A stretch of DNA of 64,000 bases, taken from contig RPFO01000117.1 in NCBI GenBank assembly GCA_009746045.1, forward strand, positions 1 through 64,000. Direction: 5' to 3'. Positions 1-64,000 of the stretch are shown here, piece by piece. Position numbers and translations under genes: made by a program. The stretch comes from Mesostigma viride (Eukaryota > Streptophyta > Mesostigmatophyceae > Mesostigmatales > Mesostigmataceae). The stretch's first letter is position 1. Every line of letters begins with the position of its first letter. The notes beneath the pieces are model-generated. The model saw only the letters and a list, made by a program, of their open reading frames with translations, had not been told where the DNA came from and did no database searches.

Positions 1-338
1 TAATCACGTTTTTGCGATTTGACTGCGGGCAGCTGAGGAGCGCCGCTTCGCTAATCGCTAATCGCTACTGTTGTGAGTTGCCCGTCCTTGTTTGTTGTTG
101 TTGTTGTTGTTGTGTGGGCGTTCCGCTTACGGCACTGTAGATAGCAGCTGATGGGAACATGCAGAAAACTTATGTTGTTGTTGCCCACGCAGCAGAGGTT
201 GCCCGTCCTAGGAACTCGAGAATGTTGTTTTTTCCGGTGAAATGGGTGTTAGTTTATTTCCATATAACAGTTAAGGTGACCCAGGTATGCCAAAAATAGC
301 CTGAAATGCCTAGTTGTGCCTAAATTGGGGTGCCCGCA
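1..338. other. Non-coding left edge
   Basis: No gene is visible. A short (TTG)n run lies at about 90-112, and the 12-base string GTTGCCCGTCCT occurs near 77 and again near 198, suggesting a small diverged duplication. The sequence may belong to the 3' tail of the LINE remnant that follows on the minus strand, but I cannot find the element's end. Confidence 0.4.
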
Positions 339-1985
339 TTAATAAGGCGCGCCCTGCGACCAAGGTAGCCAGTGTACTGTAGATATATCGTCATCCGGCA
401 TAAGTGTAAAGACGTGGTTCATGCCCATGAGTGCATGGAAGACTTCCAGTGGGCTGGGGGTGTCATTGTTAGGGCCCGGGTCCCATACTTTGTGTTGTTC
501 CGTCGCCAGGAGCCAGTAACGACGCATAGCCAGGTTCCAAGAGGAGATAAACCGGCGGACCACGGCACCTCTCGTGTACGCGGCACGTAACGTGAATACG
601 GTCTCGTTGCGAACTTGCCATATGGTGTGAAGCATCGTCGTGCGTAGCCATATCCATGCCATCTGGTTGGCTGTGAGGCTCGCGTCCCGTAATCCCGTGA
701 TGCCGAAAATAACCGTAGATAGTGTGACGGTGGTGGGGGGAGCTGTAATAGCCATCCACTTGGCCCATATACCCAGCAGCCATTGCCAAACCCCTGCGAG
801 TTGGCAGTCCAGAAATCTGTGCTCAATTGTTTCATCTGGAAAGTTGCATAAGCACGCCGCCGCGTGGGAGTACCGGTGGTGCAGTTGGGAATTGACCCCG
901 ATGGCCCGATGCATAAGCAGGTGCTGGACGTCGGTGGCCCGCTTGTCAACCAATGGGTGATCAACTGCCAAGGTAATGTTCTTGATCCAGGTGTAGCCCG
1001 GCCACTCGGGGTGCCAGCGCAGGCGACCCGGGTGCATCCTATGATTTTTATGTAGAAGTAGCCGGTATCCCCAGTCTGCCGTGTACTCGAAAAGGCACTT
1101 CGTCGTTGGGGTGCCGCCAGATGTGAGGACCCACCCAAATTCTAGCGGGTCTAGAGCAAGCGTGTCCAGGCGCCCCTTGCCAACATGTAGCCATGTGGTG
1201 TCACGTATCACTGTGGTGGGGTCCAGGGGTAACATGCACGCCTGTGACAGTGACCACGGGACCACTCGAATGCGGTGACATTGACATGCTGGAATGTAGG
1301 CATACGATGTAATCAATTTGCCGAGAAGTCCTTGACCGTCTGGTGTCTCCTGGAGCAATTGTATTGTAACGCACGTCGACGCGACCGCAACGATGCAGCC
1401 CTTATGTACGGACGTGTCGCGATCCGGGTAATAGCTCACCATTCCCCGATTTGTAGGGGTTTGCGCGGGGTTGTCATGAGGGTATGCCATCCTGCGGGAA
1501 TTGCTTGTAGAAGGTTGTCCCAAGCTGGTCGGCTGGGCATGTTTGCGATCCACGCGCTGATTTCCGTGTATGTCAGAAGGCGATATCGGTCACCGTCAGC
1601 CGCGTATAAATCGATGATTCGCGTAACTGGCGGGGTGGCCGTCAAAAAGCCCTCATATGGGTTGCGGCCGCTTAAAACACCAAACACATTATGCTCACTA
1701 TCGCGCAGCAAATCATTGAAATATAATGGTTGGCGTGCCACCTCTTCCCTCGTGTAGGGTGAGCAATTCTGTCCGGTTTTAGGTTCTTATAACCTTTCCA
1801 CATACGTGCCCAGTACCATGGTAAGCCTTTGTACGAAGTGAGCGCACATGTAAGTATTGCTGCCCCCAAGTGCCATGATGTACCATTGGTGTGGGTATAG
1901 GTTGTGGCGAGAGCTTCTTGTGCCAACATACAACCAGGGTGTGCGTTTACGCCTAGGGAAGGCCCACACTAAATCACTAATCGAA
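339..1985 (-). pseudogene. LINE (non-LTR retrotransposon) ORF2 remnant, C-terminal part
   Basis: This is the decayed C-terminal end of a LINE polyprotein. The longest open piece (339-1553, about 404 codons, stop at 339-341) has a Cys/His cluster C234-x-C236-x8-H245-x4-C250, encoded by bases 804-854. That is the layout of the zinc-binding segment (zf-RVT) that follows the reverse transcriptase domain in many plant and algal LINEs. Upstream on the same strand the coding-like sequence continues in other frames: 1436-1741, which includes RQPLYFNDLL, a motif type often seen in this part of LINE proteins, and 1672-1969. At least two frameshifts therefore separate the pieces. No reverse transcriptase catalytic box is visible, so only the tail of the protein is present, as expected for a 5'-truncated LINE copy. 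The family assignment rests on pattern recognition; the non-coding status is clear. Confidence 0.6.
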
Positions 1986-3055
1986 AATTACTTGGGAAAT
2001 GTTGTCTCGGGCTGATGGACATGTGTGCCCCTCAATTGCGGAGTTAAATTGGATGTATAATTGAATGAAATACATTATTACATTCCATGCATCGATGCTC
2101 GAGTCATCGCGATATCTGAATATCTTACATAATTACAGACCCATCAATTGGAAGATCAGAAAGCTCCAGTGCATCTGCTCTACGACCGGACGTCTCAATC
2201 GTACGTAGTGCTTTCGAGTTATAATTACCCTCAATGTATGTCTGGAAAATCCACGTGCAGGCAGTGTCAAATGCATGGTATATGAACTAGTTATGTACAT
2301 GTCAAGATGATGACAGTCAAGCGAGGCCATACATGTTGACGGACAAGTGAGCCTGTAGACCTACGTCGATCCCCAGTTCCTCGATGTCGTGCGCAGCCCC
2401 GATATCATCAGATTTCCAATCCCCAACGGCCGTCGGCTCCGCAAAATCCACGTTCGCGATTAAACAGTGCAACCGCGAGGGCCGTTCTAACTTGTAATCC
2501 ACCTATATAATGGGCTCCGTCTCGTCACCGTGCGTTCGCATCAACAGGACAGCCACGGGTGTCGCGACGTCTCGGACGCTGTGCACTACACGCATCATCT
2601 CGGTCATCGCAGCCGTCGAGCACGTCACAAGCATCAATTATTCTCTGGACGAATTCTCGTGACCGTGTTGATATTAATGTCTGCCAACTTCACGACTGTG
2701 AACAGCAGCCTCACGCACGTCCGGTCCATCCGACTCCGTCAGGCGGTGTTGCGAATGGCGTCCTGCGTGCAAAAACCAGTACATGAAGGACAATAATGTT
2801 AGCCCGTTAGACAGATTTGTCTGTGGTTCCGCTTACAGCAGTACTAATCACCCGTTACGCGGATTTCGGGCAAGTGGGTATCCTCCTACATTACATGTAT
2901 CCAATTATGGACGGGAGATTTAAAATGGGAAACAAGTATCAGCGAACCCAGAATCAAGGTATCCACGCAACGGTTTTGAAGAAACGGCTATGTACATATA
3001 GACACAATGAACTGAACAAAACTTTAGTAGCTCACTCGTCGTTCACTTGTTAGTC

Positions 3056-3172
3056 GTAACGGAGGCAGTCATTCAGTCAGTTTGCAAGTTCAGTTGGCAA
3101 GTACGGAAACACACGCAAGTGCGTAACGGAGGCAGTCAGTCAGTCAGTTTGCAAGTGCAGTTGGCAAGTACG
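3056..3172. repeat. 67-bp tandem duplication
   Basis: The string GTAACGGAGGCAGTCA starts at 3056 and again at 3123. Both are followed by a CAGTCAGTTTGCAAGT-type segment and GGCAAGTACGGA. The two units are about 67 bp and nearly identical. No function is evident. Confidence 0.75.
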
Positions 3173-3579
3173 GACCACCAACCGCGTGTGTACGTCCATG
3201 ATATCGCAATAATATAATCAAGAATAACAGGGAACGGTTAATGTATCCTTTACGCAGCTTTTTCGTTCAGGGCATGTTGAAATAACGAAAGTGGGGTCAG
3301 GTGTTCGAACCTTCCAAGTGCCGAATTTTTTACGAACCAGCGCATTCACGAACCTTGCACTGGGGACGCGGTGGACGTGTACCATTACCCCGGCCTAATT
3401 CTAGCATTGTACACAAGGGGCGGTGGCTAGCAGTAAAGAAGGGCATCCTAGTCATAACGCTGGGCAAGTTTAAAAGCACCAACGGCCGTTGAGTAGGAAA
3501 AAAAAAGAGCAGGAGAAGAGCACGTCGACGTTTCAACAGCAAGACAAAAATATTGAACCCCGAGTACCAATGAAAATGC

Positions 3580-3650
3580 TTTCATGCATGTCCACCCCGA
3601 CGAGGCACAAATTCATGCATGCCCACCCCGACGAGGCACAAATTAATGAA
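3580..3650. repeat. 31-bp tandem duplication
   Basis: CACCCCGACGAGGCACAAAT occurs at 3593 and at 3624, so two 31-bp units lie head to tail. No gene is associated with them. Confidence 0.75.
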
Positions 3651-3984
3651 CGACAGATTTCTCACCCCCCCCCGGCACATGGAACAAGTGCCATCGCACG
3701 CACACACTTTGTAGACAGGAGAGTTTCGAGAGTCCAACGGCCGTTGGCTCGGAGAAATTGACAGTACACCCGTAAAGACATTAAAATTATCACTTTGTTG
3801 TCTTATGTGTGCCGTGTCATTTCCCAAGGTCAAAAGCCGTCAACTTCTGCACCTCTTGTCCCTCCCACCCGTACGCACTAAGCATGCCCACCTTACACTA
3901 CCACATGTGGCTCTTGAGAAAACTCCCCCCGACGATGCACATGTGCCATTCACGCACACACCTTCAGACAAGGCTATCAGTTTT

Positions 3985-4305
3985 TCGAAGTCCAACGGCC
4001 GTTGGCTCCGAGAAATGCTGTTACAACTCAAAATTACAATGGTGACATCCACGAGCTAGTGGTACGCCGAACAAGTGCTTGTATGACATATGGCGACTGC
4101 CCGTGAGGAAAAGTCCACCACCACACACGGTCAGTTTTTTGAGTCCAACGGCCGTTGGCTCCGAGAAATGCTGTTACAACGCAAAATTACAATGGTGACA
4201 TACATGAGCTAGTGGTACGCCGAACAAGTGCTTGTATGACATATGGCGACTGCCCGTGAGGAAAAGTCCACCACCACACACGGACAGTTTTTTGACTCCA
4301 ACGCA
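3985..4305. repeat. 153-bp tandem duplication with partial third copy
   Basis: TCCAACGGCCGTTGGCTCCG starts at 3991 and at 4144, and GAGCTAGTGG at 4053 and 4206, giving a constant offset of 153 bp and near identity. A third unit starts at 4297 (TCCAACG) and diverges at once. Each unit carries the 12-bp palindrome CAACGGCCGTTG. Confidence 0.85.
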
Positions 4306-4635
4306 AGAACAGACGTAATGCACACCAAGTGACCAAGTGGCAAGATAAAGACACCCTTGCCAATCTCTACCCACAAAAACTTAGCCCCGAAATCCGTAGC
4401 CCCGAAATCCGTGATTGATTTGTACATTGTAGATGACAATGCAGCGATCACATGTATTCTGAAACCAACACGTTTTTACCTAGTTATCATGGTAACCAAT
4501 TTATGGTTACCTAGTTATCCATGGCTAGAAAGTTGTAAATACACGATGTGGCCACACACGCCATAGATGAAAATCATAACCAGATCACGCACATGATCAT
4601 GGAAGGGGACTCTATTGATCTCAAAAAAGAAAGCT

Positions 4636-4702
4636 CAAGACACCCTACACCCTACACCCTACACCCTACACCCTACACCATACATCCTACAACCTACACC
4701 CT
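4636..4702. repeat. 7-bp telomere-like array (ACCCTAC)n
   Basis: About five exact ACCCTAC units are followed by decayed ones (ACCATAC, ATCCTAC, AACCTAC, ACCCTTA). The register resembles the plant/green-algal telomere strand CCCTAAA with one substitution. It could be a degenerate interstitial telomere tract or an unrelated heptamer microsatellite. Confidence 0.6.
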
Positions 4703-4738
4703 TAACTCTCCACCCTTAGCTTACGTGACCTTTTTTTC

Positions 4739-4806
4739 GGAGAAATGTCCGAGTGGAATGCTATGTATGGGGTAACTTTCCCAAGGGTTCGAATCCCTCT
4801 TTCTCC
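4739..4806 (+). pseudogene. tRNA-Ser-like pseudogene lacking the anticodon
   Basis: The 68 bases start GGAGAAA and end TTTCTCC, which pair perfectly as a 7-bp acceptor stem. The D-arm start TGTCCGAGTGG and the T-arm GGGTTCGAATCCC, with an intact B-box, are typical of tRNA-Ser of the bacterial/plastid type. GGGGTAAC would be the long variable arm. About 20 bases are missing after GAGTGG: the rest of the D arm, the 5' strand of the anticodon stem and the anticodon. A plastid-derived insertion or a dead nuclear gene are both possible. The first T-stem pair is A-C mismatched. Confidence 0.55.
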
Positions 4807-4908
4807 ATTAGAGTTTTGTTTAGCTTCTATTCTCGTCTACACATAATTCACACGAAGTACGCTTGCAAATACTTTATTACTATTTTGTTTGATATACTAC
4901 ACTAATAT

Positions 4909-5065
4909 TATAATTGTTGTGTGTGTGTGTTGTTCACGTGTGCGTGTGTGTGTTGTGTGTGTTGTGTGTGTTGTGCGTGTGCGTGTGCGTGTGCGTGTGC
5001 GTGTGCGTGTGCGTGTGCGTGTGTGTGTGTATATAATTTTTTGTTGTGTGTGTGTGTTGTGTGTT
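4909..5065. repeat. GT-rich microsatellite (GTGTGC)n at the satellite edge
   Basis: Runs of GTGT and about nine GTGTGC units lie directly left of the first 40-bp satellite monomer and share its GT-rich alternating purine-pyrimidine texture. It may be the sequence from which the satellite grew, or simply its decayed edge. Confidence 0.85.
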
Positions 5066-8000
5066 GTACGTGCAAGGTGTATGTACATGTGTGTGCAGCC
5101 GGCCCTTGCGTGCGCGGTGTGTGTACGTTTCTGTGCAGCCGCCCCTTGCGTGCGCGGTGTATGTACGTGTGTGTGCATGCCGGCCCTTGCGTGCATGGTG
5201 TGTGTACGTGTGTGTGCAGCCGCCCCTTGCGTGCGCGGTGTATGTACATGTGTTTGCACTCGCCCATTGCGTGCGCGGTGTATGTACGTGTGTGTGCAGC
5301 CGCCCCTTGCGTGCGCGGTGGATGTACGTGTGTGCGCACTCGCCCCTTGCGTGCGCGGTGTATGTACGTGTGTGTGCAGCCGCCCCTTGCGTGCGCGGTG
5401 TATGTACATGTGTGTGCATCCTTGTCCTTGCGTGCATGGTGTATGTACATGTGAGTGCCGTCGCCCCAACCGTGCATTGTGTATGTACGTGTGTGTGCAG
5501 CCGCCCCTTGCGTGCATGGTGTGTGTACATGTGTGTGCATCCTTGTCCTTGCGTGCATGGTGTATGTACATGTGTTTGCACTCGCCCCTTGCGTGCGCGG
5601 TGTGTGTACGTGTGTGTGCAGCCGCCCCTTGCGTGCATGGTGTGTGTACATGTGTGTGCATCCTTGTCCTTGCGTGCATGGTGTGTGTACATGTGTGTGC
5701 AGCCGCCCCTTGCGTGCGCGGTGGATGTACATGTGCGGGCAGTTGCCCCTTGCGTGCGCGGTGTATGTACATGTGTTTGCACTCGCCCCTTGCGTGCGCG
5801 GTGTATGTACATGTGTGTGCAGCCGCCCCTTGCGTGCATGGTGTATGTACATGTGCTTGCACTGGCCCCGTGCGTGCGCGGTGTATGTACGTGTGTGTGC
5901 AGCCGCCCCTTGCGTGCGCGGTGTATGTACGTGCGTGTGCAGCCGCCCCTTGCGTGCGCGGTGTATGTACATGTGTGTGCATCCTTGTCCTTGCGTGCGC
6001 GGTGTATGTACATGTGTTTGCACTCGCCCCTTGCGTGCGCGGTGGATGTACATGTGTGTGCAGCCGCCCCTTGCGTGCATGGTTTATGTACATGTGTGTG
6101 CAGTCGCCGGCCCCGTGCGTGCGCAGTGGATGTACGTGTGTGTGCAGCCGCCCCGTGCGTGCATGGTGTGTGTACGTGTGTGTGCAGCAGCCCCTTGCGT
6201 GCGCGGTGTATGTACGTTTCTGTGCATGCCGGCCCTTGCGTGCATGGTGTATGTACATGTGCTTGCACTGGCCCCTTGCGTGCGCGGTGTATGTACGTGT
6301 GTGTGCAGCCCCCCTTGCGTGCGCGGTGTATGTACGTGTGTGCGCACTCGCCCCTTGCGTGCGCGGTGTATGTACGTGTGTGTGCAGCCGCCCCTTGCGT
6401 GCGCGGTGTATGTACATGTGTGTGCAGCCGCCCCTTGCGTGTGCGGTGGATGTACATGTGCGGGCAGTTGCCCCTTGCGTGCGCGGTGTATGTACATGTG
6501 TTTGCACTCGCCCCTTGCGTGCGCGGTGTATGTACATGTGTGTGCAGCCGCCCCTTGCGTGCATGGTGTATGTACATGTGCTTGCACTGGCCCCGTGCGT
6601 GCGCGGTGTATGTACGTGTGTGTGCAGCCGCCCCTTGCGTGCGCGGTGTATGTACGTGTGTGCGCACTCGCCCCTTGCGTGCGCGGTGTATGTACGTGTG
6701 TGTGCAGCCGCCCCTTGCGTGCGCGGTGTATGTACATGTGTGTGCATCCTTGTCCTTGCGTGCGCGGTGTATGTACATGTGTTTGCACTCGCCCCTTGCG
6801 TGCGCGGTGTATGTACATGTGTGTGCAGCCGCCCCTTGCGTGCATGGTTTATGTACATGTGTGTGCAGTCGCCCCGTGCGTGCGCAGTGTATGTACGTGT
6901 GTGTGCAGCAGCCCCTTGCGTGCTTTGTGTGTGTACATGTGTGTGAATCCTTGTCCTTGCGTGCATGGTGTGTGTACGTGTGTGTGCAGCCGCCCCTTGC
7001 GTGCATGGTGGATGTACATGTGAGTGCCGTTGCCCTTGCGTGCGCGGTGTATGTACGTGTGTGTGCAGCCGTCCCTTAATTGCGTGCGCGGTGTGTGTAC
7101 GTGTGTGTGCACTCGCCCCTTGCGTGCGCGGTGTATGTACGTGTGTGCAGCCGCCCCTTGCGTGCGCGGTGTATGCCAGTGTGTGTGCATGCCGGCCCTT
7201 GCGTGCAAGGTGGTGTGTAAGTGTGTGTGCAGCCCCTTGCGTGCATGGTGTATGTACGTGTGTGTGCAGCCGGCCCTTGCGTGCATGGTGTGTGTACATG
7301 TGAGTGCAGCCGTCCCTTCCGTGCATGGTGTGTGTACGTGTGTGTGCAGTTGCCCCTTGCGTGCGCAGTGTATGTACGTGTGTGTGCATGCCGGCCCTTG
7401 CGTGCATGGTGTGTGTACGTGTGTGTGCAGTTGCCCCTTGCATGCGCGGTGTATGTACATGTGAGTGCAGCCGCCCAAGAGTATGTACATGTGAGTGCCG
7501 TCGCCCCTAATTGCGTGCATTGTGTGTGTAAGTGTGTGTGCAGCAGCCCCTTGCGTGCGCGGTGTATGTACGTGTGTGTGCAGCCGCCCCTTGCGTGCAT
7601 GGTGTATGTACATGTGTTTGCACTCGCCCCTTGCGTGCGCGGTGTATGTACGTGTGTGTGCAGCCGTCCCTTAATTGCGTGCGCGGTGGATGTACATGTG
7701 CGGGCAGTTGCCCCTTGCGTGCGCGGTGTATGTACGTGTGTGTGCAGCCGTCCCTTGCGTGCGCGGTGTATGTACGTGTGTGTGCAGCCGCCCCTTGCGT
7801 GCATGGTGAGTGAAAGTGTGTGTGCAGCAGCCCCTTGCGTGCGCAGTGTATGTACGTGTGTGTGCAGCCGCCCCTTGCGTGCGCGGTGTGTGTATACTGT
7901 GTGTGCATGCCGGCCCTTGCGTGCATGGTGTGTGTACGTGTGTGTGCAGCCGCCCCTTACATGGGCGGTGTATGTACGTGTGTGTGCATGCCGGCCCTTG

Positions 8001-9952
8001 CGTGCGCGGTGTATGTACGTGTTAATGCAGCCGCCCCTTGCGTGCGCAGTGTATGTCCATGTGTGGGCAGTTTCCCCTTGCGTGCGCGGTGTATGTACGT
8101 GTGTGTGCAGCCGGCCCTTGCGTGCGCGGTGTGTGTACATGTGTGTGCAGTTGCCCCTTGCGTGCGCGGTGTATGTAAGTGTGTGTGCAGCCGGCCCTTG
8201 CGTGCGCGGTGTGTGTACATGTGAGTGCAGCTGCCCCAAGCGTGCGCGGTGTGTGTACATGTGTGTGCAGTTGCCCCTTGCGTGCGCGGTGGATGTACGT
8301 GTGTGTGCATGCCGGCAATTGCGTGCATGGTGTGTGTACGTGTGTGTGCAGCCGCCCCTTGCGTGCGCGGTGTGTGTACGTGTGTGTGCACTCGCCCCTT
8401 GCGTGCGCGGTGGATGTACATGTGTGTGCAGCCGCCCCTTGCGTGCATGGTGTATGTACGTGTGTGTGCAGCCGCCCCTTGCGTGCGCGGTGTATGTACG
8501 TGTTAATGCAGCCGCCCCTTCCGTGCGCAGTGTATGTCCATGTGTGGACAGTTTCCCCTTAATTGCGTGCGCGGTGTATGTACGTGTGTGTGCAGCCGCC
8601 CCTTGCGTGCGCGGTGTATGTACGTGTGTGCAGCCGCCCCTTGCGTGGGCGGTGTATGCCATGCAGTGTGTGTGCATGCCGGCCCTTGCGTGCAAGGTGT
8701 GTGTAAGTGTGTGTGCAGCCCCTTGCGTGCATGGTGTATGTACGTGTGTGTGCAGCTGCCCCTTGCGTGCGCGGTGTGTGTACGTGTGTGTGCAGCCGCC
8801 CCTTGCGTGCGCGGTGTATGTACGTGTGTGTGCAGCCGGCCCTTGCGTGCATGGTGTGTGTACGTGTGTGTGCAGCCGGCCCTTGCGTGCGCGGTGGATG
8901 TACATGGGTGTGCAGTCGCCCCTTGCGTGCGCGGTGTAGGTACGTATGTGTGCAGCCGCCCCTTGCGTGCGCGGTGTATGTACGTGTGTGTGCAGCCGCC
9001 CCGTGGTTGCGCGGTGTATGTACATGTGTGTGCAGTTGCCCCTTGCGTGCGCGGTGTATGTACGTGTGTGTGCAGCCGCCCCTTGCGTGCGCGGTGTAGG
9101 TACGTGTGTGTGCAGCCGCCCCAAGCGTGCGCGGTGTGTGTACATGTGTGTGCAGTTGCCCCTTGCGTGCGCGGTGTGTGTACGTGTGTGTGCAGCCGCC
9201 CCTTGCGTGCGCGGTGTATGTACGTGTGTGTGCAGTTGCCCCTTGCGTGCGCGGTGGATGTACGTGTGTGTGCAGCCGGCCCTTGCGTGTGCGGTGTGTG
9301 TACATGTGAGTGCAGCTGCCCCAAGCGTGCGCGGTGTGTGTACATGTGTGTGCAGTTGCCCCTTGCGTGCGCGGTGGATGTACGTGTGTGTGCAGCCGCC
9401 CCTTGCGTGCGCGGTGTAGGTACGTGTGTGTGCAGCCGCCCCAAGCGTGCGCGGTGTGTGTACGTGTGTGTGCAGTTGCCCCTTGCGTGCGCGGTGTGTG
9501 TACATGTGTGTGCAGTTGCCCCTTGCGTGCGCGGTGTGTGTACATGTGTGTGCAGTTGCCCCTTGCGTGCGCGGTGGTTGTACGTGTGTGTGCATGCCGG
9601 CAATTGCGTGCATGGTGTGTGTACGTGTGTGTGCAGCCGCCCCTTGCGTGCGCGGTGTGTGTACGTGTGTGTGCATGCCGGCAATTGCGTGCATGGTGTG
9701 TGTACGTGTGTGTGCAGCCGCCCCTTGCGTGCGCGGTGTGTGTACGTGTGTGTGCACTCGCCCCTTGCGTGCGCGGTGGATGTACAGGTGTGTGCAGCCG
9801 CCCCTTGCGTGCATGGTGTATGTACATGTGTGTGCAGCCGCCCCTTGCGTGCGCGGTGGATGTACATGTGTGTGCAGCCGAACCTTGCGTGCATGGTGTG
9901 TGTACCTGTGCGTGAAGTCGCTCCTTGCGTGCATGGTGTGTGTACGTGTGTG
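5066..9952. repeat. 40-bp satellite, block 1
   Basis: Head-to-tail 40-bp monomers with the conserved core CCCCTTGCGTGCGCGGTG, followed by a TGTATGTACRTGTGTGTG-type linker and a GCAG box. Variants are shared between monomers: ATGG for GCGG, GCATGCCGGC, ACTCGCCCC, TCCTTGTCC, and TTAATTGCG, which adds 2 bp or so. The block ends at the 5-bp target duplication of the palindrome cluster (GTGTG, 9948-9952). The consensus has no stop codon in any frame, so the long open frames here (for example 848 codons at 4897-7443, minus) are by-products of the repeat. No coding, promoter or RNA gene evidence is present. Confidence 0.95.
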
Positions 9953-10158
9953 AGTTACGTTAAATAGTGCCGGAACCTTTTGCCGCCTGAGGCAAATCGG
10001 TCCGTAACACTATTTTGCCCGGAATAACCACTTCCGAGCACCCAAGTTAATTCGGCCGAATTAACTTGGGTGCTCGGAAGTGGTTATTCCGGGCAAAATA
10101 GTGTTACGGACCGATTTGCCTCAGGCGGCAAAAGGTTCCGGCACTATTTAACGTAACT
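9953..10158. repeat. H1 palindrome, copy a
   Basis: A perfect 206-bp palindrome (two 103-bp arms) centred between 10055 and 10056 in TTCGGCCGAA. Termini are AGTTACGTTAAAT and ATTTAACGTAACT. Each arm contains a smaller imperfect hairpin, because AATAGTG-CCGGAACC pairs with GGTCCGTAACACTATT around a TTTGCC/GGCAAA stem. Confidence 0.95.
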
Positions 10159-10290
10159 AAAACCTGGCCTCGTGGAGGGGGGACGAAGAGCCCGAGACAT
10201 CCGCCTAGGCCGCTGAGCACGCACCACTAAATGCGCCGGAGCTGCCTCAGTGAGGATTCGAACCCCTGACCTCCAAGGTGCACGGGTTTT
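10159..10290 (-). repeat. S1 spacer with tRNA 3'-half, copy a (inverted)
   Basis: A 132-bp segment between two palindromes, with ends AAAACC and GGTTTT. On the minus strand, 10290-10243 reads as the 3' half of a class II tRNA: it starts inside the anticodon loop (AAAACCC), has a short variable arm, a B-box GGTTCGAATCC, and ends with acceptor strand CTGAGGC plus discriminator A. No matching 5' half is present in the spacer. Confidence 0.7.
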
Positions 10291-10496
10291 AGTTACGTTA
10301 AATAGTGCCGGAACCTTTTGCCGCCTGAGGCAAATCGGTCCGTAACACTATTTTGCCCGGAATAACCACTTCCGAGCACCCAAGTTAATTCGGCCGAATT
10401 AACTTGGGTGCTCGGAAGTGGTTATTCCGGGCAAAATAGTGTTACGGACCGATTTGCCTCAGGCGGCAAAAGGTTCCGGCACTATTTAACGTAACT
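10291..10496. repeat. H1 palindrome, copy b
   Basis: Same 206-bp palindrome as copy a. Because S1 lies inverted on its two sides, the palindrome symmetry continues outward through both spacers into copies a and c, making about 880 bp of self-complementary DNA. Confidence 0.95.
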
Positions 10497-10628
10497 AAAA
10501 CCCGTGCACCTTGGAGGTCAGGGGTTCGAATCCTCACTGAGGCAGCTCCGGCGCATTTAGTGGTGCGTGCTCAGCGGCCTAGGCGGATGTCTCGGGCTCT
10601 TCGTCCCCCCTCCACGAGGCCAGGTTTT
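10497..10628 (+). repeat. S1 spacer with tRNA 3'-half, copy b
   Basis: Reverse complement of copy a. The tRNA-like half occupies 10497-10544, with the B-box near 10523-10533. The remaining 84 bases up to GGTTTT contain GTCCCCCC and CACGAGGCC and match nothing I recognise. Confidence 0.7.
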
Positions 10629-10834
10629 AGTTACGTTAAATAGTGCCGGAACCTTTTGCCGCCTGAGGCAAATCGGTCCGTAACACTATTTTGCCCGGAA
10701 TAACCACTTCCGAGCACCCAAGTTAATTCGGCCGAATTAACTTGGGTGCTCGGAAGTGGTTATTCCGGGCAAAATAGTGTTACGGACCGATTTGCCTCAG
10801 GCGGCAAAAGGTTCCGGCACTATTTAACGTAACT
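10629..10834. repeat. H1 palindrome, copy c
   Basis: Full 206-bp palindrome. It is followed directly by a half-palindrome rather than by a spacer. Confidence 0.95.
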
Positions 10835-10939
10835 GGCCGAATTAACTTGGGTGCTCGGAAGTGGTTATTCCGGGCAAAATAGTGTTACGGACCGATTTGC
10901 CTCAGGCGGCAAAAGGTTCCGGCACTATTTAACGTAACT
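10835..10939. repeat. H1 right half-palindrome
   Basis: Two bases (GG) plus one complete 103-bp right arm beginning CCGAATTAACTTGGG and ending TAACT. It looks like a product of breakage at the palindrome centre followed by joining to copy c. Confidence 0.9.
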
Positions 10940-11071
10940 AAAACCCGTGCACCTTGGAGGTCAGGGGTTCGAATCCTCACTGAGGCAGCTCCGGCGCATT
11001 TAGTGGTGCGTGCTCAGCGGCCTAGGCGGATGTCTCGGGCTCTTCGTCCCCCCTCCACGAGGCCAGGTTTT
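10940..11071 (+). repeat. S1 spacer with tRNA 3'-half, copy c
   Basis: Same 132-bp spacer and orientation as copy b. The tRNA-like half is at 10940-10987. Confidence 0.7.
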
Positions 11072-11277
11072 AGTTACGTTAAATAGTGCCGGAACCTTTT
11101 GCCGCCTGAGGCAAATCGGTCCGTAACACTATTTTGCCCGGAATAACCACTTCCGAGCACCCAAGTTAATTCGGCCGAATTAACTTGGGTGCTCGGAAGT
11201 GGTTATTCCGGGCAAAATAGTGTTACGGACCGATTTGCCTCAGGCGGCAAAAGGTTCCGGCACTATTTAACGTAACT
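11072..11277. repeat. H1 palindrome, copy d
   Basis: The last 206-bp palindrome of the cluster. It ends in TAACT immediately before the right-hand GTGTG target duplication and the resumed satellite. Confidence 0.95.
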
Positions 11278-14200
11278 GTGTGTGCAGCCGCCCCTTGCGT
11301 GCATGGTGTATGTACATGTGAGTGCCGTTGCCCCTTGCGTGCGCGGTGTATGTACGTGTGTGTGCAGCCGTCCCTTAATTGCGTGCGCGGTGTGTGTACG
11401 TGTGTGTGCACTCGCCCCTTGCGTGCGCGGTGTATGTACGTGTGTGCAGCCGCCCCTTGCGTGCGCGGTGTATGCCAGTGTGTGTGCATGCCGGCCCTTG
11501 CGTGCAAGGTGTGTGTAAGTGTGTGTGCAGCCCCTTGCGTGCATGGTGTATGTACGTGTGTGTGCAGCTGCCCCTTGCGTGCGCAGTGTGTGTACGTGTG
11601 TGTGCAGCCGCCCCGTGGTTGCGCGGTGTATGTACATGTGTGTGCAGTTGCCCCTTGCGTGCGCGGTGTATGTACGTGTGTGTGCAGCCGCCCCTTGCGT
11701 GCGCGGTGTAGGTACGTGTGTGTGCAGCCGCCCCAAGCGTGCGCGGTGTGTGTACATGTGTGTGCAGTTGCCCCTTGCGTGCGCGGTGTATGTACGTGTG
11801 TGTGCAGCCGCCCCGTGGTTGCGCGGTGTATGTACATGTGTGTGCAGTTGCCCCTTGCGTGCGCGGTGTATGTACGTGTGTGTGCAGCCGCCCCTTGCGT
11901 GCGCGGTGTAGGTACGTGTGTGTGCAGCCGCCCCAAGCGTGCGCGGTGTGTGTACATGTGTGTGCAGTTGCCCCTTGCGTGCGCGGTGTGTGTACGTGTG
12001 TGTGCAGCCGCCCCTTGCGTGCGCGGTGGATGTACGTGTGTGTGCAGTTGCCCCTTGCGTGCGCGGTGGTTTTTCGTGTGTGTGCAGCCGGCCCTTGCGT
12101 GCGCGGTGTGTGTACATGTGAGTGCAGCTGCCCCAAGCGTGCGCGGTGTGTGTACATGTGTGTGCAGTTGCCCCTTGCGTGCGCGGTGGATGTACGTGTG
12201 TGTGCAGCCGCCCCTTGCGTGCGCGGTGGATGTACGTGTGTGTGCAGCCGCCCCAAGCGTGCGCGGTGTGTGTACGTGTGTGTGCAGTTGCCCCTTGCGT
12301 GCGCGGTGTGTGTACATGTGTGTGCAGTTGCCCCTTGCGTGCGCGGTGTATGTACATGTGTGTGCAGTTGCCCCTTGCGTGCGCGGTGTATGTACGTGTG
12401 TGTGCAGCCGCCCCTTGCGTGCGCGGTGTAGGTACGTGTGTGTGCAGCCGCCCCAAGCGTGCGCGGTGTGTGTACATGTGTGTGCAGTTGCCCCTTGCGT
12501 GCGCGGTGTGTGTACGTGTGTGTGCAGCCGCCCCTTGCGTGCGCGGTGGATGTACGTGTGTGTGCAGTTGCCCCTTGCGTGCGCGGTGGATGTACGTGTG
12601 TGTGCAGCCGCCCCTTGCGTGCGCGGTGTGTGTACATGTGAGTGCAGCTGCCCCAAGCGTGCGCGGTGTGTGTACATGTGTGTGCAGTTGCCCCTTGCGT
12701 GCGCGGTGGATGTACGTGTGTGTGCAGCCGCCCCTTGCGTGCGCGGTGTAGGTACGTGTGTGTGCAGCCGCCCCAGGCGTGCGCGGTGTGTGTACGTGTG
12801 TGTGCAGTTGCCCCTTGCGTGCGCGGTGTGTGTACATGTGTGTGCAGTTGCCCCTTGCGTGCGCGGTGTATGTACGTGTGTGTGCAGCCGGCCCTTGCGT
12901 GCGCGGTGGATGTACGTGTGTGTGCAGCCGGCCCTTGCGTGCATGGTGTGTGTACGTGTGTGTGCAGCCGGCCCTTGCGTGCGCGGTGTATGTACGTGTG
13001 TGTGCAGCCGCCCCTTGCGTGCGCGGTGTAGGTACGTGTGTGTGCAGCCGCCCCAAGCGTGCGCGGTGTGTGTACATGTGAGTGCAGCTGCCCCAAGCGT
13101 GCGCGGTGTATGTACGTGTGTGTGCAGCCGCCCCGTGGTTGCGCGGTGTATGTACATGTGTGTGCAGTTGCCCCTTGCGTGCGCGGTGTATGTACGTGTG
13201 TGTGCAGCCGCCCCTTGCGTGCGCGGTGTATGTACGTGTGTGTGCAGCCGCCCCTTGCGTGCGCGGTGTAGGTACGTGTGTGTGCAGCCGCCCCAAGCGT
13301 GCGCGGTGTGTGTACGTGTGTGTGCATGCGGGCAATTGCGTGCATGGTGTGTGTACGTGTGTGTGCAGCCGCCCCTTGCGTGCGCGGTGTGTGTACGTGT
13401 GTGTGCACTCGCCCCTTGCGTGCGCGGTGGATGTACAGGTGTGTGCAGCCGCCCCTTGCGTGCATGGTGTATGTACATGTGTGTGCAGCCGCCCCTTGCG
13501 TGCGCGGTGGATGTACATGTGTGTGCAGCCGAACCTTGCGTGCATGGTGTGTGTACCTGTGCGTGAAGTCGCTCCTTGCGTGCATGGTGTGTGTACGTGT
13601 GTGTGCAGCCGCCCCTTGCGTGCATGGTGTATGTACATGTGAGTGCCGTTGCCCCTTGCGTGCGCGGTGTATGTACGTGTGTGTGCAGCCGTCCCTTAAT
13701 TGCGTGCGCGGTGTGTGTACGTGTGTGTGCACTCGCCCCTTGCGTGCGCGGTGTATGTACGTGTGTGCAGCCGCCCCTTGCGTGCGCGGTGTATGCCAGT
13801 GTGTGTGCATGCCGGCCCTTGCGTGCAAGGTGTGTGTAAGTGTGTGTGCAGCCCCTTGCGTGCATGGTGTATGTACGTGTGTGTGCAGCTGCCCCTTGCG
13901 TGCGCGGTGTGTGTACGTGTGTGTGCAGCCGCCCCGTGGTTGCGCGGTGTATGTACATGTGTGTGCAGCCGCCCCAAGCGTGCGCGGTGTGTGTACATGT
14001 GTGTGCAGTTGCCCCTTGCGTGCGCGGTGTATGTACGTGTGTGTGCAGCCGCCCCGTGGTTGCGCGGTGTATGTACATGTGTGTGCAGTTGCCCCTTGCG
14101 TGCGCGGTGTATGTACGTGTGTGTGCAGCCGCCCCTTGCGTGCGCGGTGTATGTACGTGTGTGTGCAGCCGCCCCTTGCGTGCGCGGTGTAGGTACGTGT

Positions 14201-17200
14201 GTGTGCAGCCGCCCCAAGCGTGCGCGGTGTGTGTACATGTGTGTGCAGTTGCCCCTTGCGTGCGCGGTGTATGTACGTGTGTGTGCAGCCGCCCCGTGGT
14301 TGCGCGGTGTATGTACATGTGTGTGCAGTTGCCCCTTGCGTGCGCGGTGTATGTACGTGTGTGTGCAGCCGCCCCTTGCGTGCGCGGTGTAGGTACGTGT
14401 GTGTGCAGCCGCCCCAAGCGTGCGCGGTGTGTGTACATGTGTGTGCAGTTGCCCCTTGCGTGCGCGGTGTGTGTACGTGTGTGTGCAGCCGCCCCTTGCG
14501 TGCGCGGTGGATGTACGTGTGTGTGCAGTTGCCCCTTGCGTGCGCGGTGGTTTTTCGTGTGTGTGCAGCCGGCCCTTGCGTGCGCGGTGTGTGTACATGT
14601 GAGTGCAGCTGCCCCAAGCGTGCGCGGTGTGTGTACATGTGTGTGCAGTTGCCCCTTGCGTGCGCGGTGGATGTACGTGTGTGTGCAGCCGCCCCTTGCG
14701 TGCGCGGTGGATGTACGTGTGTGTGCAGCCGCCCCAAGCGTGCGCGGTGTGTGTACGTGTGTGTGCAGTTGCCCCTTGCGTGCGCGGTGTGTGTACATGT
14801 GTGTGCAGTTGCCCCTTGCGTGCGCGGTGTATGTACATGTGTGTGCAGTTGCCCCTTGCGTGCGCGGTGTATGTACGTGTGTGTGCAGCCGCCCCTTGCG
14901 TGCGCGGTGTAGGTACGTGTGTGTGCAGCCGCCCCAAGCGTGCGCGGTGTGTGTACATGTGTGTGCAGTTGCCCCTTGCGTGCGCGGTGTGTGTACGTGT
15001 GTGTGCAGCCGCCCCTTGCGTGCGCGGTGGATGTACGTGTGTGTGCAGTTGCCCCTTGCGTGCGCGGTGGATGTACGTGTGTGTGCAGCCGCCCCTTGCG
15101 TGCGCGGTGTGTGTACATGTGAGTGCAGCTGCCCCAAGCGTGCGCGGTGTGTGTACATGTGTGTGCAGTTGCCCCTTGCGTGCGCGGTGGATGTACGTGT
15201 GTGTGCAGCCGCCCCTTGCGTGCGCGGTGTAGGTACGTGTGTGTGCAGCCGCCCAGGCGTGCGCGGTGTGTGTACGTGTGTGTGCAGTTGCCCCTTGCGT
15301 GCGCGGTGTGTGTACATGTGTGTGCAGTTGCCCCTTGCGTGCGCGGTGTATGTACGTGTGTGTGCAGCCGGCCCTTGCGTGCGCGGTGGATGTACGTGTG
15401 TGTGCAGCCGGCCCTTGCGTGCATGGTGTGTGTACGTGTGTGTGCAGCCGGCCCTTGCGTGCGCGGTGGATGTACATGTGTGTGCAGTCGCCCCTTGCGT
15501 GCGCGGTGTGTGTACATGTGAGTGCAGCTGCCCCAAGCGTGCGCGGTGTATGTACGTGTGTGTGCAGCCGCCCCGTGGTTGCGCGGTGTATGTACATGTG
15601 TGTGCAGTTGCCCCTTGCGTGCGCGGTGTATGTACGTGTGTGTGCAGCCGGCCCTTGCGTGCGCGGTGTAGGTACGTGTGTGTGCAGCCGCCCCAAGCGT
15701 GCGCGGTGTGTGTACATGTGTGTGCAGTTGCCCCTTGCGTGCGCGGTGTGTGTACGTGTGTGTGCAGCCGCCCCTTGCGTGCGCGGTGGATGTACGTGTG
15801 TGTGCAGTTGCCCCTTGCGTGCGCGGTGGATGTACGTGTGTGTGCAGCCGGCCCTTGCGTGCGCGGTGTGTGTACATGTGAGTGCAGCTGCCCCAAGCGT
15901 GCGCGGTGTGTGTACATGTGTGTGCAGTTGCCCCTTGCGTGCGCGGTGGATGTACGTGTTTGTGCAGCCGCCCCTTGCGTGCGCGGTGTAGGTACGTGTG
16001 TGTGCAGCCGCCCCAAGCGTGCGCGGTGTGTGTACGTGTGTGTGCAGTTGCCCCTTGCGTGCGCGGTGTGTGTACATGTGTGTGCAGTTGCCCCTTGCGT
16101 GCGCGGTGTATGTACATGTGTGTGCAGTTGCCCCTTGCGTGCGCGGTGTATGTACGTGTGTGTGCAGCCGCCCCTTGCGTGCGCGGTGTAGGTACGTGTG
16201 TGTGCAGCCGCCCCAAGCGTGCGCGGTGTGTGTACATGTGTGTGCAGTTGCCCCTTGCGTGCGCGGTGTGTGTACGTGTGTGTGCAGCCGCCCCTTGCGT
16301 GCGCGGTGGATGTACGTGTGTGTGCAGTTGCCCCTTGCGTGCGCGGTGGATGTACGTGTGTGTGCAGCCGCCCCTTGCGTGCGCGGTGTGTGTACATGTG
16401 AGTGCAGCTGCCCCAAGCGTGCGCGGTGTGTGTACATGTGTGTGCAGTTGCCCCTTGCGTGCGCGGTGGATGTACGTGTGTGTGCAGCCGCCCCTTGCGT
16501 GCGCGGTGTAGGTACGTGTGTGTGCAGCCGCCCCAAGCGTGCGCGGTGTGTGTACGTGTGTGTGCAGTTGCCCCTTGCGTGCGCGGTGTGTGTACATGTG
16601 TGTGCAGTTGCCCCTTGCGTGCGCGGTGTATGTACGTGTGTGTGCAGCCGCCCCTTGCGTGCGCGGTGTAGGTACGTGTGTGTGCAGCTGCCCCAAGCGT
16701 GCGCGGTGTGTGTACATGTGTGTGCAGTTGCCCCTTGCGTGCGCGGTGGACGTACGTGTGTGTGCATGCCGGCAATTGCGTGCATGGTGTGTGTACGTGT
16801 GTGTGCAGCCGCCCCTTGCGTGCGCGGTGTGTGTACGTGTGTGTGCATGCCGGCAATTGCGTGCATGGTGTGTGTACGTGTGTGTGCAGCCGGCCCTTGC
16901 GTGCGCGGTGTGTGTACATGTGAGTGCAGCTGCCCCAAGCGTGCGCGGTGTGTGTACATGTGTGTGCAGTTGCCCCTTGCGTGCGCGGTGGATGTACGTG
17001 TGTGTGCATGCCGGCAATTGCGTGCATGGTGTGTGTACGTGTGTGTGCAGCCGCCCCTTGCGTGCGCGGTGTGTGTACGTGTGTGTGCACTCGCCCCTTG
17101 CGTGCGCGGTGGATGTACATGTGTGTGCAGCCGCCCCTTGCGTGCATGGTGTATGTACATGTGCTTTCACTCGCCCCTTGCGTGCGCGGTGGATGTACAT

Positions 17201-20200
17201 GTGTGTGCAGCCGAACCTTGCGTGCATGGTGTGTGTACCTGTGCGTGAAGTCGCTCCTTGCGTGCATGGTGTGTGTACGTGTGTGTGCAGCCGCCCCTTG
17301 CGTGCATGGTGTATGTACATGTGAGTGCCGTTGCCCCTTGCGTGCGCGGTGTATGTACGTGTGTGTGCAGCCGTCCCTTAATTGCGTGCGCGGTGTGTGT
17401 ACGTGTGTGTGCAGCCGCCCCTTGCGTGCATGGTGAGTGTACCTGTGCGTGAAGTCGCTCCTTGCGTGCATGGTGTGTGTACGTGTGTGTGCAGCCGCCC
17501 CTTGCATGCATGGTGTATGTACATGTGAGTGCCGTTGCCCCAAGCGTGCATTGTGTGTGTAAGTGTGTGTGCAGCCGGCCCTTGCGTGCGCGGTGGATGT
17601 ACGTGTGTGCGCACTCGCCCCTTGCGTGCGCGGTGTATGTACGTGTGTGTGCAGCCGCCCCTTGCGTGCGCGGTGTATGTACATGTGTGTGCATCCTTGT
17701 CCTTGCGTGCATGGTGTATGTACATGTGAGTGCCGTCGCCCCAACCGTGCATTGTGTATGTACGTGTGTGTGCAGCCGCCCCTTGCGTGCATGGTGTGTG
17801 TACATGTGTGTGCATCCTTGTCCTTGCGTGCATGGTGTATGTACATGTGTTTGCACTCGCCCCTTGCGTGCGCGGTGTGTGTACGTGTGTGTGCAGCCGC
17901 CCCTTGCGTGCATGGTGTGTGTACATGTGTGTGCATCCTTGTCCTTGCGTGCATGGTGTGTGTACATGTGTGTGCAGCCGCCCCTTGCGTGCGCGGTGGA
18001 TGTACATGTGCGGGCAGTTGCCCCTTGCGTGCGCGGTGTATGTACATGTGTTTGCACTCGCCCCTTGCGTGCGCGGTGTATGTACATGTGTGTGCAGCCG
18101 CCCCTTGCGTGCATGGTGTATGTACATGTGCTTGCACTGGCCCGTGCGTGCGCGGTGTATGTACGTGTGTGTGCAGCCGCCCCTTGCGTGCGCGGTGTAT
18201 GTACGTGCGTGTGCAGCGCCCCTTGCGTGCGCGGTGTATGTACATGTGTGTGCATCCTTGTCCTTGCGTGCGCGGTGTATGTACATGTGTTTGCACTCGC
18301 CCCTTGCGTGCGCGGTGGATGTACATGTGTGTGCAGCCGCCCCTTGCGTGCATGGTTTATGTACATGTGTGTGCAGTCGCCGGCCCCGTGCGTGCGCAGT
18401 GGATGTACTGTGTGTGCAGCCGCCCGTGCGTGCATGGTGTGTGTACGTGTGTGTGCAGCAGCCCCTTGCGTGCGCGGTGTATGTACGTTTCTGTGCATGC
18501 CGGCCCTTGCGTGCATGGTGTATGTACATGTGCTTGCACTGGCCCCTTGCGTGCGCGGTGTATGTACGTGTGTGTGCAGCCCCCCTTGCGTGCGCGGTGT
18601 ATGTACGTGTGTGCGCACTCGCCCCTTGCGTGCGCGGTGTATGTACGTGTGTGTGCAGCCGCCCCTTGCGTGCGCGGTGTATGTACATGTGTGTGCAGCC
18701 GCCCCTTGCGTGTGCGGTGGATGTACATGTGCGGGCAGTTGCCCCTTGCGTGCGCGGTGTATGTACATGTGTTTGCACTCGCCCCTTGCGTGCGCGGTGT
18801 ATGTACATGTGTGTGCAGCCGCCCCTTGCGTGCATGGTGTATGTACATGTGCTTGCACTGGCCCCGTGCGTGCGCGGTGTATGTACGTGTGTGTGCAGCC
18901 GCCCCTTGCGTGCGCGGTGTATGTACGTGTGTGCGCACTCGCCCCTTGCGTGCGCGGTGTATGTACGTGTGTGTGCAGCCGCCCCTTGCGTGCGCGGTGT
19001 ATGTACATATGTGTGCATCCTTGTCCTTGCGTGCGCGGTGTATGTACATGTGTTTGCACTCGCCCCTTGCGTGCGCGGTGTATGTACATGTGTGTGCAGC
19101 CGCCCCTTGCGTGCATGGTTTATGTACATGTGTGTGCAGTCGCCCCGTGCGTGCGCAGTGTATGTACGTGTGTGTGCAGCCGGCCCTTGCGTGCTTTGTG
19201 TGTGTACATGTGTGTGAATCCTTGTCCTTGCGTGCATGGTGTGTGTACGTGTGTGTGCAGCCGCCCCTTGCGTGCATGGTGGATGTACATGTGAGTGCCG
19301 TTGCCCCTTGCGTGCGCGGTGTATGTACGTGTGTGTGCAGCCGTCCCTTAATTGCGTGCGCGGTGTGTGTACGTGTGTGTGCACTCGCCCCTTGCGTGCG
19401 CGGTGTATGTACGTGTGTGCAGCCGCCCCTTGCGTGCGCGGTGTATGCCAGTGTGTGTGCATGCCGGCCCTTGCGTGCAAGGTGGTGTGTAAGTGTGTGT
19501 GCAGCCCCTTGCGTGCATGGTGTATGTACGTGTGTGTGCAGCCGGCCCTTGCGTGCATGGTGTGTGTACATGTGAGTGCAGCCGTCCCTTCCGTGCATGG
19601 TGTGTGTACGTGTGTGTGCAGTTGCCCCTTGCGTGCGCAGTGTATGTACGTGTGTGTGCATGCCGGCCCTTGCGTGCATGGTGTGTGTACGTGTGTGTGC
19701 AGTTGCCCCTTGCATGCGCGGTGTATGTACATGTGAGTGCAGCCGCCCAAGAGTATGTACATGTGAGTGCCGTCGCCCCTAATTGCGTGCATTGTGTGTG
19801 TAAGTGTGTGTGCAGCAGCCCCTTGCGTGCGCGGTGTATGTACGTGTGTGTGCAGCCGCCCCTTGCGTGCATGGTGTATGTACATGTGAGTGCCGTTGCC
19901 CCTTGCGTGCGCGGTGTATGTACGTGTGTGTGCAGCCGTCCCTTAATTGCGTGCGCGGTGGATGTACATGTGCGGGCAGTTGCCCCTTGCGTGCGCGGTG
20001 TATGTACGTGTGTGTGCAGCCGTCCCTTGCGTGCGCGGTGTATGTACGTGTGTGTGCAGCCGCCCCTTGCGTGCATGGTGAGTGTAAGTGTGTGTGCAGC
20101 AGCCCCTTGCGTGCGCAGTGTATGTACGTGTGTGTGCAGCCGCCCCTTGCGTGCGCGGTGTGTGTATACTGTGTGTGCATGCCGGCCCTTGCGTGCATGG

Positions 20201-23200
20201 TGTGTGTACGTGTGTGTGCAGTTGCCCCTTGCATGCGCGGTGTATGTACATGTGAGTGCAGCCGCCCAAGAGTATGTACATGTGAGTGCCGTCGCCCCTA
20301 ATTGCGTGCATTGTGTGTGTAAGTGTGTGTGCAGCAGCCCCTTGCGTGCGCGGTGTATGTACGTGTGTGTGCAGCCGCCCCTTGCGTGCATGGTGTATGT
20401 ACATGTGAGTGCCGTTGCCCCTTGCGTGCGCGGTGTATGTACGTGTGTGTGCAGCCGTCCCTTAATTGCGTGCGCGGTGGATGTACATGTGCGGGCAGTT
20501 GCCCCTTGCGTGCGCGGTGTATGTACGTGTGTGTGCAGCCGCCCCTTGCGTGCATGGTGAGTGTAAGTGTGTGTGCAGCAGCCCCTTGCGTGCGCAGTGT
20601 ATGTACGTGTGTGTGCAGCCGCCCCTTGCGTGCGCGGTGTGTGTATACTGTGTGTGCATGCCGGCCCTTGCGTGCATGGTGTGTGTACGTGTGTGTGCAG
20701 CCGCCCCTTACATGGGCGGTGTATGTACGTGTGTGTGCATGCCGGCCCTTGCGTGCGCGGTGTATGTACGTGTTAATGCAGCCGCCCCTTGCGTGCGCAG
20801 TGTATGTCCATGTGTGGGCAGTTTCCCCTTGCGTGCGCGGTGTATGTACGTGTGTGTGCAGCCGGCCCTTGCGTGCGCGGTGTGTGTACATGTGTGTGCA
20901 GTTGCCCCTTGCGTGCGCGGTGTATGTAAGTGTGTGTGCAGCCGGCCCTTGCGTGCGCGGTGTGTGTACATGTGAGTGCAGCTGCCCCAAGCGTGCGCGG
21001 TGTGTGTACATGTGTGTGCAGTTGCCCCTTGCGTGCGCGGTGGATGTACGTGTGTGTGCATGCCGGCAATTGCGTGCATGGTGTGTGTACGTGTGTGTGC
21101 AGCCGCCCCTTGCGTGCGCGGTGTGTGTACGTGTGTGTGCACTCGCCCCTTGCGTGCGCGGTGGATGTACATGTGTGTGCAGCCGCCCCTTGCGTGCATG
21201 GTGTATGTACGTGTGTGTGCAGCCGCCCCTTGCGTGCGCGGTGTATGTACGTGTTAATGCAGCCGCCCCTTCCGTGCGCAGTGTATGTCCATGTGTGGAC
21301 AGTTTCCCCTTAATTGCGTGCGCGGTGTATGTACGTGTGTGTGCAGCCGCCCCTTGCGTGCGCGGTGTATGTACGTGTGTGCAGCCGCCCCTTGCGTGGG
21401 CGGTGTATGCCATGCAGTGTGTGTGCATGCCGGCCCTTGCGTGCAAGGTGTGTGTAAGTGTGTGTGCAGCCCCTTGCGTGCATGGTGTATGTACGTGTGT
21501 GTGCAGCTGCCCCTTGCGTGCGCGGTGTGTGTACGTGTGTGTGCAGCCGCCCCTTGCGTGCGCGGTGTATGTACGTGTGTGTGCAGCCGGCCCTTGCGTG
21601 CATGGTGTGTGTACGTGTGTGTGCAGCCGGCCCTTGCGTGCGCGGTGGATGTACATGGGTGTGCAGTCGCCCCTTGCGTGCGCGGTGTAGGTACGTATGT
21701 GTGCAGCCGCCCCTTGCGTGCGCGGTGTATGTACGTGTGTGTGCAGCCGCCCCGTGGTTGCGCGGTGTATGTACATGTGTGTGCAGTTGCCCCTTGCGTG
21801 CGCGGTGTATGTACGTGTGTGTGCAGCCGCCCCTTGCGTGCGCGGTGTAGGTACGTGTGTGTGCAGCCGCCCCAAGCGTGCGCGGTGTGTGTACATGTGT
21901 GTGCAGTTGCCCCTTGCGTGCGCGGTGTGTGTACGTGTGTGTGCAGCCGCCCCTTGCGTGCGCGGTGTATGTACGTGTGTGTGCAGTTGCCCCTTGCGTG
22001 CGCGGTGGATGTACGTGTGTGTGCAGCCGGCCCTTGCGTGTGCGGTGTGTGTACATGTGAGTGCAGCTGCCCCAAGCGTGCGCGGTGTGTGTACATGTGT
22101 GTGCAGTTGCCCCTTGCGTGCGCGGTGGATGTACGTGTGTGTGCAGCCGCCCCTTGCGTGCGCGGTGTAGGTACGTGTGTGTGCAGCCGCCCCAAGCGTG
22201 CGCGGTGTGTGTACGTGTGTGTGCAGTTGCCCCTTGCGTGCGCGGTGTGTGTACATGTGTGTGCAGTTGCCCCTTGCGTGCGCGGTGTGTGTACATGTGT
22301 GTGCAGTTGCCCCTTGCGTGCGCGGTGGTTGTACGTGTGTGTGCATGCCGGCAATTGCGTGCATGGTGTGTGTACGTGTGTGTGCAGCCGCCCCTTGCGT
22401 GCGCGGTGTGTGTACGTGTGTGTGCATCGCCCCTTGCGTGCGCGGTGGATGTACAGGTGTGTGCAGCCGCCCCTTGCGTGCATGGTGTATGTACATGTGT
22501 GTGCAGCCGCCCCTTGCGTGCGCGGTGGATGTACATGTGTGTGCAGCCGAACCTTGCGTGCATGGTGTGTGTACCTGTGCGTGAAGTCGCTCCTTGCGTG
22601 CATGGTGTGTGTACGTGTGTGTGCAGCCGCCCCTTGCGTGCATGGTGTATGTACATGTGAGTGCCGTTGCCCCTTGCGTGCGCGGTGTATGTACGTGTGT
22701 GTGCAGCCGTCCCTTAATTGCGTGCGCGGTGTGTGTACGTGTGTGTGCACTCGCCCCTTGCGTGCGCGGTGTATGTACGTGTGTGCAGCCGCCCTTGCGT
22801 GCGCGGTGTATGCCAGTGTGTGTGCATGCCGGCCCTTGCGTGCAAGGTGTGTGTAAGTGTGTGTGCAGCCCCTTGCGTGCATGGTGTATGTACGTGTGTG
22901 TGCAGCTGCCCCTTGCGTGCGCGGTGTGTGTACGTGTGTGTGCAGCCGCCCCGTGGTTGCGCGGTGTATGTACATGTGTGTGCAGTTGCCCCTTGCGTGC
23001 GCGGTGTATGTACGTGTGTGTGCAGCCGCCCCTTGCGTGCGCGGTGTAGGTACGTGTGTGTGCAGCCGCCCCAAGCGTGCGCGGTGTGTGTACATGTGTG
23101 TGCAGTTGCCCCTTGCGTGCGCGGTGTATGTACGTGTGTGTGCAGCCGCCCCGTGGTTGCGTGGTGTATGTACATGTGTGTGCAGTTGCCCCTTGCGTGC

Positions 23201-26200
23201 GCGGTGTATGTACGTGTGTGTGCAGCCGCCCTTGCGTGCGCGGTGTAGGTACGTGTGTGTGCAGCCGCCCCAAGCGTGCGCGGTGTGTGTACATGTGTGT
23301 GCAGTTGCCCCTTGCGTGCGCGGTGTGTGTACGTGTGTGTGCAGCCGCCCCTTGCGTGCGCGGTGGATGTACGTGTGTGTGCAGTTGCCCCTTGCGTGCG
23401 CGGTGGTTTTTCGTGTGTGTGCAGCCGGCCCTTGCGTGCGCGGTGTGTGTACATGTGAGTGCAGCTGCCCCAAGCGTGCGCGGTGTGTGTACATGTGTGT
23501 GCAGTTGCCCCTTGCGTGCGCGGTGGATGTACGTGTGTGTGCAGCCGCCCCTTGCGTGCGCGGTGGATGTACGTGTGTGTGCAGCCGCCCCAAGCGTGCG
23601 CGGTGTGTGTACGTGTGTGTGCAGTTGCCCCTTGCGTGCGCGGTGTGTGTACATGTGTGTGCAGTTGCCCCTTGCGTGCGCGGTGTATGTACATGTGTGT
23701 GCAGTTGCCCCTTGCGTGCGCGGTGTATGTACGTGTGTGTGCAGCCGCCCCTTGCGTGCGCGGTGTAGGTACGTGTGTGTGCAGCCGCCCCAAGCGTGCG
23801 CGGTGTGTGTACATGTGTGTGCAGTTGCCCCTTGCGTGCGCGGTGTGTGTACGTGTGTGTGCAGCCGCCCCTTGCGTGCGCGGTGGATGTACGTGTCTGT
23901 GCAGTTGCCCCTTGCGTGCGCGGTGGATGTACGTGTGTGTGCAGCCGCCCCTTGCGTGCGCGGTGTGTGTACATGTGAGTGCAGCTGCCCCAAGCGTGCG
24001 CGGTGTGTGTACATGTGTGTGCAGTTGCCCCTTGCGTGCGCGGTGGATGTACGTGTGTGTGCAGCCGCCCCTTGCGTGCGCGGTGGATGTACGTGTGTGT
24101 GCAGCCGCCCCAAGCGTGCGCGGTGTGTGTACGTGTGTGTGCAGTTGCCCCTTGCGTGCGCGGTGTGTGTACATGTGTGTGCAGTTGCCCCTTGCGTGCG
24201 CGGTGTATGTACGTGTGTGTGCAGCCGGCCCTTGCGTGCGCGGTGGATGTACGTGTGTGTGCAGCCGGCCCTTGCGTGCATGGTGTGTGTACGTGTGTGT
24301 GCAGCCGGCCCTTGCGTGCGCGGTGGATGTACATGTGTGTGCAGTCGCCCCTTGCGTGCGCGGTGTGTGTACATGTGAGTGCAGCTGCCCCAAGCGTGCG
24401 CGGTGTATGTACGTGTGTGTGCAGCCGCCCCGTGGTTGCGCGGTGTATGTACATGTGTGTGCAGTTGCCCCTTGCGTGCGCGGTGTATGTACGTGTGTGT
24501 GCAGCCGGCCCTTGCGTGCGCGGTGTAGGTACGTGTGTGTGCAGCCGCCCCAAGCGTGCGCGGTGTGTGTACATGTGTGTGCAGTTGCCCCTTGCGTGCG
24601 CGGTGTGTGTACGTGTGTGTGCAGCCGCCCCTTGCGTGCGCGGTGGATGTACGTGTGTGTGCAGTTGCCCCTTGCGTGCGCGGTGGATGTACGTGTGTGT
24701 GCAGCCGGCCCTTGCGTGCGCGGTGTATGTACATGTGAGTGCAGCTGCCCCAAGCGTGCGCGGTGTGTGTACATGTGTGTGCAGTTGCCCCTTGCGTGCG
24801 CGGTGGATGTACGTGTGTGTGCAGCCGCCCCTTGCGTGCGCGGTGTAGGTACGTGTGTGTGCAGCCGCCCCAAGCGTGCGCGGTGTGTGTACGTGTGTGT
24901 GCAGTTGCCCCTTGCGTGCGCGGTGTGTGTACATGTGTGTGCAGTTGCCCCTTGCGTGCGCGGTGTATGTACATGTGTGTGCAGTTGCCCCTTGCGTGCG
25001 CGGTGTATGTACGTGTGTGTGCAGCCGCCCCTTGCGTGCGCGGTGTAGGTACGTGTGTGTGCAGCCGCCCCAAGCGTGCGCGGTGTGTGTACATGTGTGT
25101 GCAGTTGCCCCTTGCGTGCGCGGTGTGTGTACGTGTGTGTGCAGCCGCCCCTTGCGTGCGCGGTGGATGTACGTGTGTGTGCAGTTGCCCCTTGCGTGCG
25201 CGGTGGTTTTTCGTGTGTGTGCAGCCGGCCCTTGCGTGCGCGGTGTGTGTACATGTGAGTGCAGCTGCCCCAAGCGTGCGCGGTGTGTGTACATGTGTGT
25301 GCAGTTGCCCCTTGCGTGCGCGGTGGATGTACGTGTGTGTGCAGCCGCCCCTTGCGTGCGCGGTGGATGTACGTGTGTGTGCAGCCGCCCCAAGCGTGCG
25401 CGGTGTGTGTACGTGTGTGTGCAGTTGCCCCTTGCGTGCGCGGTGTGTGTACATGTGTGTGCAGTTGCCCCTTGCGTGCGCGGTGTATGTACATGTGTGT
25501 GCAGTTGCCCCTTGCGTGCGCGGTGTATGTACGTGTGTGTGCAGCCGCCCCTTGCGTGCGCGGTGTAGGTACGTGTGTGTGCAGCCGCCCCAAGCGTGCG
25601 CGGTGTGTGTACATGTGTGTGCAGTTGCCCCTTGCGTGCGCGGTGTGTGTACGTGTGTGTGCAGCCGCCCCTTGCGTGCGCGGTGGATGTACGTGTGTGT
25701 GCAGTTGCCCCTTGCGTGCGCGGTGGATGTACGTGTGTGTGCAGCCGCCCCTTGCGTGCGCGGTGTGTGTACATGTGAGTGCAGCTGCCCCAAGCGTGCG
25801 CGGTGTGTGTACATGTGTGTGCAGTTGCCCCTTGCGTGCGCGGTGGATGTACGTGTGTGTGCAGCCGCCCCTTGCGTGCGCGGTGTAGGTACGTGGTTGT
25901 GCAGCCGCCCCAAGCGTGCGCGGTGTGTGTACGTGTGTGTGCAGTTGCCCCTTGCGTGCGCGGTGTGTGTACATGTGTGTGCAGTTGCCCCTTGCGTGCG
26001 CGGTGTATGTACGTGTGTGTGCAGCCGGCCCTTGCGTGCGCGGTGGATGTACGTGTGTGTGCAGCCGGCCCTTGCGTGCATGGTGTGTGTACGTGTGTGT
26101 GCAGCCGGCCCTTGCGTGCGCGGTGTATGTACGTGTGTGTGCAGCCGCCCCTTGCGTGCGCGGTGTAGGTACGTGTGTGTGCAGCCGCCCCAAGCGTGCG

Positions 26201-29200
26201 CGGTGTGTGTACATGTGAGTGCAGCTGCCCCAAGCGTGCGCGGTGTATGTACGTGTGTGTGCAGCCGCCCCGTGGTTGCGCGGTGTATGTACATGTGTGT
26301 GCAGTTGCCCCTTGCGTGCGCGGTGTATGTACGTGTGTGTGCAGCCGCCCCTTGCGTGCGCGGTGTATGTACGTGTGTGTGCAGCCGCCCCTTGCGTGCG
26401 CGGTGTAGGTACGTGTGTGTGCAGCCGCCCCAAGCGTGCGCGGTGTGTGTACGTGTGTGTGCATGCGGGCAATTGCGTGCATGGTGTGTGTACGTGTGTG
26501 TGCAGCCGCCCCTTGCGTGCGCGGTGTGTGTACGTGTGTGTGCACTCGCCCCTTGCGTGCGCGGTGGATGTACAGGTGTGTGCAGCCGCCCCTTGCGTGC
26601 ATGGTGTATGTACATGTGTGTGCTGCCGCCCCTTGCGTGCGCGGTGGATGTACATGTGTGTGCATCCGAACCTTGCGTGCATGGTGTGTGTACCTGTGCG
26701 TGAAGTCGCTCCTTGCGTGCATGGTGTGTGTACGTGTGTGTGCAGCCGCCCCTTGCGTGCATGGTGTATGTACATGTGAGTGCCGTTGCCCCTTGCGTGC
26801 GCGGTGTATGTACGTGTGTGTGCAGCCGTCCCTTAATTGCGTGCGCGGTGTGTGTACGTGTGTGTGCACTCGCCCCTTGCGTGCGCGGTGTATGTACGTG
26901 TGTGCAGCCGCCCCTTGCGTGCGCGGTGTATGCCAGTGTGTGTGCATGCCGGCCCTTGCGTGCAAGGTGTGTGTAAGTGTGTGTGCAGCCCCTTGCGTGC
27001 ATGGTGTATGTACGTGTGTGTGCAGCTGCCCCTTGCGTGCGCGGTGTGTGTACGTGTGTGTGCAGCCGCCCCGTGGTTGCGCGGTGTATGTACATGTGTG
27101 TGCAGTTGCCCCTTGCGTGCGCGGTGTATGTACGTGTGTGTGCAGCCGCCCCTTGCGTGCGCGGTGTAGGTACGTGTGTGTGCAGCCGCCCCAAGCGTGC
27201 GCGGTGTGTGTACATGTGTGTGCAGTTGCCCCTTGCGTGCGCGGTGTATGTACGTGTGTGTGCAGCCGCCCCGTGGTTGCGCGGTGTATGTACATGTGTG
27301 TGCAGTTGCCCCTTGCGTGCGCGGTGTATGTACGTGTGTGTGCAGCCGCCCCTTGCGTGCGCGGTGTAGGTACGTGTGTGTGCAGCCGCCCCAAGCGTGC
27401 GCGGTGTGTGTACATGTGTGTGCAGTTGCCCCTTGCGTGCGCGGTGTGTGTACGTGTGTGTGCAGCCGCCCCTTGCGTGCGCGGTGGATGTACGTGTGTG
27501 TGCAGTTGCCCCTTGCGTGCGCGGTGGTTTTTCGTGTGTGTGCAGCCGGCCCTTGCGTGCGCGGTGTGTGTACATGTGAGTGCAGCTGCCCCAAGCGTGC
27601 GCGGTGTGTGTACATGTGTGTGCAGTTGCCCCTTGCGTGCGCGGTGGATGTACGTGTGTGTGCAGCCGCCCCTTGCGTGCGCGGTGGATGTACGTGTGTG
27701 TGCAGCCGCCCCAAGCGTGCGCGGTGTGTGTACGTGTGTGTGCAGTTGCCCCTTGCGTGCGCGGTGTGTGTACATGTGTGTGCAGTTGCCCCTTGCGTGC
27801 GCGGTGTATGTACATGTGTGTGCAGTTGCCCCTTGCGTGCGCGGTGTATGTACGTGTGTGTGCAGCCGCCCCTTGCGTGCGCGGTGTAGGTACGTGTGTG
27901 TGCAGCCGCCCCAAGCGTGCGCGGTGTGTGTACATGTGTGTGCAGTTGCCCCTTGCGTGCGCGGTGTGTGTACGTGTGTGTGCAGCCGCCCCTTGCGTGC
28001 GCGGTGGATGTACGTGTGTGTGCAGTTGCCCCTTGCGTGCGCGGTGGATGTACGTGTGTGTGCAGCCGCCCCTTGCGTGCGCGGTGTGTGTACATGTGAG
28101 TGCAGCTGCCCCAAGCGTGCGCGGTGTGTGTACATGTGTGTGCAGTTGCCCCTTGCGTGCGCGGTGGATGTACGTGTGTGTGCAGCCGCCCCTTGCGTGC
28201 GCGGTGTAGGTACGTGTGTGTGCAGCCGCCCCAGGCGTGCGCGGTGTGTGTACGTGTGTGTGCAGTTGCCCCTTGCGTGCGCGGTGTGTGTACATGTGTG
28301 TGCAGTTGCCCCTTGCGTGCGCGGTGTATGTACGTGTGTGTGCAGCCGGCCCTTGCGTGCGCGGTGGATGTACGTGTGTGTGCAGCCGGCCCTTGCGTGC
28401 ATGGTGTGTGTACGTGTGTGTGCAGCCGGCCCTTGCGTGCGCGGTGGATGTACATGTGTGTGCAGTCGCCCCTTGCGTGCGCGGTGTGTGTACATGTGAG
28501 TGCAGCTGCCCCAAGCGTGCGCGGTGTATGTACGTGTGTGTGCAGCCGCCCCGTGGTTGCGCGGTGTATGTACATGTGTGTGCAGTTGCCCCTTGCGTGC
28601 GCGGTGTATGTACGTGTGTGTGCAGCCGGCCCTTGCGTGCGCGGTGTAGGTACGTGTGTGTGCAGCCGCCCCAAGCGTGCGCGGTGTGTGTACATGTGTG
28701 TGCAGTTGCCCCTTGCGTGCGCGGTGTGTGTACGTGTGTGTGCAGCCGCCCCTTGCGTGCGCGGTGGATGTACGTGTGTGTGCAGTTGCCCCTTGCGTGC
28801 GCGGTGGATGTACGTGTGTGTGCAGCCGGCCCTTGCGTGCGCGGTGTGTGTACATGTGAGTGCAGCTGCCCCAAGCGTGCGCGGTGTGTGTACATGTGTG
28901 TGCAGTTGCCCCTTGCGTGCGCGGTGGATGTACGTGTTTGTGCAGCCGCCCCTTGCGTGCGCGGTGTAGGTACGTGTGTGTGCAGCCGCCCCAAGCGTGC
29001 GCGGTGTGTGTACGTGTGTGTGCAGTTGCCCCTTGCGTGCGCGGTGTGTGTACATGTGTGTGCAGTTGCCCCTTGCGTGCGCGGTGTATGTACATGTGTG
29101 TGCAGTTGCCCCTTGCGTGCGCGGTGTATGTACGTGTGTGTGCAGCCGCCCCTTGCGTGCGCGGTGTAGGTACGTGTGTGTGCAGCCGCCCCAAGCGTGC

Positions 29201-30251
29201 GCGGTGTGTGTACATGTGTGTGCAGTTGCCCCTTGCGTGCGCGGTGTGTGTACGTGTGTGTGCAGCCGCCCCTTGCGTGCGCGGTGGATGTACGTGTGTG
29301 TGCAGTTGCCCCTTGCGTGCGCGGTGGATGTACGTGTGTGTGCAGCCGCCCCTTGCGTGCGCGGTGTGTGTACATGTGAGTGCAGCTGCCCCAAGCGTGC
29401 GCGGTGTGTGTACATGTGTGTGCAGTTGCCCCTTGCGTGCGCGGTGGATGTACGTGTGTGTGCAGCCGCCCCTTGCGTGCGCGGTGTAGGTACGTGTGTG
29501 TGCAGCCGCCCCAAGCGTGCGCGGTGTGTGTACGTGTGTGTGCAGTTGCCCCTTGCGTGCGCGGTGTGTGTACATGTGTGTGCAGTTGCCCCTTGCGTGC
29601 GCGGTGTATGTACGTGTGTGTGCAGCCGCCCCTTGCGTGCGCGGTGTAGGTACGTGTGTGTGCAGCTGCCCCAAGCGTGCGCGGTGTGTGTACATGTGTG
29701 TGCAGTTGCCCCTTGCGTGCGCGGTGGACGTACGTGTGTGTGCATGCCGGCAATTGCGTGCATGGTGTGTGTACGTGTGTGTGCAGCCGCCCCTTGCGTG
29801 CGCGGTGTGTGTACGTGTGTGTGCATGCCGGCAATTGCGTGCATGGTGTGTGTACGTGTGTGTGCAGCCGGCCCTTGCGTGCGCGGTGTGTGTACATGTG
29901 AGTGCAGCTGCCCCAAGCGTGCGCGGTGTGTGTACATGTGTGTGCAGTTGCCCCTTGCGTGCGCGGTGGATGTACGTGTGTGTGCATGCCGGCAATTGCG
30001 TGCATGGTGTGTGTACGTGTGTGTGCAGCCGCCCCTTGCGTGCGCGGTGTGTGTACGTGTGTGTGCACTCGCCCCTTGCGTGCGCGGTGGATGTACATGT
30101 GTGTGCAGCCGCCCCTTGCGTGCATGGTGTATGTACATGTGCTTGCACTCGCCCCTTGCGTGCGCGGTGGATGTACATGTGTGTGCAGCCGAACCTTGCG
30201 TGCATGGTGTGTGTACCTGTGCGTGAAGTCGCTCCTTGCGTGCATGGTGTG
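11278..30251. repeat. 40-bp satellite, block 2 with higher-order structure
   Basis: The largest satellite block, about 475 monomers. Diagnostic variants recur at fixed steps of 520 bp (13 monomers) and 760 bp (19 monomers): for example the CCAAGCG-containing segment starts at 11918/12438, 14399/14919, 23255/23775, 24535/25055/25575 and 27376/27896. The step 23255-24535 and the step 27376-28656 are both 1280 bp. One monomer at 15250 has lost one C, giving 1279 bp in the third instance. 17730-20100 repeats 5455-7800 of block 1. Minus-strand open frames reach 3315 codons here (20298-30245) only because the monomer lacks stops. The block is cut at its right edge by a half-palindrome. Confidence 0.95.
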
Positions 30252-30357
30252 AGTTACGTTAAACAGTGCCGGAACCTTTTGCCGCCTGAGGCAAATCGGG
30301 CCGGAACACTATTTTGCCCGGAATAACCACTTCCGAGCACCCAAGTTAATTCGGCCG
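30252..30357. mobile_element. H1 left half-palindrome fused to retroelement copy 1
   Basis: The left 103-bp arm of H1 is present with a few substitutions (AAACAGTG for AAATAGTG, GGGCCGGAACAC for GGTCCGTAACAC), plus CCG of the centre. At 30357-30358 it passes into the integrase region of the retroelement. The right arm and right target duplication are missing, so the junction arose by breakage at or near the palindrome centre. Confidence 0.85.
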
Positions 30358-30885
30358 ACAATGCTGGCAGTGGGATCTGACCACCTGGCATGCACGTCTG
30401 AGTGCTGCCCCCCCTATTGCTGCTGCCACCACCTCTGCACTCACTTCATGCCCATAAAGGAAATGCAACTGCAAAGCAAGCTCCTGTAAACTGATCTGAG
30501 CATCCTCTGCTGGGGACACTCTGCACACCTTGGGAACCATAGATGTGAAGGTTGGTTTAGAGACATAATCTTCTGAAACCAGCTGTAGCACCTTTCCAGA
30601 ACTGCTCACTGCTCTGACAGTGGGGCATGCAGAAGAAGAAGGTGAAGCAGGCACACTCAAGCCAGCATGAGAGGGAGACTCACACTTCTTGCCGTAAGGA
30701 GGCCGCTTGCAGTCCTTGGGGTCACCGTGGGGCGGCCCGTGGCACTTGTGGCACAGGACGTCCAAATGCCCCAGCTCGTCCACGTTCTTGCGGCAGGTGG
30801 GCCGCAGGTGGTACTTCATGCCACAGCGGGTGCACCGCTGAGAAGACTTGTCCTCCTTGTCCTGCTTCTTGTTGTTGTTGTTGTT

Positions 30886-30933
<48 letters not shown>

Positions 30934-33612
30934 ACTGTTGTTGTTGTTGTTGCTGGAGCTGCCCCCCTTGGAGGGAGACTGCCCCTTACCCTTGCCCTTG
31001 CCCCAGCCCCTGCCCTTGCCCTTGCCCTTGCCCTTGCCCTTGCCCTTGCCCTTAAACATTTGTCCCAGCAGGGACTTGACTTCTGCCATAGTGACAGGTC
31101 TCTTGCTCCTGTCTTCCCTCTCCCTATCCTCCTCCTCCCTCTCTTCCCCCCTGACCCTCTTTACAGAGGTGCCCATGGCCCCCTGGCTAAGGGGAGCCAA
31201 GGCCAGCTTGATATAATCCAATGCCTCCTTCATGTCCTCCCAGTATTTTGCCATTCCTGTTGCAAGCATGGCGTAGGTGTTTTTGTCAAGTTTGAGTTTC
31301 TCAAGGAAGGAACGCAGCAAGAACTTGTGATCTAGCTGCTGGACATCAGGACGTGCTTTGATGGCTAGCTCATATTTCTTTGTCTCAGCCACATAGTCCA
31401 CTGATGTGACCCTGTATTCCTCTACCCACCTGAATGCCCCATAGATGTCCACAGATGAGGGGGTGGAGAGGAGGTCAGTTAGCTCCTTCATGAAAGCCTC
31501 CCAAACTGCCCTAGCCTGCGTGTCCTGCCACTTGGGATACCTACGCTGGAAGACAAGAATGAGATTCTGAATCTGAGAAGAGGACTGATGGTAAAAATCC
31601 CCCTGCATGAGAGATCCAAACCAATTCTTGACATTCAGTTCCTCCCTAGCCAGCTGCAGAGAGAGAAGTGCATGATTCCCCTGCTCCCTAGTATACCCCT
31701 CAGGCAGCCCCCTGACATTAATCCTATCCACAGGACGGTTTTCATTGTAAGTGGGTAGCCTAGAGGGGGATGCAGGGGGAGAGGGAGAAGATGGTGTTGC
31801 TGCTGCAGCATTCACAGGAGAGACCTGCTGAGAGGGAAGTGCTACTTGAGTGAGCTGAGCAGGATGGGCAAACATGGGCTGTGTAGGAGGGTTAGACAAC
31901 ATAGGGGTGGGCTGGTTGGGGGTGTGAGTGTGTGTCACTTCCCGCCTCCTGCTGCGGGCCTCCTCCCAATCATGGAAGGTGGGAGAGAGGGACACGTCAT
32001 CGTCAGTAGGGTTAGTAAGATTGTGATGCAACCAGGTAGGCAGAGTTAGCCACCTACCCGCCCCTCTCAGGATGGCGTTGTGTAGGAGCTCCAGCAAACG
32101 CACCAGACGCACCCTGCTGCCCTGCACCCTCCTCCCTGAGAGGAGAGCCTGCAGGGCAGGCAGCAGGTCGTCGCACACCCTGCGTGTGCCCTCTTGGAGG
32201 TTGGGTAGGCCCAGGATGTGCGTGATGATTGCACACACCAGGCTGCCCGCCTCCGCGACATGCATCTGCTGGCTCCTGTCGGCCAGCCCACGGAAGGAGG
32301 CTGTGGCTGTCTGTATGGCACGCCACACGGCCTCATCACGCAGGGTGATGAAGTCGCGACCTTGCAGGTCGCCCTCCAGCAGTGCTGGTTGCTGCCCAGC
32401 TGCGGTGGGACCCTGGGGCCCCTCCGGCCCTGCCAGGGACTTGTCCTTGGTGCGACTAGAGGGGGCCTGCCCCCCAGAGCCGCTGGAGGTGCCCGTGACA
32501 CCCTCCATGGGGGCTGCATCCCCCGCCAGCGCCGGAGGCGCCGGCGTCGCTGCCGGGGTCCCTGCGACCCCGGGCGCTTGTGTCGCCGCCGGGGTCCCTG
32601 CGACCCCGGTGGCCTCCTCAGCCACCTGGCCCCCCACGCGGGGCGGGGGAGCCTGCGGCTGAGGTTGGACCCTCTGACCTGCCAGAGGGTCCTGGGTGGC
32701 TTCACCACCCATGGGCGTGTTGGGGGCGTCTGCCGCCCCGCGCCCCGTCGCAGGCGGCATCGCAGCCGCCTCACGCCTATCCGGGCCCCAGCCAACTGGC
32801 GTGACTTGGGGCCACGCTGGCAACGGAGTCAGCGCGATCTCTGGTCTGGAGACCACGCGCAGCGCCTCTCTCTGGCGCTGCCTGGACGCCCACTGATCAA
32901 CAGTGCCGGGGTTGTGCCGCGGCCGATTGGCGAAACAGTACAGCCAAACCGCCACCTGAACCAGTGGGATCTGCATCCTAAGACGCCCCTCGATCAGCGA
33001 GTGCACCCGATGAACCTCTATCGCATGTATCTGCTCATCTGGAAGCAACTGAAAACGATCGAGCAAGATCCGGCCGTTCACCGCAATGAACGCCGGGATG
33101 TCGTCCTCCCCAAGGGGGAGAAGATGGGGTGGGCGCCCGAACATGACCGGGGGCGGAACATGTTCCCCATACCGGTCAATGTCCATGGTGGCCATCTGTC
33201 GGCCCACGGAAAGGTTGCCAGACGTCGCAGGTGTCTGCGACGAAAGCTCAAGCGAAGGCCGAAGCCTCGCAGGCGGCACCTCGCCATCCTCCTCGGAGGA
33301 ATCACTCCGCTCACGACCCCCGTCACCTGCGACGGGTGAACGTCGTGCCCGGGGGACCTGCCCCCCAGGTGCCATGGCGGACAAACCGCCAGTGGCAAAC
33401 GGCCGCCCGCTCGCCATCCCCCGGGCGCCGGGCCCCACCTGCGGGCCCCGACGCCTGGGTTGGTCAGCGACCACCGTGCGGAAGGGGACGTTGGGCGTCA
33501 CCCTCGCATCGGTGGTGGAGGGCGTGCCCTCCGGCGAAAGGCGGGGTGAGGTGCGCCTGGCAGGCGCCTTCCCCTTGTTGTTGTTGCCGTTGTTGCCGTT
33601 GTTGGACGCCAT
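30346..33612 (-). CDS. gag: Retroelement gag with zinc knuckles, fused to start of integrase (truncated)
   Basis: An open frame of 1088 residues when started at the ATG at 33612 (context ATATGG, first residues MASNNGNNG). The frame is open further upstream, but this ATG sits just inside the leader after the LTR. Order: Pro/Ala/Gly/Arg-rich basic N-terminus; a helical gag core that includes WFGSLMQGDFYHQ and LLRSFLEKLKLDKNTYAML; a (GK)n basic tract; a long poly-Asn tract; a CCHC zinc knuckle CX2CX4HX4C (residues 927-940, bases 30793-30834); a second CX2CX4HX5C knuckle; then the integrase HHCC zinc region (LHFLYGH, HCQHC). No stop separates gag from integrase, so they are one polyprotein. The frame ends at 30346 only because the element is broken by the half-palindrome. 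Gag packages element RNA into virus-like particles. Confidence 0.8.
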
Positions 33613-33654
33613 ATCTTTTTTTTTGCTTAAAAAAATATCGAACTTTTCAGTCCA
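33613..33654 (-). other. Retroelement leader with candidate primer-binding site
   Basis: Directly after the LTR end (CATCCAACT on the minus strand) comes TGGACTGAAAAG. It starts with TGG, as expected for a site complementary to the CCA end of a primer tRNA. I cannot name the tRNA. An A/T-rich stretch follows up to the gag ATG. Confidence 0.45.
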
Positions 33655-34093
33655 AGTTGGATGGAGACTAGGGACGACGAACAACTGCGAAAGCTGAGAG
33701 CGAATGATGATTGTATTACAATAATACAATGAGAGAGAGATGAAAGCTGAGGGCTCAGAATGGAACTGGGCAGACTCGGGTGCTGTGGCACTCCCCAGTG
33801 CTACGCCTATATGCCTATGGCGGTGCTACCTGCAGCACACGACCAGTGGACAAGTGTACACTGCAATGCCATGCGACCACGTCACTAGCATCCAGCTAAG
33901 ACTCGGCCCGTCAGGCCCGGCTACACCGGACCTGGCGGGTCGAGCTAGCACCTAGGAACAGTCTGGCACTAACCGCACATCTGTCCACATGACACCTCAG
34001 TACCGTACACCCTGCCGTACTGTACTGAGGTGTCCCGCTCAGCCGCGGTAGGCAATACGCGGCGCGCAGGCCGGAAATCCGTGTGTCAGCCTA
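33655..34093 (-). repeat. 5' LTR of copy 1 (439 of 455 bp)
   Basis: Near-identical to the LTRs at 42089-42543 and 56765-57219, but missing the outermost 16 bp (AGTTAGATGAGATGCT on the element strand). It contains a 44-base inverted repeat at 33991-34034 (GACACCTCAGTAC paired with GTACTGAGGTGTC) and a second one near the inner end around ATTGTATT/AATACAAT. Confidence 0.85.
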
Positions 34094-35269
34094 CAGTACC
34101 AACCCGCGGTAACGCAACTAGTTACGCAACAATGGTACTTTCCACGGCGACCGATCGAATGTTTGTTGCGTAACTACCAAGGACCGATACGGCCCAAAGT
34201 GGTGGCGAATTTCGTACTTGAAGTTCCGCACGAGACAGACTGACTGACTTGTTACGAGCTGACCACCGGCCCAACACGTAATGTACCTACAGAAGTACAG
34301 AACGTAAAAGGGGCCTGGCTGTGTAGTGTATACGTGCGAAGGTGGCCATGGCGGTGCGCGTTCCATGAAAACTTGCCTAATTTGTCGGCCGAAATGCAAA
34401 AAAGTTATGGAGATCGATGCTGTATGAAAGATACTCCAAAAGATGTTTTGTTGACGAAATATGCATTAGGTATGAAAGACCGCTGCCCTTCTTTAACCCA
34501 CGGTTTGCGAGGGGGTCTGATTCGCAAATCTGGCCGCGATGAATATATTAGATTGGCTTCTTGCCAGAGTGATAGCCAAGATTCCTGGTATTGAACGACG
34601 CAGAAGGGAGGGGTTTAAAGTGAGGAAATAGGAATCAAGCGAATTAGCTTTGATTTGTGGCCATTTCCGGTTTCCTTCGGAGGTAAAGTAAGCAGGCCTG
34701 CGCGAAGCGCATTCCAGCCTGCCATGGTTAACTCGCTTTCCTCGCGTGCCAGGCAGGTAATCAGGCCTGCTGCGGAAGGCTCTTTTTCTGCACCTCATCT
34801 ACCAATCTGTTTGCGCTTGAACAGTCCGTTATGGCTTGGTTTTAGCGTCATCTCCGGGATGTTCTTACCGTTTTGTTCGCCGTTTTGTTTCCTCGCCAAA
34901 TTTCCCGCAGCTTTTGCTATTTTGACTAACGTTTCCGGTGGCGTGCTTGTAAGATTGTCGAGAACTGGCCAGGAAGACATTGATTTTGCTGCACGTGCTT
35001 CATTTATTTTTTAAAGTTTGTATTAGAGAGTCTATATTGCGTAGTCAGGAAACCGACCTGACCTGCCTGGTGGCGGCGTCCTTGTTCCAAGAAGCGTGCA
35101 AAAGACTGGTCAGTTTCTAGGCGTTATTGCTGTTATTAACGGCATTGCTACATTTTAATCAGATTTTACTTTTCTCAGCATGCCATCTGCAAATTTTGTG
35201 GTCCATGCCTTACATGCATTCAGGCGTGCTGAATGCCTTGTAATCCATAAGCCCCGTGCTTTGTGGATG
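34094..35269. other. No recognisable gene
   Basis: Unique-looking DNA between retroelement copy 1 and the minisatellite. Open frames such as 34655-35014 (119 codons, plus) and 34493-34798 (minus) match nothing I recognise and overlap each other on opposite strands. A small inverted-repeat element (34120-34175) is listed separately. Confidence 0.4.
34120..34175. repeat. 56-bp inverted-repeat element with AGTTA/TAACT ends
   Basis: AGTTACGCAACAA at 34120-34132 is perfectly inverted at 34163-34175 (TTGTTGCGTAACT), leaving a 30-base centre. The ends share the AGTTACG/CGTAACT terminus of the H1 palindromes. The 5-bp flanks (CAACT and ACCAA) do not match, so no target duplication supports mobility. 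Confidence 0.55.
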
Positions 35270-35845
35270 GTGGTTGGACATTACTGTAGGAGGTGATGGC
35301 GTATGTGCGTGGATGGTGCTTGAATGGTGGGGGGCTGCAGCAATGCGTGTGTGGATGGTGGTTGGATGGCGAGGGATTGCTGCCATGCATGCACTAATGG
35401 TTGTTTGATGGTGGTGGGCTGCAGCCATGTGTGCGTGGATGATGGTTGGATGGTGGGGGGTTGCAGCCATGTGTTGTGCGTGGATGGTGGTTGGATTGTG
35501 GGGGGTTCAGCCATGCATGCGTGGATGGTGGTTGGATGGTGAGGTTTTGCTGCCATGCATGCGTGCCGATGGTGGTTTGATGGTGGGGGGTTGCAGCCAT
35601 GTGTGCGTGGATGGTGGTTGGAAGATGGGGGGTTGCAGCCATGTGTGCGTGGATGGTGGTTGGATGGTGGGGGGTGCAGCCATGCATGCGTGGATGGTGG
35701 TTGGATGGTGGGGGGATGCTGCCATGCATGCATTAATGGTTGTTTGATGGTGGTGGGCTGCAGCCATGTGTGCGTGGATGATGGTTTGATAGTGGGGGGT
35801 TGCAGCCATGCGTGCGTGGATGGTAGTTGGATGATGGGGGTGTAG
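35270..35845. repeat. 42-bp minisatellite (TGGATGGTGG type)
   Basis: About 13 imperfect units of roughly 42 bp built on GCAGCCATG, TGCGTGGATGGTGGTTGGAT and a G-run; for example TTGCAGCCATGTGTGCGTGG starts at 35591 and 35633. The same minisatellite reappears inverted at 36372-36562. Open frames across it are by-products. Confidence 0.9.
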
Positions 35846-35950
35846 GGAGTCCTTGATGGTGGGGATGTAGGGACTTCTTGATACTTCTAAGTCATGGATT
35901 ATAATTAATGGATTAAAGTAAGCTTACTGATTAAATGAGACGAAATTTAG
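35846..35950. other. Short unique spacer
   Basis: Contains a duplicated TGATGGTGGGGATGTAGGGA-like remnant of the minisatellite, then A/T-rich sequence leading into the pentanucleotide array. No gene. Confidence 0.4.
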
Positions 35951-36310
35951 TTCAATTGACAATTGACAATTGACAATTGAATTGACAATTCAATTGACAA
36001 TTCAATTGACAATTCAATTGACAACTCAATTGACAATTCAATTGACAACTCAATTGACAGTTCAATTGACAATTCAATTCAATCAATTCAATTCAATTCA
36101 ATTCAATTCAATTCAATTCAATTCAATTCAATTCAATTCAATTCAATTCAATTCAATTCAATTCAATTCAATTCAATTCAATTCAATTCAATTCAATTCA
36201 ATTCAATTCAATTCAATTCAATTCAATTCAATTCAATTCAATTCAATTCAAGTCAATTCAATTCAAGTCAATTCAAGTCAGTTCAGTTCAATTCAATTCT
36301 ATTCAATTTA
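35951..36310. repeat. (AATTC)n pentanucleotide array with CAATTGA prelude
   Basis: 35951-36085 consists of CAATTGACAATT-type units (10-12 bp). From about 36085 to 36250 these become pure (AATTC)n with roughly 33 units, then decayed units to 36310. The open frame 35970-36311, a repeating Gln-Phe-Asn-Ser-Ile chain, is produced by the repeat. Confidence 0.95.
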
Positions 36311-36371
36311 AATAATTCAATTCAACTTCGCATAGTCTAGCCGTAAATTTCTTGGATCATGAACAATGGGC

Positions 36372-36562
36372 AGTTGCAACCACCATCCATGCACGCATGG
36401 CTGCACCCCCCCACCATCCCACCACCATCCACGCATGCATGGCTGCAACCCCCCACCATCCCACCACCATCCATGCACACATGGCAGCAAATCCTCACCA
36501 TCCAACCACTATTTATCCACGCACGCTAGCTGCAGCCCCCAACCATCCAACCATCACAACCC
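36372..36562. repeat. 42-bp minisatellite, inverted arm
   Basis: About four units of the reverse complement of the 35270-35845 minisatellite (CCACCATCCA, GCATGGCTGCA; GGCTGCA steps at 36400 and 36442). Together the two arms can fold over the AATTC array as a long imperfect hairpin. Confidence 0.85.
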
Positions 36563-36574
36563 TAAACCCTAAAC
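36558..36574. repeat. Two telomere-type CCCTAAA units
   Basis: ACCCTAAACCCTAAAC, two consecutive units of the plant/green-algal telomere heptamer, at the outer edge of the inverted minisatellite arm. Too short to be a functional telomere; a chance match is possible. Confidence 0.5.
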
Positions 36575-37400
36575 AGTTGTAAGCCCAGCTCAGCATCTTA
36601 TAATCCTCCTCCTCCTGGCTAAACTGTTTATTTTGACATGACATGGCCAGCATACTGACTGGCACATTATGCCCATGGTTTGTCACCAAGATTTTCTATC
36701 ACCCGTATAAGCTTGAAAGCACCCTTGAAGCAGCCCATGGCCAAACAATCACGCAATATGAACGTAGCAAAAGAATAAATAACATCTATGAATGTTATTC
36801 AACGCATTTAGCGTTAGAAACATGCACTACCACACCATGGTGTGGCATTTGCATGGTAAAAAAAGAGGGCTTTAGAGAGGGCCAGGCAACGGTCGAGAAA
36901 GATCATCAAGGCTGAAAAGTGACAACGCCTCACAAGATTAAATTCATTTACAAACGTCAGGAAACCATGGGGGAACGATAAACCAGCCATACCTTGCATG
37001 GCTAACGTTACCTTGGCCCAGGCAGTGCCCGCAAAAGCGGCACTTTGCGGCACACAAGCTGTGATGTGACAGGGTGGTCAAAATCGTCACATCTTTACTG
37101 CCGCTGCCTATATTCAACGACGATGCATGATAACAAGTAATTAAATAAACCTAGACACCCGCCGGGTTGCGCCGTAAAGCACTTGTAGTAATCAATTCCG
37201 TCGAACCTGCCTGATCGCAGTTTTTCCCAGCAAGAACACTGACGGCACGTGGTAAATCGCATCCCCGCGAGCTAAAAATTGATCCGAATCATATTTGGGA
37301 CGTATAAGCTCTATTTCCTGAGTTTGGCCGGGAAATTCGTCCGCAAACGTACAGTAAATTGCAAGCACGGGTGCAAAGCCGCCATGGCTAAGTCGTGCAT
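36575..37400. other. No recognisable gene
   Basis: Open frames 36643-36915 (90 codons, plus), 36814-37053 (79 codons, minus) and 37192-37503 (103 codons, minus) resemble no family I know and are contradicted by overlapping frames. Treated as non-coding. Confidence 0.4.
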
Positions 37401-37404
37401 TTCC

Positions 37405-37825
37405 GAAACGCGCACGGTGCCAATTCACGCACTTCAGGTTGCACGGTGTGGTCGTGCGATTCTGAGAAGTGCGCACCCGGGGGGAAACCGGCCCCTTGCG
37501 CACTCCCTAGTTACGCACTCCCTAGTAAAGTCGATAGATTGCGTACCTACACCTTTGGAAATGGCATTGTTTTCTTTCAAACGCACACTCCAGGTTGCGC
37601 GCGGTGTGGTTGTGCGATTCTGAGAAGTGCGCACCCGGGGGGAAACCGGCCCCTTGCGCACTCCCTAGTTACGCACTCCCTAGTAAAGTCGATAGATTGC
37701 GTACCTACACCTTTGGATGGCATTGTTTTCTTTCAAACGCACACTCCAGGTTGCGCGCGGTGTGGTCGTGCGATTCTGAGAAGTGCGCACCCGGGGGAAA
37801 ACCGGCCCCTTGAGCACGCAAGTCG
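37405..37825. repeat. 156-158-bp tandem repeat, about 2.7 units
   Basis: GCGATTCTGAGAAGTGCGCA starts at 37456, 37614 and 37770. Units share CACCCGGGGG, ACTCCCTAGTTACGCACTCC and AAAGTCGATAGATTGCGTAC. Third-unit decay begins after 37800. Confidence 0.9.
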
Positions 37826-37974
37826 GTAGATTGCGTACCTTGGGAGACGGCATTTCCAGTACTTACATATGTGTCAGAGACGGTATTAGTACATAAGTGT
37901 CAGATGAGGGTACACATGTATCGGCTTCGTTGTGGATCACGCCACTAAAATGACTAAATACAGTAAGATAAGTT

Positions 37975-38190
37975 ACATACCAAGCGCCGACACTTAGCGT
38001 GGTGGCATGGCAGTACATAGACCGAAGTGGAGCGTGACCCACAACGACGTTGTGGGTCACGCCACCCACAATAGATGTAGATACCAAGCGCCGACACGGC
38101 GTGTGGCAGTAGACCGAAGTGGAGCGTGACCCACAACGACGTTGTGGGTCAACGCCACTAGCTACATACCAACGACACTTAGCGTGTGGC
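37975..38190. repeat. 92-bp tandem repeat with 27-bp palindrome
   Basis: GTGACCCACAAC and GTTGTGGGTCAC flank a GAC centre at 38034-38060, and a second copy (with one inserted A) starts at 38126, a 92-bp step. CAAGCGCCGACAC and AGACCGAAGTGGAGC repeat alongside. No gene is associated. Confidence 0.85.
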
Positions 38191-38224
38191 AGACTGGTAG
38201 TAGAGCATGTACCGGGCTGTTTCT

Positions 38225-38300
38225 ACTACATAATACACCCGGCGTGTACACCTGTGTACACCCGTAGTGTACACCCGTGTGCACCCACTTACAGGCGGAC
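38225..38300. repeat. GTGTACACC short repeats
   Basis: GTGTACACCTGTGTACACCC, GTGTACACCC and GTGTGCACCC follow one another in about 60 bases. It is a small decayed minisatellite. Confidence 0.7.
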
Positions 38301-38405
38301 TTGTGGATGATCAATTATATTTGTTCCTTTTAAAATGATGATTTAATGTTTATAAATTGCAAGCTAAGATCAAGTGATGATGTATTGTAATTGTTGTACT
38401 ATCTC

Positions 38406-38488
38406 CGACAGGACAACAGCTATCTATCAATGACCGACAGGACAAACAGCTATCTATCATCATTGATAGATAGCTGTTGTCCTGTCGT
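38406..38488. repeat. Direct plus inverted repeat beside the copy 2 breakpoint
   Basis: GACAGGACAACAGCTATCTA near 38408 is repeated directly (one added A) near 38435 and then perfectly inverted at 38461-38486 (TGATAGATAGCTGTTGTCCT). This can form a strong hairpin ending 10 bases before retroelement copy 2 begins. Confidence 0.85.
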
Positions 38489-38497
38489 ACGTACACG

Positions 38498-39341
38498 TAA
38501 TGCCTTGCCTCTCATGATCTTCTAGCCCAGCCAGATCAATAGCCTCACACCCTGGTTCATTGGCAAGACATGTGAACTGCTGATCCAGTAACAATGCCTC
38601 CACAGGGTAGTACCTGGCCTGAGCAATCAAGAGAGCCCTGAGCAACTGTGTCTTGTCCATTCCAGGTAATGGTTCAATGGTTGTGTACCTTGACCATGCA
38701 TCTTTAAGTGCCAAGTAAGATTGTCCTTTGATATGAAAGACATCTCCTACCACCCTGCCCTTGCTCTTAGTGGGGTAGCTACATGCCACTTAGGGGGTTT
38801 GGGTGCATTGAACTGACAATGCTGGCAGTGGGATCTGACCACCTGGCATGCACGTCTGAGTGCTGCCCCCCTATTGCTGCTGCCACCACCTCTGCACTCA
38901 CTTCATGCCCATAAAGGAAATGCAACTGCAAAGCAAGCTCCTGAAAACTGATATGAGCATCCTCTGAGGGGACACTCTGCACACCTTGGGAACCATAGAT
39001 GTGAAGGTTGGTTTAGAGACATAATCTTCTGAAACCAGCTGTAGCACCTTTCCAGAACTGCTCACTGCTCTGACAGTGGGGCATGCAGATGAAAGAGGTG
39101 AAGCAGGCACACTCAAGCCAGCATGAGAGGGAGACTCACACTTCTTGCCGTGAGGAGGCCGCTTGCAGTCCTTGGGGTCACCGTGGGGCGGCCCGTGGCA
39201 CTTGTGGCACAGGACGTCCAAATGCCCCAGCTCGTCCACGTTCTTGCGGCAGGTGGGCCGCAGGTGGTACTTCATGCCACAGCGGGTGCACCGCTGAGAA
39301 GACTTGTCCTCCTTGTCCTGCTTCTTGTTGTTGTTGTTGTT

Positions 39342-39383
<42 letters not shown>

Positions 39384-42044
39384 ACTGTTGTTGTTGTTGT
39401 TGCTGGAGCTGCCCCCCTTGGAGGGAGACTGCCCCTTACCCTTGCCCTTGCCCCAGCCCCTGCCCTTGCCCTTGCCCTTGCCCTTGCCCTTGCCCTTAAA
39501 CATTTGTCCCAGCAGGGACTTGACTTCTGCCATAGTGACAGGTCTCTTGCTCCTGTCTTCCCTCTCCCTATCCTCCTCCTCCCTCTCTTCCCCCCTGACC
39601 CTCTTTACAGAGGTGCCCATGGCCCCCTGGCTAAGGGGAGCCAAGGCCAGCTTGATATAATCCAATGCCTCCTTCATGTCCTCCCAGTACTTTGCCATCC
39701 CTGTGGCAAGCATAGCGTAGGTGTTTTTGTCAAGTTTGAGTTTCTCAAGGAAAGAACGCAGCAAGAACTTGTGATCTAGCTGCTGGACATCAGGACGTGC
39801 TTTGATGGCTAGCTCATATTTCTTTGTCTCAGCCACATAGTCCACTGATGTGACCCTGTATTCCTCTACCCACCTGAATGCCCCATATATGTCCACAGAT
39901 GAGGGGGTGGAGAGGAGGTCAGTTAGCTCCTTCATGAAAGCCTCCCAAACTGCCCTAGCCTGCGTGTCCTGCCACTTGGGATACCTACGCTGGAAGACAA
40001 GAATGAGATTCTGAATCTGAGAGGAGGACTGATGGTAGAAATCCCCCTGCATGAGAGATCCAAACCAATTCTTGACATTCAGTTCCTCCCTAGCCAGCTG
40101 CAGAGAGAGAAGTGCATGATTCCCCTGCTCCCTCGTATACCCCTCAGGCAGCCCCCTGACATTAATCCTATCCACAGGACGGTTTTCATTGTAAGTGGGC
40201 AACCTAGAGGGGGATGCAGGGGGAGAGGGAGAAGATGGTGTTGCTGCTGCAGCATTCACAGGAGAGACCTGCTGAGAGGGAAGTGCTACTTGAGTGAGCT
40301 GAGCAGGATGGGCAAACATGGGCTGTGTAGGAGGGTTAGACAACATAGGGGAGGGCTGGGGGGGGTGTGAGTGTGTGTCACTTCCCGCCTCCTGCTGCGG
40401 GCCTCCTCCCAATCATGGAAGGTGGGAGAGAGGGACACTTCATCGTCAGTAGGGTTAGTAAGATCATGATGCAACCAGGTAGGCAGAGTTAGCCACCTAC
40501 CCGCCCCTCTCAGGATGGCGTTGTGCAGGAGCTCCAGCAAACGCACCAGACGCACCCTGCTGCCCTGCACCCTCCTCCCTGAGAGGAGAGCCTGCAGGGC
40601 AGGCAGCAGGTCGTCGCACACCCTACGTGTGCCCGCTTGGAGGTTGGGCAGGCCCAGGATGTGCGTGATGATTGCACACACCAGGCTGCCCGCCTCCGCG
40701 ACGTGCATCTGCTGGCTCCTGTCGGCCAGCCCACGGAAGGAGGCTGTGGCTGTCTGTATGGCACGCCACACGGCCTCATCACCCAGGGTGATGAAGTCGC
40801 GACCTTGCAGGTCGCCCTCCAGCAGTGCTGGTTGCTGCCCAGCTGCGGTGGGACCCTGGGGCCCCTCCGGCCCTGCCAGGGACTTGTCCTTGTTGCGACT
40901 AGAGGGGGCCTGCCCCCCAGAGCCGCTGGAGGTGCCCGTGACACCCTCCATGGGGGCTGCATCCCCCGCCAGCGCCGGAGGCGCCGGCGTCGCTGCCGGG
41001 GTCCCTGCGACCCCGGGCGCTTGTGTCGCCGCCGGGGTCCCTGCGACCCCGGAGGCCTCCTCAGCCACCTGGCCCCCCACGCTGGGCGGGGGAGCCTGCG
41101 GCTGAGGTTGGACCCTCTGACCTGCCAGAGGGTCCTGGGTGGCTTCACCACCCATGGGCGTGTTGGGGGCTTCTGCCGCCCCGCGCCCCGTCGCAGGCGG
41201 CATCGCAGCCGCCTCACGCCTATCCGGGCCCCAGCCAACTGGCGTGACTTGGGGCCACGCTGGCAACGGAGTCAGCGCGATCTCTGGTCTGGAGACCACG
41301 CGCAGCGCCTCTCTCTGGCGCTGCCTGGACGCCCACTGATCAACAGTGCCGGGGTTGTGCCTCGGCCGATTGGCGAAACAGTACAGCCAAACCGCCACCT
41401 GAACCAGTGGGAGCTGCATCCTAAGACGCCCCTCGATCAGCGAGTGCACCCGATGAACCTCTATCGCGTGTATCGCCTCATCTGGAAGCAACTGAAAACG
41501 ATCGAGCAAGATCCGGCCGTTCACCGCAATGAACGCCGGGATGTCGTCCTCCCCAAGGGGGAGAAAATGGGGTGGGCGCCCGAACATGACCGGGGGCGGA
41601 ACATGTTCCCCATACCGGTCAATGTCCATGGTGGCCATCTGTCGGCCCACGGAAAGGTTGCCAGACGTCGCAGGTGTCTGCGACGAAAGCTCAAGCGAAG
41701 GCCGAGGCCTCGCAGGCGGCACCTCGCCATCCTCCTCGGAGGAATCACTCCGCTCACGACCCCCGTCACCTGCGACGGGTGAACGTCGTGCCCGGGGGAC
41801 CTGCCCCCCAGGTGCCATGGCGGACAAACCGCCAGTGGCAAACGGCCGCCCGCTCGCCATCCCCGGGCGCCGGGCCCCACCTGCGGGCCCCGACGCCTGG
41901 GTTGGTCAGCGACCCCGTGCGGAAGGGGACGTTGGGCGTCACCCTCGCATCGGTGGTGGAGGGCGTGCCCTCCGGCGAAAGGCGGGGTGAGGTGCGCCTG
42001 GCAGGCGCCTTCCCCTTGTTGTTGTTGCCGTTGTTGGAAGCCAT
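38498..42044 (-). pseudogene. gag: Retroelement gag-integrase pseudogene (copy 2)
   Basis: Starts at the ATG at 42044 (MASNNGNNNKGK, a 9-bp shorter GNN repeat than copy 1). Compared with copies 1 and 3 it has single-base losses near 41863, 41911, 40358, 38967, 38868 and 38770, so gag and integrase are split over several frames: 40286-41860, 38898-40412 and 38460-38789 hold the main pieces. The poly-Asn and (GK)n tracts are shorter than in copy 1. The CCHC knuckle is intact. The integrase part keeps HHCC, VVGDVFHIKGQ (first Asp) and LLLDQQFTC (second Asp) but stops before the Glu. It cannot make a working protein. Confidence 0.85.
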
Positions 42045-42088
42045 ATCTTTTTTTTGCTTGTAAAAAAAATATCGAACTTTTCAGTCCA

Positions 42089-42543
42089 AGTTGGATGAAG
42101 ACTAGGGACGACGAACAACTGCGAAAGCTGAGAGCGAATGATGATTGTATTACAATAATACAATGAGAGAGCGATGAAAGCTGAGGGCTCAGAATGGAAC
42201 TGGGCAGACTCGGGTGCTGTGGCACTCCCCAGTGCTACGCCTATATGCCTATGGCGGTGCTACCTGCAGCACACGACCAGTGGACAAGTGTACACCGCAA
42301 TGCCATGCGACCACGTCACTAGCAACCAGCTAAGACTCGGCCCGTCAGGCCCGGCTACACCGGACCTGGCGGGTCGAGCTAGCACCTAGGAACAGTCTGG
42401 CACTAACCGCACATCGGTCCACATAACACCTCAGTACCGTACACCCTGCCGTACTGTACTGAGGTGTCCCGCTCAGCCGCGGTAGGCAATACGCGGCGCG
42501 CAGGCCGGAAATCCGTGTGTCAGCCTAAGCATCTCATCTAACT
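42089..42543 (-). repeat. 5' LTR of copy 2 (455 bp)
   Basis: Full-length LTR. On the element strand it begins AGTTAGATGAGATGC and ends GTCTCCATCCAACT-like (here CTTCATCCAACT). It is flanked outside by GCAGT and satellite. It contains the same internal inverted repeat as the other LTRs. Confidence 0.85.
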
Positions 42544-45500
42544 GCAGTTGCCCCTTGCGTGCGCGGTGGATGTACGTGTGTGTGCAGCCGCCCCTTGCGT
42601 GCGCGGTGTGTGTACATGTGAGTGCAGCTGCCCCAAGCGTGCGCGGTGTGTGTACATGTGTGTGCAGTTGCCCCTTGCGTGCGCGGTGGATGTACGTGTG
42701 TGTGCAGCCGCCCCTTGCGTGCGCGGTGTAGGTACGTGTGTGTGCAGCCGCCCCAAGCGTGCGCGGTGTGTGTACGTGTGTGTGCAGTTGCCCCTTGCGT
42801 GCGCGGTGTGTGTACATGTGTGTGCAGTTGCCCCTTGCGTGCGCGGTGTATGTACGTGTGTGTGCAGCCGGCCCTTGCGTGCGCGGTGGATGTACGTGTG
42901 TGTGCAGCCGGCCCTTGCGTGCATGGTGTGTGTACGTGTGTGTGCAGCCGGCCCTTGCGTGCGCGGTGGATGTACATGTGTGTGCAGTCGCCCCTTGCGT
43001 GCGCGGTGTGTGTACATGTGAGTGCAGCTGCCCCAAGCGTGCGCGGTGTATGTACGTGTGTGTGCAGCCGCCCCGTGGTTGCGCGGTGTATGTACATGTG
43101 TGTGCAGTTGCCCCTTGCGTGCGCGGTGTATGTACGTGTGTGTGCAGCCGGCCCTTGCGTGCGCGGTGTAGGTACGTGTGTGTGCAGCCGCCCCAAGCGT
43201 GCGCGGTGTGTGTACATGTGTGTGCAGTTGCCCCTTGCGTGCGCGGTGTGTGTACGTGTGTGTGCAGCCGCCCCTTGCGTGCGCGGTGGATGTACGTGTG
43301 TGTGCAGTTGCCCCTTGCGTGCGCGGTGGATGTACGTGTGTGTGCAGCCGGCCCTTGCGTGCGCGGTGTATGTACATGTGAGTGCAGTTGCCCCTTGCGT
43401 GCGCGGTGTATGTACATGTGTGTGCAGTTGCCCCTTGCGTGCGCGGTGGATGTACGTGTGTGTGCAGCCGCCCCTTGCGTGCGCGGTGTAGGTACGTGTG
43501 TGTGCAGCCGCCCCAAGCGTGCGCGGTGTGTGTACATGTGTGTGCAGTTGCCCCTTGCGTGCGCGGTGTGTGTACGTGTGTGTGCAGCCGCCCCTTGCGT
43601 GCGCGGTGGATGTACGTGTGTGTGCAGTTGCCCCTTGCGTGCGCGGTGGATGTACGTGTGTGTGCAGCCGCCCCTTGCGTGCGCGGTGTGTGTACATGTG
43701 AGTGCAGCTGCCCCAAGCGTGCGCGGTGTGTGTACATGTGTGTGCAGTTGCCCCTTGCGTGCGCGGTGGATGTACGTGTGTGTGCAGCCGCCCCTTGCGT
43801 GCGCGGTGGAGGTACGTGTGTGTGCAGCCGCCCCAGGCGTGCGCGGTGTGTGTACGTGTGTGTGCAGTTGCCCCTTGCGTGCGCGGTGTGTGTACATGTG
43901 TGTGCAGTTGCCCCTTGCGTGCGCGGTGTATGTACGTGTGTGTGCAGCCGGCCCTTGCGTGCGCGGTGGATGTACGTGTGTGTGCAGCCGGCCCTTGCGT
44001 GCATGGTGTGTGTACGTGTGTGTGCAGCCGGCCCTTGCGTGCGCGGTGGATGTACATGTGTGTGCAGTCGCCCCTTGCGTGCGCGGTGTGTGTACATGTG
44101 AGTGCAGCTGCCCCAAGCGTGCGCGGTGTATGTACGTGTGTGTGCAGCCGCCCCGTGGTTGCGCGGTGTATGTACATGTGTGTGCAGTTGCCCCTTGCGT
44201 GCGCGGTGTATGTACGTGTGTGTGCAGCCGGCCCTTGCGTGCGCGGTGTAGGTACGTGTGTGTGCAGCCGCCCCAAGCGTGCGCGGTGTGTGTACATGTG
44301 TGTGCAGTTGCCCCTTGCGTGCGCGGTGTGTGTACGTGTGTGTGCAGCCGCCCCTTGCGTGCGCGGTGGATGTACGTGTGTGTGCAGTTGCCCCTTGCGT
44401 GCGCGGTGGATGTACGTGTGTGTGCAGCCGGCCCTTGCGTGCGCGGTGTGTGTACATGTGAGTGCAGCTGCCCCAAGCGTGCGCGGTGTGTGTACATGTG
44501 TGTGCAGTTGCCCCTTGCGTGCGCGGTGGATGTACGTGTTTGTGCAGCCGCCCCTTGCGTGCGCGGTGTAGGTACGTGTGTGTGCAGCCGCCCCAAGCGT
44601 GCGCGGTGTGTGTACGTGTGTGTGCAGTTGCCCCTTGCGTGCGCGGTGTGTGTACATGTGTGTGCAGTTGCCCCTTGCGTGCGCGGTGTATGTACATGTG
44701 TGTGCAGTTGCCCCTTGCGTGCGCGGTGTATGTACGTGTGTGTGCAGCCGCCCCTTGCGTGCGCGGTGTAGGTACGTGTGTGTGCAGCCGCCCCAAGCGT
44801 GCGCGGTGTGTGTACATGTGTGTGCAGTTGCCCCTTGCGTGCGCGGTGTGTGTACGTGTGTGTGCAGCCGCCCCTTGCGTGCGCGGTGGATGTACGTGTG
44901 TGTGCAGTTGCCCCTTCAGGCGCGGTGGATGTACGTGTGTGTGCAGCCGCCCCTTGCGTGCGCGGTGTGTGTACATGTGAGTGCAGCTGCCCCAAGCGTG
45001 CGCGGTGTGTGTACATGTGTGTGCAGTTGCCCCTTGCGTGCGCGGTGGATGTACGTGTGTGTGCAGCCGCCCCTTGCGTGCGCGGTGTAGGTACGTGTGT
45101 GTGCAGCCGCCCCAAGCGTGCGCGGTGTGTGTACGTGTGTGTGCAGTTGCCCCTTGCGTGCGCGGTGTGTGTACATGTGTGTGCAGTTGCCCCTTGCGTG
45201 CGCGGTGTATGTACGTGTGTGTGCAGCCGCCCCTTGCGTGCGCGGTGTAGGTACGTGTGTGTGCAGCTGCCCCAAGCGTGCGCGGTGTGTGTACATGTGT
45301 GTGCAGTTGCCCCTTGCGTGCGCGGTGGACGTACGTGTGTGTGCATGCCGGCAATTGCGTGCATGGTGTGTGTACGTGTGTGTGCAGCCGCCCCTTGCGT
45401 GCGCGGTGTGTGTACGTGTGTGTGCATGCCGGCAATTGCGTGCATGGTGTGTGTACGTGTGTGTGCAGCCGGCCCTTGCGTGCGCGGTGTGTGTACATGT

Positions 45501-48500
45501 GAGTGCAGCTGCCCCAAGCGTGCGCGGTGTGTGTACATGTGTGTGCAGTTGCCCCTTGCGTGCGCGGTGGATGTACGTGTGTGTGCATGCCGGCAATTGC
45601 GTGCATGGTGTGTGTACGTGTGTGTGCAGCCGCCCCTTGCGTGCGCGGTGTGTGTACGTGTGTGTGCACTCGCCCCTTGCGTGCGCGGTGGATGTACATG
45701 TGTGTGCAGCCGCCCCTTGCGTGCATGGTGTATGTACATGTGCTTGCACTCGCCCCTTGCGTGCGCGGTGGATGTACATGTGTGTGCAGCCGAACCTTGC
45801 GTGCATGGTGTGTGTACCTGTGCGTGAAGTCGCTCCTTGCGTGCATGGTGTGTGTACGTGTGTGTGCAGCCGCCCCTTGCGTGCATGGTGTATGTACATG
45901 TGAGTGCCGTTGCCCCTTGCGTGCGCGGTGTATGTACGTGTGTGTGCAGCCGTCCCTTAATTGCGTGCGCGGTGTGTGTACGTGTGTGTGCAGCCGCCCC
46001 TTGCGTGCATGGTGAGTGTACCTGTGCGTGAAGTCGCTCCTTGCGTGCATGGTGTGTGTACGTGTGTGTGCAGCCGCCCCTTGCATGCATGGTGTATGTA
46101 CATGTGAGTGCCGTTGCCCCAAGCGTGCATTGTGTGTGTAAGTGTGTGTGCAGCCGGCCCTTGCGTGCGCGGTGGATGTACGTGTGTGCGCACTCGCCCC
46201 TTGCGTGCGCGGTGTATGTACGTGTGTGTGCAGCCGCCCCTTGCGTGCGCGGTGTATGTACATGTGTGTGCATCCTTGTCCTTGCGTGCATGGTGTATGT
46301 ACATGTGAGTGCCGTCGCCCCAACCGTGCATTGTGTATGTACGTGTGTGTGCAGCCGCCCCTTGCGTGCATGGTGTGTGTACATGTGTGTGCATCCTTGT
46401 CCTTGCGTGCATGGTGTATGTACATGTGTTTGCACTCGCCCCTTGCGTGCGCGGTGTGTGTACGTGTGTGTGCAGCCGCCCCTTGCGTGCATGGTGTGTG
46501 TACATGTGTGTGCATCCTTGTCCTTGCGTGCATGGTGTGTGTACATGTGTGTGCAGCCGCCCCTTGCGTGCGCGGTGGATGTACATGTGCGGGCAGTTGC
46601 CCCTTGCGTGCGCGGTGTATGTACATGTGTTTGCACTCGCCCCTTGCGTGCGCGGTGTATGTACATGTGTGTGCAGCCGCCCCTTGCGTGCATGGTGTAT
46701 GTACATGTGCTTGCACTGGCCCCGTGCGTGCGCGGTGTATGTACGTGTGTGTGCAGCCGCCCCTTGCGTGCGCGGTGTATGTACGTGCGTGTGCAGCCGC
46801 CCCTTGCGTGCGCGGTGTATGTACATGTGTGTGCATCCTTGTCCTTGCGTGCGCGGTGTATGTACATGTGTTTGCACTCGCCCCTTGCGTGCGCGGTGGA
46901 TGTACATGTGTGTGCAGCCGCCCCTTGCGTGCATGGTTTATGTACATGTGTGTGCAGTCGCCGGCCCCGTGCGTGCGCAGTGGATGTACGTGTGTGTGCA
47001 GCCGCCCCGTGCGTGCATGGTGTGTGTACGTGTGTGTGCAGCAGCCCCTTGCGTGCGCGGTGTATGTACGTTTCTGTGCATGCCGGCCCTTGCGTGCATG
47101 GTGTATGTACATGTGCTTGCACTGGCCCCTTGCGTGCGCGGTGTATGTACGTGTGTGTGCAGCCCCCCTTGCGTGCGCGGTGTATGTACGTGTGTGCGCA
47201 CTCGCCCCTTGCGTGCGCGGTGTATGTACGTGTGTGTGCAGCCGCCCCTTGCGTGCGCGGTGTATGTACATGTGTGTGCAGCCGCCCCTTGCGTGTGCGG
47301 TGGATGTACATGTGCGGGCAGTTGCCCCTTGCGTGCGCGGTGTATGTACATGTGTTTGCACTCGCCCCTTGCGTGCGCGGTGTATGTACATGTGTGTGCA
47401 GCCGCCCCTTGCGTGCATGGTGTATGTACATGTGCTTGCACTGGCCCCGTGCGTGCGCGGTGTATGTACATGTGTGTGCAGCCGCCCCTTGCGTGCATGG
47501 TGTATGTACATGTGCTTGCACTGGCCCCGTGCGTGCGCGGTGTATGTACGTGTGTGTGCAGCCGCCCCTTGCGTGCGCGGTGTATGTACGTGTGTGCGCA
47601 CTCGCCCCTTGCGTGCGCGGTGTATGTACGTGTGTGTGCAGCCGCCCCTTGCGTGCGCGGTGTATGTACATATGTGTGCATCCTTGTCCTTGCGTGCGCG
47701 GTGTATGTACATGTGTTTGCACTCGCCCCTTGCGTGCGCGGTGTATGTACATGTGTGTGCAGCCGCCCCTTGCGTGCATGGTTTATGTACATGTGTGTGC
47801 AGTCGCCCCGTGCTCGCGCAGTGTATGTACGTGTGTGTGCAGCCGGCCCTTGCGTGCTTTGTGTGTGTACATGTGTGTGAATCCTTGTCCTTGCGTGCAT
47901 GGTGTGTGTACGTGTGTGTGCAGCCGCCCCTTGCGTGCATGGTGGATGTACATGTGAGTGCCGTTGCCCCTTGCGTGCGCGGTGTATGTACGTGTGTGTG
48001 CAGCCGTCCCTTAATTGCGTGCGCGGTGTGTGTACGTGTGTGTGCACTCGCCCCTTGCGTGCGCGGTGTATGTACGTGTGTGCAGCCGCCCCTTGCGTGC
48101 GCGGTGTATGCCAGTGTGTGTGCATGCCGGCCCTTGCGTGCAAGGTGGTGTGTAAGTGTGTGTGCAGCCCCTTGCGTGCATGGTGTATGTACGTGTGTGT
48201 GCAGCCGGCCCTTGCGTGCATGGTGTGTGTACATGTGAGTGCAGCCGTCCCTTCCGTGCATGGTGTGTGTACGTGTGTGTGCAGTTGCCCCTTGCGTGCG
48301 CAGTGTATGTACGTGTGTGTGCATGCCGGCCCTTGCGTGCATGGTGTGTGTACGTGTGTGTGCAGTTGCCCCTTGCATGCGCGGTGTATGTACATGTGAG
48401 TGCAGCCGCCCAAGAGTATGTACATGTGAGTGCCGTCGCCCCTAATTGCGTGCATTGTGTGTGTAAGTGTGTGTGCAGCAGCCCCTTGCGTGCGCGGTGT

Positions 48501-51500
48501 ATGTACGTGTGTGTGCAGCCGCCCCTTGCGTGCATGGTGTATGTACATGTGAGTGCCGTTGCCCCTTGCGTGCGCGGTGTATGTACGTGTGTGTGCAGCC
48601 GTCCCTTAATTGCGTGCGCGGTGGATGTACATGTGCGGGCAGTTGCCCCTTGCGTGCGCGGTGTATGTACGTGTGTGTGCAGCCGTCCCTTGCGTGCGCG
48701 GTGTATGTACGTGTGTGTGCAGCCGCCCCTTGCGTGCATGGTGAGTGTAAGTGTGTGTGCAGCAGCCCCTTGCGTGCGCAGTGTATGTACGTGTGTGTGC
48801 AGCCGCCCCTTGCGTGCGCGGTGTGTGTATACTGTGTGTGCATGCCGGCCCTTGCGTGCATGGTGTGTGTACGTGTGTGTGCAGTTGCCCCTTGCATGCG
48901 CGGTGTATGTACATGTGAGTGCAGCCGCCCAAGAGTATGTACATGTGAGTGCCGTCGCCCCTAATTGCGTGCATTGTGTGTGTAAGTGTGTGTGCAGCAG
49001 CCCCTTGCGTGCGCGGTGTATGTACGTGTGTGTGCAGCCGCCCCTTGCGTGCATGGTGTATGTACATGTGAGTGCCGTTGCCCCTTGCGTGCGCGGTGTA
49101 TGTACGTGTGTGTGCAGCCGTCCCTTAATTGCGTGCGCGGTGGATGTACATGTGCGGGCAGTTGCCCCTTGCGTGCGCGGTGTATGTACGTGTGTGTGCA
49201 GCCGCCCCTTGCGTGCATGGTGAGTGTAAGTGTGTGTGCAGCAGCCCCTTGCGTGCGCAGTGTATGTACGTGTGTGTGCAGCCGCCCCTTGCGTGCGCGG
49301 TGTGTGTATACTGTGTGTGCATGCCGGCCCTTGCGTGCATGGTGTGTGTACGTGTGTGTGCAGCCGCCCCTTACATGGGCGGTGTATGTACGTGTGTGTG
49401 CATGCCGGCCCTTGCGTGCGCGGTGTATGTACGTGTTAATGCAGCCGCCCCTTGCGTGCGCAGTGTATGTCCATGTGTGGGCAGTTTCCCCTTGCGTGCG
49501 CGGTGTATGTACGTGTGTGTGCAGCCGGCCCTTGCGTGCGCGGTGTGTGTACATGTGTGTGCAGTTGCCCCTTGCGTGCGCGGTGTATGTAAGTGTGTGT
49601 GCAGCCGGCCCTTGCGTGCGCGGTGTGTGTACATGTGAGTGCAGCTGCCCCAAGCGTGCGCGGTGTGTGTACATGTGTGTGCAGTTGCCCCTTGCGTGCG
49701 CGGTGGATGTACGTGTGTGTGCATGCCGGCAATTGCGTGCATGGTGTGTGTACGTGTGTGTGCAGCCGCCCCTTGCGTGCGCGGTGTGTGTACGTGTGTG
49801 TGCACTCGCCCCTTGCGTGCGCGGTGGATGTACATGTGTGTGCAGCCGCCCCTTGCGTGCATGGTGTATGTACGTGTGTGTGCAGCCGCCCCTTGCGTGC
49901 GCGGTGTATGTACGTGTTAATGCAGCCGCCCCTTCCGTGCGCAGTGTATGTCCATGTGTGGACAGTTTCCCCTTAATTGCGTGCGCGGTGTATGTACGTG
50001 TGTGTGCAGCCGCCCCTTGCGTGCGCGGTGTATGTACGTGTGTGCAGCCGCCCCTTGCGTGGGCGGTGTATGCCATGCAGTGTGTGTGCATGCCGGCCCT
50101 TGCGTGCAAGGTGTGTGTAAGTGTGTGTGCAGCCCCTTGCGTGCATGGTGTATGTACGTGTGTGTGCAGCTGCCCCTTGCGTGCGCGGTGTGTGTACGTG
50201 TGTGTGCAGCCGCCCCTTGCGTGCGCGGTGTATGTACGTGTGTGTGCAGCCGGCCCTTGCGTGCATGGTGTGTGTACGTGTGTGTGCAGCCGGCCCTTGC
50301 GTGCGCGGTGGATGTACATGGGTGTGCAGTCGCCCCTTGCGTGCGCGGTGTAGGTACGTATGTGTGCAGCCGCCCCTTGCGTGCGCGGTGTATGTACGTG
50401 TGTGTGCAGCCGCCCCGTGGTTGCGCGGTGTATGTACATGTGTGTGCAGTTGCCCCTTGCGTGCGCGGTGTATGTACGTGTGTGTGCAGCCGCCCCTTGC
50501 GTGCGCGGTGTAGGTACGTGTGTGTGCAGCCGCCCCAAGCGTGCGCGGTGTGTGTACATGTGTGTGCAGTTGCCCCTTGCGTGCGCGGTGTGTGTACGTG
50601 TGTGTGCAGCCGCCCCTTGCGTGCGCGGTGTATGTACGTGTGTGTGCAGTTGCCCCTTGCGTGCGCGGTGGATGTACGTGTGTGTGCAGCCGGCCCTTGC
50701 GTGTGCGGTGTGTGTACATGTGAGTGCAGCTGCCCCAAGCGTGCGCGGTGTGTGTACATGTGTGTGCAGCTGCCCCTTGCGTGCGCGGTGGATGTACGTG
50801 TGTGTGCAGCCGCCCCTTGCGTGCGCGGTGTAGGTACGTGTGTGTGCAGCCGCCCCAAGCGTGCGCGGTGTGTGTACGTGTGTGTGCAGTTGCCCCTTGC
50901 GTGCGCGGTGTGTGTACATGTGTGTGCAGTTGCCCCTTGCGTGCGCGGTGTGTGTACATGTGTGTGCAGTTGCCCCTTGCGTGCGCGGTGGTTGTACGTG
51001 TGTGTGCATGCCGGCAATTGCGTGCATGGTGTGTGTACGTGTGTGTGCAGCCGCCCCTTGCGTGCGCGGTGTGTGTACGTGTGTGTGCATGCCGGCAATT
51101 GCGTGCATGGTGTGTGTACGTGTGTGTGCAGCCGCCCCTTGCGTGCGCGGTGTGTGTACGTGTGTGTGCACTCGCCCCTTGCGTGCGCGGTGGATGTACA
51201 GGTGTGTGCAGCCGCCCCTTGCGTGCATGGTGTATGTACATGTGTGTGCAGCCGCCCCTTGCGTGCGCGGTGGATGTACATGTGTGTGCAGCCGAACCTT
51301 GCGTGCATGGTGTGTGTACCTGTGCGTGAAGTCGCTCCTTGCGTGCATGGTGTGTGTACGTGTGTGTGCAGCCGCCCCTTGCGTGCATGGTGTATGTACA
51401 TGTGAGTGCCGTTGCCCCTTGCGTGCGCGGTGTATGTACGTGTGTGTGCAGCCGTCCCTTAATTGCGTGCGCGGTGTGTGTACGTGTGTGTGCACTCGCC

Positions 51501-53388
51501 CCTTGCGTGCGCGGTGTATGTACGTGTGTGCAGCCGCCCCTTGCGTGCGCGGTGTATGCCAGTGTGTGTGCATGCCGGCCCTTGCGTGCAAGGTGTGTGT
51601 AAGTGTGTGTGCAGCCCCTTGCGTGCATGGTGTATGTACGTGTGTGTGCAGCTGCCCCTTGCGTGCGCGGTGTGTGTACGTGTGTGTGCAGCCGCCCCGT
51701 GGTTGCGCGGTGTATGTACATGTGTGTGCAGTTGCCCCTTGCGTGCGCGGTGTATGTACGTGTGTGTGCAGCCGCCCCTTGCGTGCGCGGTGTAGGTACG
51801 TGTGTGTGCAGCCGCCCCAAGCGTGCGCGGTGTGTGTACATGTGTGTGCAGTTGCCCCTTGCGTGCGCGGTGTATGTACGTGTGTGTGCAGCCGCCCCGT
51901 GGTTGCGCGGTGTATGTACATGTGTGTGCAGTTGCCCCTTGCGTGCGCGGTGTATGTACGTGTGTGTGCAGCCGCCCCTTGCGTGCGCGGTGTAGGTACG
52001 TGTGTGTGCAGCCGCCCCAAGCGTGCGCGGTGTGTGTACATGTGTGTGCAGTTGCCCCTTGCGTGCGCGGTGTGTGTACGTGTGTGTGCAGCCGCCCCTT
52101 GCGTGCGCGGTGGATGTACGTGTGTGTGCAGTTGCCCCTTGCGTGCGCGGTGGTTTTTCGTGTGTGTGCAGCCGGCCCTTGCGTGCGCGGTGTGTGTACA
52201 TGTGAGTGCAGCTGCCCCAAGCGTGCGCGGTGTGTGTACATGTGTGTGCAGTTGCCCCTTGCGTGCGCGGTGGATGTACGTGTGTGTGCAGCCGCCCCTT
52301 GCGTGCGCGGTGGATGTACGTGTGTGTGCAGCCGCCCCAAGCGTGCGCGGTGTGTGTACGTGTGTGTGCAGTTGCCCCTTGCGTGCGCGGTGTGTGTACA
52401 TGTGTGTGCAGTTGCCCCTTGCGTGCGCGGTGTATGTACATGTGTGTGCAGTTGCCCCTTGCGTGCGCGGTGTATGTACGTGTGTGTGCAGCCGCCCCTT
52501 GCGTGCGCGGTGTAGGTACGTGTGTGTGCAGCCGCCCCAAGCGTGCGCGGTGTGTGTACATGTGTGTGCAGTTGCCCCTTGCGTGCGCGGTGTGTGTACG
52601 TGTGTGTGCAGCCGCCCCTTGCGTGCGCGGTGGATGTACGTGTGTGTGCAGTTGCCCCTTGCGTGCGCGGTGGATGTACGTGTGTGTGCAGCCGCCCCTT
52701 GCGTGCGCGGTGTGTGTACATGTGAGTGCAGCTGCCCCAAGCGTGCGCGGTGTGTGTACATGTGTGTGCAGTTGCCCCTTGCGTGCGCGGTGGATGTACG
52801 TGTGTGTGCAGCCGCCCCTTGCGTGCGCGGTGTAGGTACGTGTGTGTGCAGCCGCCCCAAGCGTGCGCGGTGTGTGTACGTGTGTGTGCAGTTGCCCCTT
52901 GCGTGCGCGGTGTGTGTACATGTGTGTGCAGTTGCCCCTTGCGTGCGCGGTGTATGTACGTGTGTGTGCAGCCGGCCCTTGCGTGCGCGGTGGATGTACG
53001 TGTGTGTGCAGCCGGCCCTTGCGTGCATGGTGTGTGTACGTGTGTGTGCAGCCGGCCCTTGCGTGCGCGGTGTATGTACGTGTGTGTGCAGCCGCCCCTT
53101 GTGTGCGCGGTGTAGGTACGTGTGTGTGCAGCCGCCCCAAGCGTGCGCGGTGTGTGTACATGTGAGTGCAGCTGCCCCAAGCGTGCGCGGTGTATGTACG
53201 TGTGTGTGCAGCCGCCCCGTGGTTGCGCGGTGTATGTACATGTGTGTGCAGTTGCCCCTTGCGTGCGCGGTGTATGTACGTGTGTGTGCAGCCGCCCCTT
53301 GCGTGCGCGGTGTATGTACGTGTGTGTGCAGCCGCCCCTTGCGTGCGCGGTGTAGGTACGTGTGTGTGCAGCCGCCCCAAGCGTGCGC
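42544..53388. repeat. 40-bp satellite, block 3
   Basis: Same monomer. Variant order shows this block is a long copy of block 2: landmarks lie 28,579 bp (for example 17248 to 45827) or 28,663 bp (for example 19885 to 48548, 20323 to 48986) to the right of their counterparts. Offset changes between landmarks occur in about monomer-sized steps. 46309-48770 is the third copy of the segment also at 5455 and 17730. At 44915 one monomer is damaged (CCCCTTCAGGCGCGG). The block ends with TGCGC (53384-53388), the target duplication of the next palindrome. Confidence 0.95.
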
Positions 53389-53508
53389 AGTTACGTTAAA
53401 TAGTGCCGAATTAACTTGGGTGCTCGGAAGTGGTTATTCCGGGCAAAATAGTGTTACGGACCGATTTGCCTCAGGCGGCAAAAGGTTCCGGCACTATTTA
53501 ACGTAACT
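53389..53508. mobile_element. H1 palindrome with internal deletion
   Basis: A 120-bp element flanked by TGCGC at 53384-53388 and 53509-53513, a clean 5-bp target duplication. It keeps the first 19 or so bases (AGTTACGTTAAATAGTGCC) and the whole right arm; most of the left arm is gone, with the 4-base string GCCG at both edges of the lost segment. Removing one target copy and the element restores an unbroken satellite monomer. Confidence 0.92.
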
Positions 53509-53862
53509 TGCGCGGTGTGTGTACGTGTGTGTGCATGCGGGCAATTGCGTGCATGGTGTGTGTACGTGTGTGTGCAGCCGCCCCTTGCGTGCGCGGTGTG
53601 TGTACGTGTGTGTGCACTCGCCCCTTGCGTGCGCGGTGGATGTACAGGTGTGTGCAGCCGCCCCTTGCGTGCATGGTGTATGTACATGTGTGTGCAGCCG
53701 CCCCTTGCGTGCGCGGTGGATGTACATGTGTGTGCACCCGAACCTTGCGTGCATGGTGTGTGTACCTGTGCGTGAAGTCGCTCCTTGCGTGCATGGTGTG
53801 TGTACGTGTGTGTGCAGCCGCCCCTTGCGTGCATGGTGTATGTACATGTGAGTGCCGTTGCC
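53509..53862. repeat. 40-bp satellite, block 4
   Basis: About nine monomers between two palindromes. Includes the ACATGTGTGTGCACCC variant and the TACCTGTGCGTGAAGTCGCT variant, which also occurs in blocks 1, 2 and 3. Confidence 0.95.
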
Positions 53863-54068
53863 AGTTACGTTAAATAGTGCCGGAACCTTTTGCCGCCTGA
53901 GGCAAATCGGTCCGTAACACTATTTTGCCCGGAATAACCACTTCCGAGCACCCAAGTTAATTCGGCCGAATTAACTTGGGTGCTCGGAAGTGGTTATTCC
54001 GGGCAAAATAGTGTTACGGACCGATTTGCCTCAGGCGGCAAAAGGTTCCGGCACTATTTAACGTAACT
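53863..54068. mobile_element. Solo H1 palindrome (206 bp)
   Basis: A complete single palindrome with the target duplication TTGCC at 53858-53862 and 54069-54073. The empty site would read CCGTTGCCCCTTGCG, an ordinary satellite monomer. This is the clearest evidence that the palindrome itself is an insertion unit. Confidence 0.95.
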
Positions 54069-54100
54069 TTGCCCCTTGCGTGCGCGGTGTATGTACGTGT
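54069..54100. repeat. 40-bp satellite, short block 5
   Basis: Thirty-two bases of satellite between the solo H1 palindrome and the family 2 cluster; ends with CGTGT, the left target duplication of that cluster. Confidence 0.95.
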
Positions 54101-54314
54101 AGTTATTATAAATAGTGACGGAACCTTTTTGCCACTTGGGCAATTAGGTCCGTCACTATTTATCCGGCGAAAACCACTCGCCGGCATCTATTCCGCGTTA
54201 AGTTCACGTGAACGTGGCGCGGAATTGATGCCGGCGAGTGGTTTTCGCCGGATAAATAGTGACGGACCTAATTGCCCAAGTGGCAAAAAGGTTCCGTCAC
54301 TATTTATAATAACT
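54101..54314 (+). repeat. H2 near-palindrome, copy a
   Basis: 214 bp with ends AGTTATTATAAAT and ATTTATAATAACT. The arms match except for a few central mismatches (CTATTCCGCGTTAAG against CAATTCCGCGCCACG) around TTCACGTGAA. These mismatches let orientation be read. Confidence 0.93.
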
Positions 54315-54512
54315 AAAACGTCGTAGTGTGGGGGCCGATATCTATCGTACCGCTAATGCCTACTGCAGTACCGAATCTCGCCTTAACGATATTCCAACCG
54401 GGCATATTTTCCCTTCTGGCACTTTCGTTTGGCCTTCTGGTATCAATTCCTTCCGGTATTCGGAAATACCTGTGTCACCACAGGGATTCGAACCCCCGAC
54501 TTACGAGGTCTT
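54315..54512 (-). repeat. S2 spacer with tRNA 3'-half, copy a
   Basis: 198 bp with ends AAAACGTCGT and ACGAGGTCTT. On the minus strand, 54512-54473 reads as a tRNA 3' half: it begins in the anticodon loop (AAGACCTC), then a variable loop, GGTTCGAATCC, and acceptor strand ending GGTGACA. The other 158 bases are unique, and no tRNA 5' half matches that acceptor. Confidence 0.7.
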
Positions 54513-54726
54513 AGTTATTATAAATAGTGACGGAACCTTTTTGCCACTTGGGCAATTAGGTCCGTCACTATTTATCCGGCGAAAACCACTCGCCGGCATC
54601 TATTCCGCGTTAAGTTCACGTGAACGTGGCGCGGAATTGATGCCGGCGAGTGGTTTTCGCCGGATAAATAGTGACGGACCTAATTGCCCAAGTGGCAAAA
54701 AGGTTCCGTCACTATTTATAATAACT
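54513..54726 (+). repeat. H2 near-palindrome, copy b
   Basis: Identical in plan and orientation to copy a. Confidence 0.93.
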
Positions 54727-54924
54727 AAAACGTCGTAGTGTGGGGGCCGATATCTATCGTACCGCTAATGCCTACTGCAGTACCGAATCTCGCCTTAACG
54801 ATATTCCAACCGGGCATATTTTCCCTTCTGGCACTTTCGTTTGGCCTTCTGGTATCAATTCCTTCCGGTATTCGGAAATACCTGTGTCACCACAGGGATT
54901 CGAACCCCCGACTTACGAGGTCTT
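54727..54924 (-). repeat. S2 spacer with tRNA 3'-half, copy b
   Basis: Same sequence and orientation as copy a. The tRNA-like half is at 54924-54885. Confidence 0.7.
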
Positions 54925-55138
54925 AGTTATTATAAATAGTGACGGAACCTTTTTGCCACTTGGGCAATTAGGTCCGTCACTATTTATCCGGCGAAAACCA
55001 CTCGCCGGCATCTATTCCGCGTTAAGTTCACGTGAACGTGGCGCGGAATTGATGCCGGCGAGTGGTTTTCGCCGGATAAATAGTGACGGACCTAATTGCC
55101 CAAGTGGCAAAAAGGTTCCGTCACTATTTATAATAACT
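54925..55138 (+). repeat. H2 near-palindrome, copy c
   Basis: Same orientation as copies a and b. Flanked on both sides by the tRNA-half end of S2, so it is the centre of a larger inverted structure. Confidence 0.93.
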
Positions 55139-55336
55139 AAGACCTCGTAAGTCGGGGGTTCGAATCCCTGTGGTGACACAGGTATTTCCGAATACCGGAA
55201 GGAATTGATACCAGAAGGCCAAACGAAAGTGCCAGAAGGGAAAATATGCCCGGTTGGAATATCGTTAAGGCGAGATTCGGTACTGCAGTAGGCATTAGCG
55301 GTACGATAGATATCGGCCCCCACACTACGACGTTTT
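55139..55336 (+). repeat. S2 spacer with tRNA 3'-half, copy c (inverted)
   Basis: Reverse complement of copies a and b. The tRNA-like half reads forward at 55139-55178. Confidence 0.7.
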
Positions 55337-55550
55337 AGTTATTATAAATAGTGACGGAACCTTTTTGCCACTTGGGCAATTAGGTCCGTCACTATTTATC
55401 CGGCGAAAACCACTCGCCGGCATCAATTCCGCGCCACGTTCACGTGAACTTAACGCGGAATAGATGCCGGCGAGTGGTTTTCGCCGGATAAATAGTGACG
55501 GACCTAATTGCCCAAGTGGCAAAAAGGTTCCGTCACTATTTATAATAACT
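55337..55550 (-). repeat. H2 near-palindrome, copy d (inverted)
   Basis: The central mismatches are in reverse order compared with copies a-c, so this copy is inverted. It ends TAACT before the right CGTGT duplication. Confidence 0.93.
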
Positions 55551-56764
55551 CGTGTGTGTGCAGCCGTCCCTTAATTGCGTGCGCGGTGTGTGTACGTGTG
55601 TGTGCACTCGCCCCTTGCGTGCGCGGTGTATGTACGTGTGTGCAGCCGCCCCTTGCGTGCGCGGTGTATGCCAGTGTGTGTGCATGCCGGCCCTTGCGTG
55701 CAAGGTGTGTGTAAGTGTGTGTGCAGCCCCTTGCGTGCATGGTGTATGTACGTGTGTGTGCAGCTGCCCCTTGCGTGCGCGGTGTGTGTACGTGTGTGTG
55801 CAGCCGCCCCGTGGTTGCGCGGTGTATGTACATGTGTGTGCAGTTGCCCCTTGCGTGCGCGGTGTATGTACGTGTGTGTGCAGCCGCCCCTTGCGTGCGC
55901 GGTGTAGGTACGTGTGTGTGCAGCCGCCCCAAGCGTGCGCGGTGTGTGTACATGTGTGTGCAGTTGCCCCTTGCGTGCGCGGTGTATGTACGTGTGTGTG
56001 CAGCCGCCCCGTGGTTGCGCGGTGTATGTACATGTGTGTGCAGTTGCCCCTTGCGTGCGCGGTGTATGTACGTGTGTGTGCAGCCGCCCCTTGCGTGCGC
56101 GGTGTAGGTACGTGTGTGTGCAGCCGCCCCAAGCGTGCGCGGTGTGTGTACATGTGTGTGCAGTTGCCCCTTGCGTGCGCGGTGTGTGTACGTGTGTGTG
56201 CAGCCGCCCCTTGCGTGCGCGGTGGATGTACGTGTGTGTGCAGTTGCCCCTTGCGTGCGCGGTGGTTTTTCGTGTGTGTGCAGCCGGCCCTTGCGTGCGC
56301 GGTGTGTGTACATGTGAGTGCAGCTGCCCCAAGCGTGCGCGGTGTGTGTACATGTGTGTGCAGTTGCCCCTTGCGTGCGCGGTGGATGTACGTGTGTGTG
56401 CAGCCGCCCCTTGCGTGCGCGGTGGATGTACGTGTGTGTGCAGCCGCCCCAAGCGTGCGCGGTGTGTGTACGTGTGTGTGCAGTTGCCCCTTGCGTGCGC
56501 GGTGTGTGTACATGTGTGTGCAGTTGCCCCTTGCGTGCGCGGTGTATGTACATGTGTGTGCAGTTGCCCCTTGCGTGCGCGGTGTATGTACGTGTGTGTG
56601 CAGCCGCCCCTTGCGTGCGCGGTGTAGGTACGTGTGTGTGCAGCCGCCCCAAGCGTGCGCGGTGTGTGTACATGTGTGTGCAGTTGCCCCTTGCGTGCGC
56701 GGTGTGTGTACGTGTGTGTGCAGCCGCCCCTTGCGTGCGCGGTGGATGTACGTGTGTGTGCAGT
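55551..56764. repeat. 40-bp satellite, block 6
   Basis: About 30 monomers, matching 11362-12570 and 26820-28030 in variant order. It ends GCAGT (56760-56764) directly at the retroelement LTR. Confidence 0.95.
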
Positions 56765-57219
56765 AGTTGGATGGAGACTAGGGACGACGAACAACTGCGA
56801 AAGCTGAGAGCGAATGATGATTGTATTACAATAATACAATGAGAGAGCGATGAAAGCTGAGGGCTCAGAATGGAACTGGGCAGACTCGGGTGCTGTGGCA
56901 CTCCCCAGTGCTACGCCTATATGCCTATGGCGGTGCTACCTGCAGCACACGACCAGTGGACAAGTGTACACTGCAATGCCATGCGACCACGTCACTAGCA
57001 ACCAGCTAAGACTCGGCCCGTCAGGCCCGGCTACACCGGACCTGGCGGGTCGAGCTAGCACCTAGGAACAGTCTGGCACTAACCGCACATCGGTCCACAT
57101 GACACCTCAGTACCGTACACCCTGCCGTACTGTACTGAGGTGTCCCGCTCAGCCGCGGTAGGCAATACGCGGCGCGCAGGCCGGAAATCCGTGTGTCAGC
57201 CTAAGCATCTCATCTAACT
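56765..57219 (-). repeat. 3' LTR of copy 3 (455 bp)
   Basis: Same length as the copy 2 LTR. Element-strand ends are AGTTAGATGAGATGC and CATCCAACT. GCAGT lies just outside at 56760-56764. A 44-base inverted repeat at 57101-57144 is conserved in all three LTRs and could be a transcript hairpin near the polyadenylation region. Confidence 0.88.
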
Positions 57220-58276
57220 CCCATTATGTTTTCCTTTCAGGTTGAAGGCTAGCGACTTCAAGCCTGACCCTGCCCAGCTAGGAGACTGACTCCAAGCTGA
57301 CTGAGGTGCTGAGCAACTGACACCCATACTGCAACATCTGGACTGAAAAAGATGGGCCCCAGAACTCGTGCAATACTTGTGATGGCATCACGTTTAGCTC
57401 AACATGCCCGGGGAGTTCCTCCTCCTCGCGAGCTCACAAGGGAGATAGCTATGCCTGTCTGCCTATCCAGGGAGTGCACCACCAGCCAAGAAGCCATTGT
57501 AAAAATGCCAAGGTAACCGTTTAAGAGGTTCCATGTTGTTCCATCATCATCGCCCACTCAGAGAAAAATACCCAGCCAGGCTGGGTCAACTGAGCTCAGG
57601 TTACCTGCAACCTGAGGACAGTGGACAGGTTTATTGCACCCTGCACTGTCCATGTTGTACCTGCACAACATGTGAGGACCAGCCACCCCTGCCCTGCACA
57701 GAGGGGGCTGAAGTCCGAGTGACAGGTGACAGGACTATGACATCCTGGACCTGGCCACATTGCACCTGCACAACGTGGGAGACCAGCCACCCCTGCCCTG
57801 CACATGGGTGACTGAAGTCCTGGTGACAGGTGACAGGAATATTTCATCCTGCACCTGTGCTGAGCACGTTGTACTAGACAACATGACAGCACCCATGCCT
57901 TACTGCCACTGAACAGTAAGGCCAGGTGGCCCAGGATATCCACAGTGAACTGGGGTCCTGGGTAACCACCTGTCAAGGGAGCTTTGACCCTCCACTTGAA
58001 TGGGGGCACCTGAGCCACTGAGCTCAAGGCCATTCCACCAAGGCATACGCCCTAGGGAATAAAGGTGTGAGATACATCCCATGCCCACCTATGAAGGTGT
58101 GCATAACGAAATTCCATGGTGTTGAGAAAATCAAAACAGATTTTATTGGGCATAGGGCACGCAGATGTATGAAAAACAGACTCCAACCAACCCCCCTGCT
58201 GGAAGCCACAACCTACCCCTTGGACCTGCCCAAGGGGTACTGGGTGACCTAGGCGGCCCTGGTGAACAGGACCCTG
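57220..58276 (-). other. Retroelement 3' untranslated region, with polypurine tract
   Basis: Lies between the RT-RNase H stop and the 3' LTR. Next to the LTR the element strand reads GAAAGGAAAACATAATGGG, purine-rich as expected for plus-strand priming. A 104-bp tandem duplication (GACCAGCCACCCCTGCCCTG at 57677 and 57781) lies inside. An open frame at 57596-58033 (minus, 145 codons) spans the duplication and matches no family; I do not call it a gene. Confidence 0.6.
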
Positions 58277-59735
58277 CTAGGCGTCCCCCCTATGGGGCAG
58301 GGTTGCCTGCTTGCCATAGGGGTTCATCAAGTGGTACAACAGCTGATATTGTTCAGCTGCCTGCTGAGGCACTTTAGTGAGTGCATCAGCAGCGTTGTGT
58401 TTGTCCTCCACGTGACGGGTGGACTCCCAGTAGGTGGACTCCTGTTTCAGGACCACCCAGTCAAGATCAGTGTGGACAGCATAGGGGTTAGCAAGGAAAC
58501 TGAGGACTGACTGACTGTCAGTGAGCAAGTGTGCCACCACCCCAGCATTGCTGCCTGCTTGCATCTGCAACCAAACCAGCACATGATTCAAGTACCTGGC
58601 ATGAAGCACTGCTGACACCACTGCCCTGCACTCAGCAGCATTGCTGCTGACAGCCTTGCGTCTATGCAACCGGCTGTACCATGAAATGAGAGACAAGGGT
58701 GCATCATCATTCTGCACAAAATACAAGCCTGACTCCCTTGCCTGCAACTTGGTAATCTGCCTGGACTCCATGGAACTATCCATCATAGCTTGGATGTGAA
58801 TGGTTTTGTGGAGATCCAAGGAGTGCAAGATAAGGGGAGGGCCCTCCTGGAGAGTTTTGGTGATGGCTTTGTGACCTACTTGCATCAAGACATCATCATC
58901 AACTCTGCTAACCACAGCCAGGTGAGGTGCACACGTTGAGCACAACCACCCCAGCTTGCCTCTAATGGTAGGACAGGCTCCAGGTTTGATTTTTGTTTGC
59001 AAAACCTCCAAGCAGCTGTGCATGTAATCATTGGGAGAGTAGAGTGCACACACCCACTGGTTTTGATGCTGCTGGAGTTGTAACATTGTGCCACAAAATT
59101 TTATGGCAGTGGTGCCCAGCTCTACTTGCTTGCCAATCTCAAAATGCTGTGACACTTGTTGAATAAAATCATCCACAGCACGCCTTGGCCCAGCAATCAG
59201 CTGATCATCCCCATGCCACACAAAGGTGAGAATGCCATGAGGGTGTGGGACCACAAAGAAGCAAGGGTCTATGTCATCATATCTAGCCCCTAACTTTTCA
59301 AACACAGCCTGAGCTGACATCCTGAAAATGCGAGGAGCTGATTGCAGCCCTTCAACACCTATGTTAGCTTTCAGGTACTGCTGAGGGATGTGTTTTGCCC
59401 AAACTCTGGGAGTGGAGACTACGTACACCTGACCATGCCACACTTGTTGTGCTATCTCAGGTGAGCCTTTCAGGAAAGCCCTTTTAATGTCTGTAGCCTT
59501 ACAGATATAGTCATCCCCATCATTGAGATGACCCACAAAGACAGACAGCAAGATTTTTAGGGATGTTTGCTGAATGCCTGGCGTGTACAACTCTGCCTCT
59601 GTCAGATCAGTGGTGCCCTTGAACTCTGTCACACAAGGTCTAGCATGAAAGATGACTGACCCATCTGCTGCTGGCTTATGTTTACACACAAACTTCAGGC
59701 GCAAGTGCTTGCACCCTGCAGGCTTTTTGTCAATA
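58277..59735 (-). CDS. pol: Retroelement reverse transcriptase-RNase H
   Basis: Copia-type RT followed by RNase H, about 485 codons to the stop at 58277. The frame is entered upstream of the first possible initiator: PIDKKPAGCKHLRLKFVCKH, just before 59700, matches the start of copia RT domains, so this is the continuation of the upstream frame after a -1 shift. Numbering from 59704: KATDIKRAFLKG (69-80, first catalytic Asp 72); FVWHGDDQLIAG (161-172, catalytic Asp pair 166/167 in an HGDD box instead of YVDD, a variant I recall from marine protist copia elements); RNase H acidic residues D309, E358, D396 (LLTDSQS) and D440 (HNAADALTK, the copia-typical end). It copies element RNA into DNA in virus-like particles. 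No internal stop or frameshift is seen, so it may be functional if the frameshift upstream is programmed. Confidence 0.88.
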
Positions 59736-62037
59736 GGTGTGACAGGGGAGTATGAGAAGGACTAAGAGGATCTGGCACTACCCATTCTTCCCTGGCCTTG
59801 TTAAAGGCCTCCACCCATTTTAGGAATCCTATGTGTGTGCGACAGTCTTGCTCTATCTGTTCATAAGAAAGAGGAGACATTTTAGCCACATCATGCTTGC
59901 CCAATCCAAATGAGTTGGGATGAAGTTTTTGGTTGTGAACCAGGTCTGCCACACAGGGTTCTTGCCCTGGGGCATACTTGGGTGTAGCAAATTTTACAGA
60001 AGCAATGTTGGTGTTAAGAAGTTTTTCAAGAGAAATTTTGAAATGATTCAGATCAACACCACCCATGTCCTGGATGGATAGTCTATCACTGGATATGAGG
60101 ACACCAGGGTAACAGAGAAAAGGATCCCCCAATAAAGCATTCCCTTTATAACCTTCCAAGACCTGAAAAGGAGTGGGGATACCGAGTATAGTCAACATGA
60201 CCTGACCTAATACCTTGAGGGATGACTGCCCTGAGAAATCAGCCACATGGTGCCAGGGTGAAGGTTCCAAAGGCAAATGGGGCACAGCCAGGGCACTGAT
60301 AATGCTGACCTGGGCTTGTGTGTCCACTGCAACCATAAATGGGCTATTGTCATTCTGCCCAACCTTCCCCACCTTAGCTGATCCTGCAGCAGTTTGAGCT
60401 TTGGCTCTATGAGCTGCTTGTAAAATGCGAACAGCGTCTGCTAGGCTGCGTTTGGAAGGTGCAGCTAGTGGCTGAGCTATGTTCACACTTGTAGAGGTGA
60501 TAGGTTGCTGATCACCTGTTTTGCCAATGTGACCCTCTGCTGCAGGGGGCCAATCCTGCAGTGACTGCCTGCAATCATCAAGGGTGACCTGGGTGTCACA
60601 GTGGGTGTGGCTCTCACACTCACCAGTGGGTGTTCCAAACAACCACTCACTGGGCAACGCTGGGATGCCAGGCAACTGTACAGGGCTGTCGGCCAACAGC
60701 TCTTCCTCCTCTGCCACGTCTGACACAGTTGGAAAATACAATTTCATCCTGTGAGGTGAACACCTGTGAATTTTTCCCGTGTCATTGTGTTTAACTAACA
60801 CTGTCCTGCCAGTGGTGTTAAACTTTAGGATGGTGGCTGGCCCATGCCAGGTACCCACCTTGCCTAGTCCCGACTCCTTGTAGAATAGGACCTGATCCCC
60901 TTCTCTGAAGGTGGGACGTGGATGCTTTGCATCCTTGACAGCTAACCTGCTAGCTGTCTGTGCTCGCTGTGCGTTGTAGAGGGCTAGTACCTCAGGTGGA
61001 TAAATGCCTGCATGCAATCCATCTGGTGTAATGACCACCCCTTGTGGGGTTTTCATGAGTGGCCTCCTGTTGAGGACTTGGCACAACCTGGTGGACCACA
61101 GAGCTCTGTCAGCATAGGACCCACTGTCAGCCAGCAGATTGCCATCTTCTTTGGCTACAAGGGTTTTAATGGACCTGATGGCCCTTTCAATAATGCCTTG
61201 CCTCTCATGATCTTCTAGCCCAGCCAGATCAATAGCCTCACACCCTGGTTCATTGGCAAGACATGTGAACTGCTGATCCAGTAACAATGCCTCCACAGGG
61301 TAGTACCTGGCCTGAGCAATCAAGAGAGCCCTGAGCAACTGTGTCTTGTCCATTCCAGGTAATGGTTCAATGGTTGTGTACCTTGACCATGCATCTTTAA
61401 GTGCCAAGTAAGATTGTCCTTTGATATGAAAGACATCTCCTACCACCCTGCCCTTGCTCTTAGGTGGGGTAGCTACATGCCACTTAGGGGGTTTGGGTGC
61501 ATTGAACTGACAATGCTGGCAGTGGGATCTGACCACCTGGCATGCACGTCTGAGTGCTGCCCCCCCTATTGCTGCTGCCACCACCTCTGCACTCACTTCA
61601 TGCCCATAAAGGAAATGCAACTGCAAAGCAAGCTCCTGAAAACTGATCTGAGCATCCTCTGCTGGGGACACTCTGCACACCTTGGGAACCATAGATGTGA
61701 AGGTTGGTTTAGAGACATAATCTTCTGAAACCAGCTGTAGCACCTTTCCAGAACTGCTCACTGCTCTGACAGTGGGGCATGCAGATGAAAGAGGTGAAGC
61801 AGGCACACTCAAGCCAGCATGAGAGGGAGACTCACACTTCTTGCCGTAAGGAGGCCGCTTGCAGTCCTTGGGGTCACCGTGGGGCGGCCCGTGGCACTTG
61901 TGGCACAGGACGTCCAAATGCCCCAGCTCGTCCACGTTCTTGCGGCAGGTGGGCCGCAGGTGGTACTTCATGCCACAGCGGGTGCACCGCTGAGAAGACT
62001 TGTCCTCCTTGTCCTGCTTCTTGTTGTTGTTGTTGTT

Positions 62038-62082
<45 letters not shown>

Positions 62083-62412
62083 ACTGTTGTTGTTGTTGTT
62101 GCTGGAGCTGCCCCCCTTGGAGGGAGACTGCCCCTTACCCTTGCCCTTGCCCCAGCCCCTGCCCTTGCCCTTGCCCTTGCCCTTGCCCTTGCCCTTAAAC
62201 ATTTGTCCCAGCAGGGACTTGACTTCTGCCATAGTGACAGGTCTCTTGCTCCTGTCTTCCCTCTCCCTATCCTCCTCCTCCCTCTCTTCCCCCCTGACCC
62301 TCTTTACAGAGGTGCCCATGGCCCCCTGGCTAAGGGGAGCCAAGGCCAGCTTGATATAATCCAATGCCTCCTTCATGTCCTCCCAGTACTTTGCCATTCC
62401 TGTGGCAAGCAT
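59695..62412 (-). CDS. pol: Retroelement zinc knuckle-integrase-protease polyprotein segment
   Basis: An open frame of 905 codons (first Met internal; the true protein continues upstream into gag). Order: (GK)n tract, poly-Asn, CCHC knuckle 143-156 (bases 61945-61986), second Cys/His knuckle, integrase zinc region H266-x4-H271 and C298-x2-C301, integrase core D326, D379, E409 (QGIIERAIRS, the usual Q-G-x-x-E-R context), then FREGDQVLFYKE and WHGPATIL, a C-terminal integrase module. After the integrase comes an aspartic protease-like domain: VDTQAQVSII (697-706) and, about 60 residues on, NALLGDPFLCYPG. These match the DTGA and hydrophobic-hydrophobic-Gly elements of retropepsins, except Gln for Gly. 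No DTG/DSG motif exists between the knuckles and the integrase. The frame ends at 59695, and RT continues in the -1 frame. Confidence 0.85.
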
Positions 62413-64000
62413 AGCGTAGGTGTTTTTGTCAAGTTTGAGTTTCTCAAGGAAGAACGCAGCAAGAACTTGTGATCTAGCTGCTGGACATCAGGACGTGCTT
62501 TGATGGCTAGCTCATATTTCTTTGTCTCAGCCACATAGTCCACTGATGTGACCCTGTATTCCTCTACCCACCTGAATGCCCCATATATGTCCACAGATGA
62601 GGGGGTGGAGAGGAGGTCAGTTAGCTCCTTCATGAAAGCCTCCCAAACTGCCCTAGCCTGCGTGTCCTGCCACTTGGGATACCTACGCTGGAAGACAAGA
62701 ATGAGATTCTGAATCTGAGAAGAGGACTGATGGTAGAAATCCCCCTGCATGAGAGATCCAAACCAATTCTTGACATTCAGTTCCTCCCTAGCCAGCTGCA
62801 GAGAGAGAAGTGCATGATTCCCCTGCTCCCTAGTATACCCCTCAGGCAGCCCCCTGACATTAATCCTATCCACAGGACGGTTTTCATTGTAAGTGGGCAA
62901 CCTAGAGGGGGATGCAGGGGGAGAGGGAGAAGATGGTGTTGCTGCTGCAGCATTCACAGGAGAGACCTGCTGAGAGGGAAGTGCTACTTGAGTGAGCTGA
63001 GCAGGATGGGCAAACATGGGCTGTGTAGGAGGGTTAGACAACATAGGGGTGGGCTGGGTGGGGGTGTGAGTGTGTGTCACTTCCCGCCTCCTGCTGCGGG
63101 CCTCCTCCCAATCATGGAAGGTGGGAGAGAGGGACACTTCATCGTCAGTAGGGTTAGTAAGATCATGATGCAACCAGGTAGGCAGAGTTAGCCACCTACC
63201 CGCCCCTCTCAGGATGGCGTTGTGCAGGAGCTCCAGCAAACGCACCAGACGCACCCTGCTGCCCTGCACCCTCCTCCCTGAGAGGAGAGCCTGCAGGGCA
63301 GGCAGCAGGTCGTCGCACACCCTGCGTGTGCCCTCTTGGAGGTTGGGCAGGCCCAGGATGTGCGTGATGATTGCACACACCAGGCTGCCCGCCTCCGCGA
63401 CGTGCATCTGCTGGCTCCTGTCGGCCAGCCCACGGAAGGAGGCTGTGGCTGTCTGTATGGCACGCCACACGGCCTCATCACCAGGGTGATGAAGTCGCGA
63501 CCTTGCAGGTCGCCCTCCAGCAGTGCTGGTTGCTGCCCAGCTGCGGTGGGACCCTGGGGCCCCTCCGGCCCTGCCAGGGACTTGTCCTTGTTGCGACTAG
63601 AGGGGGCCTGCCCCCCAGAGCCGCTGGAGGTGCCCGTGACACCCTCCATGGGGGCTGCATCCCCCGCCAGCGCCGGAGGCGCCGGCGTCGCTGCCGGGGT
63701 CCCTGCGACCCCGGGCGCTTGTGTCGCCGCCGGGGTCCCTGCGACCCCGGTGGCCTCCTCAGCCACCTGGCCCCCCACGCTGGGCGGGGGAGCCTGCGGC
63801 TGAGGTTGGACCCTCTGACCTGCCAGAGGGTCCTGGGTGGCTTCACCACCCATGGGCGTGTTGGGGGCGTCTGCCGCCCCGCGCCCCGTCGCAGGCGGCA
63901 TCGCAGCCGCCTCACGCCTATCCGGGCCCCAGCCAACTGGCGTGACTTGGGGCCACGCTGGCAACGGAGTCAGCGCGATCTCTGGTCTGGAGACCACGCG
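62413..64000 (-). pseudogene. gag: Retroelement gag, frameshifted and incomplete (copy 3)
   Basis: Continuation of the polyprotein toward its N-terminus. Compared with copies 1 and 2 it has one base missing near 62451 (CAAGGAAGAACGC) and one near 63481 (TCATCACCAGGG), each breaking the frame, so the open pieces are 62373-63470 and about 63480-63997. Conserved gag core text (WFGSLMQGDFYHQ, EGYTREQGNHALLS) is clear. The N-terminus lies beyond the window. This copy therefore combines an intact RT frame with a broken gag and would need gag supplied by another copy. Confidence 0.82.

Follow-up and report, generated by a model that had tools for sequence, protein, structure and literature searches.

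Four insertions in a 64,000-nucleotide stretch of Mesostigma viride DNA (referred to below as the window) are real insertion units with 5-bp target duplications, and all of them are built from a palindrome, P, that also serves as the terminal repeat of longer elements. The solo copy of P, described in the first-pass annotation as a perfect palindrome, is identical to its own reverse complement at 206 of 206 bases. Insertions with both edges kept are four in the window (n = 4), and their surroundings are a 40-bp GT-rich satellite (Table 1). The matching 5-bp flanks quoted for them earlier were all correct, and the claim that removal of the element together with one flank restores the satellite also holds, the joined flanks matching other satellite blocks without a mismatch in 4/4 cases. 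Short, hairpin-shaped pieces of DNA have inserted into this repetitive stretch, apparently at a recent time.

Empty counterparts of the insertion sites were evaluated in the best six rows for each site. Site 53863 had exact counterparts (147/147) in six of the best six rows, site 54101 in four (147/147), site 9953 in three (235/235), and site 53389 in two (235/235). The ceiling of 147 bp arises because sites 53863 and 54101 are just 32 bp apart; the two top-scoring rows of site 54101 were gapped matches extending over P sequence. When both flanks were retained, the exact rows showed a 5-base gap. A GT run makes the flanks of the array at 9953–11277 equal over 7 bp, yet exactly 5 bp are missing at its empty sites. 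For two satellite positions drawn at random, the probability of a 5-bp agreement is 0.022, which corresponds to ~2e-7 for 4/4. Pairs of AGTTA...TAACT spaced 60–8000 bp apart occur 153 times in the window, and equal 5-bp flanks were found in 4/153, namely the four insertions. This rate places AGTTA 11th of 870 low-count 5-mers. Since ten of the 870 end 5-mers rank higher, the flank count alone is not decisive, and the argument rests on the empty sites.

Two related families, A and B, share the layout P-S-P, in which P (206 bp in A, 214 bp in B) flanks a non-coding core (S_A, 132 bp; S_B, 198 bp). The five full P_A copies (starting at 9953, 10291, 10629, 11072, and 53863) are all identical, while of the four P_B copies those at 54101, 54513, and 54925 are identical and the one at 55337 is their exact reverse complement. 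The earlier view of the mobile unit as a perfect palindrome is right for family A and has to be relaxed for family B, where 206/214 positions are self-complementary and the eight non-complementary positions lie near the centre. P_A and P_B are homologous (153/224 aligned positions, 68%, with 28 gaps). The three copies of S_A are identical, as are the three copies of S_B; between the two cores, the sole match at the search threshold was a 26-bp tRNA-like segment (84.6% identity) containing an exact B box. Both core types have flush, complementary ends (AAAACC/GGTTTT in A, AAGAC/GTTTT in B), with complementarity scores reached by 1.35% (A) and 3.3% (B) of 2000 shuffles.

An inverted dimer, P-S-P-S'-P, centred on a P, was found in both arrays. 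In array A, this dimer (9953–10834) is a perfect palindrome of 882 bp; in array B (54513–55550), it has 500-bp arms and a 38-bp centre. The remaining array parts show no strict alternation, the core order being S,S',S' in A and S,S,S' in B. The solo P could have jumped by itself, or it could be left over from recombination between two P within one element, as a solo LTR is. As to the statement that no transposase or RT is encoded, it stands for the two arrays, inside which there is no frame of at least 150 aa, but not for the window, which contains RT-bearing copia-like elements.

Table 1. Positions of palindromes, cores, copia-like parts, and RNA polymerase III-type signals in the window.
Feature	Position	Strand	Remarks
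Family A array, P-S-P-S'-P-halfP-S'-P	9953–11277	.	duplication GTGTG
Core S_A, 132 bp	10159–10290	-	B box at 10254 on - strand
tRNA-like structure across P_A/S_A junction	10456–10544	+	16.2 bits vs Rfam gathering score 29
Core S_A	10497–10628	+	B box GGTTCGAATCC at 10523; ends AAAACC...GGTTTT
Half P_A (positions 102–206)	10835–10939	+	tandem duplicate beginning at palindrome centre
Core S_A, third copy	10940–11071	+	
Half P_A (positions 1–107, three mismatches)	30252–30358	+	truncated at centre, abuts copia-like fragment
Copia-like 5' LTR	42089–42543	-	AGTTAGATG...CATCCAACT, then PBS TGGACTGAAAAG
P_A with internal deletion	53389–53508	.	duplication TGCGC
TTGCC duplication, left copy	53858–53862	.	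right copy 54069–54073
Solo P_A, exact 206-bp palindrome	53863–54068	.	target duplication TTGCC
Family B array, P-S-P-S-P-S'-P	54101–55550	.	duplication CGTGT
P_B, 214 bp	54101–54314	+	
Core S_B, 198 bp	54315–54512	-	B box at 54484 on - strand
Core S_B, second copy	54727–54924	-	
Exact A-box consensus match in P_B	55105–55115	+	52 nt upstream of B box; 26/3000 shuffles
tRNA-like structure across P_B/S_B junction	55120–55178	+	17.4 bits vs Rfam gathering score 29
Core S_B, third copy	55139–55336	+	B box at 55157; GTTTT end at next P
Copia-like 3' LTR	56765–57219	-	purine-rich tract GGAAAACATAATGGG before, duplication ACTGC after
Copia-like reading frames	58277–62487	-	RVT_2 E=4.8e-10; rve core E=0.02, below cut-off

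Each P arm is predicted to fold as two tandem hairpins of ~55 nt and ~20 nt, the shorter with the shared loop AACCAC. Folding z values of the arm were −2.84 (A) and −9.57 (B) for DNA, and −3.30 (A) and −8.01 (B) for RNA. In a consensus fold alignment of three sequences, including a half copy of A, both sides of 4/28 predicted pairs were changed with pairing kept in one sequence, and one sequence failed to pair at 7/28. The covariation term (+0.78) was unfavourable; support of this alignment for the predicted arm hairpins is thus modest. The fold of the S_A core is unremarkable (z −1.13) and that of S_B remarkable (z −4.09). The centre of P_A lies between positions 103 and 104, and in 3/3 incomplete copies one edge falls no more than 4 nt from it; in the copy at 53389, P_A positions 1–20 are joined to 103–206, the missing stretch ending at positions 103–107 because of a 4-bp microhomology. 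Formation of hairpins by the DNA inside cells would lead to such truncations, and we regard the edges at the centre, few as three are, as marks left when hairpin tips were cut or copying turned around.

The copia-like element of the window has the marks of Ty1/copia, an RVT_2 reverse transcriptase and an LTR with PBS and PPT. The LTR (455 bp, AGTTAGA...TCCAACT) is 99.3% identical between copies. A match to rve in the second copia-like frame reached 15.6 bits, vs a Pfam cut-off of 32.6 (E=0.02). The flanks ACTGC/ACTGC represent a 5-bp duplication, read across two copies ~14 kb apart (one supplying its 5' end, the other its 3' end) with a one-base shift possible, and the empty site was matched 235/235 in the best six rows, all exact. 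The presence of ACTGC at both the 42.5-kb and the 56.8-kb LTR ends is probably due to one insertion duplicated together with a satellite block. Partial copies of the element (n = 3; 30357–34093, 38498–42543, and 56765–64000) are 98–99% identical, and LTR positions 76–119 (57101–57144) form a 44-bp inverted repeat that is ~82% self-complementary. A PDB sequence search with one copia frame returned low-complexity matches only. Other repeats in the window include a frame at 339–1589 with a weak LINE-type zf-RVT match (23.8 vs cut-off 27.5 bits), probably a LINE end; a foldback-like structure at 35263–36556, whose inverted arms contain 42-bp GT/GGATG-rich tandem repeats and whose centre is CAATT-rich; and tandem units at 3977–4303 (153 bp, 2.1 copies) and 37430–37817 (158 bp, 2.5 copies).

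The ends of P and of the copia-like LTR are of the same kind (AGTTR...YAACT), and both go with a 5-bp duplication. Compared with the LTR/integrase end signal TGTTRNR...YNYAACA given in PMC3601003, P_A and both copia-like LTRs fit at 6/6 of positions 2–7 and P_B at 5/6, and the outermost base of P_A, P_B, and the copia-like LTRs shows the same A/T exchange. TARE1, as presented in PMC3701649, is an example of a non-TG copia LTR with a 5-bp duplication. The first-pass annotation had found no family that the unit matches, a judgement that lacks support in this form, as the ends and the duplication length match those of the resident copia-like LTRs and larger P-S-P elements have the palindrome as their terminal repeat. 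Full homology between P and the copia-like LTR was not found, the match being reached by ~4% (P_A) and 86–87% (P_B) of shuffles, and comparison of P and S with this LTR revealed no convincing shared sequence apart from the ends. A 15/17-bp match of S_B (55174–55190) to the LTR, one among eight comparisons, was reached by 0/300 shuffles.

P-S-P elements resemble TRIMs and copia solo LTRs. Identical repeats bound a short non-coding core, solo repeats occur, the target duplication has the partner's length (5 bp), and the ends are those of the resident copia; unlike TRIMs, the terminal repeats are palindromic, there is no ordinary PBS or PPT, and cores are present in both orientations. The first 6 nt next to P contain no TGG in 6/6 cores, unlike the copia-like LTR, which has TGG directly behind it; one S_A orientation has TGG from nt 7, which could conceivably be a displaced PBS in that orientation. 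Before P, the last 15 nt of 6/6 cores contain 6–8 purines and end in TT, vs 12/15 purines in copia. Lacking an ordinary PBS and PPT beside P, P-S-P is not a proper TRIM, and the lack of TGG and of a purine tract in 6/6 cores makes the ordinary tRNA-primed route unlikely.

We give about an even chance to the reading that families A and B are non-autonomous P-S-P elements for whose integration the copia-like integrase acts in trans. P would serve as the terminal repeat, palindromic in A and nearly so in B, and would carry nested hairpins; S would be a small non-coding core that resembles a portion of an RNA polymerase III gene. The resident copia-like integrase would recognise the AGTTR...YAACT ends and insert linear DNA with a 5-bp stagger cut. 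Of the steps in this reading, integration of P through a copia-type integrase has the best support, and we infer it with a confidence that is likewise near the midpoint; five common end bases are weak evidence alone. Copying is perhaps begun by fold-back of the element (hairpin self-priming), with no tRNA involved. Self-priming would explain together why PBS and PPT are absent, why the palindromes are exact, and why inverted dimers exist; the dimers are not unique to it, since recombination between palindromes could equally make them.

In the main rival explanation, which is possible though doubtful, P is the collapsed TIR pair of a DNA transposon that makes 5-bp duplications and has its transposase gene somewhere beyond the window; two MITEs with S carried between them would make up the composite P-S-P, and the arrays would have been enlarged by recombination. 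P does have the terminal inverted repeats, exact target duplication, and absence of coding capacity of a MITE, and the lack of frames of at least 150 aa within the arrays and of an ordinary PBS and PPT fits this origin. There is also a precedent in Made1, a near-perfect palindromic MITE with two 37-bp TIRs around 6 bp (PMC1784062). Made1, too, is a non-autonomous mobile unit; unlike the palindromes described here, which are 206–214 bp long, make 5-bp duplications, and form core-bearing arrays, it is 80 bp long and has a mariner partner, and P-S-P arrays do not figure in the description compared (PMC1784062). No transposase was found in six Pfam-scanned frames, of 152 frames of at least 150 aa (many in satellite), and the sharing of ends and duplication length with the resident copia-like LTRs argues against a DNA transposon. 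We know of no DNA transposon superfamily that combines 5-bp duplications with AGTTA ends, which also speaks against this explanation.

A rolling-hairpin DNA replicon, in which a parvovirus-type P primes its own copying and integration is secondary, appears improbable. Such a replicon is expected to produce inverted dimers sharing a central P and flip/flop of the centre, and we did observe that each array contains P-S-P-S'-P sharing a P, that every arm has nested hairpins, and that P_B is present in both orientations (3/4 and 1/4). Parvovirus terminal palindromes are similar in having nested hairpins in a long palindrome and in giving rise to inverted dimers that share the palindrome. They differ from the elements described here in that the latter have 5-bp duplications and that the six Pfam-scanned frames contain no replication gene; exact 5-bp duplications are untypical of rolling-hairpin replicon integration and count against this explanation. 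Moreover, the arrays deviate from strict inverted alternation, and inversion via palindrome recombination yields the same arrays.

Sequences resembling RNA polymerase III signals were found in both families. Exact GGTTCGANTCC boxes occur seven times in the window, once in each of the six S cores and a seventh time within the tRNA-like sequence at 4739–4807. An A box in P_A was not above shuffles (481/3000). Acceptor pairing is 7/7 in both families (one G-U in B), a value that 21/5000 shuffles attained for A and 110/5000 for B; the value for B follows widening of the search range, since a first, narrower range gave 9/5000 (A) and 2680/5000 (B). The B junction scored 21.7 bits with the mascRNA family, under the 42.5 required, and ARAGORN found no intact tRNA gene. 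The sequence at 4739–4807 is tRNA-Ser-like, with a 7-bp acceptor and A-box-like and exact B-box sequences, apparently without an anticodon arm; its Rfam tRNA score (21.9 bits) is under the gathering score, and it follows directly on a (CCCTACA)n telomere-like tract.

A SINE-like element, in which S and part of P make up a Pol III gene of tRNA origin that a LINE has retroposed, would fit the exact B box in 6/6 S copies, the exact A box in P_B, the TTTT that closes S', and the tRNA-like pairing that spans both junctions. We consider it very improbable: there is no 3' tail, the outer ends being TAACT with P complete on either side of the arrays; the A box of family A is insignificant; and tRNA is not recovered by ARAGORN and reaches only 16–17 bits in Rfam vs the gathering score of 29. 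An assembly or read artefact (foldback), of which perfect palindromes are classic products, is hardly credible, since 5-bp duplications with exact empty sites (4/4) are unexpected from foldback reads and since a diverged half copy and the homologous family B (68%) exist.

Integration in trans by the copia-like integrase may be set beside elements described elsewhere. Fungal GalEa copia elements have no PBS and carry a Conserved Hairpin Site thought to serve transposition, and are thus a precedent for a PBS-less copia-type element with a hairpin; as summarised in PMC5445492, their hairpin stands right after an ordinary 5' LTR and they contain coding domains, whereas here the terminal repeat itself is the hairpin and nothing is encoded. 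Retrozymes are likewise small, non-autonomous, and bounded by terminal repeats, but their LTRs bear hammerhead ribozymes (outlined in PMC9695139). The Rfam matches listed, with E values of up to 10, included no hammerhead or other ribozyme family. Membership of any other known RNA family was rejected as well, since matches to miRNA families in Rfam were generic hairpins, far under the gathering scores. Introner elements of Amoebophrya, with inverted repeats of 8–20 nt at introns and direct repeats of 3–5 nt (PMC7789003), are similar in having inverted repeats, short direct repeats, and no enzyme of their own; unlike P-S-P, they have no long palindrome or terminal-repeat arrays in the descriptions compared. 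In the titles and opening lines of abstracts that were listed, including those listed for palindromic MITEs, transposons, and LTRs, no comparable element was described. Pattern scans of viral contigs gave no match, and a short pattern (15 fixed bases) hit at least 120 stretches in genome contigs, the matches listed being prokaryote records and judged to be due to chance.

A more far-reaching form of the copia-dependent reading, which we put forward tentatively and think rather unlikely, is a retro-parasite whose palindromic terminal repeat replaces the tRNA primer and the PPT: a Pol III-type RNA would fold back and so prime itself for a copia-type RT, and the copia integrase would insert the product, recognising its AGTTR...YAACT ends. 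Every round of copying would rebuild the opposite palindrome arm, leading to inverted dimers. If this were true, a mobile element would require just an end signal, a hairpin, and a small promoter.

The long perfect palindromes with exact empty sites are useful for studies of palindrome stability. If integration in trans by the copia-like integrase is correct, a retroviral-type integrase would move perfect palindromes without the usual replication signals, and the minimum needs of an LTR element would be revealed. Hairpin-primed copying has been proposed as a step in the ancestry of LTR elements (as set out in PMC3601003); if self-priming is also true, the P-S-P elements of M. viride would provide a testable present-day case of hairpin-primed, LTR-type copying.
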